Made by a program: the position numbers and the translations under genes. Of a stretch of 64,000 bases of DNA, positions 1 to 64,000 are shown one piece after another (the stretch's first letter is position 1; each line of letters opens with the position of its first letter). Below the pieces are notes generated by a model, which ran no database searches, was not told the DNA's origin, and worked only from the letters and a program-made list of their open reading frames with translations. Source of the stretch: Rudaeicoccus suwonensis (lineage in GTDB: Bacteria > Actinomycetota > Actinomycetes > Actinomycetales > Dermatophilaceae); assembly GCF_007829035.1 (NCBI RefSeq), contig NZ_VIVQ01000005.1:39890-103889 (forward strand), read 5' to 3'.

Positions 1-1
1 G

Positions 2-76
2 TTCATTGGTCAGTTCCTGGGAGTGGTGACCGACATCGTCAACATCGCCTCGGCGTACAACTCATGTGATCCATGA
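2..76 (+). CDS. C-terminal end of an upstream protein (partial)
   Basis: An open frame enters from the left edge and ends at a TGA at 74-76. The visible 24 residues (FIGQFLGVVTDIVNIASAYN then SCDP) are mildly hydrophobic and look like a protein C-terminus. Nothing in this fragment identifies a family. It could also be chance reading frame, as only 75 bases are seen. Confidence 0.35.
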   Translation, partial: FIGQFLGVVTDIVNIASAYNSCDP

Positions 77-319
77 TCAGACGAGCCCGCAGAAGGCACG
101 TCGCAGACTGGCAGCTCTTTGTTGAGTCGGACGACGCCTTCCGCAAAAACGTAGCGCTCCTCAGCGCCCGGATCTTAGGTTGTGCTCCGCCCGGACGGGT
201 TCGATATCAGATAAGCCCGGCGCATACCGGGCTCAGCAAGGATCGGTGCAGCGATGCCGCAACGTCTTAGAGAACAAGGTCTGAGCCAAGCCGGGGTTTG
301 GAAGCGAACCCGCAAAGTC

Positions 320-2470
320 ATGGCAGTGGTCTCTTCTTTAGCACAGCGACTGCGTCTCCCTTCACCGGAGCCGCAGGTCCGTCGCGGGCTCCGTCGCTGC
401 CTCATCCGCGCTCTAGCCATGACGTTAATGACAATCGGGCTGGTCACACCCGCTATCCCCGCCCGCGCCGCCAGCACCGCGCCAGATGCATCACGAGCAG
501 CGAGTACCCCGGCCGGCGCAACCCCAGTCCTCACCTCAGTCACCTCAGCGTGCCAAAACGTGATCTACATCGGCGCCCGCGGATCCGGCGAGACCTACAA
601 CCAACCCGGATCCATCGGCTACCTCGGCGGCCCCGTCACCGTCGGACTCGACGCATTCGCCAGCCACCTAGCCGGATACCGGGTCGGGTACTACGGCATT
701 CCCTACTCCGCAGATGCCGTTTTCCCCGACATCCCTTTCAACGTCCCGAAGTACTACGCCTCCATCGACACCGGGATCAACGACACGATCGCCTTCCTTA
801 AGGCAAGGATGACCCGCTGCCCCCAGGAGCACTACGTCTTGGCCGGGTACTCCCAAGGTGCGATGGTCATGCACCGGGTCTTCTTCCTCATAGAACAAAA
901 CAAACTCACAAGTACCTCAGCCACACAACTACTGCCCCGCCTCGATGGTGTGCTCGCCATCGGAGACGGCGACCGAGTCGACTCCGAAGGCGGCACCCAC
1001 TATGGCACCGCAAAAACCAGCGGCAGCTGGGGTCTTTCCTGGGGCGTTCTGGGATATGACGGAACCCAGTACAAGGCCGTCGACGCCCGGATTCCCAACC
1101 TGAAGCAGTGGCCATCCAGTCGCTTCCAAGACGTATGCATGGCCAACGATGCCGTCTGCGACTTCGACACGGCCTACATGCGTATCCCTAGCCCCGAATG
1201 GCTCGCCACCTTCGGGATCGCCGTTCACACAGCGTCATACCGCCCTCCGGCAGTCGGCGAAACCATCCTGGAACAAAGGTTCGCCGGAAAAGCAGTCGTA
1301 TTTGTCGCGGCGGCGGCAATTAATATCGCGAACGTCACTCGCCAAACGCCCGCCGTAGTGACCGCCATACTCCCGCCCGGCGTGGTCGGGACGCCCTATT
1401 CTGCGACGCTGGCTGCGATCGGTGGAAGAGTCCCCTACGTCTGGTCTGTTGGCAATCTCCCACCCGGTCTCAGCCTTAATTCAACTACCGGAGTGATCAC
1501 CGGCTCACCCACGACCGCCGCGGTGGCTTCCGTAGCGATCATGGTGAAAGACCACGTCGGAGCGACGGCATCAATAAGTTTGCCGTTGACAATTGCGCAA
1601 AGCGTGACTTGGAGAGCACCTCAGATGATCGACCCCAGCGGCTCTCCGAACTCCGTTTCGTGCCCGACCAGCTCGTTTTGTGTCGCCGTCGACGCCTACG
1701 GGAACGCACTGACCTTCAACGGGTCAGCCTGGAGCCAACCCGCCACTGTTGACTCCCACAGCCTGCTGTCGGTTTCGTGCCCAACCAGCTCATTCTGTGT
1801 CGCCGTCGACAACGACGGGAACGTACTGACCTACAACGGGTCAGCCTGGTCCGGCGCCAGCTCTGCCGACAGCGACAGCGGCCTAAACTCGGTGTCATGC
1901 GCCTCTAGTTCATTCTGTGTCGCCATGGACGGCAACGGAAATGCCATCACATACAACGGCACTACATGGAGCGCACCCACACTGGTGGATGCGGGTCAAG
2001 ACGGTGCGATGCTCTCGGTTTCGTGCCCGACCAGCTTGTTCTGTGTCGCTTTTGACTCAAACGGGAACGCATTGACCTTCAACGGGACCGATTGGTCGAC
2101 ACCTGCACTGATTGACCCTTACGCCGCTGCTCATTCGGCTGGCGAGGCGCTTTCGGTATCATGCCCGAGCACCACTTTTTGCGCCGCCGTCGACGATTCT
2201 GGGTACGCTCTCACGTACAAAAATTCCACTTGGTCTGCACCCGCACCGTTGGATCAACCCGGAACTTTAAATTCGATATCCTGCGCACCCAGCATGTTTT
2301 GTGCGAATGCGGGAGGTACAAGCGCATCTACACTAAATGGGTCCGAGTGGTCAGTCCCAACCGGCATCGATACTGACCCAAACGGCGGTGGTCTAACGAC
2401 CACATCCTGTGCTGCCGCGAATTTTTGCGCCGCATTCGATTACGCCGGGAATGTGCTCGAGTACAGGTAG
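320..2470 (+). CDS. Secreted cutinase-family serine esterase with Ig-like domain and C-terminal cysteine-rich repeats
   Basis: Predicted extracellular esterase of about 716 residues. I start at the ATG at 320, just before a basic n-region and hydrophobic stretch ending in PAIPARAAS, a plausible signal peptide; an in-frame ATG at 254 would add 22 residues. The catalytic domain shows the cutinase motifs GARGSGE, the nucleophile elbow GYSQGA, an acidic segment CMANDAVCDFD and a late histidine (AVHTASY). It is followed by an Ig-like putative domain (PPGVVGTPYSATL to PPGLSLNSTTGVITG) and then about seven repeats of the type SVSCPTSSFCVAVD-x-GNALTFNGSAWS, each with two cysteines. Typical cutinases are only about 200-250 residues, so the C-terminal half is an added binding or spacer module. 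Polyester, cutin or lipid substrates are possible; the real one is unknown. Relative orientation to neighbours suggests an independent transcript. Confidence 0.85.
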   Translation: MAVVSSLAQRLRLPSPEPQVRRGLRRCLIRALAMTLMTIGLVTPAIPARAASTAPDASRAASTPAGATPVLTSVTSACQNVIYIGARGSGETYNQPGSIGYLGGPVTVGLDAFASHLAGYRVGYYGIPYSADAVFPDIPFNVPKYYASIDTGINDTIAFLKARMTRCPQEHYVLAGYSQGAMVMHRVFFLIEQNKLTSTSATQLLPRLDGVLAIGDGDRVDSEGGTHYGTAKTSGSWGLSWGVLGYDGTQYKAVDARIPNLKQWPSSRFQDVCMANDAVCDFDTAYMRIPSPEWLATFGIAVHTASYRPPAVGETILEQRFAGKAVVFVAAAAINIANVTRQTPAVVTAILPPGVVGTPYSATLAAIGGRVPYVWSVGNLPPGLSLNSTTGVITGSPTTAAVASVAIMVKDHVGATASISLPLTIAQSVTWRAPQMIDPSGSPNSVSCPTSSFCVAVDAYGNALTFNGSAWSQPATVDSHSLLSVSCPTSSFCVAVDNDGNVLTYNGSAWSGASSADSDSGLNSVSCASSSFCVAMDGNGNAITYNGTTWSAPTLVDAGQDGAMLSVSCPTSLFCVAFDSNGNALTFNGTDWSTPALIDPYAAAHSAGEALSVSCPSTTFCAAVDDSGYALTYKNSTWSAPAPLDQPGTLNSISCAPSMFCANAGGTSASTLNGSEWSVPTGIDTDPNGGGLTTTSCAAANFCAAFDYAGNVLEYR

Positions 2471-2559
2471 TTCAGTGCAGGGCCTCTTGCGACTATTTCA
2501 AGATGCTCTCCGGCGATGTCTGGCACTCGGTGCGTAGGTTGCCACTACCACCGGCCGGC

Positions 2560-4416
2560 TCAACTCTTAGCCGGACCATTTCCCAAACCGCGTCTTGGCC
2601 GCCGTTCCTGCTCGGTTGTGTTGGCCGGCTTCGCGAAGTTGGTCGAGCCGGTCCCGGCTGAGAGGTCGGGTCGTCCGGATGGTGTGCCGTGGCGCAGCCC
2701 TTGGATAGCCCGGTACGCGGCGGGGGACAGAACTGGTTTGCGGTCCGCCTCGTCGACCGTCGCGTCGGGGCGTCCGAAGGGGAGTGCCTGCAGCCGGGTT
2801 GTTGCCGTGTCGATAGCGACCGCCAGCTGCGCGGTCGCACGGTGCGCGGCAGCGAGTTCGCCACGTGCGCGCGCGGCGTCGTCGATCGCGGCGAGGGTGC
2901 GCGAGAACTGTTGCATGACCGCGATCCAGCCGCGGTGAGTATCAGGGCTGGAGGCGCGCATCGCGAGCACTATTTGCCGTGCGGCGAGTTCGGCGCGGGT
3001 TGGCCCGGCCAGGGTAGGTGCAGCACGTCCGGGCGTGCGTGGGGTGGCGACTTGGGCGAGTTGGTCGGCGCCTCGGCCGAGCAGGTATTCGATCTTGACT
3101 GGCTCGACCGTCGCCACCGCTTGCGTGACCGCTGACCGGCCGCCGTCGACGACGGGCGAGTCGTCGATCGCGGGGGAGTGGCCTTCCAGTTGCTCGTCGA
3201 CATCGGCGCCGGCGGTGGCGTCGAAAACTGGTGGCAGCGCCATCGTGGCCGCGACGCCGGCGGCGCGCAGCATCTGCTCGTTCCACGCGGCCGCGTCGCC
3301 CTGGTCCAGGTTGCGCAGTTCGGTGTTCCAGACCCGCAAGTGTTCGCTGGCCTGCCGCAGCGGCGTGCTTGGGTCGTCGACGTCGGTCACGGGTGTGGGT
3401 GCGATCTGCTCGTCCCACAACAGCCCGGCCCACTGCCGTGTTTCATCGGTTTCGGCTGCGTCCCATCGGGGCCGCAGTTTCCCGAGCGTGAGATCTCCGG
3501 CGAGCTGAGATGCGGTGTGCCAGCGCGCGTCCGGGTCACCGGCCAGGCGCACCTTGTACCCGCTCACTTGGCCGTCGGTGCCGCGGCGTGCGGCCTCGAT
3601 CTGCACGTCGTTGGCGACGACCGCGTTCAAGAACTCCGCCTCCGTGGTCGACGACTCCGCAGCGGAGCGGACCGCGCGCTGCAGCAATACACGCTCCGGT
3701 ACCGCCGGCTGCCCTGGCCGTGCAGTCTTAGCGGCTTGAGCGGCTTCACCGATCGTGTACGCCGGCAGCTGTTGCCCGTTGCGACCTTGGTCGTAGCCGC
3801 GGTCTTTCAGCGCGGTGATGAAGTCGTGCCGCTGCTCCATGTCGCGGCGCAGCTCTTGCAGTTTCGCGAAGTCGTATTGCGGTGGCATGCCCCACGCGCC
3901 GTCTGCGCGCACCAAACTCACCGCAATGTGGATGTGGTCGCATCCCTCCGACGAGACGCCGTGCCGGACCGCGACCCACGGGTTTCCATCCAAATCACCC
4001 GTCGACGACGCGAATCCCAATCCCTGCACGATCTCGGTCGCGACCGTCTGCCACTGCTCATCGGTGTACGCACCCTCGCCGGGGTCGAGAGAGGCAATGA
4101 CGTGGTAGACGTGCTCCTTACCGACCTCGTCCGGTCCACCACCCGTGGCCAGCGTTGAAGAGGAAATACCCTTGCTCGGTCCGCCGGCCGCGACGGCCAG
4201 GTGCTCGCGGTAGGACGCGCGCCACTTGCCCTCCACGACCTTGCCCAGGTCCGTTGCCAGCTTCGAGGACAGTGCACCCTCGTACAGCATCGGCAGTGCG
4301 CCATAGCCGACGACCATGTGCTGGTCGCGGTGCTCGTCCTTCTTACCGGGGCCGTACAAGTACCGCATCAAACCGGGCATGCTCCGCCCGCGTTGCGGCA
4401 CCGCCTTAATGATCAC
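2560..4416 (-). CDS. Relaxase / mobilisation nuclease, MOBP type
   Basis: Protein of 618 residues that should nick one strand at oriT and pilot it during conjugative mobilisation. Near the N-terminus it has the actinobacterial relaxase signature RYLYGPGKK followed by EHRDQHMVVG, offering a candidate catalytic tyrosine. The metal-binding three-histidine region is visible as HVYHVIASL and, further on, CDHIHIAVSLVRADG. The C-terminal half is alanine- and arginine-rich and without a recognised domain; I see no primase or helicase. Its ATG overlaps the stop codon of the MobC gene by 4 bases (ATGA), so the two are translationally coupled. No type IV secretion genes are in the window, which suggests a mobilisable rather than self-transmissible element, unless these lie outside. 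Confidence 0.87.
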   Translation of the reverse strand: MIIKAVPQRGRSMPGLMRYLYGPGKKDEHRDQHMVVGYGALPMLYEGALSSKLATDLGKVVEGKWRASYREHLAVAAGGPSKGISSSTLATGGGPDEVGKEHVYHVIASLDPGEGAYTDEQWQTVATEIVQGLGFASSTGDLDGNPWVAVRHGVSSEGCDHIHIAVSLVRADGAWGMPPQYDFAKLQELRRDMEQRHDFITALKDRGYDQGRNGQQLPAYTIGEAAQAAKTARPGQPAVPERVLLQRAVRSAAESSTTEAEFLNAVVANDVQIEAARRGTDGQVSGYKVRLAGDPDARWHTASQLAGDLTLGKLRPRWDAAETDETRQWAGLLWDEQIAPTPVTDVDDPSTPLRQASEHLRVWNTELRNLDQGDAAAWNEQMLRAAGVAATMALPPVFDATAGADVDEQLEGHSPAIDDSPVVDGGRSAVTQAVATVEPVKIEYLLGRGADQLAQVATPRTPGRAAPTLAGPTRAELAARQIVLAMRASSPDTHRGWIAVMQQFSRTLAAIDDAARARGELAAAHRATAQLAVAIDTATTRLQALPFGRPDATVDEADRKPVLSPAAYRAIQGLRHGTPSGRPDLSAGTGSTNFAKPANTTEQERRPRRGLGNGPAKS

Positions 4417-4871
4417 TCAAAGACCCTGTCAGCATCCTGCTCGTCGCCGGGAAACGCTTCACCAAAAGACCCATCCGGTAGCCGACCCATGATCGACACC
4501 AACTGCATCAACCGATCCGTCACCACATCCGCCGCAGCCTGGATCTGTGGCCAGTGAACCTCGCCCGTCGCGTTCGCAACCTTCGCGGCCTGATTCAAAT
4601 TCGATCCGGCCAAACCGATCATCCGCAGTGCCGCTTCCATCTCCAACTGGATCGACGCCAACTCCTGCGCCTGCACCACACCGCCAGCGAAAAGGGCACG
4701 CTCATACAACCGGGGGACAGAGATACCCGCCACGTGCGCCATCGACTGCACCCGCGCCCACTCCGCGGCGGTGTGCTTGATCACCGTGCGGTGCTCACGC
4801 CGACCATCAGTGCGTCGTCGACGGAAAATGCCGTCACGACCACCGCTCTCCGGCGTCTCTTCTGCAGCCAT
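4413..4871 (-). CDS. mobC: MobC-like relaxosome protein
   Basis: Protein of 152 residues. The N-terminal half holds a ribbon-helix-helix-like segment (RTVIKHTAAEWARVQSMA), and the C-terminal half has the MobC pattern in which a conserved GLAGSNLNQAAKVAN segment precedes an amphipathic helix. MobC proteins bind oriT and help the relaxase open the nick region. I choose the ATG at 4871 (MAAEETPE) because GGAGG lies seven bases upstream; an ATG 15 bases earlier lacks that spacing. It is the first gene of a two-gene operon with the relaxase, and the presumed oriT lies directly upstream. Confidence 0.82.
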   Translation of the reverse strand: MAAEETPESGGRDGIFRRRRTDGRREHRTVIKHTAAEWARVQSMAHVAGISVPRLYERALFAGGVVQAQELASIQLEMEAALRMIGLAGSNLNQAAKVANATGEVHWPQIQAAADVVTDRLMQLVSIMGRLPDGSFGEAFPGDEQDADRVFE

Positions 4872-4934
4872 CACGTACCTCCACACCGTCCGCCCGTTGA
4901 GGGCGGCTGGTTGTCTGGTTCACACCCTGTCCGT

Positions 4935-5085
4935 TCCAGTGTCGCGCGTGCTTCATCCAGCGCGACACCACCAGGGTGCCCCAGGATCGAGACCAGGCGC
5001 AAGCCCGATCCACCCCGAAGGGGCACCCTAACCTTTATCTTGCTCCCGCCGAGCTTCTTCCTACTACGAGGCGGGAGCATCGGCA
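4935..5085 (-). other. Candidate origin of transfer (oriT)
   Basis: The non-coding stretch directly upstream of mobC holds three inverted repeats. These are GTGTCGCGC at 4939-4947 with GCGCGACAC at 4960-4968, AGGGTGCCCC at 4973-4982 with GGGGCACCCT at 5020-5029, and GCTCCCGCC at 5042-5050 with GGCGGGAGC at 5070-5078. On the minus strand the third repeat is followed by an A/T-rich stretch and then TTAGGGTGCCCC. A hairpin followed by such a segment is the usual layout of relaxase recognition and nick sites. The exact nick position cannot be told from sequence. Confidence 0.5.
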
Positions 5086-5121
5086 GCTGATACAACCACT
5101 GCCAACCAAGAGGGGGTTTGT

Positions 5122-5499
5122 GTGCTTACCGGCTGTCTAAAGTTGCCTCGTGCAGTGCGCAGTGCAGCAGATACGATCCAGCGCATGGGAGCCATCAGAG
5201 AACACGCCGAACAACTCCTCGCCGGACGACTCGCAGCCATCGACGATCTCGAAACCAACACCGCCGTCATCAAAGACCTCAAACAGCAACTGAAAGACGC
5301 TGAAACACGCCAAGCGACTGCATGGTCTGCTGCAATACAGGCCGGGTGGACCTCGCACGAGCTCGACAAACTCGACCTCGCACAGCCACCCATTCGCCGT
5401 GGAGGACGACCAAAAGGTTCACGCGCTCGGCGGTCGACTCTGAGCGCCACAGCGGCAGACCACGCGACCCAAAACACACCATCCCCGGCGTCCCCGTGA
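5122..5499 (+). CDS. Small coiled-coil protein, function unknown
   Basis: I do not recognise this 125-residue protein. It starts at a GTG preceded by AGAGGGGG at good spacing; a later ATG (MGAIREH) at 5185 is an alternative. The centre is predicted helical and coiled-coil forming (LAAIDDLETNTAVIKDLKQQLKDAETRQA), and the C-terminus is basic (RRGGRPKGSRARR), as in small DNA-binding or plasmid accessory proteins. It is transcribed divergently from mobC across the oriT candidate, so a role in plasmid biology is possible but only inferred. Confidence 0.55.
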   Translation: MLTGCLKLPRAVRSAADTIQRMGAIREHAEQLLAGRLAAIDDLETNTAVIKDLKQQLKDAETRQATAWSAAIQAGWTSHELDKLDLAQPPIRRGGRPKGSRARRSTLSATAADHATQNTPSPASP

Positions 5500-5505
5500 C
5501 ATTCG

Positions 5506-6402
5506 ATGTCATCTTCCCGAGCCGAACTGAGCACCACCCTCAATGACGCCACCAACGCAGAACTCACCGAACTGTCTGAGCACAAGAGCCGCTGGCTACC
5601 AGGATCTGACGTCGCCGTCGCTTTAGAAGCTGAAACCGACCCGACACTGCGCAACGCGCGGCGAGAGCTCGCACTGACCGCGGTCAGCGTCCATCTTGTA
5701 GCACTTCAACACCTCAGCGGCTTGGCTGCGATGCTCGCCATCGACGGAATGCTCTACCCCTGCGCCACCGCGGCCCGCGTCACGCTCGAAACCGACGCGC
5801 TCTGCTACTACCTACTCGACCCCAACATCACCGGCGTAGAAGCGTTCCGACGTTACGCCAACACGTACCTAATCAGCGGCATGGAACAGCTACGCATCGC
5901 CCACCGCGACGACGATGGACATCGTCGAGCAGCCACCATCGAACAACTTGAAACCAACGCAGCAACGCTGCTTCACACCGCCACCACCTACGGCCTCACA
6001 GCGCACCCATCCCCGCAGGATCTCCGCACGCCCGCCACAGTCGGCAAGGGTCAACCCTCGTCCACCAACCTCGTGAAAGATCTCCCCAGCGGGGAACGGC
6101 TTCTGCGCAACATCTACAGCATCCTGTCCGGTGTAGCCCACGGAAAAATGTTCGCCCTCAGCCAATTCATCACCAACGCAGCACCAGCCACCGACACAGA
6201 GTTCGCCACCGCCGACATCGCAATCTCACCCGAACGAGAAGCCCTGATGTACGCAACCACAGTCATCGCCCACCACGACTCCAGCCACCGACTGCGCACA
6301 GCCTTCGGCTGGGCTGCCTCCAACACACACCCAGAAAATGCGATGAAAACCTGCATGCGCACTTGGGCCACGATCGCTGGTGTCCCCACAGACCTTCCTT
6401 GA
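5506..6402 (+). CDS. Helical protein of unknown function
   Basis: A 298-residue protein that begins six bases after the preceding stop, so probably cotranscribed with it. It is largely alpha-helical with a central hydrophobic part (LALTAVSVHLVALQHLSGLAAMLAIDGMLYPCATAARVTLE) and a later conserved-looking LSGVAHGKMFAL. The overall look resembles helical families such as DUF5677 in which an RxxxE-type helix is followed by a His-containing helix, but I cannot confirm this. No catalytic motif, signal peptide or clear membrane segment is seen. Confidence 0.6.
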   Translation: MSSSRAELSTTLNDATNAELTELSEHKSRWLPGSDVAVALEAETDPTLRNARRELALTAVSVHLVALQHLSGLAAMLAIDGMLYPCATAARVTLETDALCYYLLDPNITGVEAFRRYANTYLISGMEQLRIAHRDDDGHRRAATIEQLETNAATLLHTATTYGLTAHPSPQDLRTPATVGKGQPSSTNLVKDLPSGERLLRNIYSILSGVAHGKMFALSQFITNAAPATDTEFATADIAISPEREALMYATTVIAHHDSSHRLRTAFGWAASNTHPENAMKTCMRTWATIAGVPTDLP

Positions 6403-6557
6403 CGCATGCCGTCGGGAGACATCGAATGGCCGGCAGGACCGGACCGCGACAAGAACTCTCCCTCTTGTGCGCGAGCGACATTACGCCGCCAGTTTCCATA
6501 CGTGTGCGCACGATTAAGCGCCGGCACAGCCAGGACGGTGGCAGGTACTTTGACCGA

Positions 6558-7271
6558 ATGGACATCGCCTGGGCGACCGAAAAACTGGAACAGTACCTAC
6601 ACCTTTGTGGTGAGCTTGACCTTCACCAGGAACGGGCCGGCTATGACTGGGATGACGTCTGCTCTCGTCTGAACAAGCAGGCCGAACTCCTCCTACCAAC
6701 GGTCGAGAAAATCGTTCGAGTCTCGTACCCGAAGGCACCTCACCCGCTCATGCCACCGGGCTACACCAGCACCAACAGTCAGCAATGGGTTCGCCGAGCG
6801 CTAGGTGCTCTCAGGGATACAGCCGAGACTGAGGTACATCTACGCCCCTCAGCTCCTTCACTTTTCGCTGACAGTCTCCATGGACGGATCTGGGCCGCCG
6901 CTGCACCGGTGTGGGACACGGGGGAGTTCGGTGCCGCGCTGCAGCAGGCGTCGATCACGCTTTCGGCCTACATCCGGGCGAAGGCATCATCCACTTTGCG
7001 TGACCGCAAACTCGTCGCGCAAGTCTTCTCCCCAGACCCTCCCAAGCTCGACGCTGCTCGACTTCACTTTCCGGGCGACTCAACAGACGAGGGGTGGCAA
7101 GCCCGCCAACAGGGCCTGCACCTGATTGCACAGGGCGCGTTCGCGGGAATCCGCAATATCGCCGCTCACGAAGACGTGGACGTGAGCGAGCACGAAGCAC
7201 TTGAGCAACTGGCTGTCCTGTCCTTGATCGCACGATGGACAGACATGACGGAACTTCGCACGAGAATTTGA
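6558..7271 (+). CDS. TIGR02391 / Ymh-like protein
   Basis: Protein of 237 residues. I start at the ATG at 6558 (MDIAWATEKLEQY); the open frame extends upstream, but that part overlaps the end of the previous gene and looks non-coding. The C-terminal half carries the features of the TIGR02391 family: LHGRIWAAAAPVW, a region with ALQQASITLSAYIRAK, and the hallmark GAFAGIRNIAAHE with an RN...HE pattern similar to HEPN-type folds. Family members are often found in phage, plasmid and defence contexts. Molecular function is not established. The preceding helical gene ends 155 bases upstream on the same strand. Confidence 0.65.
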   Translation: MDIAWATEKLEQYLHLCGELDLHQERAGYDWDDVCSRLNKQAELLLPTVEKIVRVSYPKAPHPLMPPGYTSTNSQQWVRRALGALRDTAETEVHLRPSAPSLFADSLHGRIWAAAAPVWDTGEFGAALQQASITLSAYIRAKASSTLRDRKLVAQVFSPDPPKLDAARLHFPGDSTDEGWQARQQGLHLIAQGAFAGIRNIAAHEDVDVSEHEALEQLAVLSLIARWTDMTELRTRI

Positions 7272-7462
7272 TTGATGCCCCGGCGTGCCGTCCGTCTTAA
7301 TCTGACCGTGCCCGGTTGGTCACCATCCTGGAGTAAATGGATGCCGGAGACGGCATGCATTTTCAGGAAAGCGCGGGTCCAAGCCTCAGCCCGTTGGAAG
7401 AGGGGCAACTGCCGGCCGCTGCTGCTGCTGAGCCGAAGCTCATGTGCCCCTGGGACGGGTCT

Positions 7463-7493
7463 TGTCCGGCGCCCGTTGCTCGGGCGCCGGACA
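7463..7493. terminator. Hairpin terminator between convergent genes
   Basis: A perfect 13-bp stem (TGTCCGGCGCCCG) with a 5-base loop, positions 7463-7475 pairing with 7481-7493. It lies 15 bases past the stop of the minus-strand membrane protein gene and between that gene and the convergent TIGR02391-like gene. It probably ends the minus-strand transcript and may act in both directions; no T-run is obvious. Confidence 0.6.
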
Positions 7494-7508
7494 GACGACG
7501 GGTGGTGC

Positions 7509-8852
7509 TCAGGGCTGGGTCAGGAGGGTGAACAGGTCGGGCTCGTGCGTGCCCGGCTGCAGGTGCTGGTGGTGTGCGGTGAGTTCCTGGGCCTGGCGGG
7601 TTGCCACGTCGAGCCCGTCGTTGTTGAGGGCGGGATCCGGCAGCCCGGTGGGGTTGCCGTGGTAGGAGCGGGCGAGCTTGATGGCCTTGTCGTGGGTGCT
7701 GGCGGTGATCATGTCGTTGGCCTTGATGGTGGTTTCGCTGATGAGCCGGTGCAGCTTGGCGATCAGGACACCGGCCTGTTCGACCTTGGCCTGGCGGGCG
7801 TTGGTCAGTCCGTCCAGGGCCAGCTGCCGTCCGCGGATGGTGGCCGACAGGTGCTGGACCTGGTCGGTCTGGGTGGATCCGTTGTCGTACTCGGCGCGGT
7901 AGTTCAGGTAGCAGGTGAACCCGATCAGTGCACCGAACATCCCGGCCAGGGTGTACGTCAGGTACGGGTTGCCCTTGGCCAGCAGGGCTTCGGAGATGAC
8001 GCGGGTGGCCATCACTGCAGTGGCCAAGGCCACGACCACGGTCGTGGCGACCAGTTCTGCACGGACGGTGCGCGAGGCACCACCGGCAGCGATGGTCCCG
8101 TCAGCGCTCTTGTAGTTGCGGTGCCGGGCGCCCATGCGGTGCATGACGGTCGCCAGCAGCACGGTGCCCATGACCGCGAACACGAGGGCGGTGATGGCCA
8201 GGATGTTGGTCTGGGTGTCGTAGCCGATCAGGCGCAGGTTCACGTTCAGCAAGCCGACCATCGCCAGGGTGAACACCGGCAGATCCAACGCCATCAGGGC
8301 GTAGGAGGTCCGCTTCTTGTAGGGCTTGATGTTGTGCTTGACCGCGCCGTCACGCGACTCGTTCTCGATCGCCTCACGGATCATGTTGTGCTCGTGCTGG
8401 GCTTCAGCGGGGGTGTACTGCTGCCCGCGGGGACCGGCCACCGGAGACGCCTGCAGGACCTCGATCGCCCGGTCGATCTGGTTGATCTCCGCCAGCAAGG
8501 CCTTGATGTCGTTGATCCGCTTCTCGATCGGCCCGCGGACCTGCTGGGTGATGAAGACCTGCGCCTTGTGGGTGATCGCGTCCCGCTGGGTCTGTTCCCG
8601 CATGGTCAACGACTCACCCTCGCCAGCACCCGGGTGACGGTGGGCCTCGGCGACCATGCCGTGGGTGCCGATGATCTTGGTCAACGGCATCGGACCCAAA
8701 CCGATCAGCGACGTCATCGTGTCCTTCAACGGGATGTCACGCCCGGCAGCTTCAGCGACCGGGTGCACCGTCGCGGTCGGCGCCGGCGCCTCGGTGGCGA
8801 CCTGTGCCGGGACGGTGGTGACCGTCCCGGTGGTGGTGTGGTTGGTGTTCAT
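7509..8852 (-). CDS. Integral membrane protein with coiled coil, function unknown
   Basis: A 447-residue protein with a strong ribosome site (AGGAG seven bases before ATG). The N-terminal 190 residues are soluble, charged and probably coiled coil (RINDIKALLAEINQIDRAIEVL). Four hydrophobic segments follow in two pairs: LMALDLPVFTLAMVGLLNV, ILAITALVFAVMGTVLLATV, LVATTVVVALATAVMATRV and YTLAGMFGALIGFTCYL. A second helical cytosolic part follows. No enzyme motif is seen. Its upstream region holds the same palindromic motif found before two other genes of this block, so they may be coregulated. The topology would suit a scaffold or transfer-related membrane protein, but this is inference. Confidence 0.7.
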   Translation of the reverse strand: MNTNHTTTGTVTTVPAQVATEAPAPTATVHPVAEAAGRDIPLKDTMTSLIGLGPMPLTKIIGTHGMVAEAHRHPGAGEGESLTMREQTQRDAITHKAQVFITQQVRGPIEKRINDIKALLAEINQIDRAIEVLQASPVAGPRGQQYTPAEAQHEHNMIREAIENESRDGAVKHNIKPYKKRTSYALMALDLPVFTLAMVGLLNVNLRLIGYDTQTNILAITALVFAVMGTVLLATVMHRMGARHRNYKSADGTIAAGGASRTVRAELVATTVVVALATAVMATRVISEALLAKGNPYLTYTLAGMFGALIGFTCYLNYRAEYDNGSTQTDQVQHLSATIRGRQLALDGLTNARQAKVEQAGVLIAKLHRLISETTIKANDMITASTHDKAIKLARSYHGNPTGLPDPALNNDGLDVATRQAQELTAHHQHLQPGTHEPDLFTLLTQP

Positions 8853-8892
8853 TTCAGTGCTCCTACTTTCTTCAGAGGTGTTACAGGTGGTG

Positions 8893-8928
8893 GTGACCGG
8901 GGGCGGTCACGGGTGCAAGTGAGCGCTC
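8893..8928. promoter_or_regulatory. Palindromic motif, copy 1 of 3
   Basis: An inverted repeat GTGACC-N6-GGTCAC at 8893-8910, then 10 bases, then the palindrome GAGCGCTC at 8921-8928. It lies about 40 bases upstream of the start of the minus-strand membrane protein gene. Two further copies at 9254 and 14639 have the same two palindromes and spacing. A shared operator is the simplest reading. Confidence 0.5.
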
Positions 8929-8989
8929 GAACAGGTCGAGGTTGAAGAACTCGTTCGGTTCGTTCGAAGCCTCCGCTGTCACGGGCAGG

Positions 8990-9232
8990 TCAGGGCTTGC
9001 GCAGCTTCTTGCTGGTGCGCTTGTCCAGCCCGGTGGTCGGGTTGTAAGTCTTGGTGGTCTCGCGGCGGATCTTGCGGGCCTGTTCCTCGACCATCACCCG
9101 GCTGTACTTCTGGTGGTTCTTGATCACGTTCGGCAACTGCTGACTCGGCATCGGTACCCCGCTGACCGTGGTCATCAACCCGACCGCGGCGCCGAGGCGA
9201 CCTGCCCTGCCCTTGAAGTCCTTCAAACCCAT
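8990..9232 (-). CDS. Small basic protein, function unknown
   Basis: An 80-residue, lysine- and arginine-rich protein. I start at the ATG at 9232 (MGLKDFKGR) because AGGGAG lies at good spacing upstream; the open frame continues another 27 codons but reads through the repeated regulatory element. It is not a family I recognise. It has no membrane segment, and its C-terminus is very basic (KRTSKKLRKP), which suggests nucleic acid contact. It sits between the membrane protein gene and the divergent NTPase gene, and shares their repeated upstream element. Confidence 0.55.
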   Translation of the reverse strand: MGLKDFKGRAGRLGAAVGLMTTVSGVPMPSQQLPNVIKNHQKYSRVMVEEQARKIRRETTKTYNPTTGLDKRTSKKLRKP

Positions 9233-9234
9233 GA

Positions 9235-9583
9235 CGTGCTCCCTTGTGTGGTGGTGACCGGGGGTGGTCACGGGTGCAAGTGAGCGCTCGAACAGGGCAG
9301 GATCGAAGAACACGTTCGGTTCGTTCGGTACCGCTCAGCGGGTGCGACCGGGCACGAGAGGACCTAGGGCTTTATTGCGGTGCGATGGGCCGGTCGCAAT
9401 AAAGAAACGACCATGGCCGTACGAGCAGACCCGGTGGCAGGCTGTGACCGTGAACGATGCACAAGGACGCACCCCAGGACCAGAACAACCCCAAAACAGT
9501 GCCGGGGTGGATCCACAGTTCGCTGTTCGGTCCTGGTTACAAGCAACAGCCGACGCGGCCGCGGCACAAACAACCGGCCTGGC
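9235..9583 (+). repeat. 349-bp exact direct repeat, copy A
   Basis: Bases 9235-9583 recur at 14620-14968 with a constant offset of 5385 and no difference that I could find by reading. The repeat covers the divergent control region and the first 45 codons of the NTPase gene. Recombination between the copies would delete the 5.4-kb unit holding the NTPase, the OmpA-like lipoprotein and the HicA-like gene. Confidence 0.9.
9254..9289. promoter_or_regulatory. Palindromic motif, copy 2 of 3
   Basis: GTGACCGGGGGTGGTCAC at 9254-9271 and GAGCGCTC at 9282-9289, located in the divergent region between the small basic protein gene (start 9232) and the NTPase gene (start near 9450). It is part of the 349-bp exact repeat that recurs at 14620. 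Confidence 0.5.
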
Positions 9584-12500
9584 ACCGTTCGTGGCGTTGT
9601 CGGATCTGATCTCCAGGAAGGTCCCGACCCGGTACCGGGACGCCGCCAACGACCCCGGAGTGTCCGCCGCGCAGCGCAACAACCTGATGAATCTGGCGCA
9701 ACTGCTGGAAGACGCCACCGAGAACTGGCGAAAAAAAGGCAGCGAAGGAGCTCAACTACGCGGGTGGGCAAGCCCCACCCGCGGGTTTCCCCAAAAACCG
9801 GACCAGCACGTAGTGAAGGCGTTGACCCTGGTCATCACCAAGAAACTGAAGGTGCAACCGCCCCACGACGTGGGCGAATGGACCGACTTCCCCGCCTTGA
9901 TCAAGGCGTTGCAAGCCGCAACCGGACCCCAGCAACAAGCCCGCACCACCGCACGCCAGCAAGCAGCCGCTACCCAGAAATGGGAAAAACTCGGCGGCCT
10001 GTCCCTGTTCCGTGTCCCGTCAGCACAGGAACTCCTCACCCAAGCACACCGACTAGGCCTGGGGTCCTGGCTGCTGGACGGCGGCATCCCCTCCTACGTG
10101 ACCCGCCACCAAGACCAGCCTTTGACCGACGCCATCCAGGCCGTGCTCACCAACGGGAACGGACTCGTCACCGTGCTCGGCCCACCCAAAGCAGGTAAAA
10201 CCCGCTCCCTGGTCCACACCCTGGCCGCCCACACCCCCGACACACCCGTGTGGTGGATCAACACCGCACCGAAAGTCATCGGTGACCTAGCTGACCTCAT
10301 CGAAAAAATCGCCGCCGGTAACGGCGGGAACACCGCCGCCGCGGACGCCCTCACCGGCGCAATCGTGATCCTGGACGACCTCGGCCGATGCGGCGCCAAC
10401 CCCACCGACGGCGTAACCGAACAAGCACTCACCCGCATCACCCGCCACGTCCCGGTCATATGCACCCTGCACGAAGCAACCCTCGCCGGATGGAAACGCG
10501 AAACCGTCGACCACACCGAACCCGGACCAGAACTAGACCGCACCACCCGCATCGGCGCCAGCCCCGAACTCATCACCCTGCTCACCACCACCGCCATCAC
10601 CTACCACCCCGTCTTCAGCACCGACGAATACGCCGCCGCGCTCCACGTATGGCACACCGCCACCACCCCACCCACCAACGACGACACCACCGGTGAACCC
10701 ACCCGTCCTACCGGTACCGGTGGGGAACCCGGGGTGCCACCAGTGGGACTAGAACGATTCGCTGAATACCTCGCCGCAGTCGAACCCCTCCACGCCCGCG
10801 CCACCACCGCCACCCACCACGGCGGGATCCCCGCAGCCCTCATCGCCGCAGCCATCGACGCCACAATCCTCTACCCCGCCGGCACCGACCCCGACCAACT
10901 CCAACAACTCACTCAATGGCACTACCAACACATCGCACCCACCAAACTCTGGCCCACCGACCCCACCCGCTTCCAAGAAGCACTCGACTGGGCCACCGAC
11001 CCCATCAGCCCCGGATCACCCCACGCCATCATCACCCTCAACCCCACCCACACCGGATACCAACTCCTCGACGCCCTCACCCCACGACTCACCCCCACCA
11101 ACCACACCCTCACCCACCTCCTACCCCACAGCCACACCCTCACCAATGACGCCTGCTTCAACGCCGGAAGCCACGCCCACCACACAGGAGACCTCGACAC
11201 CGCCGCCACATGGTGGGAGAGTGCGGCCGCCCTCGGGAGCATTTCTGCGGCGAACAACCGTGGCGTCCTCGCCCAACAGGCCGGGGACCTCGACACCGCC
11301 ACCACGTGGTTCGAACAAGCAGCCCACCATGGGCATGTTGTCGCGACGTATTACCGCGGAGTCCTGGCGTACCAGGCGGGCGACCTCGACACCGCCACCA
11401 CGTGGTTCGAACAAGCAGCCCACCATGGGCATGTTGTCGCGACGTATTACCGCGGAGTCCTGGCGTACCAGGCGGGCGACCTCGACACCGCCACCACCTG
11501 GTACGAGAAAGCAGCCGAATACGGACACCCTGGTGCAATGTTGAACCGTGGTGTTCTCGCCGAAAAGGCAGGGAACCTCGAGACCGCCACCACCTGGTAC
11601 GAACAAGCCGCCCAGTACGGCAACGACAACGCCATGAACAACCTCGGCCTCCTCGCCAAGAAAGCCGGAGACCTGCCCACCGCCACCACCTGGTACGAGA
11701 AAGCAGCCGAACACGGACACACCAACGCCATGAACAACCTCGGCGTCAACGCATACGAGGCGGGCGACACCGACACCGCCACCAAATGGTGGAAACAAGC
11801 CGCCCACCACGGGAACACCGACGCCATGAACAACCTCGGCGTCCTCGCCAAAAAGGCCGGCGACCTCGACACCGCCACCACATGGTTCGAACAAGCAGCC
11901 AACCACGGACAGGTCGACGCGATGCACAACCGCGGAAATCTCGCGAAGGACGCGGGGGACCTGCCCACCGCCACCATTTGGTACGAGCAAGCTGCCAAAC
12001 ACGGACACCCTGGTGCAATGTTCAGCCTCGCCGGCATCGCGTACCAGGCGGGCGACACCGACACCGCCACCACATGGTGGAAACAAGCCGCCACCCAAAA
12101 CAACGCCGACGCCATGCACAACCTCGGCGCCCTCGCCCAAGACGCAGGAGACTTGGACACCGCCAAAACCTGGTTCGAACAAGCCGCCCAACACGGCAAC
12201 ACTGACGCCATGCACAACCTCGGCGCCCTCGCCCAAGACGCAGGAGACTTGGACACCGCCAAAACCTGGTTCGAACAAGCCGCCCAACACGGCAACACTG
12301 ACGCCATGCACAACCTCGGCGCCCTCGCCCAAGACGCGGGAGACTTGGACACCGCTAAAGCTTGGTACGAACAAGCCGCCGAACACGGCAACACTGACGC
12401 CATGTGCAACCTGGGCGGCCTCGCCTACGAAACAGGAGACTTCGACACCGCCACTAATTGGTGGAAACAAGCCGCCCACCACGGCAACGCCGGCGCCATG

Positions 12501-12974
12501 TACATCCTCGGGGCCCTCGCCCAAGAGACCGGGGACTTCGACACCGCCAAAACCTGGTACGAACAAGCCGCCGACCGCGGACACGTCGACGCGATGGTCA
12601 TGCTGGGGGTATTGCGCGGTGATCTGGAGGGCGCCACCACCTGGCTGGAGAAAGCCGCCGGGCAAGGCCAGGCCGTGGCCATGCACACCCTGGGCGTCCT
12701 CGCCTATAAGGCCGGGGACCTCGACACCGCCACCACCTGGTGGGAGAAAGCCGCCGCTCACGGCGATGCCGACGCCATCTACGACCTCGGCGCCCTCGCT
12801 GCCAACGCAGGGGACCTGGACACCGCCAAAACCTGGTGGGAGCAAGCAGCCGACCACGGACACGCTGATGCGATGAACGGGCTAGGGACACTGGCCCGAG
12901 ACGCAGGAGACCTGAACACCGCTGAGATGTGGTTCGCCCGGGCGCGCGAGGCGGAAGAAGACTCGTCCGCGTAA
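9450..12974 (+). CDS. P-loop NTPase with 18 Sel1/TPR-type 32-residue repeats
   Basis: Protein of about 1174 residues from a GTG at 9450 (VNDAQGRTPG); the frame is open further upstream and GTG at 9444 is also possible. An N-terminal unknown region is followed near residue 242 by a Walker A motif (GPPKAGKT) and later by a Walker B (AIVILDDLG), giving a STAND-like or AAA-type NTPase layout. From about residue 573 there are 18 full repeats of 32 residues on the pattern AGDLDTATTWYEQAAEHGNTDAM, closest to Sel1/TPR solenoids, and a partial last one. Units 2 and 3 are identical over 96 bp, as nearly are units 11 and 12. Such proteins sense partners through the solenoid, for example in signalling or defence. 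The actual role here is not known. Confidence 0.72.
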   Translation: MNDAQGRTPGPEQPQNSAGVDPQFAVRSWLQATADAAAAQTTGLAPFVALSDLISRKVPTRYRDAANDPGVSAAQRNNLMNLAQLLEDATENWRKKGSEGAQLRGWASPTRGFPQKPDQHVVKALTLVITKKLKVQPPHDVGEWTDFPALIKALQAATGPQQQARTTARQQAAATQKWEKLGGLSLFRVPSAQELLTQAHRLGLGSWLLDGGIPSYVTRHQDQPLTDAIQAVLTNGNGLVTVLGPPKAGKTRSLVHTLAAHTPDTPVWWINTAPKVIGDLADLIEKIAAGNGGNTAAADALTGAIVILDDLGRCGANPTDGVTEQALTRITRHVPVICTLHEATLAGWKRETVDHTEPGPELDRTTRIGASPELITLLTTTAITYHPVFSTDEYAAALHVWHTATTPPTNDDTTGEPTRPTGTGGEPGVPPVGLERFAEYLAAVEPLHARATTATHHGGIPAALIAAAIDATILYPAGTDPDQLQQLTQWHYQHIAPTKLWPTDPTRFQEALDWATDPISPGSPHAIITLNPTHTGYQLLDALTPRLTPTNHTLTHLLPHSHTLTNDACFNAGSHAHHTGDLDTAATWWESAAALGSISAANNRGVLAQQAGDLDTATTWFEQAAHHGHVVATYYRGVLAYQAGDLDTATTWFEQAAHHGHVVATYYRGVLAYQAGDLDTATTWYEKAAEYGHPGAMLNRGVLAEKAGNLETATTWYEQAAQYGNDNAMNNLGLLAKKAGDLPTATTWYEKAAEHGHTNAMNNLGVNAYEAGDTDTATKWWKQAAHHGNTDAMNNLGVLAKKAGDLDTATTWFEQAANHGQVDAMHNRGNLAKDAGDLPTATIWYEQAAKHGHPGAMFSLAGIAYQAGDTDTATTWWKQAATQNNADAMHNLGALAQDAGDLDTAKTWFEQAAQHGNTDAMHNLGALAQDAGDLDTAKTWFEQAAQHGNTDAMHNLGALAQDAGDLDTAKAWYEQAAEHGNTDAMCNLGGLAYETGDFDTATNWWKQAAHHGNAGAMYILGALAQETGDFDTAKTWYEQAADRGHVDAMVMLGVLRGDLEGATTWLEKAAGQGQAVAMHTLGVLAYKAGDLDTATTWWEKAAAHGDADAIYDLGALAANAGDLDTAKTWWEQAADHGHADAMNGLGTLARDAGDLNTAEMWFARAREAEEDSSA

Positions 12975-12998
12975 ACCGTGAAAGCTCCGGTATGACCC

Positions 12999-13042
12999 GA
13001 GCGAAGGTGCATACCCCTGGCCGGGGCATGCACCTTCGCTCG
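12999..13042. terminator. Bidirectional hairpin terminator
   Basis: A perfect 15-bp stem (CGAGCGAAGGTGCAT at 12999-13013 with its complement at 13028-13042). The 14-base loop contains CCCCTGGCCGGGG, which can pair further. It lies between the ends of the NTPase gene and the convergent OmpA-like lipoprotein gene and can serve both. Confidence 0.72.
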
Positions 13043-13064
13043 TGATCGCGGTGACTGATTTTGT

Positions 13065-14318
13065 CTACTGGGCGAGGGTGAGGTCGACGACGCGGTTGCG
13101 CTTGGCGAGGTTCTCGTCGTAGTGACCGGCGGGCATGTTGTTGACCGGCTGGTCGGTGATGTTGCCGTCCCCGGTCGCGGCGCCGATGGTGGAGGCCGGG
13201 GCGCCGAGCTGGGTGAGGCGGTTCAGGACCGCGGTGGCACGGGCCTGAGACAGGGTGATCCCGTTTCCTTCTCCCGGGACGGTCGCGGTGTGTCCGGTGG
13301 CGTTGATACGCATACCGGTGGGGCAGGTCTTGAGCATGGCCGCGATCGGCGCCAGCTGGGTATCGGCCGCAGCGGTCAACTGCGCCGAGCCCGGCGCGAA
13401 CGCGGTGTCGGTGTTGATGGCGATCGTCGTGGCGACGCACGGAGTGCTCAGGTCCGGGAAGGTCACGACCGGGACGATGTTGGTGGCCGTCGTGGCGGTC
13501 GTCCCGACGGGCCCGTCGGTGATAGTGCAGGCGGCGCCGGTCTTGTGGCAGATACCCGACCACAGGGTGTCCAGTGCGGTCCGGGTCGCGGTGTCGGCGC
13601 TGGGCTGCTTCCCGCCAGGGTTGGCATAGCCGAGCCCGTTGATGCTGATCGTGTGACCCGTGCCGTTAGGGATGCCCGCGGGATCGATCCTGTTGATGAA
13701 GGTGGTCGGGTTGGTCTCCCATGCCCCGGCCTTGTCCAGGTCGGTGGGATTGATGGTGGAGATCCCGGAGGTGATCAGGTCAATGGTTCCGCCGGTGGGA
13801 GTGACCTGGATGGCCTGGTCGAGGACGCCCAGAGTGTCCAGGCCAGGGGTCGCCGCGCCAGCGTCCATGGCGCGCAGCAACGCCGGCAGCTTGGCGCTGA
13901 TATCACGCGTTGCGGTCGTGGCGTTGGTTTCGACCTGGTCACCGCGCATCGGGGTCAAGTCGACCTTCACCGGCTGACGGCCCTGGACCACGACGGTCAC
14001 GACGCCGTCGCCAGGATTCAAAGCATTCAGGGCGTGGGTGGTGACGGTCTTGATCAGCGCCGGACTCAGCGCGGGGGCCGGTTCGCTACTGGTGCCGGTA
14101 ACCGCGATCGTCAGCGCCGGCGGGGACTTCGGCGCCGAGCATGCGGTCAAACCCGCGGCCGTCAGCACACTGCCGACCACGATCGCGAGGAACGCGGCGT
14201 AGCGCCGCGCCAGCCGACCCTTACCCATGACGGGGTGGGTGCCGGGAGAAGTCTTCACGACAGAAACGCTGGTGAAGGTGTCGGTGGGCTGAACGTTGGT
14301 GGTCTCATTGATGTTCAC
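13065..14318 (-). CDS. OmpA-like domain lipoprotein
   Basis: Predicted lipoprotein of about 417 residues. I start at the GTG at 14318 because AAGGA precedes it at good spacing; an ATG at 14228 (MGKGRLARRY) would give a textbook signal peptide and is a real alternative. The lipobox LTAC with its cysteine follows a hydrophobic stretch (AAFLAIVVGSVLTAAG). The C-terminal 110 residues form an OmpA-like fold (FAPGSAQLTAAADTQL, INATGHTATVPG, LSQARATAVLNRL, NRVVDLTL), normally used to bind peptidoglycan. The central part resembles von Willebrand-like segments but I cannot confirm this. It is convergent with the NTPase gene and cell-surface exposed. Confidence 0.75.
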   Translation of the reverse strand: MNINETTNVQPTDTFTSVSVVKTSPGTHPVMGKGRLARRYAAFLAIVVGSVLTAAGLTACSAPKSPPALTIAVTGTSSEPAPALSPALIKTVTTHALNALNPGDGVVTVVVQGRQPVKVDLTPMRGDQVETNATTATRDISAKLPALLRAMDAGAATPGLDTLGVLDQAIQVTPTGGTIDLITSGISTINPTDLDKAGAWETNPTTFINRIDPAGIPNGTGHTISINGLGYANPGGKQPSADTATRTALDTLWSGICHKTGAACTITDGPVGTTATTATNIVPVVTFPDLSTPCVATTIAINTDTAFAPGSAQLTAAADTQLAPIAAMLKTCPTGMRINATGHTATVPGEGNGITLSQARATAVLNRLTQLGAPASTIGAATGDGNITDQPVNNMPAGHYDENLAKRNRVVDLTLAQ

Positions 14319-14409
14319 GATGATTCCTTTCGGGTTGATCCGTGACGTGGCCTCGACACCCGCGCTGGGAGCAGGGCCGAGGTCACGGCACTGGGATGTG
14401 GGTGGTGGG

Positions 14410-14616
14410 TCAGGCGAACTTGGTGTGGCAGTACCCGGCCCGCCGCAGCGCGGCGAGACCGTTACGGGAGCTGCGGTAGTCACTGGGGGTGCCCGCGATC
14501 ACGGCCACGACCTGGCCGTTCTTAGTGACCTGGAAGTGACCGCGGCGGGTCCTGCGCACCGCGAATCCCTGTCCGTGCAGGTCGGTGATCAGTTCCCGAA
14601 TCTCCTTCTTGCTCAT
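14410..14616 (-). CDS. HicA-like small RNA-binding-fold protein
   Basis: A 68-residue protein starting with MSKKEIRELITDLHGQGF. It shows the HicA/dsRBD-like pattern: a helix, then GHFQVTKNGQVVAVIAGTPSD, where HicA toxins have a GSHH-type segment with a catalytic histidine (here GHF), and a final helix (NGLAALRRAGY). No HicB antitoxin is seen next to it, so it may be a domesticated or orphan member. AGGGAG precedes the start. The palindromic motif lies 22 bases upstream. Confidence 0.55.
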   Translation of the reverse strand: MSKKEIRELITDLHGQGFAVRRTRRGHFQVTKNGQVVAVIAGTPSDYRSSRNGLAALRRAGYCHTKFA

Positions 14617-14619
14617 CTG

Positions 14620-14968
14620 CGTGCTCCCTTGTGTGGTGGTGACCGGGGGTGGTCACGGGTGCAAGTGAGCGCTCGAACAGGGCAGGATCGAAGAACACGT
14701 TCGGTTCGTTCGGTACCGCTCAGCGGGTGCGACCGGGCACGAGAGGACCTAGGGCTTTATTGCGGTGCGATGGGCCGGTCGCAATAAAGAAACGACCATG
14801 GCCGTACGAGCAGACCCGGTGGCAGGCTGTGACCGTGAACGATGCACAAGGACGCACCCCAGGACCAGAACAACCCCAAAACAGTGCCGGGGTGGATCCA
14901 CAGTTCGCTGTTCGGTCCTGGTTACAAGCAACAGCCGACGCGGCCGCGGCACAAACAACCGGCCTGGC
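14620..14968 (+). repeat. 349-bp exact direct repeat, copy B
   Basis: Identical to 9235-9583. Here the repeated start of the NTPase gene is joined directly, and out of frame, to the 3' end of a Sel1-repeat gene. Confidence 0.9.
14639..14674. promoter_or_regulatory. Palindromic motif, copy 3 of 3
   Basis: GTGACCGGGGGTGGTCAC at 14639-14656 and GAGCGCTC at 14667-14674, in front of the HicA-like gene. It lies inside copy B of the 349-bp repeat. Confidence 0.5.
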
Positions 14969-15295
14969 GCCATGCACAACCTCGGCGTCCTCACCCACGA
15001 AGCAGGGGACCTGGACACCGCCACCGCCTGGTGGAAACAAGCCGCCCACCACGGCAACACCAGCGCCATGTACAACCTCGGCACCCTCGCCGAAAAGACC
15101 GGAGACCTCGGCACCCTCGCCGAAAAGACCGGAGACCTCGACACCGCCACCACCTGGTACCAACAAGCAGCCGAACACGGCGACGCCGACGCCATGCACA
15201 ACCTCGGCACCCTCGCCCACAAAGCCGGAGACCTGGGGACTGCCGAGATGTGGTTCGCTCGGGCTCAGGACGCTCAAGATGGCTTGTCTACATAG
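14835..15295 (+). pseudogene. Deleted and frameshifted second copy of the Sel1-repeat NTPase gene
   Basis: The first 45 codons match the NTPase gene at 9450 exactly. The sequence then jumps at 14968 into Sel1-repeat sequence read in another frame (GAMHNLGVLTHEAGDLDTAT onwards, ending at 15295 with EMWFARAQDAQDGLST). The NTPase domain and most repeats are missing and the frames do not join, so no functional product is expected from the GTG start. The remaining repeat part also has a 30-bp tandem duplication (GDLGTLAEKT twice). The repeat sequence differs from that of the intact gene, so this is the relic of a true paralogue whose front was replaced. Confidence 0.75.
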
Positions 15296-15423
15296 CCTCT
15301 GAGGTTTGCGCTCTCACTAATACATGTGTTCCAAGGCTGTCATTAAGCGATCTACTGAATAAGAAGGAAATGGGCCTCGTTAGGGCATCAGAAACCAGCC
15401 GCAGCCACCCCGCATTGCCCGGA

Positions 15424-16230
15424 TCACTTGCCACGTTTGCGAATGTGGTCCCTATCGTTGCCTTCCCAAGGTCCGGCTAGTCGTGGCTGCCACTGCGGTC
15501 GAGTCGACGACTCGTCGTTGATCGCGGCGGACGTGGAGCGAGAAAACCCGTGCGCGGACACCGACCGCGCACGCGCCGCCTGCGGTGAGACCTTCGACAG
15601 GTCGCTGGCCGCTGCACGGTTGTAGGGGAGTAGTTCGTCCGCATGGGCGCTGGTGAGGTGTTGCTGCAGCAACTCGGTCAGGGGAGTGGTGCGTGCGGTG
15701 ACTGCCATCAGGCGCACCTCTCGCAGCTGGTCGACGGGGATCGCCGGCCAGTCGAAGCGGCGCCCGGTCGAGGCCGCTAACTTCTCCACGTACATCGTTT
15801 GGGATCGGGTGTTTCCGTCCCGGAATGGGTGGATCGCTGTCAGGGTGCCCCAGTGCTCGGCCAGCTGGTGGGCGAACTCCGGGTCGGGTAGTCCTTGCAG
15901 CTGCCCTTCCCGGTCGAGCTGGGTGAACAACTCCTGCAGTTGTTCACGGATGTACTCGGGGCGGCAGTAGGCGATCCCGGTGCCGGAGGCTTGCATGTTG
16001 ACGTCCCGGATCTGCCCGGCCCATGACACCACTGGCCCCAGCAGCATTTGGTGGACGTGCGCCAAGTAGTCGAAGTCGAACCGGTCCGGTAGCTCCTCGC
16101 CACCGAGCACACCGATACCTGCGGAGGCGACGTCGTTCATCGCCTGGTCCAACCGGTCCGGGTCTTTGATGTTGAAAGTGTTGATCAGTACCCCACCGGA
16201 CCCGGGGTAGGTGTACTTGTCGTCAATCAT
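15424..16230 (-). CDS. fic: Fic-domain AMPylation toxin
   Basis: A 268-residue protein from the ATG at 16230 (MIDDKYTYPGSGG). The Fic motif reads HPFRDGNTRSQ, close to the consensus HPFx(D/E)GNxRxxR; the last arginine is glutamine here. An upstream flap-like region (PDRFDFDYLAHVHQMLLG, WAGQIRDVNM) fits the family. Fic toxins transfer AMP from ATP to target proteins such as DNA gyrase. The start overlaps the stop of the small upstream gene by 4 bases, giving translational coupling to its presumed antitoxin. The C-terminal 70 residues after the core are poorly conserved and basic. Confidence 0.87.
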   Translation of the reverse strand: MIDDKYTYPGSGGVLINTFNIKDPDRLDQAMNDVASAGIGVLGGEELPDRFDFDYLAHVHQMLLGPVVSWAGQIRDVNMQASGTGIAYCRPEYIREQLQELFTQLDREGQLQGLPDPEFAHQLAEHWGTLTAIHPFRDGNTRSQTMYVEKLAASTGRRFDWPAIPVDQLREVRLMAVTARTTPLTELLQQHLTSAHADELLPYNRAAASDLSKVSPQAARARSVSAHGFSRSTSAAINDESSTRPQWQPRLAGPWEGNDRDHIRKRGK

Positions 16231-16433
16231 CCGTTCGCGTACTTGGCCGCGATCTGCTCCAACGCTTCCGCATACGACAACTCGCCCCGCAGAATCGCCT
16301 CGGTACGACCTAGGGCTTCCGCGTCGGGGAAGTGCCCCGCCAGCTGCTGCGACTTCTCCGCCAACGCCATCCACCGCTGCAACTCCGCACCAGACAACGT
16401 CTTGCGCTGTGCAGCACTGATATGTGTCGTCAT
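16227..16433 (-). CDS. VbhA-like antitoxin of the Fic toxin
   Basis: A 68-residue protein (MTTHISAAQRKT...). Its C-terminal part, RTEAILRGELSYAEALEQIAAKY, matches the VbhA-type antitoxin end (hydrophobic helix, then GxxS-x-EEA). It should occlude the Fic ATP site through an inhibitory helix. The classical (S/T)xxxE(G/N) motif is not obvious to me. ATG at 16433 overlaps the previous stop by one base (TGATG). An upstream GGGGTGAG could act as ribosome site. Confidence 0.7.
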   Translation of the reverse strand: MTTHISAAQRKTLSGAELQRWMALAEKSQQLAGHFPDAEALGRTEAILRGELSYAEALEQIAAKYANG

Positions 16434-16717
16434 CACTGACTCACCCCATCCTTGGCCATCCACGCCTGCACATACTCCGCGATCGCATCCCGCATCACCG
16501 ACGACGCATCCCGACCCTGCGCAGCCGCCAACCGGTCCACCTCATCACTCAACACCCGCGGCAACCGCACCTGCCGCCGCGGCGACTGACCCGAACCACC
16601 CTCAGCCGGATCCAACCGCGGCCGCCCCGGCGACCCGGCACGCGCGACTCGAGCCCGCACCACCTGCTCGAACACCGCGCCAGGAGCTGCTGCAACTGTC
16701 TCGGACACCATCCCCAT
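16433..16717 (-). CDS. Ribbon-helix-helix regulator of the Fic operon
   Basis: A 94-residue protein whose C-terminal 45 residues form a ribbon-helix-helix domain (RRQVRLPRVLSDEVDRLAAA then SSVMRDAIAEYVQAWMA). The N-terminal half is alanine/glycine-rich. It is first in a tightly packed three-gene operon with the VbhA-like and Fic genes, so autoregulation of the toxin-antitoxin operon is the likely job. Confidence 0.68.
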   Translation of the reverse strand: MGMVSETVAAAPGAVFEQVVRARVARAGSPGRPRLDPAEGGSGQSPRRQVRLPRVLSDEVDRLAAAQGRDASSVMRDAIAEYVQAWMAKDGVSQ

Positions 16718-16912
16718 AATGTACTACAGAAACGCCCAAAAGAGGCCGGAGACCCCAGAATTTCAGCACTCTAACCGACTCTAGTAAATCGCCGATAATG
16801 CACCTTATGTCAAGTAGAACTTGTCGGACTGATTCCAAGCGTCAACTTTTACCTGTCACCATGGACTCATGATGCACCTCCCCCTCCTCCCTAGCAAGCA
16901 CCGGTAGCACTA

Positions 16913-17590
16913 ATGAGCTGGACCGATGACACAGGCCGCCACGAGGGCTACGTCGCAAAGGTGTTCGCCGACGGCAAGCTCGGTGGTGGTACTTACTCGA
17001 CCGCCGGCTTGTCGGTCGACGACGACCCGGAGGGCCGCGCCGTGCTGGATGAGAACGGCGATCGGATCCAATGGCGGCCCGCGGCCGCCGTGGTCGCGTG
17101 GCGGGTCTGCTGTGACCACGTGCCAGCGCACGTACGCGATGAGGACCTGCGGGACTACTGGCAGACGCCCGAGACATGGATGTCACCGACCGTCTGGCGG
17201 CGGGTCTACTCCGCCGCCGAGGAAGACCTCGCCCAGGGGCGCATCTACGCATCGCTGGACGACGAGGGCAGTGTGTTCATCGACGACCGGGACGACCTAT
17301 TCGAACTCATCCGCACAGAGTGGCGACAGCACATCGAACCCGAGGACCACGAGCGGTCCATCCGGGCCGCACTCGACGGCGTCACGAAAGCAAAACAGCT
17401 GCTCGACCTCGAAGTCGCGGCCGCGCGCGCCAGTGGCCTGTCTTGGGCCGAGATCGGCCGGGTCGCCGGCATCACTCGCCAAGCAGCCCGCGACCGCTGG
17501 GGCACTAGCCCAGCAAGTACCCACAGCGCGATTCCCGGCGACAGCACGGCTCGGCCGACGCGTGCCAGGATCACCGATCGTGAGCACTAA
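16913..17590 (+). CDS. Protein with C-terminal helix-turn-helix, function unknown
   Basis: A 225-residue acidic protein. The N-terminal 120 residues (WTDDTGRHEGYVAKVFADGKLGG...) are not recognised. Near residues 165-195 is a sigma-like helix-turn-helix: LEVAAARASGLSWAEIGRVAGITRQAARDRWG. It is divergent from the Fic operon across a 195-base gap. The following gene starts inside its last 11 bases. It may be a regulator, though no ligand domain is visible. Confidence 0.6.
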   Translation: MSWTDDTGRHEGYVAKVFADGKLGGGTYSTAGLSVDDDPEGRAVLDENGDRIQWRPAAAVVAWRVCCDHVPAHVRDEDLRDYWQTPETWMSPTVWRRVYSAAEEDLAQGRIYASLDDEGSVFIDDRDDLFELIRTEWRQHIEPEDHERSIRAALDGVTKAKQLLDLEVAAARASGLSWAEIGRVAGITRQAARDRWGTSPASTHSAIPGDSTARPTRARITDREH

Positions 17591-18363
17591 CAACGACGAC
17601 GAGCTGATGATCATGCTCGATGAGGACGATTACCTCGCCGAGGACCTGGTGCTGACCGTCACCTGCCGTGCCTCTCGTTTCGAGCGGCATGACACCCCGC
17701 TCCTGCGCTGGTTCACCGCACACCTGGCCACCGAAACCCGCGCAGAGGAGGACGGTGACGATCCGGTCGTGGCCGACGTTGCCGCTGCCGAGGTGGTGCT
17801 GGTCAGCCTCCAGGACGGTCTCGCGGCGGCGTTCTTGGAGGCCGACGGGATCGACGGTGACCTCGCCACTCCCCTGGAGCACCTACGCCACCGAGGCGAC
17901 GACACCACCCTGGCCAGGGAACTCCCCTGGGATGAGCCACGTGCTGATCCTCGACCAGATCGTGGTGCCCGAGCAGCTCCGCGGCCGCGGCTACGGCACA
18001 ACCATGATCCGCCAGATCGCCGCACACTTCGACTACCTCCTGCCGGCCGCCGTCGTGCTGGCATGGCCCTCCCCCACCAACCTCAACGACCTAGACCCCT
18101 TCACCACCCGAGCAGCTATGAGGCGGACGGAAACCGTGCTGAACAACGTGGGAATGCAGCGGCTGGACGATTCCCCCATCTGGTGCGCCACCCTGAGCGC
18201 CGCCGGCGGCGGCACGACCCGCACCCTAGGTGTCGATGCCGCGGCGCAGACGTTCCAGCGCTGTACGCGCGTCGTCTTCGCCCATGGTCGTCCCAACGGT
18301 GGTGGGTGGTCGATCCCCACCAATCTCATCAAGAACCTCGGGTTGCTCCACAAGTTCCGATAG
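17580..18363 (+). pseudogene. Frameshifted GNAT acetyltransferase-like gene
   Basis: The first part reads from a GTG at 17580 (VSTNNDDELMIML) to about 17930, ending its sensible sequence at ARELPWDEP. The acetyl-CoA binding segment then continues in the next frame from about 17938: MSHVLILDQIVVPEQLRGRGYGTTMIRQIAA, the classical GNAT motif A (R/QxxGxG/A). One lost or gained base near 17930-17940 would join them. Alternatively two overlapping genes exist, but the motif order argues for one broken gene. The end of the second frame overlaps a credible minus-strand gene, so the 3' end may also be lost. Confidence 0.6.
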
Positions 18364-18453
18364 GACGGGCTGCATCCGCTGGTTGCGCCGGTCGACCGCC
18401 TCGACCAACCGCCGGTAGGCATCCGTAGTAGCGGGTGTGAGGTTGCCGGTCAT
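18226..18453 (-). CDS. Small acidic protein, function unknown
   Basis: A 75-residue reading frame (MTGNLTPATTDAYRRLVEAVDRRN to LERLRRGIDT) with amino acid use like a real helical protein. No family recognised and no clear ribosome site. It overlaps the tail of the frameshifted acetyltransferase on the other strand, so one of the two is not coding here; I favour this one in the overlap. Confidence 0.35.
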   Translation of the reverse strand: MTGNLTPATTDAYRRLVEAVDRRNQRMQPVLSELVEQPEVLDEIGGDRPPTTVGTTMGEDDARTALERLRRGIDT

Positions 18454-18679
18454 CGCGTCCAGGACATCGCCGTCGATATGCTGGCTTTGATGTGGCAGAT
18501 CCTGTCCGCAGGTGCCCCACCGCACACTGACCCCGGCCGCGGTGACCTAGTGGTAGGCGTTGACGATGGCAGCAGTGTCGTTCAGTTCGTACATCCACAA
18601 GTCGACGGGAACGGCGGCAGCTCATCGACGTGCTCCCTCGGTGCGGGTTGTGGCGCGCAGGAGGCTGACGATGGCCTAT

Positions 18680-19255
18680 GGACGTCGCCGACTGCACCGC
18701 GGGTGGTGGAGCTCCAGGTCGGGTCGTCCTGGTCGGCAGACCCGACGTAGAGTTCGGCCAGGGTCAGCGGTCGAACGCTGGTCGGGCGAGTAACAGCAGG
18801 GTCCGGCAGCGACTGCCCATTCGCCGTTGGGGCGGGTGCCTACGTAGGCGCATCCTTCTCCGACGCTCGTGTGAAAGGTGTCAGCCCTGGTGAGGATGCC
18901 GGGTCGCCGTCGAATCCGGCTCCTTCGCCGATGTATTCGCGCACGATCCGCCCTTGGGCGTCACGGTCCATGCTCCAGGCCAGCTAGGTTCCGGTGGTGG
19001 GGTGACAGGGGGGGGTGATTTGGCCGGTGTAGGTGAGGCCGGTGGGTTGGTTCAGTTCGTTAGTGACGGTGGTGGCGGTGATTTTGCCGGGCAAGTTCTG
19101 GGTGACCAGGGCTCCTGCTTCGTCGTAGGCGCCGGTGTACACCAGGTTTCCACCGGTCCCGGGACCGGTGACGGTGGTGACCAGGCCACGGCGTTGGGTG
19201 TTCCCGTCGGCGGCGGTGGCGTCACCGACTGGAGCGGATCGAGAGCGATCAACGC
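18680..19255 (-). pseudogene. Decayed RHS/YD-repeat-like gene fragment
   Basis: Minus-strand translation of 19020-19255 gives GLVTTVTGPGTGGNLVYTG and then TATTVTNELNQPTGLTYTG, the periodic Thr/Gly/Tyr style of RHS and YD-repeat proteins. It continues with an internal TAG, then WSMDRDAQGRIVREYIGEG. Further traces (FHTSVGEGCAYVGTRPNGEW; LTLAELYVGSADQDDPTW) are in other frames. Stops and frameshifts show it is dead. It lies directly downstream of the mutase gene on the same strand, and probably came from a polymorphic toxin or wall-associated protein. Confidence 0.5.
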
Positions 19256-19286
19256 GGCGCCGATCCGGACCCGGCCGGCCTCGGTG

Positions 19287-20429
19287 TTATTCCTGCGCCA
19301 GCAGCGCTGGGATCCGGTCGCGGGCGCGGATGGCGCGCTGCATGATGTTGGCGGCGTCCAGCGCGTCGGCGATCGTGACGTCCATATCCAGGTAGCGGTA
19401 CGTGCCCAGCCGTCCCGCAAACGTCACCCGGGGCTCCTGCCCGGCGGCGTCGAGGTACGTCTGGAGAAGTGACTTGTCCTGCGCCAGCCGGACCGGGTAA
19501 TAGGGAATGTCGTCCTCGCCTGCCAGCCGGGAGAACTCCCGGAATGCCACGGTCTTGTCGTGCTGCTCCCATGGCGCGAAGTGTTTGTGCTCGGAGATCC
19601 GGGTGAACGGCACGTCGAGGTCGCCGTAATTCATGACCGCGCAGCCCTGCAGGTCGCCCTCCGCGCGAATCTCCTCGAAATCCAAGGTGCGGTAGCCGAG
19701 CCTGCCGAAGCGGTGCCCGAACCACGCGTCCAGCGGACCGGTCCAGATCGTGTGGTCGAACCGGTCATGCTGGTCCGGGTCGAACGGACTGCTCAGGTGC
19801 ACCTCGATGCGGGGGTCATCCAGCATGCGCTCGACGATCGCGGTGTAACCCTCCCGTGGAATCGCCTGGTAGGGGTGAGCGAAGTATGAGTCCTCGTACG
19901 TGAAGCGCAGCGGCAGCCGCCGCAGCACCGAAGCCGGGATCTGCGTGGGCTCCAATCCCCACTGCTTGCGCGTGTATCCGAGGAAGAACGTCTCGTACAG
20001 TGGGCGGCCCATCATCGACAGCGCCTGCTCCTCGAAGTTGCGCGGGTCGGTGATCGAGGAGTCCGACTGCTCGCTGATAAAGTCTCTCGCCTGCTCCGGA
20101 TCGAGGGTTCGCCCGAAGAGCTGGTTGATGGTCAGCAGGTTGACCGGCAGCGAGTAAACCTTCCCGCCGATGGTGCTGAATACCCGGTGGTTGTAGGGCT
20201 GCATCGTGCCGAAGTCATTGATGTACTTCCAGACACGTTCATTGCCGGTGTGGAAGATGTGTGGCCCGTACCGGTGCACCATGATGCCCGTGTCTGGGTC
20301 GCGCTCGGTGTGGCAGTTGCCTCCGACGTGGCCGCGGGACTCGTGCACGGTCACCTGATGCCCCGCCTGCGCAAGTTCTCGTGCCATAACGGCTCCGCTG
20401 AAGCCTGCTCCTGCGATACCGAACTGCAT
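19287..20429 (-). CDS. glf: UDP-galactopyranose mutase
   Basis: A 380-residue flavoenzyme, the usual family length, that converts UDP-galactopyranose to UDP-galactofuranose for cell-wall arabinogalactan or other furanose-containing glycans. The N-terminal FAD dinucleotide motif is GIAGAGFSGAVMARELAQAG, followed by the family segments HVGGNCHT and YGPHIFHT, and later EHKHF, YYPV and FAGRLGTYRYLDMD. I start at ATG 20429 with GAGGAG upstream; the frame extends further but only into IS sequence. In mycolate-containing actinobacteria the main glf gene is chromosomal and essential. A copy beside IS remnants and a biosynthetic locus may supply furanose for the product or be an extra copy. Confidence 0.92.
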   Translation of the reverse strand: MQFGIAGAGFSGAVMARELAQAGHQVTVHESRGHVGGNCHTERDPDTGIMVHRYGPHIFHTGNERVWKYINDFGTMQPYNHRVFSTIGGKVYSLPVNLLTINQLFGRTLDPEQARDFISEQSDSSITDPRNFEEQALSMMGRPLYETFFLGYTRKQWGLEPTQIPASVLRRLPLRFTYEDSYFAHPYQAIPREGYTAIVERMLDDPRIEVHLSSPFDPDQHDRFDHTIWTGPLDAWFGHRFGRLGYRTLDFEEIRAEGDLQGCAVMNYGDLDVPFTRISEHKHFAPWEQHDKTVAFREFSRLAGEDDIPYYPVRLAQDKSLLQTYLDAAGQEPRVTFAGRLGTYRYLDMDVTIADALDAANIMQRAIRARDRIPALLAQE

Positions 20430-20499
20430 TCTCGCGCCGCTCCTCGTCGTCTGTGGATCTGCCACGCGATCCCGCGGTGGGTCGACCCCATCCGGTGGA

Positions 20500-21021
20500 T
20501 ATCGGATTGAGCGTACGGGGTCCAGACAGATCCCGAGTTCCCTCAGTTTCTCGCGGGGCATGGCATACATATAGGAGTACACAGCTTCGTGAGACACCAC
20601 CCGAGCGTTCCCGCACCGGGACTGGGCGCCACACCCAACGGGTCATCCTGGCGGGCTTTGGCAGCGGGTCGGCCCGCGGATCTGCTGCGTTTCGGGTCCG
20701 TCAGCACCCGCTCTGTCAGGATCTCATCACCGGCGATCTTGCTGACCTGCGAGCGTGCCCGACGGCGCTCGGAGCGCACGTCCGCGGTGACCATCCGTAG
20801 CCCAACGTTCGGGTCGAGTTCCTGCGTATCTCTCAGTTGATCACCGACGGCGAACGACGCAGATGGCCCGCGATCGCCCGAATCGGCCACTCCGCCTTCA
20901 ACCCCGTCGTGATCTCGATCCGATCGCCCGCCGTCACCATCCGCCGCTGCACCAGCCCATCCTGATCAACCCAGATCAGCCGCTGCCGACCAGCGCTATT
21001 GCGACAACGCAATGACTCCGC
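20500..21021 (-). pseudogene. IS30-family transposase remnant
   Basis: The minus strand from 21021 reads ESLRCRNSAGRQRLIWVDQDGLVQRR and then RIEITTGLKAEWPIRAIAG followed by HLRRSPSVIN, the N-terminal helix-turn-helix region of IS30-family transposases, broken by a stop at about 20835. Near 20600-20510 another frame gives VSHEAVYSYMYAMPREKLRE, the later IS30 ISHEAIY block. The DDE core is disrupted. The first 150 bases are repeated in inverted orientation at 27293-27442. Confidence 0.7.
20872..21021 (-). repeat. Inverted repeat arm (left), IS30-derived, 150 bp
   Basis: Reads on the minus strand the same as 27293-27442 on the plus strand, with a single difference noted (GCGGAGTGG against GCGGGGTGG). 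The two arms face each other around the HAD-to-thioesterase island. Confidence 0.88.
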
Positions 21022-21039
21022 CACGCAACACAAGCCTGA

Positions 21040-21045
21040 TATAAC
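21040..21045 (+). promoter_or_regulatory. Candidate -10 element of a leaderless transcript
   Basis: TATAAC at 21040-21045 lies six bases before the GTG at 21052, which has no ribosome site. The same arrangement recurs before the gene at 22327. Actinobacteria commonly start transcription at the start codon. No convincing -35 is seen. Confidence 0.35.
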
Positions 21046-21051
21046 TGCGGC

Positions 21052-21693
21052 GTGCGTCAACTGGCCATGTTTGATCTGGATGACACCTTGGTGGATCACA
21101 CCGGTGCAATCGATCGTGTGTTCATTGCTCTAGCAGAGGAGCGCTCGTGGGGGGCGGAGGGCCTGGCCTTCCTCAGGGCGGAGCAGGCGCGACCAGTCGA
21201 CAACATCGAGTCCTTAAATCTCATCATCGAGAAGTACGGGACGGGCGAGACCCCTGACCAGCTTGCGGATCTATTGAACGATCGGGTACTTGACGCCTCG
21301 ATAATGTTTGACGGCGTACTCACGGCTCTAGCTCGTCTCCGTGACGCAGGTTGGGCTCTGGCATTGGTTACCAACGGATACGAGGTGTCGCAACGGCGAA
21401 AGCTTCGGGACGGTCTGCTCGAACTGTTCGACACTCTGTGCTTCTCAGGGACGCAGGGCGTATGGAAACCCGATCCTAGGATCTTTGTCGCCGCGGCTGC
21501 AAACGCGGGCTTCCCTCCTGAGAGTGCTTGGGTAGTAGGCGATTCATGGGGGAACGACGTGGCTGGCGCGGCCGCGGTCGGGGCACGGTCGATCTGGGTT
21601 TCTCATGGACGGACGCCACCTACTAGCCCCTTCGCGGCCGACGTTATCGTTCCAACAGCTGTTGATGCCTGTGACTACCTCTGGAGCCTTTAG
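21052..21693 (+). CDS. HAD-superfamily phosphatase
   Basis: A 213-residue protein with all haloacid dehalogenase motifs: DLDDTLVD (nucleophile and acid aspartates, residues 8-15), VTNG (motif II threonine), KPDPRIF (motif III lysine) and GDSWGNDVAGA (motif IV acidic pair). The cap is the small helical C1 type. Such enzymes remove phosphate from sugar or cyclitol phosphates. Known GmhB heptose bisphosphatases are of a different HAD subtype, so equating it with that missing step is only a possibility. First gene of the island bounded by the 150-bp inverted repeats. GTG at 21052 without ribosome site; ATG at 21067 would truncate right at motif I and is less likely. Confidence 0.83.
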   Translation: MRQLAMFDLDDTLVDHTGAIDRVFIALAEERSWGAEGLAFLRAEQARPVDNIESLNLIIEKYGTGETPDQLADLLNDRVLDASIMFDGVLTALARLRDAGWALALVTNGYEVSQRRKLRDGLLELFDTLCFSGTQGVWKPDPRIFVAAAANAGFPPESAWVVGDSWGNDVAGAAAVGARSIWVSHGRTPPTSPFAADVIVPTAVDACDYLWSL

Positions 21694-22326
21694 GCCGCTC
21701 CAACCACACAGTCTCGCTCGAAAGAAGTCTCTCTCGACCTGGCCGACAGCGCGCCACCTCGCGCACCGCCGGTTGAGTCCACTGCCAGACAAACTTCAGG
21801 CCGTCACCCGGCGCCACGGTTTCCTTCTCGTGTCGCCAGCGCTCGCTCCTTCCGCTGCGTCGTTCGAACCCTGCTCTCCCTATGCCCATACCCCCTGACT
21901 CTCGACCGCCGGCAGGCGGTCCTTTCACAAATTCAGGTGTGGAACAACCCACATCCGGCCCACCGAAACCGAGCTTCCTTGGGACGGTCATGAACTTCCT
22001 ATGTACGTTCCGAGAACCCGCCCAAACGAGACCCGCACCCCCACAGTTGCGAGCCCTAGTCCTGGCGATTCACGAGCGTGGCGGATGTCGGCTCGATCCG
22101 GGCTAGTCGCCACTGGTCGCGCCGACGAGAGGCAGTGCGCGACGGGATTGACCCGCTCTGTCCGCGAGAGGGCTTGACAGCGCGACTGGCAGAAGTTGAT
22201 GGGGATCTCGCACTCGAGGCGACGTCGTCACGGCGTGCTGATACGGGCGGCGCCATCAACGCTTGGAACACCAGTTCCGCGGAAGTGAAACCTAGCCCGA
22301 TAAGCCCGGATACATATACTACGTAA
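21694..22326. other. 633-base region without a convincing gene
   Basis: No open frame here has recognisable protein sequence on either strand. Near its right end lie a palindrome-like TTGGAACACCAGTTCC region and the candidate -10 element of the next gene. It may hold a decayed gene, but I cannot identify one. Confidence 0.5.
22315..22320 (+). promoter_or_regulatory. Candidate -10 element of a leaderless transcript
   Basis: TATACT at 22315-22320 lies six bases before the GTG at 22327, with no ribosome site between. Spacing is identical to that before the HAD gene at 21052. Confidence 0.4.
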
Positions 22327-23313
22327 GTGACCGCAGAGATCTTGACGACTGACTCGGCATCTGCGACAGACTCTCTGACACTTGCCGATGAAGAAGCGGT
22401 GTGTTCGCTCGACTCGAGGAATCAGTTCTCCACAATCCAGGTCGATGGTTCACTGGCGATAGTCACATCAAATAGGATCGAGGCGTTCAGCCCGAGCTAC
22501 CGAACGCTCCTTGGCATTCCGGGCGAGTCAGGCAGACGCCTCTTCATCGGTGGGGGTTTCGCGCGGATGCGCCCTGCCCATCAGTTCGGCAGTCTCAGCG
22601 CCGCCAACCGCAGGAGCGCTCTCTCAAAGATGGTGAGACTCGCATTAGAACGGGCGCGAGACGAGGATCGCGTCGCGGTCGCCCCGTTCATCGCCACGGA
22701 CGACCTTCCAGCATTTGTTGCTGCAGCAGACGGTCTCGACCTCGGCCTTGATGTCGTCAAGAGGGAGAGCTGGTGCTACCTGGAACTCACCGAGGCTTGT
22801 GACATGGAATCATTTGTCGCGTCCCGGGACCGTAAGGTGCGACAGACGTGGAACAGAGACATCAGGGACGCCGCAGAGCTCGGGTTCGAGTACGAGGTCG
22901 TCCCGTTCGATGAAGACGTGACCCACGAAGCCGCCCCCTTCATTTCCGAGGTGGTGTCGAATAACGGCTTCACAGAAACCCCTTCATTAACCGAGTGGAG
23001 AATGAATTCATATCGTAGGCGTCCTGGGGGCCACTTCTATCTCCGAATCTCGATCGATGGCACGCCTGTCGCATACACGGCATGTCGAAAGTGGTCTAAT
23101 GTACTCGACGTACATACGGTTGGTGTCAAAAATGACTTACCGAGTCGGCGGGCTGCCTATCATTACGCTGGCTACGTTGCGCCGACCCTTATAGCTATCT
23201 CGATTGGTTCTGCGCGAGTGGATTTCGGGTACGCACACTCGGCACCGAAAATAGCGAGGGGATGTCAGCAGATTGAGCTGAACATGGTCCGGTTGGAGGG
23301 AATATTAAGCTGA
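22327..23313 (+). CDS. FemAB/BioF2-like GNAT acyltransferase 1
   Basis: A 328-residue protein of the FemAB / Acetyltransf_6 (BioF2-like) group. The key block is FVASRDRKVRQTWNRDIRDA, the RxxRRDxR-like segment typical of this group, followed by WRMNSYRRRPGGHFYLRISIDGTPVAYTACR and a final YAHSAPKIARGCQQIELNM. Relatives use aminoacyl-tRNA or acyl donors to form amide bonds; the FemXAB-type enzyme of BD-12, a streptothricin relative, aminoacylates an aminoglycoside-like acceptor with tRNA. With carrier protein and adenylation genes following, it may transfer an amino acid to the sugar or cyclitol core. It is the first of two such enzymes. Translation seems leaderless from GTG 22327. Confidence 0.7.
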   Translation: MTAEILTTDSASATDSLTLADEEAVCSLDSRNQFSTIQVDGSLAIVTSNRIEAFSPSYRTLLGIPGESGRRLFIGGGFARMRPAHQFGSLSAANRRSALSKMVRLALERARDEDRVAVAPFIATDDLPAFVAAADGLDLGLDVVKRESWCYLELTEACDMESFVASRDRKVRQTWNRDIRDAAELGFEYEVVPFDEDVTHEAAPFISEVVSNNGFTETPSLTEWRMNSYRRRPGGHFYLRISIDGTPVAYTACRKWSNVLDVHTVGVKNDLPSRRAAYHYAGYVAPTLIAISIGSARVDFGYAHSAPKIARGCQQIELNMVRLEGILS

Positions 23314-23398
23314 ATCCCATCGTCGCCGCCTTCCGCGTCGAGGGCCCTCGACCTGAGGGATTTAGCTCGTATCCGACACTTGCGTAACCGGAGGAAAC

Positions 23399-24454
23399 GT
23401 GAATCTCAACTTCTCGCTAGCCAACTCGGTCGAAGATTTCAGTCGGAACAGTTTCGAATCGCTTGGCGGGACCGCGGCGGTAACGGACTGCTACGGACGA
23501 CTGAAACAGATCGAGAAGGATCCGAGATGGCGCGTCGCCTATCTGGAGGGAAGTGCTAGCGGAGAGTTGGTATGTGCGACACCGCTCTTCGCCTGTCAAA
23601 CCAGCCGCTGGCCGAACCCAGACTTATTCGAGGGGTCGAACCCGATCGCCACGGATACCTTAGTGGTGGGCAGTACGGCCGCGCACCGGACAACCCTCTA
23701 CGTCGACCCCGAGCGCACCGATCCCCGCGCATACGCGCACCAGGTCTTTTCGTTCGTTAGAGATACTGATCGGACGACTGTTGCCTTCCCGTTTCAGGAG
23801 AGCGCCGCGGCCAGTTGGTTGAATTTCGCGTTCGAGTCCCGCATTACCTGGGTCGAGACAGAACCGACCGCGATGTACGAATCTCTCGACGCTCCGAATA
23901 CGAAGCAGGTACGCAAGTACCTGCGCAGAGACAGCAGACTCCTTGACGACATGTCAATCGAGTACAGCGTCAATGACTGGCAGGACGTGGCGAGGCGGGC
24001 GAGCACGATGATCGCAGGACACGCTCGCGCTAAAGGGGGACGTGACGTCCCTGAGCTGGCTGAGTGGCGCTTCGATCAGTGGGCAAAATGCGAGGGAGTC
24101 CGTGTCGTTGTCTTCCAAAGCAAGAGTTTGGCAGCGGAGGCTGTGTCGGTCGGCCTCATCCACGGCTCGGCCCTCACTCTCTCCGAAGTCGGTCTCCCCG
24201 ACCCCTCTGAGTGCGGTGAGGGCGAACGCCTTGCGCTATACGTAGCCGTCGTATCACAGGCGCCACAGGAGTTTGCTCGGCAGAACAGTTTGATCTCCAT
24301 TGATGTCGGCCGCGGGGCGATTGATTTCAAAAAGCGTAGGGGAGCGACAGTCACGAGAACGTGGACAGGAATCGTGAGTCTGCCGGGCCTGACGACGCTC
24401 GAGTCTAACGACCAACGCACGACACAAAAGAAGGACGAGGTGAGAACTCGATGA
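23399..24454 (+). CDS. FemAB/BioF2-like GNAT acyltransferase 2
   Basis: A 351-residue protein starting at GTG 23399 with GGAGG four bases before it. It shares the layout of the preceding acyltransferase: an N-terminal GNAT half (RVAYLEGSASGELVCATPLFAC), the block NTKQVRKYLRRDSRLLDD, then a second half with VVFQSKSLAAEAVSVGLIHG and the closing IDVGRGAIDFKKRRG. The two are clearly diverged from each other. Its stop overlaps the start of the carrier protein gene by four bases (ATGA), so they are made together and may work together, possibly with the carrier-bound aminoacyl group as donor. That donor is inference; an aminoacyl-tRNA is the better known donor for the family. Confidence 0.68.
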   Translation: MNLNFSLANSVEDFSRNSFESLGGTAAVTDCYGRLKQIEKDPRWRVAYLEGSASGELVCATPLFACQTSRWPNPDLFEGSNPIATDTLVVGSTAAHRTTLYVDPERTDPRAYAHQVFSFVRDTDRTTVAFPFQESAAASWLNFAFESRITWVETEPTAMYESLDAPNTKQVRKYLRRDSRLLDDMSIEYSVNDWQDVARRASTMIAGHARAKGGRDVPELAEWRFDQWAKCEGVRVVVFQSKSLAAEAVSVGLIHGSALTLSEVGLPDPSECGEGERLALYVAVVSQAPQEFARQNSLISIDVGRGAIDFKKRRGATVTRTWTGIVSLPGLTTLESNDQRTTQKKDEVRTR

Positions 24455-24681
24455 GTTCGGGGAATGAAACGAACGACATCATCAGAGAAAAATGGTGTTC
24501 GATACTAGGTGTTGATTCGGCCGGGCCAGAGCAGAACTTCTTCGAGCAGGGTGGCGATTCGCTCTCAGCTGTAGAGTTTGTAAGCAGCCTCGCCGGAAGG
24601 TGTGGAATCGAGATTCCGTTAGATGTCATGTTCACCGACGGCACCCTCCAAGGAGTCCTGGATGCCGCCGCGACGAACTGA
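24451..24681 (+). CDS. Free-standing acyl/peptidyl carrier protein
   Basis: A 76-residue four-helix carrier protein. The phosphopantetheine attachment site is GGDSLSAVEFV near residue 35. The preceding FFEQGGDSL and the final helix (DGTLQGVLDAAA) are standard for NRPS-type carriers. It overlaps the upstream acyltransferase gene by 4 bases and lies 106 bases before the adenylation gene, which likely loads it. A separate phosphopantetheinyl transferase is not in the window. Confidence 0.9.
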   Translation: MSSGNETNDIIREKWCSILGVDSAGPEQNFFEQGGDSLSAVEFVSSLAGRCGIEIPLDVMFTDGTLQGVLDAAATN

Positions 24682-24787
24682 CACCGACTCTGCTGCTGTC
24701 TGCCATGCATGTCTGTGAACGCAGCTACGTAGCCCGTTCCTCCCACACGGCAGCACCTGTGATCACGAGCCGAAGGAGTAGCAAAAC

Positions 24788-26323
24788 ATGTCAGGGTCAG
24801 AGGACTTGTGGGATATCTTCGAATCTAGCGTCGGCGCGTTCGGGGACGTCACGGCTTTAGATGCGGGCAATCGCACATGGAGTTACGGAACTCTGCACGA
24901 CCAAGCCATTGCGGTCAGACAGCGGCTATGCGGATCGATCGGACTCCCGGCGGTGCTTGTCGTCTGGGGTCAGAATGGTGCGGACGCGATCGTCGCGTAC
25001 TTGGTTGGGACGTCTATGGGCAGCACGATTGTCCCTATCGACGGTCAACTGCCGGTCGAGCGGGTCATGAGCATGTTGAGTGCACTCGGGGGCGGCGTAA
25101 TCCTCACGGACCGCGAAAACGAACTGCGTGACCGAATCGATGGCCGATGGTCTATAGGCACCCTCGACGGGCGAATCGACCGGCTCGGTGCGAAGTCCCG
25201 CGCCGGCGAGGAACCTGACGCTGCCTACATATTATTTACCTCAGGCACTACTGGAGAACCGAAAGGTGTCCCGATCCTCGGCGAATCCGTACGTGCTTAC
25301 GTAGACCACGTGCGCCCCATAGTCGGCATGATACCCGGCGATAGACATTCGCAAAATTTCTCTCTATCTTTCGACCTGTCGGTCCACGACATGTTTATCA
25401 CGTGGGCCAGTGGTGCAACACTCGTTTTGCGCGAGGACCGATCCCATCTGCTGATCGACGTGTACATCCGCGATCGTCAGCTAACTCACTGGTTCTCGGT
25501 GCCATCGGCTTTAACATTCACAACGCATCGTGAACACGAGCCGCTGGACACGAACCTTCGCTGGGCGGGCTTCTGTGGCGAGGCGCTCACCTATGATCAA
25601 GTAGCCAGTGTGCGAGCCTGGTTTCCCAACAGTGAGATCGTCAACTTATACGGCCCGACGGAACTCACGATCGCATGCTCCGCTTACAAACTTCCTCCGC
25701 GGGTCGCGGATGAAGTTGCAACATCCAACGGAACCGTCCCCATCGGAAGGGTATTTCCACACCTCGAGTGGCGGACGGCGAAGGCAGAGCATGGCGACAT
25801 GGACTTCCAAGAACTACTGCTTCGTGGTGTGCAGCGGTTCAAGGGATATGTTCAGCAGGAATCGAACGTGAAGGCTTTCCGTGCCGGAGACGATCGTACT
25901 CTGCTGGGACATGTGCGCGACGAAGATTGGTATAGGACCGGTGATGTCGTCGAGATCGCTGAGGGTGAGATGTTGATCCATCACGGTCGGTTGGACGATC
26001 AGGTAAAAGTGGCTGGGCACCGAATCGAGATTGCGGATGTGGAAGAGAACCTTCGGCGCATCGACGTCCTGGGAGGCGTCGCGGTCGTAGTGCTCAGAAG
26101 TCCTGAGGCGCGACTAGAGGGTATGGCGACGTTGTGCGCCTTCTACACTGCGCCGGACGTAGATGTCCGAATCGCGCGGCAGAGCTTGCAAGAGAGATTG
26201 CCTGCTTACATGATCCCCCATGATTTCAGACACGTGAAGTCGATCCCGCTAAACGCAAACGGTAAAATAGATCGAGCAGCTCTGGTCGCTGTGTGTGCCG
26301 AACCTGGGCATTCTGGCAATTGA
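24788..26323 (+). CDS. Free-standing amino-acid adenylation enzyme
   Basis: A 511-residue ANL-superfamily enzyme that should activate an amino acid with ATP and load the adjacent carrier. Core motifs: A3 YILFTSGTTGEPKGV (about residue 150), A4 SFDLSVHDMF, A5 NLYGPTELTI, A7 YRTGDVV, A8 GRLDDQVKVAGHRIE and A10 NANGKIDRAAL with the catalytic lysine. The aspartate of FDLSV in A4 (position 235 by GrsA numbering) indicates an amino acid with a free alpha-amine. My manual alignment gives a pocket close to D-L-H-A-R-A-L-I-A-K, which I cannot match to a substrate. It resembles DltA-like stand-alone enzymes in the A4 region. AAGGAGTAGCAAAACATG gives a clear ribosome site. Confidence 0.9.
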   Translation: MSGSEDLWDIFESSVGAFGDVTALDAGNRTWSYGTLHDQAIAVRQRLCGSIGLPAVLVVWGQNGADAIVAYLVGTSMGSTIVPIDGQLPVERVMSMLSALGGGVILTDRENELRDRIDGRWSIGTLDGRIDRLGAKSRAGEEPDAAYILFTSGTTGEPKGVPILGESVRAYVDHVRPIVGMIPGDRHSQNFSLSFDLSVHDMFITWASGATLVLREDRSHLLIDVYIRDRQLTHWFSVPSALTFTTHREHEPLDTNLRWAGFCGEALTYDQVASVRAWFPNSEIVNLYGPTELTIACSAYKLPPRVADEVATSNGTVPIGRVFPHLEWRTAKAEHGDMDFQELLLRGVQRFKGYVQQESNVKAFRAGDDRTLLGHVRDEDWYRTGDVVEIAEGEMLIHHGRLDDQVKVAGHRIEIADVEENLRRIDVLGGVAVVVLRSPEARLEGMATLCAFYTAPDVDVRIARQSLQERLPAYMIPHDFRHVKSIPLNANGKIDRAALVAVCAEPGHSGN

Positions 26324-26423
26324 CTGTCGTGGCAGACGTCGAATTCGGCATCGGATTTAGTGCGTCCGCTCTGACTCTGCTTTTCCAGTGTACGTCAGGG
26401 TCCCGAGCGGACGCAATCTGCCA

Positions 26424-27233
26424 TCAAACGGATGCTAGCTCGTTTTGCAGTGCCACGCGGAACGACTTAGTTCGATAGAGGAGCCCTGCCGCTCCCGGGA
26501 GAATTCGCACAGTCGCCCGGTCGTTATCCGTCAGACCCCATGTCTCCCGCAACGCAGTGGTCTGCAATTCGACCGACATGTTGCGTTGCTTAGAGCTGAT
26601 CACACAGACGGGCATAGTGCTTGAGGTCGGAGGGGTATACACATTACCAGCGAGGGTCAGGTGAGCCCACCTCACAAAGTGGCCCTCAATTTCGTCCCGA
26701 GTGAGCGACCCCTCAATCGAGTCCGTCAGGCGAAGATAATCGGTCATTTCCACGAGTCCAGTACCGCGACCTAGGAGCTCGACTCGGTAGTCGATCTCGG
26801 CCAAGCGTTGAGTTGCGAGCTCGTCAGTCGAAGGGGCGTCAGCGCTAGTCTTCAACGGAAGTACATCTAAAAGACCAACAAATTCTACTTTATGGCCCGC
26901 GTCCTGAAGGATTGTTGCAAGCTCTAATGCGATCGCGGCACCTGCGCAATACCCGGCGATACGGTAGGGGCCGGCCGGCCGGCCAGACAGAACAAGATCG
27001 GCGTAACGAAGTGCGAGCTCGTTTGCGGTCGTGTCGGGTTCGACGACGTGCGCAGCTTGGATGCCCCAGATCGCGAACTCCTCGGGCTGCTCACAGTAAC
27101 GACGCAGGAATGCCAGGTTGCCATGTGCAGAATGCACGCAGATGAGCGGTCTATCAGCTTCGTGTCGTTTCCCGCCTGCGATCTGGTAAATCGCAGCGCC
27201 CGTCGCCTCTTGCCTAAGCGGGTGTGCTTCCAT
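26424..27233 (-). CDS. NRPS-type thioesterase-like protein with unusual active site
   Basis: A 269-residue alpha/beta-hydrolase of the NRPS/PKS thioesterase group: RPLICVHSAHGNLAF at the front, a nucleophile elbow GYCAGAAIALELA and the acid-bearing strand VGLLDVLPL. The elbow has cysteine where most members have serine. The usual late histidine (GxH before the last helix) is not visible: the matching place reads LPGAAGLLY. It may cleave or transfer the carrier-bound group in a non-standard way, or be weakened. It is convergent with the adenylation gene, unlike the rest of this island. Confidence 0.72.
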   Translation of the reverse strand: MEAHPLRQEATGAAIYQIAGGKRHEADRPLICVHSAHGNLAFLRRYCEQPEEFAIWGIQAAHVVEPDTTANELALRYADLVLSGRPAGPYRIAGYCAGAAIALELATILQDAGHKVEFVGLLDVLPLKTSADAPSTDELATQRLAEIDYRVELLGRGTGLVEMTDYLRLTDSIEGSLTRDEIEGHFVRWAHLTLAGNVYTPPTSSTMPVCVISSKQRNMSVELQTTALRETWGLTDNDRATVRILPGAAGLLYRTKSFRVALQNELASV

Positions 27234-27284
27234 GCTGGTATTCTAAGGGCTCCAGCACACTGGCCCCTCGTCGTACGTGCTCTT

Positions 27285-27525
27285 CCGCCGTAGCGGAGTC
27301 ATTGCGTTGTCGCAATAGCGCTGGTCGGCAGCGGCTGATCTGGGTTGATCAGGATGGGCTGGTGCAGCGGCGGATGGTGACGGCGGGCGATCGGATCGAG
27401 ATCACGACGGGGTTGAAGGCGGGGTGGCCGATTCGGGCGATCACCGCCCACCAGCCCTTCCTCGACGCCATCGCCGACGAGATCAACAAACTGCCCCTGG
27501 AACGCCTAGGCTGGCTCACATCTTG
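27285..27525 (+). pseudogene. IS30-family transposase remnant with internal deletion
   Basis: The plus strand gives the same N-terminal sequence as the left copy (RLIWVDQDGLVQRR, then ITTGLKAGWPIRAITAH) joined directly to the C-terminal end of an IS30-type transposase (PFLDAIADEINKLPLERLGWLT). The whole catalytic core is missing. It marks the right edge of the HAD-to-thioesterase island. Confidence 0.72.
27293..27442 (+). repeat. Inverted repeat arm (right), IS30-derived, 150 bp
   Basis: Partner of 20872-21021. The arms enclose 6.3 kb with the HAD, acyltransferase, carrier, adenylation and thioesterase genes. Confidence 0.88.
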
Positions 27526-28001
27526 CAAGAATACAAACACTTCCTCGCTGGCAAGCCGCTCCCTGTTACTTCCACGCCTTGACACCGCTAAGCCACCTGC
27601 AAGTCTTCGCCACGTCGAATTCGCCGTCCCCATAATCAGAACCTGCTGCTGATCGGCGAGCGAGCGCTAGGCAGGGGCTAGTGGAGTCGGCGGCCGAACA
27701 ATCGGTGCGCCTGTCGATCGGAACGCACACGCGCTCGTTGTCCAGCCGTCGACCGCAGCAAATTCCTACTCCGGCAGTCGCCTGAGCAGGAATCGGGCGC
27801 CAGTTGCGTGCATGATGGGCTCGACCCCCGGTATCGTCGCTACACGCACGGCAGGGAAGGAGCCGGACCCGACAGAATGTCGACGACATGAGGTACGGCA
27901 CGAAGGTGAGCAACTATCCGAAACAAGCTATCCCATGATGTGCAATCGTGAGTCCTTTATCGACAGACCTCACCCGCAGCAGTTGAGAACGAAAGGCATT
28001 C
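27526..28001. other. 476-base region without a convincing gene
   Basis: No recognisable coding sequence on either strand. It separates the IS30 remnant from the methyltransferase gene. The last 20 bases contain the GAAAGG ribosome site of that gene. Confidence 0.5.
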
Positions 28002-28778
28002 GTGACACCTACCAATTCATCTTCGCGAAGAGCGGGTCGCAAAAGATCCATCGCCTACCGTATTCGGCGCTATCTACGTGCCAAGCTGCGACGGCGCGTC
28101 GGCGCACCCGACCTATATGACCTCTTGGGCGCCTCCGGACGACGTCTCGCCGAACCCGAAGACTTCGTCCGACGTCTCGCCAATGCGGCCATTCCCGAAG
28201 AGGTCATTTCAGAGTTTGCCGACCTGAAGAAAGAGTTCGAGGATCGACGCAAATCCACATCCGTCCCCTACGAGCTCTTTCACGACATTGAGTCAGCTTC
28301 CATGCTGCTGTGCTACGCACTTACTCGCACTCTGAAGCCAGAGATAATTGTGGAAACGGGCGTCGGAAACGGCGCCTCGACGTTCTTCTTCCTGCGGGCG
28401 CTGGCGAAGAATAACCGCGGCACACTGCACAGTTTCGACATTAGCGACGATGTCGGAGTTTACCTATCAGGGGAGAACCAGAGGTCGTGGGTCCTCCACG
28501 TACTCGATGCACGATCGCCCCTCGAAGACCTGAAGCGTGAAATCAAGACACTGCCCCCGATCGATGTTTTCATTCACGATAGTCATCACAGATATAAATA
28601 CATGACCGCAGAACTAAAAATCGCAGAGACCCATCTCAGCAGTCGTGGAGTAATTCTTTGCGACGACGCCGAGAGCACATTCGCGTTCGAAGAGTTCTGT
28701 CGTGTACGTAATATGGATCCGATATACGTCTTTGATCGGACCAAATTCTTCGGCGGGACCTCGCTCGCACAAGCATGA
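28002..28778 (+). CDS. Class I SAM-dependent methyltransferase (CmcI / Methyltransf_24 type)
   Basis: A 258-residue protein from GTG 28002, with GAAAGG five bases before it. The SAM-binding motif I is IIVETGVGNGASTFF (about residue 115), then LHSFDIS, and PIDVFIHDSHHRYKYM with acidic and histidine residues where metal-dependent O-methyltransferases bind their ion; VILCDDAEST follows. The basic N-terminus (RRAGRKRSIAYRIRRYLRAKLRRR) might contact membrane or nucleic acid. Likely an O-methyltransferase acting on a sugar or cyclitol hydroxyl, by analogy with relatives in antibiotic clusters. The glycosyltransferase gene follows on the same strand after 155 bases. Confidence 0.78.
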   Translation: MTPTNSSSRRAGRKRSIAYRIRRYLRAKLRRRVGAPDLYDLLGASGRRLAEPEDFVRRLANAAIPEEVISEFADLKKEFEDRRKSTSVPYELFHDIESASMLLCYALTRTLKPEIIVETGVGNGASTFFFLRALAKNNRGTLHSFDISDDVGVYLSGENQRSWVLHVLDARSPLEDLKREIKTLPPIDVFIHDSHHRYKYMTAELKIAETHLSSRGVILCDDAESTFAFEEFCRVRNMDPIYVFDRTKFFGGTSLAQA

Positions 28779-28933
28779 ATACTGCACTCAAATGCAAATT
28801 TGACGATGAGTTGAGAAAAAGCTTTTCCCGCGCAGCACACTTTCCGAAAAACGTCAGCAGCCTTGATATACCTTGAGTTTTCTCCGTTCTCTTCGAACGT
28901 AGACGACTTTCACGACCAGGAGGACCCATTCCG

Positions 28934-29995
28934 ATGAATGCCAGCAACAAGCTTAAGTCATTACGAATTGCCCAGATCGCTCCGCCTTGGCTTCGTGTAC
29001 CACCCGACGGATACGGAGGGGTTGAGCGCATGGTGGGCAATCTCAGCGAAGGACTGGTGAACCGCGGCCACGATGTGACGCTCTTCGCGCCGACTGGCTC
29101 TCGAACCAAGGGCCGCCTGATCAGTCCCCTAGAACAGACGCCGGTGCACAAGGGTCCCGGTGCTGCCGACGCCGACATGATCCACATGGTCACACCCTAT
29201 TTGATGGCTGACGAATTCGATGTCATCCACGACCACACCACTTCTCGCATCGGCCCAGCGCTGGGAGCCATGCTGGGTGGGCGTCCGCCGGTGGTGCACA
29301 CCCTTCACATGCCCTGGACTGATGTCAGGAGGAGGTTCTTCAGCCGCGTCGACAACCGCATCCACCTCGTCGCGAGCAGCCCTTCCCAAGCCGCATTGAA
29401 CCCAGAAATCTCCTACACGGCGACGATATACGCGGGAATCGATCTCGAAATGCACCCACTCGGTAATCAAAAGGAGGACTATCTAGCGTTCGTCGGCAGG
29501 TGTTGCTCAGAAAAGGGAACTGACATCGCTCTCGACATCTCGCGGGCCGTCGACAAGCCTTTGGTGATGATCTTGAAGCACGACGATTCCTCAGAACGCG
29601 AGTTTTTCGACGAAGTTGTACGGCCCAAGATGCGCAACTGTGACCAAGTGTTCGAGCAACCGCCGCATGCCGAGAAAATCCAGTTGATGCAGGCGGCTTC
29701 CGCAACGCTGTTCCCTATTCGTTGGGATGAGCCTTTCGGGCAAGTGATGGCCGAATCGTTGGCCTGCGGGACCCCGGTGATTGCAATGCGCAGAGGCGCG
29801 GCGAAAGACCTGATCGTTGATGGTGAAACCGGATTTCTCTGCGATTCCGTTGAGGGTATGATCGATGCCGTCGGGAGGGTAGGTGACCTTGCGCCGCAGG
29901 TTTGCCGGCAACGAGTGGTCGACCATTTCTCGGCCGAGGCGATGATCGACGGGTACGAGAACCTCTATCGTTCGCTACTTGAGCAGTCTGCCTAA
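28934..29995 (+). CDS. GT4-family glycosyltransferase
   Basis: A 353-residue retaining GT-B glycosyltransferase. The N-terminal acceptor half begins with LRIAQIAPPWLRVPPDGYGGVERMV, a usual GT4 start. The donor half has the signature EPFGQVMAESLACGTPVIA (EX7E) near residue 268. A start ATG at 28934 is preceded by AGGAGG. It would attach a nucleotide-activated sugar to the cyclitol or to a growing oligosaccharide. Donor and acceptor cannot be read from sequence. Confidence 0.88.
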   Translation: MNASNKLKSLRIAQIAPPWLRVPPDGYGGVERMVGNLSEGLVNRGHDVTLFAPTGSRTKGRLISPLEQTPVHKGPGAADADMIHMVTPYLMADEFDVIHDHTTSRIGPALGAMLGGRPPVVHTLHMPWTDVRRRFFSRVDNRIHLVASSPSQAALNPEISYTATIYAGIDLEMHPLGNQKEDYLAFVGRCCSEKGTDIALDISRAVDKPLVMILKHDDSSEREFFDEVVRPKMRNCDQVFEQPPHAEKIQLMQAASATLFPIRWDEPFGQVMAESLACGTPVIAMRRGAAKDLIVDGETGFLCDSVEGMIDAVGRVGDLAPQVCRQRVVDHFSAEAMIDGYENLYRSLLEQSA

Positions 29996-30306
29996 ATACG
30001 GTGTAAGTTTCCCCTCCCCGAGTCGATATAACTGTGTTTGCGAGGATCGGGCGATCTAGATGTGCGGTTCTGAATCTGCCCCCAATTTTGTTCTCCGGCC
30101 GGGCGGAAATCTGGTCGACCTGTGCCTGTAACCGGAGCTCCAGAATTCGACTTCCGCTGAAGATGGCAGCAATATGGTCTCTATCGTCCTATCGGCTGCG
30201 AGTGTCTGACACTTACTGACAATGCCCTCCACGATTTTTCAGCGGTCGCTCCGCGCAGAACAAGAGCGAGGTGCGATGCAACGAGACGAGCATGATAGGG
30301 AATGCG

Positions 30307-30915
30307 ATGCATAACGCAACCACAGAACAATGCAGTTCGGCTATAAGTAATCGTCGTCAAAAATCACTCTCCGAATGGGCGCTACTATCGGTTGCCCTCG
30401 CCGAGCCCAAACTCGTGGCGCAGGTGGACGCTGCAGGCATGGAACTGCTCGGCTGCCTAGCGGGTGGCGGCACCCTACTCGTCGCCGGGAACGGCGGGTC
30501 GGCAGCGATCGCTAGCCACGTCGCCGCTGAGTTGGTCGGGAAGTGCATTTTCGACCGCTCTCCCCTCCCTGCGATCAACCTCGGGGAGTCACTGAGCGCA
30601 GTCACTGCGGTCGCCAATGACTACGGATACGAAGAAATTTTCGCACGTGGTGTTAGGGCGCACGGACGCACGGGGGACGTCCTGCTGGCAATGAGTACCA
30701 GCGGCTCTAGCCGGAACATCCTACGCGCACTCGACGTCGCTCACGCGCGCAATCTGCTGACAATCGCCTTGACAGGTGAACGCGGCCGCGACCTGGCGGA
30801 GCGCGCCGACCACCTGCTGGTCGCCCCCTCGCAAGAGACGCCACGCATCCAGGAAGTCCACATGTTATGGGCACACATGTGGTGCGAAGCCGTCGACTCG
30901 GTATGTGCATCCTGA
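30307..30915 (+). CDS. gmhA: Sedoheptulose-7-phosphate isomerase
   Basis: A SIS-domain enzyme of about 202 residues that converts sedoheptulose 7-phosphate to a heptopyranose 7-phosphate, first step to nucleotide-activated heptoses. Visible motifs: GGGTLLVAGNGGSAAIASHVAAELVG, the substrate loop SLSAVTAVANDYGYEEIFARG, the phosphate-binding TSGSSRNILRAL and the late acid/base EVHMLWAHMWCEAVD. I start at ATG 30307 behind AGGGA; GTG 30271 or ATG 30292 would extend it. HldE is encoded about 17 kb away in the same locus, so both steps around the bisphosphatase are present. Confidence 0.9.
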   Translation: MHNATTEQCSSAISNRRQKSLSEWALLSVALAEPKLVAQVDAAGMELLGCLAGGGTLLVAGNGGSAAIASHVAAELVGKCIFDRSPLPAINLGESLSAVTAVANDYGYEEIFARGVRAHGRTGDVLLAMSTSGSSRNILRALDVAHARNLLTIALTGERGRDLAERADHLLVAPSQETPRIQEVHMLWAHMWCEAVDSVCAS

Positions 30916-30979
30916 TGACCAGTTTTTCTCACAACGCACACTGATAACAGGCTCTACACAGTTGCCGGTGTAGTCGGGG

Positions 30980-31530
30980 CGGCTGCGGGATAGGGATCGA
31001 GGTCTCCCGAAGATAGCAACTCTCACACTGACCATCTGGAAGACCTCGACATGCCTGACGCTACCTGCCCGGTTGCCCTAACCACGTTCGCCCGCCTGGA
31101 TGGGCTTGGTGTGGTCGTGACCGGTCAACGGCTGGACCCGGACCGGGCGGTGCTGGCGTGCCGGGTTGTGCATCCGGATGAGTGGTGTCGCCCCCCCCTG
31201 CGGGTCCGCAGGGTTCCCCCGCGGCACACATTACGCGCCGGTTGGCGTATGAATCGTTGGAGTGGCGCCCACGATGTTGTTGGTCACGGTGCCCCGCTAC
31301 CGGTGCACCGGGTGCGGCATGTGTGGCGTCAAGACACCACCGCGGCGGTGGAGCCGAAAGCGAAGCCGTCTCGGGGTGGCCTGCCGGTGGGTCCTGGAAG
31401 GGATCTTGGTCCAGCACGTGAGCGTAGCCAGGGTCACCGAGGGACTGGGGTGGCGTGGAACACCGCTCACGACGCGATCCCGGCCGAAGGGCGGCGCGGT
31501 CGCGCGCAGGTCATCTTGCCTGATCCCCGA
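30980..31530 (+). pseudogene. ISL3-family transposase remnant 1
   Basis: From 31051 the frame MPDATCPVALTTFARLDGLGVVVTGQRLDPDRAV matches the start of an ISL3-family transposase, also present at 53508. The Zn-ribbon (intact at the other copy) is lost to frameshifts here, and only later pieces such as HVWRQDTTAAVEPKAK survive. The 60 bases before the ATG also match the other copy, marking the IS left end. The right end overlaps the 3' end of the MFS gene, whose last residues may be IS-derived. Confidence 0.72.
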
Positions 31531-32773
31531 GTTCGGATATCAGAGGTATGTGGCGAATATGCTTGTTTGCAGTAAGTAGCACTGGACCAATCGCCAAAAT
31601 TAGGACGAGGACAAGCATTGTTCGTCCGGCGCCGAGATACTCTAAACCGGTACCGCCTAGAAATGCTGCAAATGGCATGAGGATCATTACCATGAAACCG
31701 CCAGCATTCTGCACGCGCCCCTGAAATGCATCAGGAGTAACCAGCATCGTGTAGGAGTTCAGGCCAGCATTCAGTGCAGGCACCATGAATAATGCAATGA
31801 AGACCAAGAAAATCTGCGCATACAGCGACTCCCGCAGCAAGGCCATGATCGAGTAAGTCGTCAGCAGTACCCATCCCAAGAAAATCGAGATCTTTCCTGT
31901 CGGAATGCGTTTGATGACCCTCGGAGCGACAGCGGCCCCGAGAAATACTCCCGCACCCGCGGACGCGCTGATGAAACCGATCTCTGCGGCAGTTTCGCCC
32001 CGGATTTTCAGATTCAGAATGATTGTGAGGTCGATCGCTGTGATCCCGAAGTTCAGTATGGCGGAGACAATGAAGATATCACGCATCGCGGGCCTCGACC
32101 AGACGAAGCGTAGCCCCGCCGCGATACTAGCAACTATAGAGGTCGGTTTCGCGTCCTCCGTTTGCTCCGCCTTGCCTAAGGGGTACCGGATGGTGCAAAC
32201 CCCAATCAAGGAGGCAACGAACGAAAGTGCGTTGAAAAAGAACGGAAACATAATGTTCAGACCGAACAACAGGCCCCCGAGCGGACCACCGATCAAGCTC
32301 GCAGCGGCCTGACGTCCTTCATTTACTGCCATCGCCGTCGGCAACTGCTCAGGGGTTACTACTTTGCGGACCGATGCACCTTCGGCCGGGCTGAAGAACG
32401 TCTCCGCTACGTTCGACAGGAATGCGGCCACGATGAGATATGTCAGGGTCAGATCATGTAGAAGTCCCGCGACTCCGATCGCTGCCCAAATAGCCGCGCG
32501 GACGGCGCTGCTGATGAGCATGACACGTCTGCGGTGCCACCGATCGACGAGGGCCCCCGCGGGCAGAATGAAAAGTACCGTCCCGAGAGTGGCAGCACCT
32601 CCGACCACCCCAGCTTGAGCTGCGGAGCCAGTCAGTGCGACCGTCACCAGCGGTAGGACGAACACTGACATTGACGATCCGAGCTGGCTTATGCTCTCGC
32701 CAACGGTCAACCGGACGAAGTCGCCGTTGCCCCGCAGGCGACGGCCCTCATTGTGCGCAGTGGTTGCTGTCAC
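31511..32773 (-). CDS. MFS efflux transporter
   Basis: A 420-residue major facilitator protein with about 12 hydrophobic segments and the loop 2-3 motif GALVDRWHRRRVM. It resembles EntS-type exporters of small-molecule natural products. Typical length. The final residues (LISELGDQAR) come from the adjoining ISL3 remnant, so the native C-terminus may have been replaced at the junction. It is divergent from the carrier-epimerase-like gene and is the only exporter of the locus, hence the candidate for product export or self-protection. Confidence 0.86.
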   Translation of the reverse strand: MTATTAHNEGRRLRGNGDFVRLTVGESISQLGSSMSVFVLPLVTVALTGSAAQAGVVGGAATLGTVLFILPAGALVDRWHRRRVMLISSAVRAAIWAAIGVAGLLHDLTLTYLIVAAFLSNVAETFFSPAEGASVRKVVTPEQLPTAMAVNEGRQAAASLIGGPLGGLLFGLNIMFPFFFNALSFVASLIGVCTIRYPLGKAEQTEDAKPTSIVASIAAGLRFVWSRPAMRDIFIVSAILNFGITAIDLTIILNLKIRGETAAEIGFISASAGAGVFLGAAVAPRVIKRIPTGKISIFLGWVLLTTYSIMALLRESLYAQIFLVFIALFMVPALNAGLNSYTMLVTPDAFQGRVQNAGGFMVMILMPFAAFLGGTGLEYLGAGRTMLVLVLILAIGPVLLTANKHIRHIPLISELGDQAR

Positions 32774-32998
32774 GCCCCGAGTGAATCACAGACGAGCCGG
32801 AAGGACCGACCACCGGCCCAGGCGCGGGGCCAACCCCGTACGGGACCCGCGACGCGGCGTTGCGGTCTCCGTTCGCGAGACGACTCGGACGTAGGAAAGG
32901 CGTCGACCTCGTTCGCTTGTGTACCAGCAACATGCCGAGTCCCTGTGCTAACGTTTCCCTTAATTTGTGATTCCGCACTCTAATTGTGAAAGCTAAAA

Positions 32999-34579
32999 AT
33001 GTTGCCCGATGCGGATAATCTTAACCAAGACTCCACCTCTTCATCGGCGAGCTCGGTACTTCTGGCCGCGCTCACTCTGCTCCTCGACGGCACCGACGTT
33101 TCAGCGATAGACAATTTCTATGAGATCGGGGGCGATTCGCTCGTCGCAGTCGAACTCTTGGGTCGATTGCAGAGCGAAGGGTGGCACGTCGCTGTTAGAG
33201 ATGTATTTGATGCCCCATCCCTAGCCGACACGATCGCCAAGATGCGACGGATAGAACAGATAGATTTTGCAGAAAATAAAATCCCCGCATTCTCGCGCTT
33301 CCCCCTATCCCCTCCACAGCGTGACGCTTTCGAGTCAGTTACTTTCAATCCGGACAGATTCAATCTGGCGGCTATCGTCCACGTCCCAGAAGAAGCCAAC
33401 CCCGAGCTAATCGAGAATGCGATCAGCGCGGTGCTCGAAACACATGAGATGCTGCGAGTCCGATTCGACAAGGACGAGACGGGCGTGAATCAACAGGTGG
33501 TTCCGACAGCGGCTCTAATGGACGCCGTGGCAGTCGAAGCTGTGGGCCACGATGACCGAGACGGAATTCACAAGGTCGCAGACCGTGCCCATTCGCGAAT
33601 AGCGCTCGACCAGGGTCATGTTTGTTCCTTCACTACACTCACGAACGATGCTGGCGCATGGGGCGTCATGGTGATCGCTAACCATATGGTGACCGATGCC
33701 ATCGGATGGAAGGTGCTGATGGAGGACTTGACTTCGACCATCGATGCTGCAGCACGGGGAGAAAATTTTTCGCCGGTTAAGACTTCATCGTTTAGGAGTT
33801 GGGTCGAGTACCTGCACGGGTTGGCACTGAGCGCGGACGCACGGCGCGCAGTGGATGGTCTAATTGACGTACTTTCCATCGACCCGCAGCACGAACAAAA
33901 CCCTCTTCGTCAACATCTCGACTCAGTCCGCCGTGCCGACACCACCAGGGTCCAGCGCCTCTATGAGGTCGCGCAGGCGGAGTCATTTCAGAAGTTGTGT
34001 GCACAACACGGGGCTGACGTGCTTGCGCTGTCGTGCCTTCACTACGCGCTGCGCGGGCTGGCAGTCGGAGGTTCCGTCCCAGTCAGCATGTTCACCAGCG
34101 GGCGTCACCTGGGCCCGTCGTCGTTGGAGTTCTCCAGAACGGTTGGTTGGTTCGCAGACAAGTACCCCGTCATCCTTGACCTGGGCAGTTCGTCGTCACC
34201 TGAGGGTCTCCTTCAGGAGTCCGCGGCCGCCGTCTCGGCGGCCCTTGGACTTCAACTCACCTATGGAGCGGTGCGTTACCTGCATCCCGATGCGGAGCTC
34301 CGAGATTTCGTAGCGCAGGTCACGTCAGCGAAGGTGGCACTTAACTATCGGGGGACGGTCGCGACGAGCGAGACCATCCCGTATACGGATCACGATTTGG
34401 GGGATATGCATGACGAACTGGAGTTCTTCGGTTACAACATCTCCCTTGCGTGCGACCTCGAACCGACCGGTTTCGCGGTAAGTTGGCGATTCCCTTCGCA
34501 ACTGGAGAGACTGGTCGTGCCGGCCGTAGATAGCTTCGGCATCGGGTTGGCTGCCATTGTCGCGGCGGCCTCGGACTGA
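32999..34579 (+). CDS. NRPS carrier-epimerase-like didomain protein
   Basis: A 526-residue protein with a carrier domain (YEIGGDSLVAVELLGRL, serine near residue 48) and then a condensation-superfamily domain from about residue 100. The latter looks like an epimerisation domain: SRTVGWFADKYPVIL, YGAVRYLHPDAEL and VALNYRG are E-domain style. The HHxxxDG motif reads NHMVTDAIGW, keeping the catalytic histidine and aspartate. The glutamate of the epimerase EGHGRE motif is not present; the matching stretch is FTSGRH. So it may be a degenerate epimerase, a condensation-like enzyme or a scaffold. It has no adenylation domain, so it would depend on the separate one at 24788. Start ATG 32999 has only a weak GAAAG upstream. 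Confidence 0.8.
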   Translation: MLPDADNLNQDSTSSSASSVLLAALTLLLDGTDVSAIDNFYEIGGDSLVAVELLGRLQSEGWHVAVRDVFDAPSLADTIAKMRRIEQIDFAENKIPAFSRFPLSPPQRDAFESVTFNPDRFNLAAIVHVPEEANPELIENAISAVLETHEMLRVRFDKDETGVNQQVVPTAALMDAVAVEAVGHDDRDGIHKVADRAHSRIALDQGHVCSFTTLTNDAGAWGVMVIANHMVTDAIGWKVLMEDLTSTIDAAARGENFSPVKTSSFRSWVEYLHGLALSADARRAVDGLIDVLSIDPQHEQNPLRQHLDSVRRADTTRVQRLYEVAQAESFQKLCAQHGADVLALSCLHYALRGLAVGGSVPVSMFTSGRHLGPSSLEFSRTVGWFADKYPVILDLGSSSSPEGLLQESAAAVSAALGLQLTYGAVRYLHPDAELRDFVAQVTSAKVALNYRGTVATSETIPYTDHDLGDMHDELEFFGYNISLACDLEPTGFAVSWRFPSQLERLVVPAVDSFGIGLAAIVAAASD

Positions 34580-34714
34580 AGCGGAAAACGCGGCGCAGCA
34601 GGTAGCGCGTGCAGAAGCCTTTTGTGGCGGGCTCGTGCACCGTGGTCGCCAAATACCCTCACCGTGATGAGACAGCATCGACGGCCGCATCCGGCTTCGT
34701 GAGTCGCGTCATGG

Positions 34715-35040
34715 GAGGTGTCGTTTGAGCACACGAAGTGCTTCCATGCCGCCATCGCCGTTGTTCTTGCGTCGCTGGAGTAGTTCTCGGGCTCCGGGGT
34801 GGCAACGGGCCTGAGCCAGCGCGATGCGGTGTAGCGCCGTGTTCAGCTGACATACGCCGACGGTCCTCGATCGCCCACAGCAACGGGCTCTTGGCCTGCT
34901 GGTTCGCGGCCCCAAGCCAGCAAACTCAGGTGTTGGTCGGTAATCGTGCCCACCGTCTTGGTACCTACTTGCCTCATCGGCCAACACGGCAGTGTGCGTC
35001 CGCTTGTGTGCGTCGATCCGATCACCATCATGGTCTGTGT
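34715..35040 (-). pseudogene. IS110-family (IS1110-like) transposase remnant
   Basis: Minus-strand pieces in different frames: VIGSTHTSGRTLPCW with RIDAHKRTHTAVLADE at the N-terminal side, VGTITDQHLSLLAWGREPAG, then directly the C-terminal NTALHRIALAQARCHPGARE and GDGGMEALRVLKRHL. The middle and catalytic residues are deleted. It lies right after the carrier-epimerase-like gene. Confidence 0.65.
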
Positions 35041-35228
35041 CCTTCAGCAACGGATTGGCACAGGCCGGCTGGTCGGCACATCGCAATCAGGGGCGATGCC
35101 ACGGTCCTCTCAAGCCAGATCGGTCGGCCTGCAAGGGTCGACGAAGCCGCACTACGGACAATGGCCACCAACGGCAAAACGGTGGAGCGAACCCCGTCGA
35201 CCTTCATCAAAACGTGACACTGGGCTTT

Positions 35229-35411
35229 TCGGTGTTTCTGGTTCTGTGGATTAGTATTTCGGCGGTGGGCTAGAGGCCTTCGGAAGTGGTCGCGAACACG
35301 TTGACTGCTGGTTTCCATCGCGTGGTCCATCGTGCCTGCCCGCGGCCGGTGGGGTCCAGGGACCTGGTACCAGGTAGAGACATTTCAGCGCGGCGTGCTC
35401 GCCCGCGGAAG
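35229..35411 (-). repeat. Inverted repeat arm (left), IS256-derived, 183 bp
   Basis: Matches 39101-39283 in inverted orientation with two differences seen. It codes on the minus strand for the decayed C-terminal part of an IS256-family transposase (EHAALKCLYLVPGPW and following). Confidence 0.88.
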
Positions 35412-35459
35412 CCGCACGATCGGCACGGCGCACCAGGCAGCCATTAATGTCGCGATCTT

Positions 35460-36323
35460 CTAGGCGAGCGATCGCCGTGCCGTCTGATAGGCCCTAGTAA
35501 GCGCCACCGATACCTCTGCGTGGCGGTGCTCGTGTGAGAGAATCTCCACGCCCCAGGGGCCGCGCCAGCCGGTCGTGCGGATCGCGTCGATGAACGACTT
35601 AAGGTCGAAGTCACCGTCACCGCAATAGCGGCGGTCGTTGATTGTGTCCGAGTAGAGATCACCGAGCGGTTGGGCGGCGGCATCGTTGAGTTCGACGCCG
35701 CTGATCAGACTCAGCGGGAGTTCTAACAATTCTAGGGTAGAGCTTCGTGATCGCTCCATATGCCACACGTCGATGACAAGGCCAGCATTGGGATGACAAG
35801 CCGCCTTGACGAGGTGCACGCCACTACGCAAGTTGTGGATATTCGACCAAGGGAGGAATTCGAGTCCTACACGTGCCTGAACGTCCCCCGCTAGGTCCGC
35901 GAACGCAGCGAGTCGTGCAGCCCAGAGTTCTGAGTCCCAAGCGCGGTTCTGATGGTCGGGGTTGAGCTTGATGTGACGTGCGCCGATCGCACCCGCAGCG
36001 TCCAATATGCTGCGTGCTTCGTAGTTATTCCTTGGTTCGTCCATCCACCAGGCGTCGATGCCTTCGACTTCCACATCAACGATGCCATGGCCATCGAGCA
36101 GTGACCGCACATGCGAGACGCCGTGGCGTCGGATTGAGTCCATTAGGTCGACCGCATGTATCCCGAAGCCTTGGAACCCAGCCGAAGCCACAAACTCGAT
36201 GCGGTGCTGCAATTCGACTTGACTCCGGATGTCCGCGTGGTCCGGGGCGGCACTTCCAGCGCTCGTCCAACACGTCGCCAGGAGTCTTTCGGTCGACCGA
36301 CTAGGTGCGGTTGCATTGGTCAT
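35460..36323 (-). CDS. TIM-barrel sugar isomerase/epimerase-like protein
   Basis: A 287-residue protein of the xylose-isomerase-like/AP-endonuclease-2 superfamily. Metal ligand candidates in the expected order: a glutamate in VGLEFLPWSN, an aspartate and histidine in GLVIDVWHMERS, a GVELND strand, and a last glutamate in GPWGVEILSHEH. Members include inosose dehydratase, myo-inosose and ketose epimerases, and dehydroshikimate dehydratase. In this locus an epimerisation or dehydration of the C7 cyclitol ketone is attractive but unproven. It sits alone between IS remnants and is bracketed by 183-bp inverted repeats, so it moved or was isolated by IS activity. Confidence 0.78.
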   Translation of the reverse strand: MTNATAPSRSTERLLATCWTSAGSAAPDHADIRSQVELQHRIEFVASAGFQGFGIHAVDLMDSIRRHGVSHVRSLLDGHGIVDVEVEGIDAWWMDEPRNNYEARSILDAAGAIGARHIKLNPDHQNRAWDSELWAARLAAFADLAGDVQARVGLEFLPWSNIHNLRSGVHLVKAACHPNAGLVIDVWHMERSRSSTLELLELPLSLISGVELNDAAAQPLGDLYSDTINDRRYCGDGDFDLKSFIDAIRTTGWRGPWGVEILSHEHRHAEVSVALTRAYQTARRSLA

Positions 36324-36837
36324 ACCGTCCTCATCATATCGTCCGCGGATCTAATATCAACATGTGGCCCCACCTCCAAGAACGCTCGATAGGCTCAGGG
36401 TGTTCGCTGTACAGGGCATCCTCCCGCCATCTTGCACGCTGCATGTACTTAGGCCGACCCGAAGCCATAGCTGCCTCAGTCGTGAATCGCGCCGCACTAG
36501 TTGCAAACCCGATGCCGTACTAGTCAACAGCCGCGGTTTCCGAGTACGGTGCCCGGCCAGTTGCGGTCTCGGCTTTGACCCACCTGCCCCGGGATGTGCT
36601 GGCGCCGCAGAACGCGGCTATTCAGGTTGTCGGCTCCATCGACGGGCACGGTGTGTTCCGGCACCCCCGCTGGCTACCGAACCCGCCGCGTTTCACCGCA
36701 GTTTCCGACGGTCCTGTCAGTCGATCCGATCCGGCCGCCTGCGCAGGTGCTTCGGCTGGCGAGGGACTATCGCAGTTTAGGTGTTCCCCTGGTCCGTGAC
36801 ACGCCCACTGCTGTGGACGCGATCGGAGTAGGCACGC
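36324..36837. other. 514-base region without a convincing gene
   Basis: Fragments such as VLAPQNAAIQVVGSIDGHGV look protein-like but are short and not recognised. The stretch lies between the isomerase gene start and an IS256 remnant and is probably IS debris. Confidence 0.4.
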
Positions 36838-37209
36838 ATGACACTGCAGGACATGAACCAGGAACAGTCCGGCCCGGACGAGGACCACTCGCGGCGTAAG
36901 GCGCCGCGGAACCGGCGGCCGAAGAAGTACTCGGAGATCTTCGTGGACGCGATCGTGGTCAAGGTCCGCGATGGTCAGGTCGCGAACCGGCCGTCTTACG
37001 CAGCGGTCGGTGTCAGCGTCGACGGCGTAAAGACGTGCTTGGGTTGTGGGCCGGCACCCCGGGCCAGGGTCAGAGAGCGAAGTACTGGCTCACAGTCCTG
37101 ACCGACCTACGCAACCGGGGCATCACCGACACGACGTTCGTGGTCTGTGACGACTTGAAGGGCTGCCTGATGTCGTCGAATTGGTGTGGCCGGACGCGAT
37201 CGTGCAAAC

Positions 37210-38795
37210 CTCATCTATGCACCATGGGTGTGGCGGGATAGTCCCGCTGGTTGTCTGCGCCGTCGCGGGTAGGACCGATTCAAACGAGTTGCCCTCGAGG
37301 TCCACACGCAGACCCGTCCGCCCGTGGCGGGGCAGGCTCGACATGATTGGCCAGCGGGAGCAGCGCCTACCCGTTCCGGGTTGAGCGCCGAGATGAGGTT
37401 CCGAACAGTCGAGCCCGCCGCGCATACGGCATCAGGCGACCCGAAGTTCCCGGAAGGAGCAGCATGGTCACCACCGAAGCAGAACATCCGCACGCGATGT
37501 TCGCCGGCATCGATTGGGGCGGCACCCACCACCAGATCTGCGTCGTCGACCACACGGGCACGATCCAGGTCCAACGAAGAATCGAACACACGGTAACCGG
37601 GTTCACCGAAATCGACCGGCTTCTGGACGCTTTCGCATCTCGAGGAGTCCTACGGGTATCCATCGAACGGGCCGAGGGAATCCTGGTCGAGCACCTCCTT
37701 GACCGTGGTGAGAGCGTGTTTTGCATCTCGCCGAAGATCTCCGCTCGGGCCCGGGAACGATACCGGGTTGCCAACACCAAATCCGACGCCTTCGACGCGT
37801 TCGTCCTGGCCGACACCCTGCGCCATGAACACGTGCACTGGCGGCCCCTGAGCCGGCCATCCGCGCTGACCGCTCAGATCGCAGCGTTGTCCCGGGACCG
37901 AGAACGAGTCATCGTGATGCAACGCGCCGTGGAGTCACGGCTCCGCGCCGCGTTGGAGGCCTACCACCCCGCGCCGTTGCACCTGTTCTCTTCCCTGGAC
38001 CGCGACATCACCCTGGCGTTCATCCGCGACTACCCCACCCCCGCGGCAGCCGCCCGGGTCACCGAAGACCGGATGCGACGATTCTGCGCCCGACACGGCT
38101 ACACCGGCCGCGTCGAGCCAGCAGCCCTGTGCGACCGGTTACGTCCGCACCTACTCACCGCAACTGACGGCACGATCACGGGAAAGCACACGGCAGCCTT
38201 GATGCTGGTCGATCAACTCGAACTGCTCAACACCAACATCCGCACGTACAACGCGATGTTGACCCCGCTGGTCAGCGCACACCCTGACGGGCCAGTCTTC
38301 ACCAGCTTCCCCGGCATCGCCACCGTGATCGCCGCGACCATGATCGGGGAAATGGGCGACGACAGAGCCCGATTCCCCACCGCCGCAACCCTGCTGGCCG
38401 AAGCAGGCCTGGCCCCGGTCACCCGCGCATCCGGACGCACCCGCCAAGTCCGCTTCCGGTACGCCGCGAACAAACGACTACGGCATAGCATCGACTGGTG
38501 GATGACCGTCGCCGCCCGCGAAGACCCCTGGTCAGGCGACGTCTATGAACACGCCCGCAACGCAGGCCAGGGCCGCTACCGCGCCTACCGCGGCCTGGGC
38601 GCACGCTGGACCCGGATCCTGTGGCGCGCTTGGACCGACCACGAACCGTTCGACCCCACCCGCGTCCACCACCAAGCACCCGCGGCATAACCCCACCAGC
38701 ACCACCAACCGGCAAGACAACCCCAGCCTCGCCGGCGCCCCCACCTGCCCACTACCCACCACCGCCACACCCACCCAGGTTGACAGCGGGAGTCT
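37210..38795 (+). mobile_element. Intact IS110-family element with CT core at both ends
   Basis: The element is defined by its host sequence: IS256 reads ...GTGCAAACC up to 37210 and continues TGTGTCATCC from 38795, so the target was ...CAAACCTGTGTC... The dinucleotide CT occurs at both junctions (37210-37211 and 38794-38795), as expected for the core of IS110-type recombination. About 250 bases of non-coding left end precede the transposase and about 100 bases follow it. The left end is where IS110-group elements encode their guide (bridge) RNA. Confidence 0.8.
37464..38690 (+). CDS. IS110-family transposase/recombinase
   Basis: A 408-residue protein that looks intact. I start at ATG 37464 (MVTTEAEHPH) behind GGAAGGAGC. 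The N-terminal RuvC-like DEDD domain shows FAGIDWGGTHHQICVVD, VSIERAEG and TKSDAFDAFVLADTLR. The C-terminal Tnp_20 domain has FTSFPGIATVIAATMIGEMG and the serine-bearing APVTRASGRTRQVRFRYAAN. Such enzymes recombine DNA at a site chosen by a structured RNA from the element's own non-coding end. It is inserted in a dead IS256 copy and is probably the youngest mobile event of this region. Confidence 0.92.
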   Translation: MVTTEAEHPHAMFAGIDWGGTHHQICVVDHTGTIQVQRRIEHTVTGFTEIDRLLDAFASRGVLRVSIERAEGILVEHLLDRGESVFCISPKISARARERYRVANTKSDAFDAFVLADTLRHEHVHWRPLSRPSALTAQIAALSRDRERVIVMQRAVESRLRAALEAYHPAPLHLFSSLDRDITLAFIRDYPTPAAAARVTEDRMRRFCARHGYTGRVEPAALCDRLRPHLLTATDGTITGKHTAALMLVDQLELLNTNIRTYNAMLTPLVSAHPDGPVFTSFPGIATVIAATMIGEMGDDRARFPTAATLLAEAGLAPVTRASGRTRQVRFRYAANKRLRHSIDWWMTVAAREDPWSGDVYEHARNAGQGRYRAYRGLGARWTRILWRAWTDHEPFDPTRVHHQAPAA

Positions 38796-39100
38796 GTGTC
38801 ATCCACTTAATGCGCAACAGTTTCTGCCTCACCTCACCCAAGTATTCGGGCCAGATCGCCAAGCAACTGCGCTCGGTGTACACCGCACCCAGCGCCGATG
38901 CCGCGCGAGGGCAGTTCGAGCAGGTCAGCAACCAGTGAGGCCAGCAGTACCCGGCGTTGATCCGATTGTGGGAAACGCGTGGAAGGAAATTCACCCCATT
39001 CCTGGCCTATGATGTCGAGATCCGGCAAATCTTGTTCTCCACGAACGCGATCGAGTCACTGAACGCCCGCTACCGGCGCGCGGTCCGCGCACATGGTCAA

Positions 39101-39283
39101 CTTCCGCGGGCGAGCACGCCGCGCTGAAATGTCTCTACCTGGTACCAGGTCCCTGGACCCCACCGGCCGCGGGCAGGCACGATGGACCACGCGATGGAAA
39201 CCAGCAGTCAACGTGTTCGCGACCACTTCCGAAGGCCTCTAGCCCACCGCCGAAATACTAATCCAGTGAACCAGAAACACCGA
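39101..39283 (+). repeat. Inverted repeat arm (right), IS256-derived, 183 bp
   Basis: Partner of 35229-35411. The arms enclose 3.7 kb with the isomerase gene and the IS256/IS110 nest. Confidence 0.88.
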
Positions 39284-39506
39284 TATTCGTACACTCCCGT
39301 ACGCCCAATTCCGCCTATTTTGGGCCGATCCGCAGTGCCTGACGATCCGCCGCCGACCAGGCGCCTTATACCGAGCCAGCTGCACGGCCGTCGCCCCAGA
39401 ACCAGGTCAGATCTAGCGCCCTCGCTGCCGCTTACCAACGGCGCATGAAATTTCGGAGTAAACTGCTATATGCTTACGCTGAGTCGCGCTAAGGAAGGAA
39501 GTCCAA

Positions 39507-40313
39507 ATGGACCGCCACTTTTCCGTTCGAAGGTTTGTGAGAAGTTTTGGCTACGACATTGTCCGAAGTCGCAGCCGGCATCCTCAAATCGATATTGACG
39601 GTATTCCGCCGGACATCTCTATTGATGATCGAGAGACATGGGAGATGGTTCGGGAATATACAATGACCTCTCCGGAACGTGTTTCTTCATTATGTGCTGC
39701 GGTTCGATACGTGATCAATAATAATATTTCGGGTGCAATCGTTGAGTGTGGTGTTTGGAAGGGAGGTAGTATGATGGCAGCCGCTCGGACACTTATGAAT
39801 CATTCGATACTCGATCGTGACCTTTTCTTGTTCGATACGTTTACGCAGATGCCCCCACCGAACAAGAATGACATCGATTTTATGGGGCGCTCGGCTGACA
39901 CTCTCATGGCTGGCGCAAAGTCGAATTCCTGGCTTTGGGCGAGGAACAGTTTCCAAGCGACGCGATCAAATTTGCTCAGCGTTGGATACCCGGAACAGCG
40001 AATACATCTTGTCCAAGGCCTAGTAGAAGAAACAATCCCACATCAGGCTCCTTCAGATATCGCCATACTGCGTCTTGACACCGATTGGTATTCATCTACG
40101 AAACACGAGCTGGAGCATCTTTTTCCTCGTGTGGCCCCGTATGGTGTCATTATCATAGATGACTACGGTCACTGGCTAGGAGCTAAACGGGCTGTCGACG
40201 AGTACTTCGAAAACCATCGAATTCAGCCACTTCTTCACCGAATCGACTACACCGGGCGAATAGCCATCAAATTACCTAATTCTAAAGACTCAGCACAATT
40301 TCTACCGAGCTAG
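39507..40313 (+). CDS. TylF/MycF-family sugar O-methyltransferase
   Basis: A 268-residue protein of the macrocin-O-methyltransferase family, Mg2+- and SAM-dependent enzymes that methylate sugar hydroxyls in antibiotics. Family features: MTSPERVSSLCAAVRYVINN, the SAM motif AIVECGVWKGGSMM, LFDTFTQMPPP, a metal-binding LRLDTDWYSSTKHELEHLFPRV and VIIIDDYGHW. Start ATG 39507 has AAGGAAGG upstream. GC content and codon use are lower than in the flanks (many A/T-ending codons), also in the next gene, so the pair probably came from another donor. It may methylate the heptose or cyclitol. Confidence 0.88.
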   Translation: MDRHFSVRRFVRSFGYDIVRSRSRHPQIDIDGIPPDISIDDRETWEMVREYTMTSPERVSSLCAAVRYVINNNISGAIVECGVWKGGSMMAAARTLMNHSILDRDLFLFDTFTQMPPPNKNDIDFMGRSADTLMAGAKSNSWLWARNSFQATRSNLLSVGYPEQRIHLVQGLVEETIPHQAPSDIAILRLDTDWYSSTKHELEHLFPRVAPYGVIIIDDYGHWLGAKRAVDEYFENHRIQPLLHRIDYTGRIAIKLPNSKDSAQFLPS

Positions 40314-40496
40314 GCACAGATCCTCACGCCGTGTCCGCTCTTGTATATTTTAGTGCGGTTATGGGGTTTCGTTACCTTGCGCGTTACGGCCGTCCTCGCA
40401 GGGCAGTAACGATGCTAGCTTGCGTCTCTAGCTCCTCGGTCGGATGGACGTACTCGACGCGATTGAAAAACTTTGAATTATTAGGGAATATCGGAG

Positions 40497-41549
40497 ATGC
40501 TTTCGCAATTACTTTCATGGCTCGCAGCCAGCGGTCGTGAATATAATTTGCGCAGATACATAGCCTTCGAGCAACTGCCATCTCAGTCATTTTGCAAGTC
40601 GATGGGTAGAATTGAGCGTTTACTCATGAGACATTTTCTCATTGAAGACGTCCTAGCGGACATCAAAAGTGTTACAGGCCAAGATGTAGAGCTAATTGGC
40701 CCCCTAGTAGGTGGCTTCAATAGCGGTGCGATTCACGTTGGGTTAGGCCCCGATGCGCGCGACGCTGTTCTCAAAGTTGAACAGCGTACTACGGTCGACC
40801 AGCCCGCGGGGGTCCTGCGTGCAAGCAGAATTGTGCATCACATGCGCGAAATGGGCTATCCTACTCCCGCCTGGCTAGGCGTGGGTTTCTCTGAAGACTA
40901 CGTCTGGCACCTTACCGAATTCGTGGACGCCGCGCCCGCGTTAGTGCTGAATGATGACCTCATCGAGCAGTTGTTAAGAATTATAGAGTTGCAATCTTGC
41001 AACGGTTCCGAGAATTATGATCATTGGAGATATTCTTGGAATTTGGCGACTGAAGCTCACCCAATTTCACGGTTGGATTTGAGCGAGACAGCCGAGCAAT
41101 GTGAGCTGCGCAAATCGGTAGCTACACTTCCCCGTCATTCAACGGCAGTAGCAGCCCTTGTAGCTCGAGTTCGATCTATGTGCACCGGTACCACTCCTCC
41201 GCAATGTGCGCCGGACATGGTCCATGCAGATCTCAATCCAAGTAACGTACTGGTCAAGGATGGTAGCGTTGTGGCGGTTGTTGACATTGCAAATGCAGGA
41301 CGAGGAACTCGAGCTACTGATCTTGTCACTCTTCAATGGCATTTGTTTGATCATCGATTTGATATTAAGCGCCAACAGCTGTGGGTACGAGTTCTGGACA
41401 TCGTTGGATGGCAACAAACGGCTGTTCTTCTGGCAACGCAAATCCTCTTGCAGATAGAGTGGCGAGTCCGCACGGGCCGTGACGCTATGCTTCCTGCAGT
41501 CCTCGAGCGCGGACATCGGGCAGTCGACGAGCTCTATGATTTTCGTTAG
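40497..41549 (+). CDS. Aminoglycoside-phosphotransferase-fold kinase 1
   Basis: A protein of up to 350 residues; ATG 40497 has AGGGA nine bases before it, but ATG 40602 or 40626 are also possible since the first 40 residues are not conserved-looking. The kinase features are LVGGFNSGAIHVGLG (nucleotide loop), VLKVEQ (lysine), MVHADLNPSNVLV (catalytic HxDxxxxN) and AVVDIANAGRGTRATDL (metal aspartate). Substrates of this fold include aminoglycosides, cyclitols, sugars and choline. It may phosphorylate the product for self-resistance or an intermediate. Low GC like the methyltransferase gene before it. Confidence 0.78.
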   Translation: MLSQLLSWLAASGREYNLRRYIAFEQLPSQSFCKSMGRIERLLMRHFLIEDVLADIKSVTGQDVELIGPLVGGFNSGAIHVGLGPDARDAVLKVEQRTTVDQPAGVLRASRIVHHMREMGYPTPAWLGVGFSEDYVWHLTEFVDAAPALVLNDDLIEQLLRIIELQSCNGSENYDHWRYSWNLATEAHPISRLDLSETAEQCELRKSVATLPRHSTAVAALVARVRSMCTGTTPPQCAPDMVHADLNPSNVLVKDGSVVAVVDIANAGRGTRATDLVTLQWHLFDHRFDIKRQQLWVRVLDIVGWQQTAVLLATQILLQIEWRVRTGRDAMLPAVLERGHRAVDELYDFR

Positions 41550-41585
41550 TTCAAAATTATTTGGGTCGTTTATATTATCTGCTGA

Positions 41586-42557
41586 GAGTGTCCGATAAAC
41601 GGTGGGTGAGAATCTGGCGTTTCTAGTTGCTCGAGGGGCTGATGCGCCCATCGAAGGTGATCGCGAACGCGTTGAGCGCTCCTTTCCATCGGATGACCCA
41701 TCGTGCCCTGCCCCGGCCGGTGGGGTCCAGAGACCGGGTCACCAAGTAGAGACATTTCAGCGCGGCGTGTTCGTTGGGGAAGTGCCCGCGGGCACGGACC
41801 GCTCGCCGGTACCTGGCATTCAGAGACTCGATCGCATTCGTCGTGCAGCTGATCTTGCGTATCTCGACGGCGTCATCCAGGAACGGCACTACGTCGTTCT
41901 ACGCGTTGCGCCACAACCGGATCGCGGCCGGGCAGGTGTCACCCCACCGGTCCGCGAACTCACCCAACCTGGCCGCGGCCTGCTCGGCGTTGACCGCGGT
42001 GTACACCGGTCTGATTTTTTTCCTTGGAGACCTTTGCGCCGTAGACCTCGGCAAAATGCGCGGCGATTTCGCCGGTCGTCAGCCCGCGCGCGTTCAGCGA
42101 CAGCACGAGCTGGTCGACGCCGTCGAGGCGGCGTTGTCGTTTCCGGACGATCTTCGGTTCGAAGCTGCCATCGCGATCGCGCGGGACGTCGATCGTGACC
42201 GGCCCGACGTGTGTCATCACGGTCTTGGGTCGAGTGCCATTGCGCTCATTCGCACCAGTCGTCACGGATTTGCCGTCACGGTCGGAGTGCTCATAAGCCA
42301 GGTGCTCGGTCAACTCGCCGTCCAGTGCCGTTTCCAAGCACCCGTGTGGTCAACCCGGTCAGCAGCCCGTCCGGGCCGACCAGATCCACGCCCTCGGCCC
42401 GGGCCTGGGCGACCAGTCGCTGCGCGACCTGCTGCTCATCGTCCTGCTCATCGATTCGTCCCACGGGATCGATCGTGTCGGTCATCATGCCTGCCTCCCG
42501 CCAAGCCACTGCCCGGCGTGTCAGGCCAGACCCCACCCACCGTTATCCGAACACTCC
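41586..42557 (-). mobile_element. Deletion derivative of an IS256-family element
   Basis: Imperfect terminal inverted repeats are present: GAGTGTCCGATAAACGG at 41586-41602 and, on the other strand, AGTGTTCGGATAACGG near 42541-42556. In between, the minus strand encodes the transposase N-terminus (DEQQVAQRLVAQARAEGVDLV, then EHLAYEHSDRDGK, VPRDRDGSFEPKIVRKRQRR, AAHFAEVYGAKVSK) and C-terminus (TTNAIESLNARYRRAVRARGHF to 41623). The middle with the DDE residues is missing and frames are broken. Confidence 0.78.
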
Positions 42558-42655
42558 CCTAGGAGGGTGTTGCGATGAACTCTCCAGCCTAAGCGGCATC
42601 ACGGGTCAGTATTCAGACGGCATCGACATTCAGAACGACCGGTGCAGCAGAGCCG

Positions 42656-44077
42656 TCAACCAGCTGGGCATCTGCCCTCAGCGGTTGTGTGTAAGCGGAT
42701 TGCGCGATCGGCCTCGAAGAAAGCTTGCTCAGGCGAAATGGCTACCATCTCCGCGCAATTTTGACGAAGTAGGTGCGGATTCTTTCCTAAACACCGGTAA
42801 ACACCGCACATCTCGCGACACGCGCTATGCGTACCCAGGAGTGAAGTCAACGAAGCATAGCGATGTTGGTGGATGGGGTTGCGGCTCCGGAACAGACCGA
42901 CCGTCGGGCGGCCCAGGGTGCCCGCGATATGCAGCGGTCCGGAGTCCGTCGTGATGACAATTGGGGCCACGTCAATGAGGGCGACAAGTTCGCTTAGCGA
43001 AAGTCGTCCGGTTGTGTTCGTCAGGTAATTGCTGGTTGCGAGGTCGGATTTATCGGCGGCGATCCACAGCGACTTCCAGCCGTGCCTGCCGTGGATGCGT
43101 TTCGCCAGTGCGTCGGAGTACTCATCTGGCCACCGTCGCGCTGGCGATCGGGCGGAGGTATGAAGAATCACGAAGCGTCCGTCGGCTACACCCCACTCCT
43201 CCAAGAGTGCATCGACGCTGAGCGCCGCAATGGAGTCGACCCATAGCTCTGGCCGGCCTGGGGTTGTGACGTCCAGACCTAAGTCGCGCAGCATCTCGGG
43301 GCTGAGCGTCGGGTCGGCGAAACGCATCTCCAGTGAGCCGCTCGGGATCGGGTGCGTGAGACAGGGCCGTAGCGCCCGCTCGACGCGGTACATAGGCGCG
43401 CGCCCGATGCGCACAGGAACTTCCGCGCGAGCTGTTAGATACATCGCCGTATCGTTTTGCGCCGCGACGGCTACGTCGTAGTTCTCAGACGCGAGGTCTT
43501 CAATCAGTGTCTTAGCTGACTTGCGCGCCCTCCTCGCCAGGAAGACCGCAGAACCCGAAGTTAACGACGGCAGCGAGATGGTTCTAGACGAGTGCACCTT
43601 CGGCATGTCGAGGCAGCGACGGACGTAGGGGAAACACGAGAACAGTTCAGGTCGATTGGTGAGCACGTCGATCTGCGCTCCAGGCCATGCTTCGTGGACT
43701 GCCGCGAGGGATCGGGTTGCCATGACGCAGTCGCCCAAGTTCCCGTCGATCACGACGAGGGCTTTGCCGGGGCTCAGTAAAGTTAGAGAGGTCGCAGGTT
43801 CTCGACCTGCGGTACGTTGCAGCGCGTAGCGCGTCGCAATGCTCGCCACCTTGAGATTGAAGAGTAGATGATGGCCAGCGGCCAGAGTGCCAAGGACCGC
43901 TGTCGGAAGTCGTCTCACTGGATGAGGAGATTCCCTGAGCGTCCGAACCGAACGCGCGACGCGGTCGCTGATGATCGTGTCAAAGTCGGCCCTCGCGCGC
44001 GATCGCCTGCTCATCACCCGACCGGCATTCGCGCCCACATGTGCACTCATGCCCCTCGTACGGCCACGCAACGTCAT
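42656..44077 (-). CDS. GT9-family (heptosyltransferase-type) glycosyltransferase
   Basis: A 473-residue GT-B glycosyltransferase of family 9, whose members mostly transfer heptose from ADP-heptose. Visible: ALVVIDGNLGDCVMATRSLAAV near the acceptor-domain start, YDVAVAAQND, ILHTSARSPARRWP and the donor signature ITTDSGPLHIAGTLGRPTVGLF. I start at ATG 44077, two bases past the stop of the kinase gene upstream, with GGTGGGTGA acting as ribosome site. It is about 100 residues longer than LPS heptosyltransferases, mainly at the basic N-terminus. With GmhA and HldE in the locus, an NDP-heptose donor is the natural reading, although GT9 enzymes without heptose donors are possible. Confidence 0.83.
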   Translation of the reverse strand: MTLRGRTRGMSAHVGANAGRVMSRRSRARADFDTIISDRVARSVRTLRESPHPVRRLPTAVLGTLAAGHHLLFNLKVASIATRYALQRTAGREPATSLTLLSPGKALVVIDGNLGDCVMATRSLAAVHEAWPGAQIDVLTNRPELFSCFPYVRRCLDMPKVHSSRTISLPSLTSGSAVFLARRARKSAKTLIEDLASENYDVAVAAQNDTAMYLTARAEVPVRIGRAPMYRVERALRPCLTHPIPSGSLEMRFADPTLSPEMLRDLGLDVTTPGRPELWVDSIAALSVDALLEEWGVADGRFVILHTSARSPARRWPDEYSDALAKRIHGRHGWKSLWIAADKSDLATSNYLTNTTGRLSLSELVALIDVAPIVITTDSGPLHIAGTLGRPTVGLFRSRNPIHQHRYASLTSLLGTHSACREMCGVYRCLGKNPHLLRQNCAEMVAISPEQAFFEADRAIRLHTTAEGRCPAG

Positions 44078-44079
44078 GC

Positions 44080-44844
44080 TCACCCACCCACCTGACTGAG
44101 CCATGCGGTAATCCGTTGGCTGATGTTCTGCGTTGCAGCTCTCCAGTCCTTTGCGTGGCCCTTCTTCTCGACGGCGATGTAACCGGGATGCCCTTCCCGG
44201 GCAAGCCGCTCAATCATCTCGGCGTTGATGCGGGTCCTCGTCGGGACAAGACTTAATACGTCAGCCAGCCGGACCGAATTGAGGCCCGCCCCTTCACCAA
44301 ACGATCTGATGCGCCCCACCATCTCGGCATCCGTTAAGTGGAGTGCCGGTTCCACAACGAACGTGTAGAGCGCGTAGGCCGCCTCCCAATCAAAACGCCC
44401 AGGTCCCGCGAAGTCCCAGTCGATGACTGACAGTTGTTCTCCGCTCGCAATTACGTTCCACGGAGCCAGGTCATTGTGGATGATTCTCGTCGCTGCATGG
44501 GGATCGCGCGAGCCGTCCCACCATTCAGCATCGTCCGGCGGCTCAAAACTTTCCATTGATGCCGCCAGGATGGACACCAGATTGCCGGCTCGGAATAGGA
44601 TTTCCGCCGAGTCGAGGGCTCCAGGAATAAAAGCAAGACAATCGCCTTCGATATACGTGAGGACCTCTCGTCCTTTGTCGTCGATTCCGAGGACTCTAGG
44701 TGCACCTTGAAATTGGCGATTTTCGAGATGCCGCAAAAGCGCGTGGACGGCTGGCGTCCACTTGCCTACGGGCCGGCGCACTGTTTGCCCGACTCGGACC
44801 ACACCAGCCGAGATGTTGCCACCGGCAAGCGGAACTTCCTCCAT
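44080..44844 (-). CDS. Aminoglycoside-phosphotransferase-fold kinase 2
   Basis: A 254-residue small-molecule kinase fold. I start at ATG 44844 (MEEVPLAGGNIS); the frame extends upstream, but that sequence seems IS-derived. The kinase features are GGNISAGVVRVGQTVRRP, REVLTYIEGDCL, IIHNDLAPWNVIASGEQLSVID with catalytic HNDLAPWN, and WDFAGPGRFDWEAAYAL with the metal aspartate. It is immediately followed by, and probably cotranscribed with, the GT9 gene. Possible roles: product resistance by phosphorylation, or activation of a cyclitol or sugar. Unlike kinase 1, GC is normal for the region. Confidence 0.8.
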   Translation of the reverse strand: MEEVPLAGGNISAGVVRVGQTVRRPVGKWTPAVHALLRHLENRQFQGAPRVLGIDDKGREVLTYIEGDCLAFIPGALDSAEILFRAGNLVSILAASMESFEPPDDAEWWDGSRDPHAATRIIHNDLAPWNVIASGEQLSVIDWDFAGPGRFDWEAAYALYTFVVEPALHLTDAEMVGRIRSFGEGAGLNSVRLADVLSLVPTRTRINAEMIERLAREGHPGYIAVEKKGHAKDWRAATQNISQRITAWLSQVGG

Positions 44845-44988
44845 TGTTGCAATGGTGTCAGTGTCGGCTCCCCCTTGCAATCGCAGCAGGTGGCTAAGTG
44901 GGGCCGCTCGTGCCCGACTCCAGAGTTGAGTCCCGCATACTGGTGCAGCGCGGTCGCCGTGATCGTCATGGTGGTGGGGCGGAGTCAT

Positions 44989-45400
44989 AGCGTCGTAGCA
45001 ACAGCGCTGGTCAGCAGCGGCCGGTCTGGGTTGATCAGCCCGAGGCAGCCAGCGTGCACGCTCAGTTCGACCGGCTCATGGACGACGTGGCCGAGAAGTT
45101 GCCAGACATGCACGCCCGCCTCGATGCTGATCGCGCCGACATCCTGGCGTTCACCCATTTCCTAAAGACGTGTGGACCTCAGATTTGGTCGAACAACCCG
45201 ACCGAATGGCTCAACCGTGAGATCCGCTGTCGCACCGACTCGGTCGGCATCTTCCCATCCAGTGCAGCGGTCGCGCGCCTCGACGGAGCCGTGTTGGCCG
45301 AGCAACCGACGAATGGGCCGAAGGCCGCCACCACCTCAGACTCGACGTCCTGACCGATGCCGCGTCAACCTCCTCACGACCACCGAAAGCCGAGATCGGA
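44989..45400 (+). pseudogene. IS remnants: IS30-like scrap and IS256-family C-terminal fragment
   Basis: Bases 44989-45045 resemble the IS30-derived inverted repeat seen at 21 and 27 kb (CAACAGCGCTGGTCAGCAGCG). From 45054 the plus strand reads [23 protein letters not shown] and then [24 protein letters not shown], the C-terminal block of a second IS256 subgroup, until a frameshift near 45310. Two different IS ends are thus fused here. Confidence 0.68.
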
Positions 45401-45940
45401 ACAGATAAACTACCCGAACTGACCGCCTGCAACCTCGCCAAGGAGAGTGCAGCCGGCTACACCACCGACAAGGACTTGACCAGCCCACCCACAGTCTCGA
45501 ATGCAGGACTGCGGCTGCCTGTTTATCGCTCCGGCGCACCAGCGATTTCGGCTCATGCGCCGAGCCAACGTATGTATTGGCCGGACGTTGAGCTCGCTGG
45601 CTCGACCAACGAGGCGGCACAGGAGCTCCGCCGGACGCTCAATGATCACGTCTACTCCGGATTTCGAGCGGGGGGGCCTCGTTCGAGTTCGGCGGAGATT
45701 GCCGGATCCACTGCAGACGCTGCCGATCGACCACCTGCTGATAGGGTGATGGTACCGGCATTCGGAGAACCGACTGGGAGGCGCGTTCATGTTTCTCGGT
45801 AACCAGTCTGCATGCCTTGAATCTGCAAACATGATTTACGGGGCCAATTATCCGACAATCGCCCGCCCGGCGAGATCGGCAAGTCGGCCCTCGTGGCGTC
45901 CTGGGTGTAGCAGCGCGAATAAAAATAGCGTGCCTCCGAC
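45401..45940. other. 540-base region without a convincing gene
   Basis: Open frames here have no recognisable protein sequence. It probably holds the IS256 tail and the promoter of the following five-step biosynthetic operon; an A/T-rich AATAAAAATAG lies at 45918-45928. Confidence 0.45.
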
Positions 45941-47119
45941 GTGAGCCGTCCACGCGAGATTGACGTCCTCATAATCGGCGGAGGGGTTGCCGGACTTTGG
46001 ATTCTAAACGTGCTGTGCGATGCCGGTTACTGGGCTGTGCTGATTGAAAAGAGCGCCCTGGGGCAAGGCCAGACCATGTGGTCACAGGGAATCGTTCACA
46101 GTGGCGCAAAGTATGGCCTAACGACTCAACATGAAACGGCTTTGACTCGATCATTACAAGCGATGCCATCACGGTGGCGCGCATCGATCCAAGGAGAAGC
46201 GCCCCCGGATCTGCGCACAGTTTCGCTCCGATCCCGCTCTCTCCTCGCATGGGTCCCTCGCACCGAATCGCTCCGACCAGCAGGGAACGCCACCCCGATA
46301 CCACTGACCGCGGGTCGTGCGCTTCCCTCGGCAGTATGGCCCAAATTGCTGCAGACTGACGCCTCTGAGGTCAGAGAGCTTGACGAGTTGGTGCTGGACA
46401 TGAGCTCGCTCGTCTCGTCTCTCTACCGGCCATACCGCGCCCACGTCGTACGAGCATCGCAAGTCCAGATACGACTCGACGACGGAGTGGTTGCTGTCGA
46501 TGACGAGATATTCCGTCCCAAAGGGATCGTCCTTGCCGCGGGCGCCGGAAACGGGGAACTGTTACAGGCTGCTGGTGTGCGGGCCACCAAGATGCAGACC
46601 CGGCCACTATCGATGCTGATGCTTCGCGGACCGTTGCCCGAGATTTACGGTCACTGCGTTCTGGATGGAGATCCTCATCTCACCGTCACCACGGTGCGCC
46701 TAGAGTCCGGAAGCGTAGTTTGGCAGGTCGGTGGCCGACTTGCGGAGACAACGCTGCAGGCCGATGATCCGGTCGCATTTCGCTTGTTAGCGATCGCTGC
46801 GATCCGGTGTGCCTTTCCGAGCTTGGATCTCCGTGGCGTCGAGGTCTCTACCTATCACGCAATCCGTGCAGAACCGGTGACTATCGACGGGCGTCGACCG
46901 GCCGGCGCCCATGTGGAAGTCGCTGCCGACCAGCCGCTCGTCATGGCCGTCTGGCCGACCAAGTTCGCGTTGACTCCTCTGCTGGCAGATGAAGTTCTCA
47001 CCTACATGCGATCCGCCGTGCCTGGATCCAGCCATCCCGCGTTATCCGCCCATCCGGTGCCGAAGGTGGCGGTCGCCGAACCGCCGTGGAAGGAGGCGAA
47101 GTGGTTCCGCGTCGACTAG
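45941..47119 (+). CDS. FAD-dependent oxidoreductase (DAO/GlpD-like)
   Basis: A 392-residue flavoprotein from GTG 45941. The N-terminal FAD motif is DVLIIGGGVAGLWILNVLCDAGY with the following acidic residue LIEKS. GQGQTMWSQGIVHSGAKYGL matches the DAO-family substrate/FAD loop, and GIVLAAGAGNGELLQAAG the later nucleotide segment. Relatives oxidise amino acids, glycerol 3-phosphate or 2-hydroxyacids. It is first in a compact operon: the aldo/keto reductase start lies inside its last 19 bases. It may oxidise a hydroxyl or amine on the cyclitol or heptose. No membrane segment. Confidence 0.82.
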   Translation: MSRPREIDVLIIGGGVAGLWILNVLCDAGYWAVLIEKSALGQGQTMWSQGIVHSGAKYGLTTQHETALTRSLQAMPSRWRASIQGEAPPDLRTVSLRSRSLLAWVPRTESLRPAGNATPIPLTAGRALPSAVWPKLLQTDASEVRELDELVLDMSSLVSSLYRPYRAHVVRASQVQIRLDDGVVAVDDEIFRPKGIVLAAGAGNGELLQAAGVRATKMQTRPLSMLMLRGPLPEIYGHCVLDGDPHLTVTTVRLESGSVVWQVGGRLAETTLQADDPVAFRLLAIAAIRCAFPSLDLRGVEVSTYHAIRAEPVTIDGRRPAGAHVEVAADQPLVMAVWPTKFALTPLLADEVLTYMRSAVPGSSHPALSAHPVPKVAVAEPPWKEAKWFRVD

Positions 47120-47862
47120 GCAACACCGGTATCCAGGTGTCCCCCATCGGCCTCGGTACAGTCAAGCTCGGCCGCAAGACTGGAGTGAAGTACCCCGCAC
47201 GTTACGAGCTCCCGACCGACGATGAGGTGCAAGCCTTGCTCAGTCACGCTCTCGGATTGGGTGTGACCTTGTTCGATACCGCGCCTGCATATGGATCGAG
47301 CGAGCGTCGGATCGCCGCGTTTGTGAAGGACCATCGCGACGAACTGGTGCTGTCGACCAAGTGCGGTGAGGTGTTCGAGGGAACCACTTCGAGCTGGGAC
47401 TTCAGTCGCGCCGCCCTTGAAAGGCAGATCGCTAAGAGTCTGTCGCGCATGCAGACAGATCACGTAGATGTCCTCCTGCTGCACGCCGGCGGTGTTGATG
47501 AGGACTCCCTGCTTCGGGACACGGACGCAATTCCGACTCTGTTGGATGCCCGGGAGCGAGGCCAGGCGAGATCAATCGGGATCTCGGCCAAGACGAGGGC
47601 CGGAGTCCTAGGGGTGATCGAAAGTCTCGACGTCGTCATGGCTCCACTCAATGTCTCGGATCAGTCACTTGTGCCCGCACTCAAGACGGCCCATACCGCC
47701 GGTCTAGCGGTTCTCGCCATCAAAGTCTTGCGTCAGGGCCATACCAGTGACCCATCTGCTGATCTACGCTGGGTGACGAGTCAGCCGTTCGTCGACTCAG
47801 TCATCGTCGGTACATTGAGCGCAAGCCATCTGTCCGATGCCGTTCGATTGGTCAGCTGCTGA
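47101..47862 (+). CDS. Aldo/keto reductase
   Basis: A 253-residue NADPH-dependent TIM-barrel reductase. I start at GTG 47101 because GGAGG stands five bases before it. Catalytic tetrad candidates are the tyrosine of TLFDTAPAYGSSE (with Asp), the lysine of LVLSTKCGE and the histidine of VDVLLLHAGG. The NADP-binding end is VDSVIVGTLSASHLSDAV. It is shorter than most AKRs (about 300), lacking much of loop C. It overlaps the flavoprotein gene in front and, by one base (TGATG), the heptose kinase gene behind, so all are made together. It likely reduces a keto group in the C7 or heptose branch. Confidence 0.86.
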   Translation: MVPRRLGNTGIQVSPIGLGTVKLGRKTGVKYPARYELPTDDEVQALLSHALGLGVTLFDTAPAYGSSERRIAAFVKDHRDELVLSTKCGEVFEGTTSSWDFSRAALERQIAKSLSRMQTDHVDVLLLHAGGVDEDSLLRDTDAIPTLLDARERGQARSIGISAKTRAGVLGVIESLDVVMAPLNVSDQSLVPALKTAHTAGLAVLAIKVLRQGHTSDPSADLRWVTSQPFVDSVIVGTLSASHLSDAVRLVSC

Positions 47863-49322
47863 TGGCACGGCTCGCAGAGGTTCTTGACATCCTCGGCAAC
47901 CCTCGGGTCCTCGTCATGGGCGATCTCATAGTCGACGAGTACCTGTGGGGTGTTGTCGATCGGGTGTCCCCTGAGGCACCTGTCCCCGTGCTCCGTGTGG
48001 AGCGCGCCGAGAACCGTCCCGGGGGAGCTGCAAACGTCGCGATGAACCTGGAAGCGCTCGGCGCCACCACGCTCTGCGCAGGCGTCGTTGGAGACGATAC
48101 TGCGGGCCAGAATCTGACTGACACTCTTCGAGACCATGGCATCGACACCAGCGCGGTCGTCATCGACAACACGAAAAAGACCACCGTCAAGACACGCTGC
48201 ATCGGCGGCTCGCAGCAGATGCTGCGAATTGACAATGAAAACACGCGGCCGATGCAGAACTATTGTGAACAGTTCCTTTTCGAATCGGTCATGCAGCACA
48301 TCGAGACCGTCGATCTACTCATCGTCAGTGACTATCAAAAGGGTACCCTCACTCAGCGTTTGCTCAGCGCCGTCAATTCGTTGTGCCGCGAGCGGGGAGT
48401 GCCGGTGCTGATCGGCCCGAAGGGAAAGGACTACTCGAAGTACCGCGGCTGCACCGCTGTCATGCCGAACCTCCGCGAGCTTGCGCTTGCAACCTCCATG
48501 CCAGTCACCACCGACGCCGAAGTCTGCGCTGCAGGTCAGGCAATCCTGGGCCTCGTCGATTGCGACTTCGTGGTTGTGACTCGAGGTGAACTCGGGATGA
48601 CTCTGATCCAGCCAAATCTTGCTCCTGTACAGATCCGAGGTCACCTTAGAGAGGTATTCGACGTGACAGGCGCTGGGGACACTGCCCTGGCGACACTCGG
48701 AGTGACGTTCGCGACCACCGGTGTACCGCTCGTCGACGCTGTCAGTCTCGCGAACGTCGCCGGAGGCTTGTCCGTCACGAGTGTCGGTGCCGCGACTGTC
48801 AGCCCTGAACGACTTCGCTACAACATCGACGGATCCTCCGAAAAGTCTCCGAAAATCGTGGGCTTGGACGAACTTGTCTTGCGTATGAGGCATCACAGCG
48901 AAATGCACGAATCAGTGGTCTTGACGAACGGGTGCTTCGACATGTTCCACGTCGGTCACCTCGAAACGATCCGATATGCGAAGTCACAGGGAGACGTGTT
49001 GGTGGTAGCCATCAACAGCGACTCGAGTACTACACGGCTCAAAGGCCCGCGGCGCCCCATCGTCAAGCAAGAAGAACGATCTGATGTCATAGCGGCACTC
49101 GAGCACGTGGACTACGTCGTGGTGTTCGACGATGACACGCCGACACGACTATTGAACGCTCTCAGGCCGGACGTACTGGTCAAGGGCGGAGACTATGAGG
49201 TCGACGACGTCGTAGGCGTAGAGGTCATGGCGAAGTGGGGAGGCCGTGTGGCCATCGCGCCGACGAGAGTGGGAGCGTCAACGACCCAACTGGTCGCCCG
49301 TATTGTCGACGACCAGACTTGA
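47862..49322 (+). CDS. hldE: Bifunctional heptose-7-phosphate kinase / heptose-1-phosphate adenylyltransferase
   Basis: A 486-residue fusion of the same size and order as Gram-negative HldE. The N-terminal PfkB kinase (residues 1-325) has VLVMGDLIVDEYLWG, NRPGGAANVAMNLEALGA and the catalytic DVTGAGDTALA. The C-terminal nucleotidyltransferase (from about 345) has LTNGCFDMFHVGHLETI, including HxGH, and GGDYEVDDVVG. It phosphorylates heptose 7-phosphate at C1 and, after loss of the C7 phosphate, makes ADP-heptose (nucleotide to be tested). With GmhA it forms most of an NDP-heptose pathway; a GmhB bisphosphatase is not recognised. A heptose pathway in an actinobacterium points to a glycosylated natural product or special glycan rather than LPS. 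Confidence 0.94.
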   Translation: MARLAEVLDILGNPRVLVMGDLIVDEYLWGVVDRVSPEAPVPVLRVERAENRPGGAANVAMNLEALGATTLCAGVVGDDTAGQNLTDTLRDHGIDTSAVVIDNTKKTTVKTRCIGGSQQMLRIDNENTRPMQNYCEQFLFESVMQHIETVDLLIVSDYQKGTLTQRLLSAVNSLCRERGVPVLIGPKGKDYSKYRGCTAVMPNLRELALATSMPVTTDAEVCAAGQAILGLVDCDFVVVTRGELGMTLIQPNLAPVQIRGHLREVFDVTGAGDTALATLGVTFATTGVPLVDAVSLANVAGGLSVTSVGAATVSPERLRYNIDGSSEKSPKIVGLDELVLRMRHHSEMHESVVLTNGCFDMFHVGHLETIRYAKSQGDVLVVAINSDSSTTRLKGPRRPIVKQEERSDVIAALEHVDYVVVFDDDTPTRLLNALRPDVLVKGGDYEVDDVVGVEVMAKWGGRVAIAPTRVGASTTQLVARIVDDQT

Positions 49323-49332
49323 GGTGGTGTGA

Positions 49333-50619
49333 GTGGTCGGCCGGTCCAAACGATCGGATCGGCAAACCCGAAGACTCACAGATTGTGGCGATGCGTTCGG
49401 CAACGAGATAAACGAGACGAGCAGAAGTGTGGAAGAAGGACAAGACGTGCAAGCCCTAGCAAATGACATCGACGCGGCTCTTACCGAGAACGGCAATATT
49501 CTAGAGTTGCGCTCTTCCCGAGAGTCGTCACAGCAGATCGTCTCCACCACGGATTTATTGAGGCCCGACAACGCGCTGTTGGCTGAAGTGGTGGCCGATC
49601 GCAGGGCACTCTTCGTCGTGACCCCGACGGTCAACGCGTTGTACGGGGCACAATTGAAGCGCTATATCGAGTCCGCCCTTGAGCAGCCTGGCAGTGAGCT
49701 GCTCGTCCTTGACGTGACCGAGGCGAAGAAGGACCTGAACGGTGTGGATGTCGTGGTCACCCGCGCGACCCAGATGGGCCTTGATCGAGAATCTCCGATC
49801 GTGGCAATCGGTGGTGGTGTCTGCCTCGATATAGTCGGAGTCAGCGCTGCGCTGTTCCGCCGAGGTGTGCCCAACATCAAGGTGCCGACGACGTTAGTCG
49901 GGCTGATCGACGCAGGAGTCGGCACGAAGAACGCCGTCAATTTTGGAGGGAAGAAAAATCTACTAGGAACGTTCAGTTCGCCGGAGGCTTCGCTGCTCGA
50001 CTCGAAGTTCCTATCCACGTTGCCGATCCGCTATATTCGCGCGGGGGCCGCCGAGATGTTCAAAATGGCGATTATCAGCGACCCTCACCTTTTCCACATT
50101 CTCCGCGCTCATAGCGATGAGTTTCAGCAGAGCCGCTTCCAAGCGCCGCGAACTGCAGCTGCTGAAGCGATCAAGAGATCAGTGGTCGAGATCCTTCGCG
50201 AACTGTCCCTTAACCTCTACGAGAGGTCCAAGCAACGCGTACTCGATTTCGGCCACACCTTCTCGCCGTATATCGAGTCCGAGTCCGGCTTCCGGGTGTC
50301 GCACGGTGAAGCAGTCTCCATCGACATGGCCATCTCCACGGAAATATCATATGCCTTAGGAATTGTGGACGAAGGCGTTCGCCGACAGATCCTAGATGCT
50401 CTCGCAGGCTTTTCCCTACCGCTCTCCTGGTCCGGTATCGACGCGGTGGAGATGTACAGTTCCCTACGTTCAATCAGGCAGCACCGCAATGGGGCTCTTC
50501 ACCTTGTCGCCCCTTCTGCCCTTGGCCATCCGGTATTCCTGGAAGACGAGGACATTGACGAGAGCCTTATCAAGTCTTGTATAGAGAATCTGGCGGAGAG
50601 AAAAAGAGCTTACAGCTAG
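49333..50619 (+). CDS. Sugar phosphate cyclase, 2-epi-5-epi-valiolone synthase type
   Basis: A 428-residue dehydroquinate-synthase-fold enzyme. NAD and metal features: SPIVAIGGGVCLDIVGVSAALF, VPTTLVGLIDAGVGTKNAVNFGGKKN, the zinc ligands in AGAAEMFKMAII, LDFGHTFSPYIE and SHGEAVSIDMA. Dehydroquinate synthases have GHTxGHAIE where this protein has GHTFSPYIE, and the NFGGKKN loop is of the valiolone-synthase style. EEVS cyclises sedoheptulose 7-phosphate to a C7 cyclitol, as in acarbose and validamycin biosynthesis. Related EVS and DDGS enzymes cannot be told apart by eye. GTG 49333 follows GAGGTGG. It starts 10 bases after HldE, which draws on the same sugar phosphate. Confidence 0.85.
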   Translation: MVGRSKRSDRQTRRLTDCGDAFGNEINETSRSVEEGQDVQALANDIDAALTENGNILELRSSRESSQQIVSTTDLLRPDNALLAEVVADRRALFVVTPTVNALYGAQLKRYIESALEQPGSELLVLDVTEAKKDLNGVDVVVTRATQMGLDRESPIVAIGGGVCLDIVGVSAALFRRGVPNIKVPTTLVGLIDAGVGTKNAVNFGGKKNLLGTFSSPEASLLDSKFLSTLPIRYIRAGAAEMFKMAIISDPHLFHILRAHSDEFQQSRFQAPRTAAAEAIKRSVVEILRELSLNLYERSKQRVLDFGHTFSPYIESESGFRVSHGEAVSIDMAISTEISYALGIVDEGVRRQILDALAGFSLPLSWSGIDAVEMYSSLRSIRQHRNGALHLVAPSALGHPVFLEDEDIDESLIKSCIENLAERKRAYS

Positions 50620-50783
50620 AACAAGTAGGTACTACAAGGCGGACTTGGCCCCAAGTGATGACGGCCACACCAACCTGTCAAGACCAAACAGGCGTCACCC
50701 GCTCGTGCCGAACCACTGCGAGACTCTTTGCGGTTCCTCATGCTGCCGGCGTCGGAAGCGGCGCAACGTTCCCGGGTGGGGTG

Positions 50784-51839
50784 CTACAGCTGATACATCT
50801 CCGGGACACCCGGGTACGTCACCACCTCCGACCTACCGCTCAAAGCGGCTCGAAGCGCTGCGTCAGTCACCAACGAAGCCACGTAACCGTCCCACAAGCT
50901 CGCACCTACTCTGTGTCCGACTCGCACTGCCTCACACCAAGCTCGCATCTGGTCGACGAACGCTGACTCGAACCGTGACGCGTATCCGTTAGGGATCGGC
51001 TTCGTTGAGGCATAGTCGCGACGTACAGCGATCCCATCCCCCCAGGCCAAATTCACTGACCCTAATGTGCCAGCTACCTCACACCCGATGTCGTACCCGT
51101 AACCGCAGTTCACGAAAGACTCGATAGAGAACAGAACGCCACCGGCGGTCGTTCCGGAAAGCAGCAAGGGCTCGGTCTGTTGGTCGGAATTTTCGTCGAT
51201 CGTGGTTGCCGCTGCTATCGAAGCGATCCGCTCACCGAGTAGCCAGCCAATGATGTCGATGTCATGGACGGCGACCGCCGTAATCCCGTCTTGCCACGCA
51301 AATCCGGGAGAAGGTGCTGGATTTCGATGGATGCTGTGAATTATCTTGGGAACGCCTATCGCATCGTCCGCTATAAGGGTACGCATTCGCCGATACCCTG
51401 AATCGTATCGCCGCATGAAACCTACGCTGACCAGGCGTCGCCCAAGGGCTAACTCTTGCTCAAGTAGTCTCTTGGACCCTTCAGCACTCGGAGTCAGTGG
51501 CTTCTCACACAGAACCGGCTTACCCGCTTTGAGGCACAGGCTCACATACTCTTCATGAGTCATGTCCGGACTAGTCACTAGTACCGCGTCCACGTCCTCG
51601 GAAAAAACTAGATCTGCCGCCGTGTCAAACTCTTTGGCACCAAATTCGATTGCGAATGCGGACCTCGTCGTTGCACGTGCGCTGAACACACCTGAAACCT
51701 GCACGCCATCAATCCGTTGCTGGATCAACTGGGCATGAACACGCGCCACATTTCCCAGACCGATGATGCCCACATTCAACGTCTTCAACTGAGTTGCTCT
51801 CTGTAGTCCATTATTGCCCGTCAGCGTACGCCCCGACAT
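50784..51839 (-). CDS. Gfo/Idh/MocA oxidoreductase 1
   Basis: A 351-residue NAD(P)-dependent dehydrogenase from ATG 51839 (MSGRTLTGNN); the frame continues upstream but looks non-coding. Rossmann motif NVGIIGLGNVARVHAQLI, the family lysine in LCEKPLTPS, and the catalytic-side HDIDIIGWLLGE, where the HD pair is normal for inositol dehydrogenase-like members. Such enzymes oxidise or reduce secondary hydroxyls of sugars and cyclitols, often as a partner of an aminotransferase, which is not seen here. Minus strand, convergent with the cyclase operon. Confidence 0.87.
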   Translation of the reverse strand: MSGRTLTGNNGLQRATQLKTLNVGIIGLGNVARVHAQLIQQRIDGVQVSGVFSARATTRSAFAIEFGAKEFDTAADLVFSEDVDAVLVTSPDMTHEEYVSLCLKAGKPVLCEKPLTPSAEGSKRLLEQELALGRRLVSVGFMRRYDSGYRRMRTLIADDAIGVPKIIHSIHRNPAPSPGFAWQDGITAVAVHDIDIIGWLLGERIASIAAATTIDENSDQQTEPLLLSGTTAGGVLFSIESFVNCGYGYDIGCEVAGTLGSVNLAWGDGIAVRRDYASTKPIPNGYASRFESAFVDQMRAWCEAVRVGHRVGASLWDGYVASLVTDAALRAALSGRSEVVTYPGVPEMYQL

Positions 51840-52049
51840 GGCTTGAACGACAGCAACGCCGTGGCACTGCTGTCTCAGCCTTGCCAGCTGGGTCGGGCAT
51901 GCGCGCAGGGTCCGCGCTGACCGACGGAGCACCACGTCCGGTCGTCCAGCCAGCACTGACGCCGCCTGCAAGGAGTGTCGGTCCCGACCCCGTAACCCAC
52001 GAACTTTGTGAGTGAGTCACCGGCCCGCAACCCCGTCACACCGTCCGAG

Positions 52050-53063
52050 TCACGCCATACCGTCTAGGTCGACCGAGACTGCCTGACCCGTCCGGGCGGA
52101 CCTGTCCGCGGCGTTAGCGAGCATCAATGCCGCCCTGCCGTCGTCGTATCCAGCGCAGCGATTGGGTTCGCCGCGCACGGCCTTGGCGAACTCGGACAGC
52201 TGCAGCAGATACGACTGCGAGTAGCGTTCCAGAAAGAAGTTCTGATACGGCTGGAGCGCTTCGACGGACGTAGCCGACCAGTGGCGTACAGAGGTGTCAC
52301 TGACATTGCCTACAGTGAGCAGACCCTCGGATCCGAATGCCTCCACCCGCTGGTCGAATCCGTAAGCTGCGTGTCGCGAATTGGTGATGGATACTTGTTC
52401 GCCCGCGGCTCCGATGAGGAGCACGGAGGCAGTGTCGTAGTCATCGAGGTTTGCGATAGATCGGCTGAATAGAGTTGCGCCACGGGCGAAGACCTCGACG
52501 ATCGACGGTATGAAGCTACGGGCGGTGTCGAAGTCGTGAATCGTCAGATCCTTGAAAATGCCGCCGGAAGTTGCGAGGTACTCCGTCGCGCCTGGCTTGA
52601 GGTCTCGGCTGGTGATGGATAGTTGTTCCAATGAGCCGATATCGCCGGATGCTATACGCTCGCGCAGATAGGCGAAATGAGGGTCGAAGCGTCGGTTGAA
52701 TCCAATGGCAATGGGAACAGCCGCCGAGGTCGCTTGCTGACGAAATTCGTCTACTCGTGCGATGTCGAGATCGACGGGCTTCTCGCAGAGTGCAGGGACT
52801 CCGGCTTCTACCGCGAGCTGCAAGAGGTCCACGTGAGTAGGTGTGGACGACGCGATGATGATTGCATCTACGTCTGGAGCTTCGAAAACGTCACGGGGGT
52901 TAGCGGTTACTCTGCCTCCCTGCGCCCGCGACACTCTTGTTGCGCTTTCAGTGTCGCGATCACAGACCCACTGGAGCGTCGTCCCGGGAAGTGTCGCCAC
53001 ACACTCGGCGTGAACGCGACCGATGCGACCCGCACCGATCAATCCGATACGTAACTTGTCCAC
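52050..53063 (-). CDS. Gfo/Idh/MocA oxidoreductase 2, inositol 2-dehydrogenase-like
   Basis: A 337-residue dehydrogenase from GTG 53063 with AAGGAG at good spacing. Rossmann motif RIGLIGAGRIGRVHAECV, lysine in LCEKPVDLDIARVDEF, substrate histidines in FKDLTIHDFDTARSF and the FNRRFDPHF loop are very close to myo-inositol 2-dehydrogenase (IolG). It is probably the first gene of a two-gene minus-strand unit with oxidoreductase 1. Together they could set the oxidation pattern of a cyclitol or heptose. A plain catabolic inositol dehydrogenase remains possible, but no other iol genes are present. Confidence 0.88.
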   Translation of the reverse strand: MDKLRIGLIGAGRIGRVHAECVATLPGTTLQWVCDRDTESATRVSRAQGGRVTANPRDVFEAPDVDAIIIASSTPTHVDLLQLAVEAGVPALCEKPVDLDIARVDEFRQQATSAAVPIAIGFNRRFDPHFAYLRERIASGDIGSLEQLSITSRDLKPGATEYLATSGGIFKDLTIHDFDTARSFIPSIVEVFARGATLFSRSIANLDDYDTASVLLIGAAGEQVSITNSRHAAYGFDQRVEAFGSEGLLTVGNVSDTSVRHWSATSVEALQPYQNFFLERYSQSYLLQLSEFAKAVRGEPNRCAGYDDGRAALMLANAADRSARTGQAVSVDLDGMA

Positions 53064-53169
53064 GCAAAGAGCTCCTTCGAAGTTGAGTCCGGACTTAGAT
53101 GAACCGCCCTGGCGTGACCGGATACTTTGGCCTGTCCCGGGTTCCGCGTGGTCCGGTAGCGATTGATTC

Positions 53170-53395
53170 TCATGCCACGGTGCTGATGCGGTTGAGTTCG
53201 AACCCTATCGGCGTCCGCCATCCAAGTTGACTGTGACGCCTCTTCCTGTGTACCAGACCTCAAGGTATTCGCACATCGCGTTGGCCAAGTCGAGCCGCGT
53301 GTTCCACTTCTTCCAGTAGTCCAGGAGTTCGACCTGCATCGCCGAGAACGCGCAGTAGCTGTTCGACTTTCGCTAAAGGTTTTCCGGCTCTTCAC
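53170..53395 (-). pseudogene. IS3-family transposase OrfB C-terminal remnant
   Basis: The minus strand reads AFSAMQVELLDYWKKWNTRL followed by DLANAMCEYLEVWY and then, after a frameshift, RHSQLGWRTPIGFEL-like sequence (in pieces), which is the end of IS3-family OrfB. Only about 75 codons are left. Confidence 0.6.
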
Positions 53396-53439
53396 AGATG
53401 AGGGTGTAGCTCGCGGAGTTCGGGGCGGGCGGCGCGTCG

Positions 53440-53960
53440 ATGCTGGGTAGGGGTCGAGGTCTTCTGAGGATGGAAGTTCTCACACTGCCCATCCGGAAGA
53501 CCTCGACGTGCCTGACGCTACCTTCGCTTGCCCTGATCTGAGCACGTTCTGCCGTCTCGACGCGCTAGGCCTGGTGGTGACCGGGCAGCGGCTCGAACCT
53601 GACCGAGCGGTGCTAGCGTGCTGGGTCGTCGAGCCGGACCAGTGGTGCCGCCGATGCGGCTGCGAGGGCACGGCCCGCGACACCGTGATCCGTGAGCTCG
53701 CGCACGAACCGCTGGGCTGGCGGCCCACCACGTTGCGGGTCACGGTTCGCCGGTACCGGTGCACCGGCTGCGCGTATGTGTGGCGGCAGGACACCACCGC
53801 CGCCGCCGAACCACGTGCCAGGCTGTCGCGGCGTGCCCTGGCATAGGCGCTGGGAGGGATCGTCGTGGCGCACCTGAGCGTGGCTCGGGTCGCTGAAGCC
53901 CTTGGCGTGTCGTGGAATACGGCCAACGACGCGATCCCGTGGAGAGTGCCGACCATGGCC
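53440..53960 (+). pseudogene. ISL3-family transposase remnant 2
   Basis: From 53508 (GTG) the frame has TFCRLDALGLVVTGQRLEPD, then the zinc-ribbon EPDQWCRRCGCEG and YRCTGCAYVWRQDTT, and stops at 53846. A second frame continues with LSVARVAEALGVSWNTANDA to 53935. The catalytic part is absent. It matches remnant 1 at 31 kb, including the 60 bases before the start. Confidence 0.75.
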
Positions 53961-54016
53961 GCTACCTCGCCCGCCCAACTGTAGGCTGTCGCGGAACGCG
54001 GAGAGGGCGGGAAAAA

Positions 54017-56701
54017 ATGGTAAGGGGCGACGAAGCAGCAACCGTTCCGGTCGAGGGCGAAGCCGTTGAGGTCGAGGCTTTCGCCGCGGAGGGCAACAGC
54101 GTCGCCACTGTGCCAGTGCACATCTCCTACGGCATCATCGAACGGTTCTCCGAGGGCCTGTATAGCTCGCCGAACAAGACGTTCGAGGAGTTGGTGACCA
54201 ACTCTTACGACGCCGGCGCGGAGCGCGTATGGGTCTACCTGCCCACTGACTTCGAGGCGCCCGAGGCCACGCTTGTCGTGATCGACGATGGCGCCAGCAT
54301 GGATCTAGACGGCCTCAAGAATCTCTGGCGGATCGGCGAGTCACTCAAGCGCACGGATCAGAAGCCGGCTGGGCGTGCACGTCCCGTTGGCAAGTTCGGC
54401 ATCGGGAAGCTCGCCACCTATGTCCTGGCCGAACGTCTCACGTACATCGTCCACCCGGACGATAGCTACCTCGCAGTCACGATGGACTACGGCCGAGTCG
54501 CCGAGGGTCACGAGCTCATGGCCGGCACAAACCTCGCCCTTGAAGTCGTAGAACTGACCGAGGAGCAAGCGCACCAGGCCATCCGAGACGCGATGATGAG
54601 CGCCCAGCATGACGGAGACCAGTCGTTCGCGGAGCAGGCGCTGGTGGCGCTCGGCGAGCACCACTGGACGGCCGCGATCCTCACTAACCTCAAGGATACG
54701 GCGAAGCGCATCAGCATCGGTCGACTCCGCTGGGTATTGAGCACGGCGCTACCTCTCAATCCCGGCTTCAACCTCTGGCTCAACGACATTCATGTCGCGT
54801 CCTCGAAGGCTGGCGCCGAGCCCTTGTGGACCTTCACCGTCGGCCAGGACGAGAGCACCTTGTCCGCCAACGACGACCGACCTTGGCGGCCTGGCGATAA
54901 GGTCAAGGTGACGGTTGAGGTCGAGCAGCCGGGCGATGATGGCCATGAGCCGACCCTCGTCCAGAAGGAGATTCCCGCCCTCAGATTGCCCAACGCCGGT
55001 ATCGTGTACGGCGCCGCCTTCATGTACAACGAGCCGCTAGAACGTGGCAAAAGCGAGTACCTCGGCCGCAGTCACGGGTTCTTCGTTCGAGTACGCGGCC
55101 GCCTCATCAACCTCGACTCCGAAGACTTCGAGGTTGGCCCCGAGCTCCGTCACGGCACATTGACCCGCTTCCGCATGGAGATCAACGCTGACGACCTTGA
55201 CGACCAGGTCGCCAGCGCAAGGGAAGCGCTTAAGGAGTCGCCCGCCCTAGAGGAGCTCAAGAACTACCTCCTTGCCGTGTTCAATAAGGCGCGTGGTGTG
55301 TCCTCCGAGCGGGACGCTGACGATGCCATCACGCGCTTGTCGAAGCAGGGCCGGTTGTCGAGCGCGCCGCCTGGCTTGAGCCAGGGCCCCCTTCGCAGAA
55401 TGCTCCAGCGCGCGGCCGCCGGCGACCGCAGCGTCCAAGAAGCCCTCGGCCTAGACGATACGACGCACACTGATGCCGCGACTCAGGCACTCGCGGATGA
55501 CAACGACCTCGTCGAGAGCGTCCTACTCGAGACCTCCAGTGCGGATAAACCGTTCGTTATGTACGACCCCGCCCGACGCGCGGCTGTCCTCAACCAGAGC
55601 CACCCATTCGTGGCGAACTACATCGGTACCAAGGCGACCGCCGAACCACTGAAGCTGCTCGGGCTCACCGATATCATGGTCCAGGCTTACCTCCTAGACG
55701 AGAACGTCGCCCCCGACGCCGTCGCCCGTGTGGTGAAGCGACGTGACGGATTCCTCCGGGCGCTCACCAACCGTTACCCCCGATCAGCGCACGTGATCGC
55801 GCAGGCGTTGCGCGACGCCACCAATAATGAGAACGCGCTGGAGGACGCAGTCGGCGACGCTCTCGAACTTCTCGGGTTCGAGGTCCAACGTTTCGGCGGT
55901 GCATCGCATGGGGTCGACGGCATCGCCACCGCCCGCCTCGGGTGGCGTGCGGACGGCGACTCCAGCATCAGCTACGCACTGACCTACGACGCTAAGTCGA
56001 CTGCCAACGCAGAGAAGAAGCTCACCGAGGGCGAGGACGGGACCCCCATCGTTCTGGAGGCGCCAGGGAAGATACGAGCGGACACAGCGCGCACCTCAGT
56101 GCTCAAAGTGCATCGCCAGCGCGCGCTCGAGGAGCATAACCTCAAGGTCGAACCCGAGTTCACGCTGCTCGTTGCACCCGACTACCAGGGGGCTAACGAC
56201 GCCCTAGGCCTCATCAACGCGGTGTGCGCTAACGACGGAATCACGGCTGTCCGCGTCTCGGACTTAGCGAAGCTCGTCGAGCTGTTCGCCCTCCAAGGAT
56301 TCACGCCGGCCGACATGAGGGGCTTATTCGAGCTCCGAACGCCCGAGGAGACACACACCTGGGTCGCCGAGCGTGAACAGATGGCGCGAGTGCCGGCGCC
56401 GCCAGTCGCCATCCTCGTCCAGACCCTAGTGAAGTTCAGCGAATCGAAGCGTCCCGCCAGCCGCGATGCTCTAGGGGCCTGGCTCGACGCGGAGGGCGTC
56501 GAGCTCACGCCGTCCGAGGTCGACGCGCTGATCCGGGGACTCGCGGCCCTCGCCCCGAGGTCGGTGTTCGCCGACGACCGGATCGTCGCGCTCAACGCCT
56601 CCCCTGCCGCCCTGTACGCCGAAGTCCGCGCGTCTCTCGACGAGTTCGACCCGTCCCTGGTCGACGAGTACAAAGAGACCGTCCCAAAGGAGGACGCCTG
56701 A
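54017..56701 (+). CDS. GHKL-ATPase fused to a PD-(D/E)xK-like nuclease
   Basis: An 894-residue protein from ATG 54017 behind GGAGAGGGCGGG. The N-terminal GHKL (Hsp90/MutL/MORC-type) ATPase has the N box FEELVTNSYDAGAERV (about residues 55-70), IDDGASMDLDGL and GKFGIGKLATY. The middle part is not recognised. Near residues 625-660 is a restriction-endonuclease-like block: LELLGFEVQRFGGASHGVDGI and YALTYDAKST, giving a D...DxK pattern. It shares a one-base stop/start overlap with the DNA methyltransferase gene behind, so the two form an operon. I read this as ATP-dependent restriction paired with a protecting methylase. I do not recognise a named system with this exact composition. Confidence 0.75.
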   Translation: MVRGDEAATVPVEGEAVEVEAFAAEGNSVATVPVHISYGIIERFSEGLYSSPNKTFEELVTNSYDAGAERVWVYLPTDFEAPEATLVVIDDGASMDLDGLKNLWRIGESLKRTDQKPAGRARPVGKFGIGKLATYVLAERLTYIVHPDDSYLAVTMDYGRVAEGHELMAGTNLALEVVELTEEQAHQAIRDAMMSAQHDGDQSFAEQALVALGEHHWTAAILTNLKDTAKRISIGRLRWVLSTALPLNPGFNLWLNDIHVASSKAGAEPLWTFTVGQDESTLSANDDRPWRPGDKVKVTVEVEQPGDDGHEPTLVQKEIPALRLPNAGIVYGAAFMYNEPLERGKSEYLGRSHGFFVRVRGRLINLDSEDFEVGPELRHGTLTRFRMEINADDLDDQVASAREALKESPALEELKNYLLAVFNKARGVSSERDADDAITRLSKQGRLSSAPPGLSQGPLRRMLQRAAAGDRSVQEALGLDDTTHTDAATQALADDNDLVESVLLETSSADKPFVMYDPARRAAVLNQSHPFVANYIGTKATAEPLKLLGLTDIMVQAYLLDENVAPDAVARVVKRRDGFLRALTNRYPRSAHVIAQALRDATNNENALEDAVGDALELLGFEVQRFGGASHGVDGIATARLGWRADGDSSISYALTYDAKSTANAEKKLTEGEDGTPIVLEAPGKIRADTARTSVLKVHRQRALEEHNLKVEPEFTLLVAPDYQGANDALGLINAVCANDGITAVRVSDLAKLVELFALQGFTPADMRGLFELRTPEETHTWVAEREQMARVPAPPVAILVQTLVKFSESKRPASRDALGAWLDAEGVELTPSEVDALIRGLAALAPRSVFADDRIVALNASPAALYAEVRASLDEFDPSLVDEYKETVPKEDA

Positions 56702-57858
56702 TGGTTGGTCGAGTGTCCGTCCATCCGTTCCCGGCGCGCATGGCCCCCGAACTCGTCAGCTCACAGCTCAAGTCACTCCCGCGGGAAGCGGTGCTACTCG
56801 ACCCGATGATGGGCTCAGGAAGCTTCGTCCTCGAGGCGGCACGTGATGGCTTCAACTGCATCGGAGTCGACAGCGACCCCTTGGCCCTCTTGATCTCGTC
56901 CGCTGCCGCTTCGGTGTGCCCGGCGGGGGATGCTCAAGCGGCAGGCGACGCTATTGCATCTACGCCTCTGCGCGGCATAGCCGATCTGGGGGTCGATGAC
57001 GAGACGCGCGAGTTCATCGACTTCTGGTTCGACCCCAATGCGCGGGACAAACTGTCGACCCTGGCGATCGGCATCCGTGAGAGCGACCCGTCCATCCGCG
57101 ACGTGCTGTGGTGTGCCTTCTCGCGCCTGATTATCACCAAGACCCTCGGCGCATCGAGAGCCCGAGACGTATCACACTCGCGGCCGCACGTAGTACGTGA
57201 CAAGGCAGCAATCGACCCGACCGAACGGTTCCCGGCGTCCGTAGCCGAGGTGCTGCGGAAGCGCGCTGGACTCGACCCCCACCAGCGTGCAGCACTCACC
57301 CTGCTCCGCGGTGACGCGCGTGCGCTACCACTCGCTAATGGCGTGGTCGGCGCGATCGTCACCAGCCCGCCATATCTAACGGCAATCGACTACCTGCGTG
57401 GTCACCGGATGAGCCTAGTCTGGATGGGTCACTCGATCGCTGCCCTTAGAGACCTGCGTGGCGAGAACGTCGGGTCGGAGAGAGGCTCGGCACGCCCCGA
57501 ACATCTTGACGGAGCCTTCGAGGCTGCCGTGAAGGGTCAGGTTTCACCGCGGCGGGAAGCAGTCATCAACCGCTATCTGGGCGACCTCGACGGACTCCTT
57601 CGTGAGCTGGCCCGCGTCACTGGCGATAACGGCACCATCACCTTCGTCGTGGCCAACTCGACGCATTCGGGAACGGCGGTCTACATCGACGACGCGCTCA
57701 CTGAATTGGGTTCCGCCAACGGCCTGACGGAGCAGGGCCGAATTCAGCGGCTCCTTCCCGCCACCAGCCGCTATCTCCCGCCCCCGACCAGTGCTGGTGG
57801 AAAGCTCGACAACAGAATGAAGGTCGAGACCATTCTCACCTTCCGACGCTCGGCTTAA
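56701..57858 (+). CDS. DNA methyltransferase (N6-adenine or N4-cytosine)
   Basis: A 385-residue amino-methyltransferase. It begins VHPFPARMAPELVSSQL, the usual lead-in of this group, then SAM motif I LLDPMMGSGSFVLEA and acidic GVDSDPLAL. The catalytic motif IV is TSPPYLTAIDYLRGHR (SPPY), later ITFVVANSTHSG. The order I before IV puts it in the alpha/gamma-like layout. No clear target recognition domain is seen apart from the inserted 150 residues between motif II and IV. Start ATG overlaps the stop of the GHKL-nuclease gene (TGATG). Probably modifies host DNA to protect it from the partner. Confidence 0.85.
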   Translation: MVGRVSVHPFPARMAPELVSSQLKSLPREAVLLDPMMGSGSFVLEAARDGFNCIGVDSDPLALLISSAAASVCPAGDAQAAGDAIASTPLRGIADLGVDDETREFIDFWFDPNARDKLSTLAIGIRESDPSIRDVLWCAFSRLIITKTLGASRARDVSHSRPHVVRDKAAIDPTERFPASVAEVLRKRAGLDPHQRAALTLLRGDARALPLANGVVGAIVTSPPYLTAIDYLRGHRMSLVWMGHSIAALRDLRGENVGSERGSARPEHLDGAFEAAVKGQVSPRREAVINRYLGDLDGLLRELARVTGDNGTITFVVANSTHSGTAVYIDDALTELGSANGLTEQGRIQRLLPATSRYLPPPTSAGGKLDNRMKVETILTFRRSA

Positions 57859-57962
57859 CCAGAGATCGCTAGGAGGGCCGGGGACTTCACGATTCGATCA
57901 TCATGGATGACGATAGGACTACAGCAGCGAAGAGCCACCGGACCCGTGTGAAATTGAGTTCG

Positions 57963-58979
57963 TCACCGGCGATTGGGCCCGGCGGTCTCGTCGATGGCCG
58001 CCAACGTATCGGCGTATCGCCGGATGATCGCGTCGATGGCGTTATCGAGGTCGTCGAGGATGTCGTCGATCGCGTGCGCGGTCGCGGCACGTTCGGTCAT
58101 CGACGGTGGCACCACCACCGCAGCAGCACCCTCTCGGCGAATTTGTATGCCGGCAGACACTTCCAGGCGCGGGGCGGGATGTTGTCGGTCGGCGAGGATG
58201 GCTGACGCGCGCCGCCAAGGGATCACCGACCCGATGCCGACGCGGCCATGCGCATCGATCGACGGCAGAACCCAGCGAGCATGCTCCCACCCCGCGGGGA
58301 CGGGGTCGCCGCATTCGTGCTGGCGGACATCAGCTGGTTGGTGTTCTACGACGGTGGTGACCAGGTCGGAGTCAGCGGCGGGGTAGGCGTGGATCGCGGA
58401 CAGCACCCGCAACCATCGAGTGATCGCACAGGAGGGGCAGGTCAGCCCGTGATTGCTCATCGGCACATCAACACCGTCAATCGCGGGAACCGGCTCGAGT
58501 CGGACCTGCGCGGGGACAAGGGTGGTGATCTGCCTGCGGGACCACCCACACGCGGCGAGGATCAGCACCACGGCGTCGCGGCGTGCGGTGACTGCGTGGG
58601 GCCACCCGTGCACCGGTAGTTGGTGCAATGCCTCTCCCAGTTCCAACCAGCACGGCCCCTCCCCCACACCCTCGGCATCTCCGCCGTCGCTGTCGATGTC
58701 CTGCTCGAGCTGCTGCGGGGTGATGAGAGTGCCGGGGGTGCGCCATGGCCGCCCCTGCAGTGGGCGTGGTGGTGCGCCGATGAGTTCGGTACGGGCGTGG
58801 TCGTGGCGTGCACGGATCGCGCCCAGGCGTCGCACGACCGTGGTCGGCGCGGCCGGGACCTCGTCCAAGAACGCTTCGACTGTGTCCCAGGTGGTGGGCA
58901 GTGTGGGGTGACCGGTGGCGGTGCACCAGTCAGCGAAGACGTCCCAATCTGTCGCGGTCACAACGCTGTTCGCTTCCAC
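57963..58979 (-). CDS. Tyrosine-recombinase-like partner protein
   Basis: A 338-residue protein. The first 60 residues look like a SAM-like core-binding domain of recombinases (WDVFADWCTATGHPTLPTTWDTVEAFLDEV). A segment TARRDAVVLILAACGWSRRQITTLVP resembles the R-bearing start of a catalytic domain, but the HxxR, H and Y residues are not found. It contains a CxxC (LTCPSCAITRWL). It lies 34 bases downstream of the true recombinase and is probably cotranscribed; it may be an accessory subunit. It is convergent with the methyltransferase gene. Confidence 0.6.
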   Translation of the reverse strand: MEANSVVTATDWDVFADWCTATGHPTLPTTWDTVEAFLDEVPAAPTTVVRRLGAIRARHDHARTELIGAPPRPLQGRPWRTPGTLITPQQLEQDIDSDGGDAEGVGEGPCWLELGEALHQLPVHGWPHAVTARRDAVVLILAACGWSRRQITTLVPAQVRLEPVPAIDGVDVPMSNHGLTCPSCAITRWLRVLSAIHAYPAADSDLVTTVVEHQPADVRQHECGDPVPAGWEHARWVLPSIDAHGRVGIGSVIPWRRASAILADRQHPAPRLEVSAGIQIRREGAAAVVVPPSMTERAATAHAIDDILDDLDNAIDAIIRRYADTLAAIDETAGPNRR

Positions 58980-59013
58980 ATCCCGCGCACCATCACCATT
59001 TCAATGCCTCCGG

Positions 59014-60282
59014 TTAGAGGCCCAGTTTGGTGACGGCGTTGCCGTCGGCAGGTGAGTACCGGCGCCGGTAGACCGCGACCGATTCGTGGGTTCGGTGCCC
59101 GGTTTGTTGCTGGATCTCCAGCACGGTGCTGCCCGCCCGGTCCGCCTCGGTCACGAACCCCGCGCGTAGCGAGTGGGCCGAATAGCCGGCTGTCGGCAGG
59201 CCGACGGCACGGCGGGCGCGCAGCAGGGCGTCGGTGACGGCTTCACCGGTCAGGGAGCCGCCGATGCGGCCGGTGCGGTTCACGGCCACGAACATCCGAT
59301 CCCCCGCCGCCAGTGCGGTCGGTAGCGATGCCAGTGGCACCAGCACCGGTGGTCCTCCTCGCCCCGTCCGCCAGCCGGGCGGCATCTGGCAGACGTGCTC
59401 TGTGTCGGGGATGCGGCGCTGAGCGTGCAGGAACGCCATCGCGGCAATCCGTTGCCGTCGACCAACCGCCCTCCACACAGTGCTCTGCGCCATCAGCGTT
59501 TCGTCGTGCCCGGGCGGAGTGGCGGCTGCGGCCGCCAAGGTCGACCGCAGCTGGATCCACCGAGTCAGGGCACACGCGGTGCAGGTGAGGGTGTGCCGGC
59601 CGCGTGGCAGGACCACGGTGTGCCCATGTCCTTCCTGGTCGGTTTTACTGACCGGGATCACCCAGTGGAACCCATCATGGGCGTGCCAGGAGAAGTCGGC
59701 GATCCGGGCATCGACGAGCTCGGAGCGGCGCCGACCACCGACGAACCCGGCCAACAGCAAGGCGGTGTCACGGGTGGCGATCACCCCGCGTGGCCACGTC
59801 GTCGACGCGGTCGCGGTCAGCATCAGCCGCAGGTCCGGCAACGACAACGGTTGCGCCTGACCCGGCATCGCGGTCTGCCGGGCACGAGCCTGACGACGCC
59901 GCGCACCCGACAACGCATTCCGCACCACCTCATCCGCCCCCGGCGTCGGCAACCGGTGCGCGCGGTGGACCGCGTCGATCGCCGCGACCCACCGCTGCAA
60001 CGTCGCCGCCGCATGCGGCCGCGACCGACCCTCCTCCACCGTGGTCCCGTAATGAGCAATGTACTCGGCGACCTGCACCGGTTCCGCCAGCAACGACACC
60101 GTCCCCTGCTGGGCGCACCAGGCCTCCCAGCGACGCCAATCCGAGGCATACGCGCGCCGTGTCCGCTCCGAACGAGAATCGTCGACCAACCCGGTCAGAC
60201 GCTCTGAGAGCACGGGCGTGTCCGGCACGGGTGATAACGGTGTTATCACCGTGCCAGGGTGCGCCGGGTTCGTCAGTCTCAT
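59014..60282 (-). CDS. Tyrosine recombinase / integrase
   Basis: A 422-residue site-specific recombinase. Core-binding half: SERTRRAYASDWRRWEAWCAQQG. The catalytic residues are an arginine in VGGRRRSELVDARI, HSLRAGFVTEA (H-x-x-R), a late histidine in QQTGHRTHES and the nucleophile in VAVYRRRYSP. A CxxC-type LTCTACALTRWI insert is shared with the protein encoded downstream. Likely integrates or excises the surrounding island or resolves multimers. No att site could be fixed. Its start overlaps the end of the OLD-type gene by 4 bases. Confidence 0.9.
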   Translation of the reverse strand: MRLTNPAHPGTVITPLSPVPDTPVLSERLTGLVDDSRSERTRRAYASDWRRWEAWCAQQGTVSLLAEPVQVAEYIAHYGTTVEEGRSRPHAAATLQRWVAAIDAVHRAHRLPTPGADEVVRNALSGARRRQARARQTAMPGQAQPLSLPDLRLMLTATASTTWPRGVIATRDTALLLAGFVGGRRRSELVDARIADFSWHAHDGFHWVIPVSKTDQEGHGHTVVLPRGRHTLTCTACALTRWIQLRSTLAAAAATPPGHDETLMAQSTVWRAVGRRQRIAAMAFLHAQRRIPDTEHVCQMPPGWRTGRGGPPVLVPLASLPTALAAGDRMFVAVNRTGRIGGSLTGEAVTDALLRARRAVGLPTAGYSAHSLRAGFVTEADRAGSTVLEIQQQTGHRTHESVAVYRRRYSPADGNAVTKLGL

Positions 60283-61949
60283 GGTGTGCTGCTGTCGATC
60301 GCGATGGCTGGGCTGACTCCGTTGGCGCGGCGGATCCGATCCACGAGCCCATCAAGCGTGCCGCGCAGGTCGACACCGATGTCGACTTTGAGGATCTGGG
60401 GAGCGACGTGTCGCGCGATCGAGGTTTTGGAGTAGCTGCTCGCCTTCATCTTTCCGAACGGCTGCCTGAAGGGGTCGTCGCTCCTGGGGACCAGTGTTGT
60501 TGAACGTGTGTGTTTTTGCAGGAGCAGATTTCTGAATTTGGTTGCGGGAATGAGATTTTCGACGGTGCGAGCCCACTCGCACACGAGCACGTCGGCATAC
60601 TCGTGGCTGCGTGCTTCGTCGATGAGTCGTTGGATCTGCGGATGGAGTTCAGCCTGGAGCGATTGCTTGTCGCTGTCGGCGATGACGGTGCAGCGTCGGC
60701 CCAGTTGCAAGATCTTGATGAGGTCCTCTTCGATCTGCGGGTCGTCTTCGGTGCGGACGGTGACGCTATCGATCAGCCGGCCGCCGTAGGGCATGAGCGA
60801 GTAGTGGGTGCCTTCAATCAGGTCCGGAGCTACCAGTTCCAGCCACCGCTTCCAGTAGATGCGGTCGGATGGTCCTTCAACCCAGATCGTGTAGTTGGTC
60901 TGCAACAGATCCGATGCGCGGTACCCCAGATCGTCGGCGACGTTGGCGAGGTCGCGTTGTCGTACCGGCGGGGACACCGTTGTCGATGTTCCGTCGTGGA
61001 TGACGTGGAAGACGTGCGCACCCGGGGTGTCCAGGATGTGTGCTGAGTGCGTCGCGATCAGGTACTGGTTTTCGGTGTGCTCTGATAAGTAGCGCAGCAG
61101 TTTGCGTTGCAATGTCGGGTGCAGATGCGTTTCCGGTTCCTCGATCGTGATGAGCGCGTTCTCGTATCCGGTACAGGCGGCCGCGATCATCAGCACCTGT
61201 TTGATGCCATCCCCCAACTGCTCTAGCGGCAACAGGTCACCGAACTGCGACAGCGCGACCTGACCTTCCGAGGCGTTGTGAGCGATCTCGAGTCGGGCGT
61301 CCGGTTCTTCTAGGACGATCCGCATGAATTCGCAGATCCGCCGGAACCGTTCGCGTGCCTTCTGGTGGTCTTGCGTCGCGGCGCGAGGCGGGCGTTCCCA
61401 TTCAGCGAGTTTCTGCAATAGCCCGAGACCGTCTTCGACGGGACTCTCCGCAGTTCGCTGCCTCTGCGGATCGGCTGGCCTGATCTGGCGAAACGCCGGG
61501 ATCTGCACCAAACGCGGCGCGATCGGCTGCACCACATCCTGAGCCAGCACCTCCGGGCTACCGGAGGAAAACTGGTGAAGTCCGAGTGCTTGTGGAAGCT
61601 CCCTCGACGTCCATAGGCCATCACCCCCTCGCCACAACTCGGCACCGTGCTCCGTCCACATCTGCTGCAGACGCTGATTAATGCCACCGTAAGACGACAG
61701 CCGCAAGGACAAGCTATTTCGATCCACCCGAACGAGAGTCTCGGTGGCATCAGCAAAGAAACGACGCGTCGGCCGACCACACCATTGCCCAGCTGCACGC
61801 AGGATGGTCGACTTTCCGTGATTGTTACGTCCGACCAGCAGGTTCACCTTCGCCAGCGGCCCCACTCGGACAGGGCGGTCCGCTCCAGCAAGCGAATCCC
61901 CCACCGCAGCAAACCCGTCTAACCAGGGAACTCCCCGCTCATCTGACAT
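60279..61949 (-). CDS. OLD-family ATPase with TOPRIM domain
   Basis: A 556-residue protein from ATG 61949 (MSDERGVPW). The ABC-type ATPase has Walker A GRNNHGKST (residues 40-48), a Q-rich middle, LLPLEQLGDGIKQVLMIAAA (signature) and Walker B ITIEEPETHLHP with the ATHSAHIL switch. From about residue 350 it has a TOPRIM-like WVEGPSDRIYWKRWL and VIADSDKQS. This composition is that of OLD nucleases, such as the GajA half of Gabija. No UvrD-like GajB is next to it. Coupled by a 4-base overlap to the recombinase gene. A defence role is likely by family and context. Confidence 0.85.
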   Translation of the reverse strand: MSDERGVPWLDGFAAVGDSLAGADRPVRVGPLAKVNLLVGRNNHGKSTILRAAGQWCGRPTRRFFADATETLVRVDRNSLSLRLSSYGGINQRLQQMWTEHGAELWRGGDGLWTSRELPQALGLHQFSSGSPEVLAQDVVQPIAPRLVQIPAFRQIRPADPQRQRTAESPVEDGLGLLQKLAEWERPPRAATQDHQKARERFRRICEFMRIVLEEPDARLEIAHNASEGQVALSQFGDLLPLEQLGDGIKQVLMIAAACTGYENALITIEEPETHLHPTLQRKLLRYLSEHTENQYLIATHSAHILDTPGAHVFHVIHDGTSTTVSPPVRQRDLANVADDLGYRASDLLQTNYTIWVEGPSDRIYWKRWLELVAPDLIEGTHYSLMPYGGRLIDSVTVRTEDDPQIEEDLIKILQLGRRCTVIADSDKQSLQAELHPQIQRLIDEARSHEYADVLVCEWARTVENLIPATKFRNLLLQKHTRSTTLVPRSDDPFRQPFGKMKASSYSKTSIARHVAPQILKVDIGVDLRGTLDGLVDRIRRANGVSPAIAIDSSTP

Positions 61950-61970
61950 GAAACAAGCATACGACCACAA

Positions 61971-62633
61971 CCGGGATAATTATTCTTATCGAGAGTCAGC
62001 GTCGCAGGGGGTGCGGCGACTCGGCACGATCTGCTCGAGATCTCCCATCAACTGATCAAGGCGGCGATTCGGCGGGCATACCGCACCAGATCCGGCTAGC
62101 GCACGACTCTTTGCAGGCTGTGGATAACTCGTGCCGGTTGAGCGACCTTTACCGGGCATTTTTGCGGGCGGGGTATACGGGACTGCGTGTTCCGTGTCAC
62201 GTGGTTGACCTGCGGTTATCCCGTAAGAGGAACCTCTTACGGGACAAGCAGAAGGTTGCTCTGCTTGAGTCGTTGGTGGACACGAAAATCGGTTTCCCAC
62301 TGCTAACTCGGGTTCGTACAGTCGGACTCGAACCCGCCCAAGGCGCATCTACCCGGTAAGGGTGTGCCCTGCCCGTCGCACGGTGAGGGTGGCTGCCCGT
62401 TCAAGCCGGGCCGGGTCCGAGGGACTCACGCCTCGACGGGAGGTGTCGAGGTCCCTAACTCCCGTCGCATGTCTCGGTGGTAGTCCCAGCGGGGGTTGGG
62501 CGTGGAGCCAGGCGGCCGAGTCACGGGTATGGCTGGTGCTCTACGATCGGCGCCGCACTCATCCGGCGAAGGGGGAGCATTGCTGGCTGTAAAACGCTGG
62601 TGCAACTGCGGTCGTCCTGCCAACATCCACTGA
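61971..62633. other. 663-base region without a convincing gene
   Basis: Small open frames exist, but none has recognisable protein character. The region holds a strong palindrome at 62219-62244 and the promoter side of the OLD-type gene. It could hold an attachment site or a small RNA, but nothing else supports either. Confidence 0.45.
62219..62244. repeat. 26-bp perfect palindrome
   Basis: Arms of 12 bases (TCCCGTAAGAGG and its complement CCTCTTACGGGA) separated by AA. The shape would fit an operator, a recombination-related site or a terminator hairpin without T-run. It lies between the OLD-type gene and the following plus-strand genes. Confidence 0.6.
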
Positions 62634-63209
62634 ATGGATCGAATCAACGACGCCTTTAAGCCCCTGTTCGGCCAGCCATCGTGGCCGGTCGAGCGAGGTC
62701 GGGAGTCGGCGCTGTTCTCTAATCGGCCCGCGATGGTGTTCCTTGAGTTCGGCGATCCCGTCCTCACGATCAACGAGCCGCGCAACTGGCCAGTCCACAT
62801 CGAGGGGGCACCGGTAGAAACTCCGGGACGGATCACCTTTGTGCGTGGTCAGTGGCACCTCACCCTGATGACGGGATGTGCATGGGAATTGATGCTCGAC
62901 AACTCACCACTTGCGACCAGCAGCTCCGATAGCAGCCTGGTCGACCGAGCACTCGACGTACTGGACGGTCAGGCCATCGTGGCAGTCGACATCGACTCGC
63001 GTGACGCCAGCACCGTCTTCACGTTCGATCTCGGATGCGTTCTCACAACACATCCGAACCTAAGCGACGATGATGGCGAGCCGATCGAGCAATGGGGCCT
63101 GGCGGTCGCAGCGACCGCTTCGTATCTATGCGTACGTAGCGATGGAAAGTACAAAATCCGCCGTAGATCTGACCGTGGATCACGTATCGAATGGATCCCC
63201 ATCGCCTGA
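62634..63209 (+). CDS. Protein of unknown function, possible immunity-type
   Basis: A 191-residue acidic protein (MDRINDAFKPLFGQPSWPVERG). The middle reads as beta-strands: SALFSNRPAMVFLEFGDPVLTI, ITFVRGQWHLTLMTGCAWEL. The end has IVAVDIDSRDASTVFTFDLGCVLTTHPN. Small acidic beta-rich proteins of this look are common as immunity proteins or DUF6188-like proteins, but I cannot assign it. No ribosome site is obvious. Confidence 0.55.
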   Translation: MDRINDAFKPLFGQPSWPVERGRESALFSNRPAMVFLEFGDPVLTINEPRNWPVHIEGAPVETPGRITFVRGQWHLTLMTGCAWELMLDNSPLATSSSDSSLVDRALDVLDGQAIVAVDIDSRDASTVFTFDLGCVLTTHPNLSDDDGEPIEQWGLAVAATASYLCVRSDGKYKIRRRSDRGSRIEWIPIA

Positions 63210-63434
63210 CCCGGAGTGCATCGACGACGTCGCACCGACGCGGGGCCCGCGCCGTCCCGTTAGCCCATCCTTCAACGGCACACCTAACGGGGACTTGCCC
63301 GATGCCAATGGTGCAAGCGATCTGCGAGACGCACGCCCCAGCGCTTGCACATTTTGCGAAGACGTCACCCTCTCCAATCAGACACTGAAAATTCGACTTG
63401 CCAAGGTCCCTGGGTACCTAGGTAACATGTAGCT

Positions 63435-63761
63435 ATGGCTGATTCCACACGGAAGATCGAACGTGTCCAACTCGGAGTGCGTATGGAGAAGAACCTCGTG
63501 AAAGTGCTCAAGGGCCTCGCGGAGTTCAATGACGAGACGCTGGGAGAATTGCTGGAGCGGGTGGTCTACCACTCCTTCGATCCGGTGCCTGGCGACGAGG
63601 GCGAGTCCTGCGCGAGCCCTCACAGCAAACGACAGCTCGCAGCTATCGAGACGCTGCGCAGCACGTACGGGCTTTCATCCGACGTGCATGAGCCGCGCAC
63701 CTTTGAGCGCGATCTCACCGAAGACGGCGCCGACTTAACAGAAAACGACGACGAGAACTGA
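63435..63761 (+). CDS. Ribbon-helix-helix-like small protein
   Basis: A 108-residue protein with an N-terminal RHH-like block: RVQLGVRMEKNLVKVLKGLA followed by EFNDETLGELLERVVYHSF. The C-terminus is very acidic (DLTEDGADLTENDDEN). A near-palindrome GGTACCTAGGTAAC lies about 15 bases before the ATG and could be its own operator. Possibly a plasmid or island regulator. Confidence 0.55.
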   Translation: MADSTRKIERVQLGVRMEKNLVKVLKGLAEFNDETLGELLERVVYHSFDPVPGDEGESCASPHSKRQLAAIETLRSTYGLSSDVHEPRTFERDLTEDGADLTENDDEN

Positions 63762-63789
63762 CGCGCAAAGGCGCGTATGAAGCTGCCAA

Positions 63790-63839
63790 GCCGGTGTCGT
63801 CTCGACGTGCGCTAAGTCGCTCCCCGGGACGACACCGGC
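63790..63839. terminator. Hairpin after the last gene
   Basis: GCCGGTGTCGTC at 63790-63801 pairs perfectly with 63828-63839 around a 26-base loop, 28 bases after the RHH-like gene. A terminator is likely, though the loop is long and no T-run follows. The final 160 bases of the window hold no gene I can see. Confidence 0.45.
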
Positions 63840-64000
63840 AAGTTCCACACGAGGATCCTCAAACGACACAGCACGAGGCGATCCGATAGCCCACAGCGAC
63901 CGGAACCAACCCGGGGCGTAGAAAAGCCCATGCCCCAGGTCCTGCGACGCGCTGGCGATTGGGCGCGTGAACGCCGGCAGAGTGCCTTGACAGTGACTAC

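Follow-up and report, generated by a model that had tools for sequence, protein, structure and literature searches.

A ValA-like cyclase gene adjoining heptose-activation genes in Rudaeicoccus suwonensis: a candidate locus for a heptosylated C7-cyclitol

Introduction

In hygromycin B, a unit derived from heptose is linked to a C6 aminocyclitol, and we know of no C7-cyclitol cyclase in either the septacidin or the hygromycin B pathway. The cited passages on these two pathways describe an actinobacterial heptose route that starts at sedoheptulose 7-phosphate (PMC10221265, PMC9654166), with ADP-heptose serving as an antibiotic precursor in Streptomyces (PMC10221265). Acarbose clusters, as described in the passages cited, have genes for an AcbR-type nucleotidyltransferase and a DegT aminotransferase, and valienol is processed in the order AcbU 1-kinase, AcbJ 7-phosphatase and AcbR nucleotidyltransferase (PMC9200736). 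In Pseudomonas, PA4991 and PA4992 lie in a common operon, and a pair of this type is essential for growth in patient sputum, the cited passages naming no substrate (PMC4741190).

Here we describe a stretch of 64,000 nucleotides from Rudaeicoccus suwonensis (hereafter the window), which resembles the septacidin and hygromycin B systems in a predicted heptose route from sedoheptulose 7-phosphate and differs from them in a ValA-like cyclase gene that abuts the HldE gene. With the validamycin and acarbose systems (ValA/AcbC type) it shares a ValA-like cyclase predicted to use sedoheptulose 7-phosphate, as well as small-molecule kinases and a phosphatase nearby. However, the Pfam search revealed neither an AcbR/ValB-type cyclitol nucleotidyltransferase (NTP_transferase) nor a DegT aminotransferase among the 24 scanned cluster ORFs; HldE, GmhA and GT9 genes are found instead.

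Results

Gene content of the cluster

The cluster extends over about 20.7-53.3 kb of what appears to be a mobile, plasmid-like contig (Table 1); a viral scan gave no match. An earlier note on this DNA had described a compact run of flavoprotein, aldo/keto reductase, HldE and cyclase genes, with GmhA at 30.3 kb and GT9 and GT4 genes in the same locus, and the ORF positions and Pfam matches bore out this gene content, the GmhA being a GmhA-like SIS protein. The four genes of the run are co-directional; the flavoprotein and reductase genes share 34 bp, the reductase and HldE genes share 1 bp, and the HldE-to-cyclase spacing is 10 bp when counted from the listed GTG start. The nearest relative of the cyclase (P0002) starts at the equivalent of GTG 49447, and a 396 aa database copy fits GTG 49429; the true start may be either of these, the gap then being 124 or 106 bp, respectively. 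The two paralogous proteins at 22327-24454 had no Pfam match at E 1, and the predicted structure of the one at 22327, with a mean pLDDT of 37.7, was set aside.

Table 1. Features of the cluster, with positions given in the window.
Feature	Position	Strand	Evidence
HAD phosphatase, not GmhB type	21052..21693	+	PF00702/HAD_2
Two paralogous function-unassigned proteins	22327-23313, 23399-24454	+	27% identical over 204 aa, E 7e-09
Stand-alone adenylation domain	24788..26323	+	PF00501; TIGR01733 247 bits
Thioesterase	26424..27233	-	PF00975
Methyltransferase	28002..28778	+	PF13578
GT4 glycosyltransferase	28934..29995	+	
GmhA-like sedoheptulose 7-phosphate isomerase	30271..30915	+	SIS_2; NF010546 172 bits, TIGR00441 159 bits
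MFS transporter	31511..32773	-	PF07690
Carrier protein + condensation domain	32999..34579	+	PF00550, PF00668
Xylose-isomerase-like TIM barrel, candidate cyclitol isomerase	35460..36323	-	PF01261; weak PDB match to IolI
IS110 transposase gene	37347-38690		
TylF-type O-methyltransferase	39507..40313	+	PF05711 153 bits
APH-type small-molecule kinase	40497..41549	+	PF01636 51 bits
GT9 glycosyltransferase (heptosyltransferase family)	42656..44104	-	PF01075 68.7 bits (cut-off 22)
APH-type small-molecule kinase, overlaps GT9 gene	44080..44988	-	PF01636 38 bits
FAD-dependent oxidoreductase, Pseudomonas PA4991 relative	45941..47119	+	Pfam DAO; sole PDB match 5ez7 (flavoenzyme PA4991), 176 bits
Aldo/keto reductase, positional equivalent of PA4992	47086..47862	+	Pfam Aldo_ket_red 101 bits
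HldE, full length: heptose 7-phosphate kinase / heptose 1-phosphate adenylyltransferase	47862..49322	+	PfkB + CTP_transf_like; NF008454, TIGR02198, TIGR02199
ValA-like sugar phosphate cyclase	49333..50619	+	DHQ_synthase + DHQS_C; 4p53 231 bits; tree; columns
Gfo/Idh/MocA inositol-dehydrogenase-like enzyme	50784..51971	-	NF052679 254 bits, below cut-off
Gfo/Idh/MocA inositol 2-dehydrogenase-like enzyme	52050..53063	-	TIGR04380 343 bits (cut-off 355)

A cyclase related to the sedoheptulose 7-phosphate cyclases rather than to DHQS

The best PDB match of the cyclase was 4p53, which is the structure of ValA according to the cited passage (PMC4426668), followed by 5tpr (159 bits), the DHQS entries (147 bits at most) and DOIS (94 bits). 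In a 56-row tree, the rows of which included 30 of the 120 listed matches and 17 of the 80 loci and no characterised EVS, the cyclase was separated at 100/100 from six DHQS-type rows, four of which carry the DHQS label by similarity only. It was not nested with ValA: ValA and 5tpr fell into a 9-row group (100/99), and the window cyclase into the sister group of 32 rows (99/94). At 13 catalytic-region columns of our own choosing the window cyclase was equal to ValA throughout (13/13), compared with 9/13 for both 5tpr and the DHQS 3zok. Among these 13 are Asp305 and His384, columns that we take to be the published EEVS/DDGS markers D281/H360 and at which 5tpr has Ala and Thr. A role as a second 3-dehydroquinate synthase was ruled out by the tree position and by the presence of Asp, not Asn, at the Asp305 column; the chromosome carries a separate DHQS-type gene. 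These comparisons support the assignment of the enzyme to the sedoheptulose 7-phosphate cyclases and not to the DHQSs. The earlier note had called it a 2-epi-5-epi-valiolone synthase (EEVS)-type cyclase. That claim stood in part: the grouping with dehydroquinate synthases was not seen, and PDB scores and columns point to a ValA-like enzyme, but the tree alone does not separate EEVS from other sedoheptulose 7-phosphate cyclases.

HldE and its flavoprotein/reductase partners

The HldE protein contains a PfkB kinase domain fused to a cytidylyltransferase-like domain at HldE length, and its identity is not a matter of chance, since it matches NF008454 with 476 bits over residues 12-483 (below the cut-off of 521). 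Its score was above the cut-off for TIGR02198 (350.3 bits, cut-off 345) and just below it for TIGR02199 (181.3 bits, cut-off 181.5). The stretches TNGCFD..HVGH, DVTGAGD and KGGDY are intact, and of the 255 columns at which 12 Pseudomonadota HldEs show no variation, 156 are conserved here and 99 differ. The genome has one full-length HldE, two other matches being partial and weak. A tree was built from 30 of the 120 listed matches and from 28 actinomycete loci, a 29th being left out for too short an alignment. The protein fell outside the 28 actinomycete rows, and all named members of its group are Planctomycetota-type.

The reductase gene adjoins the flavoprotein gene in 15/15 Pseudomonadota loci, with HldE 1.0-4.6 kb away in 12/15, and three more pairs of FAD oxidoreductase and HldE relatives occur on equal-sized contigs of 11,032, 29,007 and 90,399 bases. 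The Pseudomonadota LPS-core heptose loci with a PA4991/PA4992-type pair are similar to the window in having the two genes adjacent and HldE nearby. However, HldE lies there on the opposite strand with no cyclase near, whereas here all four genes point in the same direction. The flavoprotein/reductase pair thus seems to belong with HldE and not with the cyclase. Because the pair goes with HldE in other loci, we did not assign it to the cyclitol, an assignment that would follow from position alone.

The other heptose genes

The GmhA-like protein scored below the cut-offs of its best curated models (209 for TIGR00441 and 276 for NF010546). Its gene is 19 kb away from the cyclase gene, with the IS110 gene between them, and it has a chromosomal paralogue at 69% identity, which lies inside an HddA-GmhA-GmhB set and could have its role elsewhere. 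The GT9 protein was under the heptosyltransferase equivalog cut-offs (TIGR02195, 60.9 bits). Profile models detected no GmhB-type phosphatase in the cluster, and the HAD protein at 21052 was rejected for this role, as the GmhB model gave 28 bits only.

Distribution of the cyclase and the heptose genes

A cyclase relative at 83% identity (P0002) and an HldE relative at 85% identity (P0242) each lie on a contig of 127,156 bases, which is probably one and the same, so that the pairing would recur once more. Equal contig sizes under 10 kb were discounted as likely coincidence (3,066 bases for cyclase/HldE, 2,118 and 2,127 for FAD/HldE, and 9,247 for cyclase/FAD). The pairing is rare, since in the genome scan HldE was found within the fetched flanks of 0/80 cyclase loci and GmhA in those of 3/80. 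All matches in the plasmid collection were below 60% identity for the cyclase (115/115 records) and for HldE (60/60), and the FAD oxidoreductase had no match there. Only the source genome itself was positive among 186 genomes of the same family. The cyclase was detected at E 1e-60 in 7/394 genomes of a class-level sample, that of the source genome alone exceeding 40%, and in 10/150 genomes of the genus of Nocardia aurea, one at 53%; in the family of N. aurea it was found in 0/401 at E 1e-80, a count that carries no weight alone.

A locus of Nocardia vinacea shares the cyclase (50%), the TIM barrel (52%) and a Gfo/Idh enzyme (31%) with the window, and condensation, carrier-thioesterase and adenylation genes likewise surround its cyclase and TIM barrel. 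Unlike the window, it encodes DegT aminotransferase, PhyH, GT8 and PIG-L proteins, and its 60 kb gave no match to HldE, GmhA, GT9, FAD or AKR. Heptose is therefore dispensable for the cyclitol module. Taken with the Planctomycetota-type HldE clade and the association of FAD/AKR with HldE, the recurrence of cyclase and TIM barrel in N. vinacea without heptose genes indicates that two modules of different origin are joined on the mobile-looking contig. Sequence comparison established which genes are present, the class of the cyclase (not DHQS), the clade of HldE and the associations of the modules. The same gene combination was not found as a described cluster in the open-access literature (titles and abstracts), in agreement with the earlier note, whose author knew of none.

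Discussion

We propose, at a probability of about one half, that the cluster joins a ValA-like cyclase module with a GmhA/HldE module, both acting on sedoheptulose 7-phosphate, to give a heptosylated C7-cyclitol conjugate. The product is likely an undescribed natural product. Every reaction given here, and the union of both C7 units in one molecule, is what we infer from the genes. The cyclase would convert sedoheptulose 7-phosphate to 2-epi-5-epi-valiolone, which the TIM barrel and the two inositol-dehydrogenase-like enzymes could convert further by isomerisation and reduction. On the parallel heptose branch, GmhA would form D-glycero-D-manno-heptose 7-phosphate, to be phosphorylated at C1 by the HldE kinase; a cluster HAD enzyme or a chromosomal GmhB-like phosphatase could then remove the 7-phosphate, and HldE would add AMP to yield ADP-heptose. 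The flavoprotein and the reductase may modify the heptose, and GT9 may transfer it onto the cyclitol as a candidate acceptor. The GT4 enzyme, the adenylation/carrier/condensation set and the methyltransferases could decorate the product, and the MFS protein would export it.

Alternatively, the two modules could serve two separate products, with the cyclase, TIM barrel, Gfo/Idh and carrier-condensation genes making a cyclitol compound and the FAD-AKR-HldE-GT9-GmhA set providing heptose for a glycan, at the cell surface or elsewhere. The different origins of the two sets, each of which is found without the other, and the second heptose set on the chromosome (HddA-GmhA-GmhB) agree with this, but we consider it rather unlikely given that 10-124 bp separate the HldE gene from the cyclase gene on the same strand and that 83-85% relatives of both probably appear together on one other contig. 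It is improbable, too, that HldE was recruited for the cyclitol, where it would phosphorylate a C7-cyclitol 7-phosphate at C1 and, after dephosphorylation at C7, form an ADP-cyclitol for transfer by GT9 as a pseudosugar. In its favour, acarbose biosynthesis follows the same order on valienol (AcbU, AcbJ, AcbR; PMC9200736), no AcbR-like NTP_transferase is among the 24 scanned ORFs, the HldE gene is immediately upstream of the cyclase gene, and the nucleotidyltransferase domain of other HldEs takes mannose 1-phosphate of the appropriate anomer, according to the passage cited (PMC10948575). However, GmhA and GT9 are also in the cluster, activation may be needless if the cyclitol is a mere acceptor, and HldE accompanies FAD/AKR where a close cyclase was not seen, which argues that its older job was not cyclitol activation. 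A decaying patchwork without a product, as the IS110 gene inside the cluster and the adjoining patch of low G+C (0.553 at 39.0-42.6 kb vs 0.591 for the cluster) might suggest, is very improbable against scanned core genes that are full length without internal stops and relatives of the cyclase, HldE and FAD oxidoreductase known at 80-85% identity.

Beyond the heptosylated C7-cyclitol itself, the locus might tentatively be seen as representing a new class of pseudosugars, whose two halves, the C7 carbocycle and the sugar derived from ADP-heptose, stem from the same sedoheptulose 7-phosphate within one transferable operon, with the PA4991/PA4992-type pair as undescribed heptose-tailoring enzymes. 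If true, the PA4991/PA4992-type pair would gain a testable role in heptose modification, and the scaffold would unite the carbasugar chemistry of acarbose and validamycin with the heptose chemistry of septacidin and hygromycin B. The locus would also be a clear case in which a Planctomycetota-type heptose module and an actinobacterial cyclitol module have come together on mobile DNA.

Gene content and predicted product

We consider a heptosylated C7-cyclitol conjugate the leading candidate for the product of the cluster, with a probability of about 0.5. The genes from which the earlier note had proposed such a compound were all found, namely the run encoding a flavoprotein (FAD protein), an aldo/keto reductase (AKR), HldE and a sugar phosphate cyclase, together with GmhA, GT9 and GT4 (GT9 being clear only at the family level). 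The cluster also encodes inositol-dehydrogenase-like enzymes, APH-type kinases and methyltransferases (two of each), and further a TIM-barrel protein, a HAD phosphatase, an MFS transporter, a thioesterase, a carrier-condensation protein and a stand-alone adenylation domain. For two mutually paralogous unknown proteins encoded next to the adenylation gene, no Pfam match was found and structure prediction was unusable.

Features of the stretch (window coordinates)
Feature	Position	Strand	Remark
Relaxase-type gene (contig C5)	2560-4416		weak NikA-like match before the gene (stretch 2560-4886)
UDP-galactopyranose mutase gene	19287-20600		directly left of the cluster; GC3 high, host-like
Paralogous unknown proteins	22327-24454
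GT4	28934-29995	+
GmhA-like isomerase	30271-30915	+
TIM barrel	35460-36323	-
IS110-type transposase gene	37347-38690		within the cluster; adjoins a low-G+C patch with TylF methyltransferase and APH kinase
GT9	42656-44104	-
FAD protein to cyclase	45941-50619	+
Gene row	53912-61970		929-aa HATPase_c_3 protein, weak DNA-methylase match, unknown protein, weak integrase match, AAA ATPase

The cyclase

The best PDB match of the cyclase was 4p53 (231 bits); 5tpr, which we take to be a DDGS, scored 159, dehydroquinate synthase (DHQS) entries at most 147 and DOIS 2d2x 94. A passage of PMC4426668 identifies 4P53 as ValA. At 13 alignment columns of our own choice, the cyclase was identical to ValA at 13, and 5tpr and the DHQS 3zok at 9 each. 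A tree of 56 rows separated six DHQS-type rows from the cyclase at 100/100; another gene, C1:1428150, covers the housekeeping DHQS role. However, ValA and 5tpr fell together in a 9-row group and the cyclase in its 32-row sister group, which counts against a simple label of 2-epi-5-epi-valiolone synthase (EEVS). This sister group includes one of the two cyclases of Candidatus Paraburkholderia kirkii, described in part of PMC8599487 as a C7-cyclitol maker. The fair label is thus sedoheptulose 7-phosphate cyclase, probably EEVS.

Heptose genes

HldE is full length and the sole copy in the genome, and the best matches of the GmhA-like protein were GmhA models, at scores below their cut-offs. The HAD enzyme was rejected as GmhB, not being of that type. 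On the chromosome, contiguous HddA-, GmhA- and GmhB-like genes (locus L126, 8166-10419; G000:C1 near 1567259) constitute an additional heptose set, of alpha (GDP) type, and GmhB activity might thus originate there. This set adjoins a PorA-family gene and an epimerase gene.

A less likely alternative is that HldE works on the cyclitol itself. We rank it as the strongest rival because the order in acarbose biosynthesis, as outlined in passages of PMC9200736, is kinase, 7-phosphatase and nucleotidyltransferase on valienol 7-phosphate, and no AcbR-type gene was found among 24 scanned ORFs of the cluster. Possibly, the cluster makes two separate products. The heptosylated conjugate remains our preferred reading.

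In a quick 71-row tree, HldE and its 85% identical relative P0242 lay inside a 23-row group (SH-aLRT 99) containing none of the 28 actinomycete rows; its organism-named members among the listed matches (P0250, P0253, P0350) were only Planctomycetes or Brocadiae.

The only PDB match of the FAD protein was PA4991, which a passage of PMC4741190 places in one operon with the aldo-keto reductase PA4992. The FAD protein was present in 15 of 299 Pseudomonadota genomes (E 1e-25). At these loci (L133, L148-L161; about 20 kb read each) the PA4992-type gene always adjoined the PA4991-type gene (15/15), and HldE lay 1.0-4.6 kb from the pair in 12, not being found in L150, L160 and L161; these are raw counts from loci related by descent and hence not independent events. 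This proximity suggests that the pair acts in heptose or LPS-core metabolism.

The combination in other genomes

Equal contig size in bases was taken as a proxy for the same contig. Above 10 kb, it linked three FAD/HldE pairs (11,032, 29,007 and 90,399 bases), one cyclase/HldE pair (127,156 bases; 83% and 85% identical, respectively, to the proteins of the window) and no cyclase/FAD pair among the protein lists. In the flanks (up to 10 kb per side) of the best 80 of 206 cyclase relatives, HldE occurred in none and GmhA in three. The cyclase was present in 7 and HldE in 54 of 394 class genomes, and both in three: R. suwonensis, G259, where they lie about 0.8 Mb from each other, and G388, an actinobacterium of the same class whose cyclase (39%) and HldE-like gene (34%) are separated by about 48 kb (C1:6721244-6771562). 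Nocardia vinacea (G1093) carries a cyclase (50%) and a TIM barrel (52%) together with Gfo/Idh enzymes and genes for condensation, carrier-thioesterase and stand-alone adenylation proteins, but 60 kb of this locus gave no match to HldE, GmhA, GT9, FAD protein or AKR. A literature search in an open-access library yielded no publication combining valiolone or valiolone synthase with heptose or Nocardia and, by title and abstract start, no description of this gene set.

Genomic setting

The genome comprises 3.83 Mb in 7 contigs, and the window is the final 64 kb of C5 (103,889 bases). Its class neighbours had their best matches to loci of Streptomyces, Saccharopolyspora and Lentzea, which pointed to an actinobacterium. 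The G+C content of the cluster (20.7-53.3 kb) is 0.591, with flanks of 0.641 and 0.640; two pieces of the chromosome have values of 0.673 and 0.687. The gene row at 53912-61970 may represent a defence island. A comparison of the two ends of C5 revealed no repeat. The left part of C5 (L125) carries a coupling-protein (TraG/TraD)-type and a primase-type gene, which with the relaxase-type gene make C5 mobile-looking; it may be a conjugative plasmid or an integrated element.
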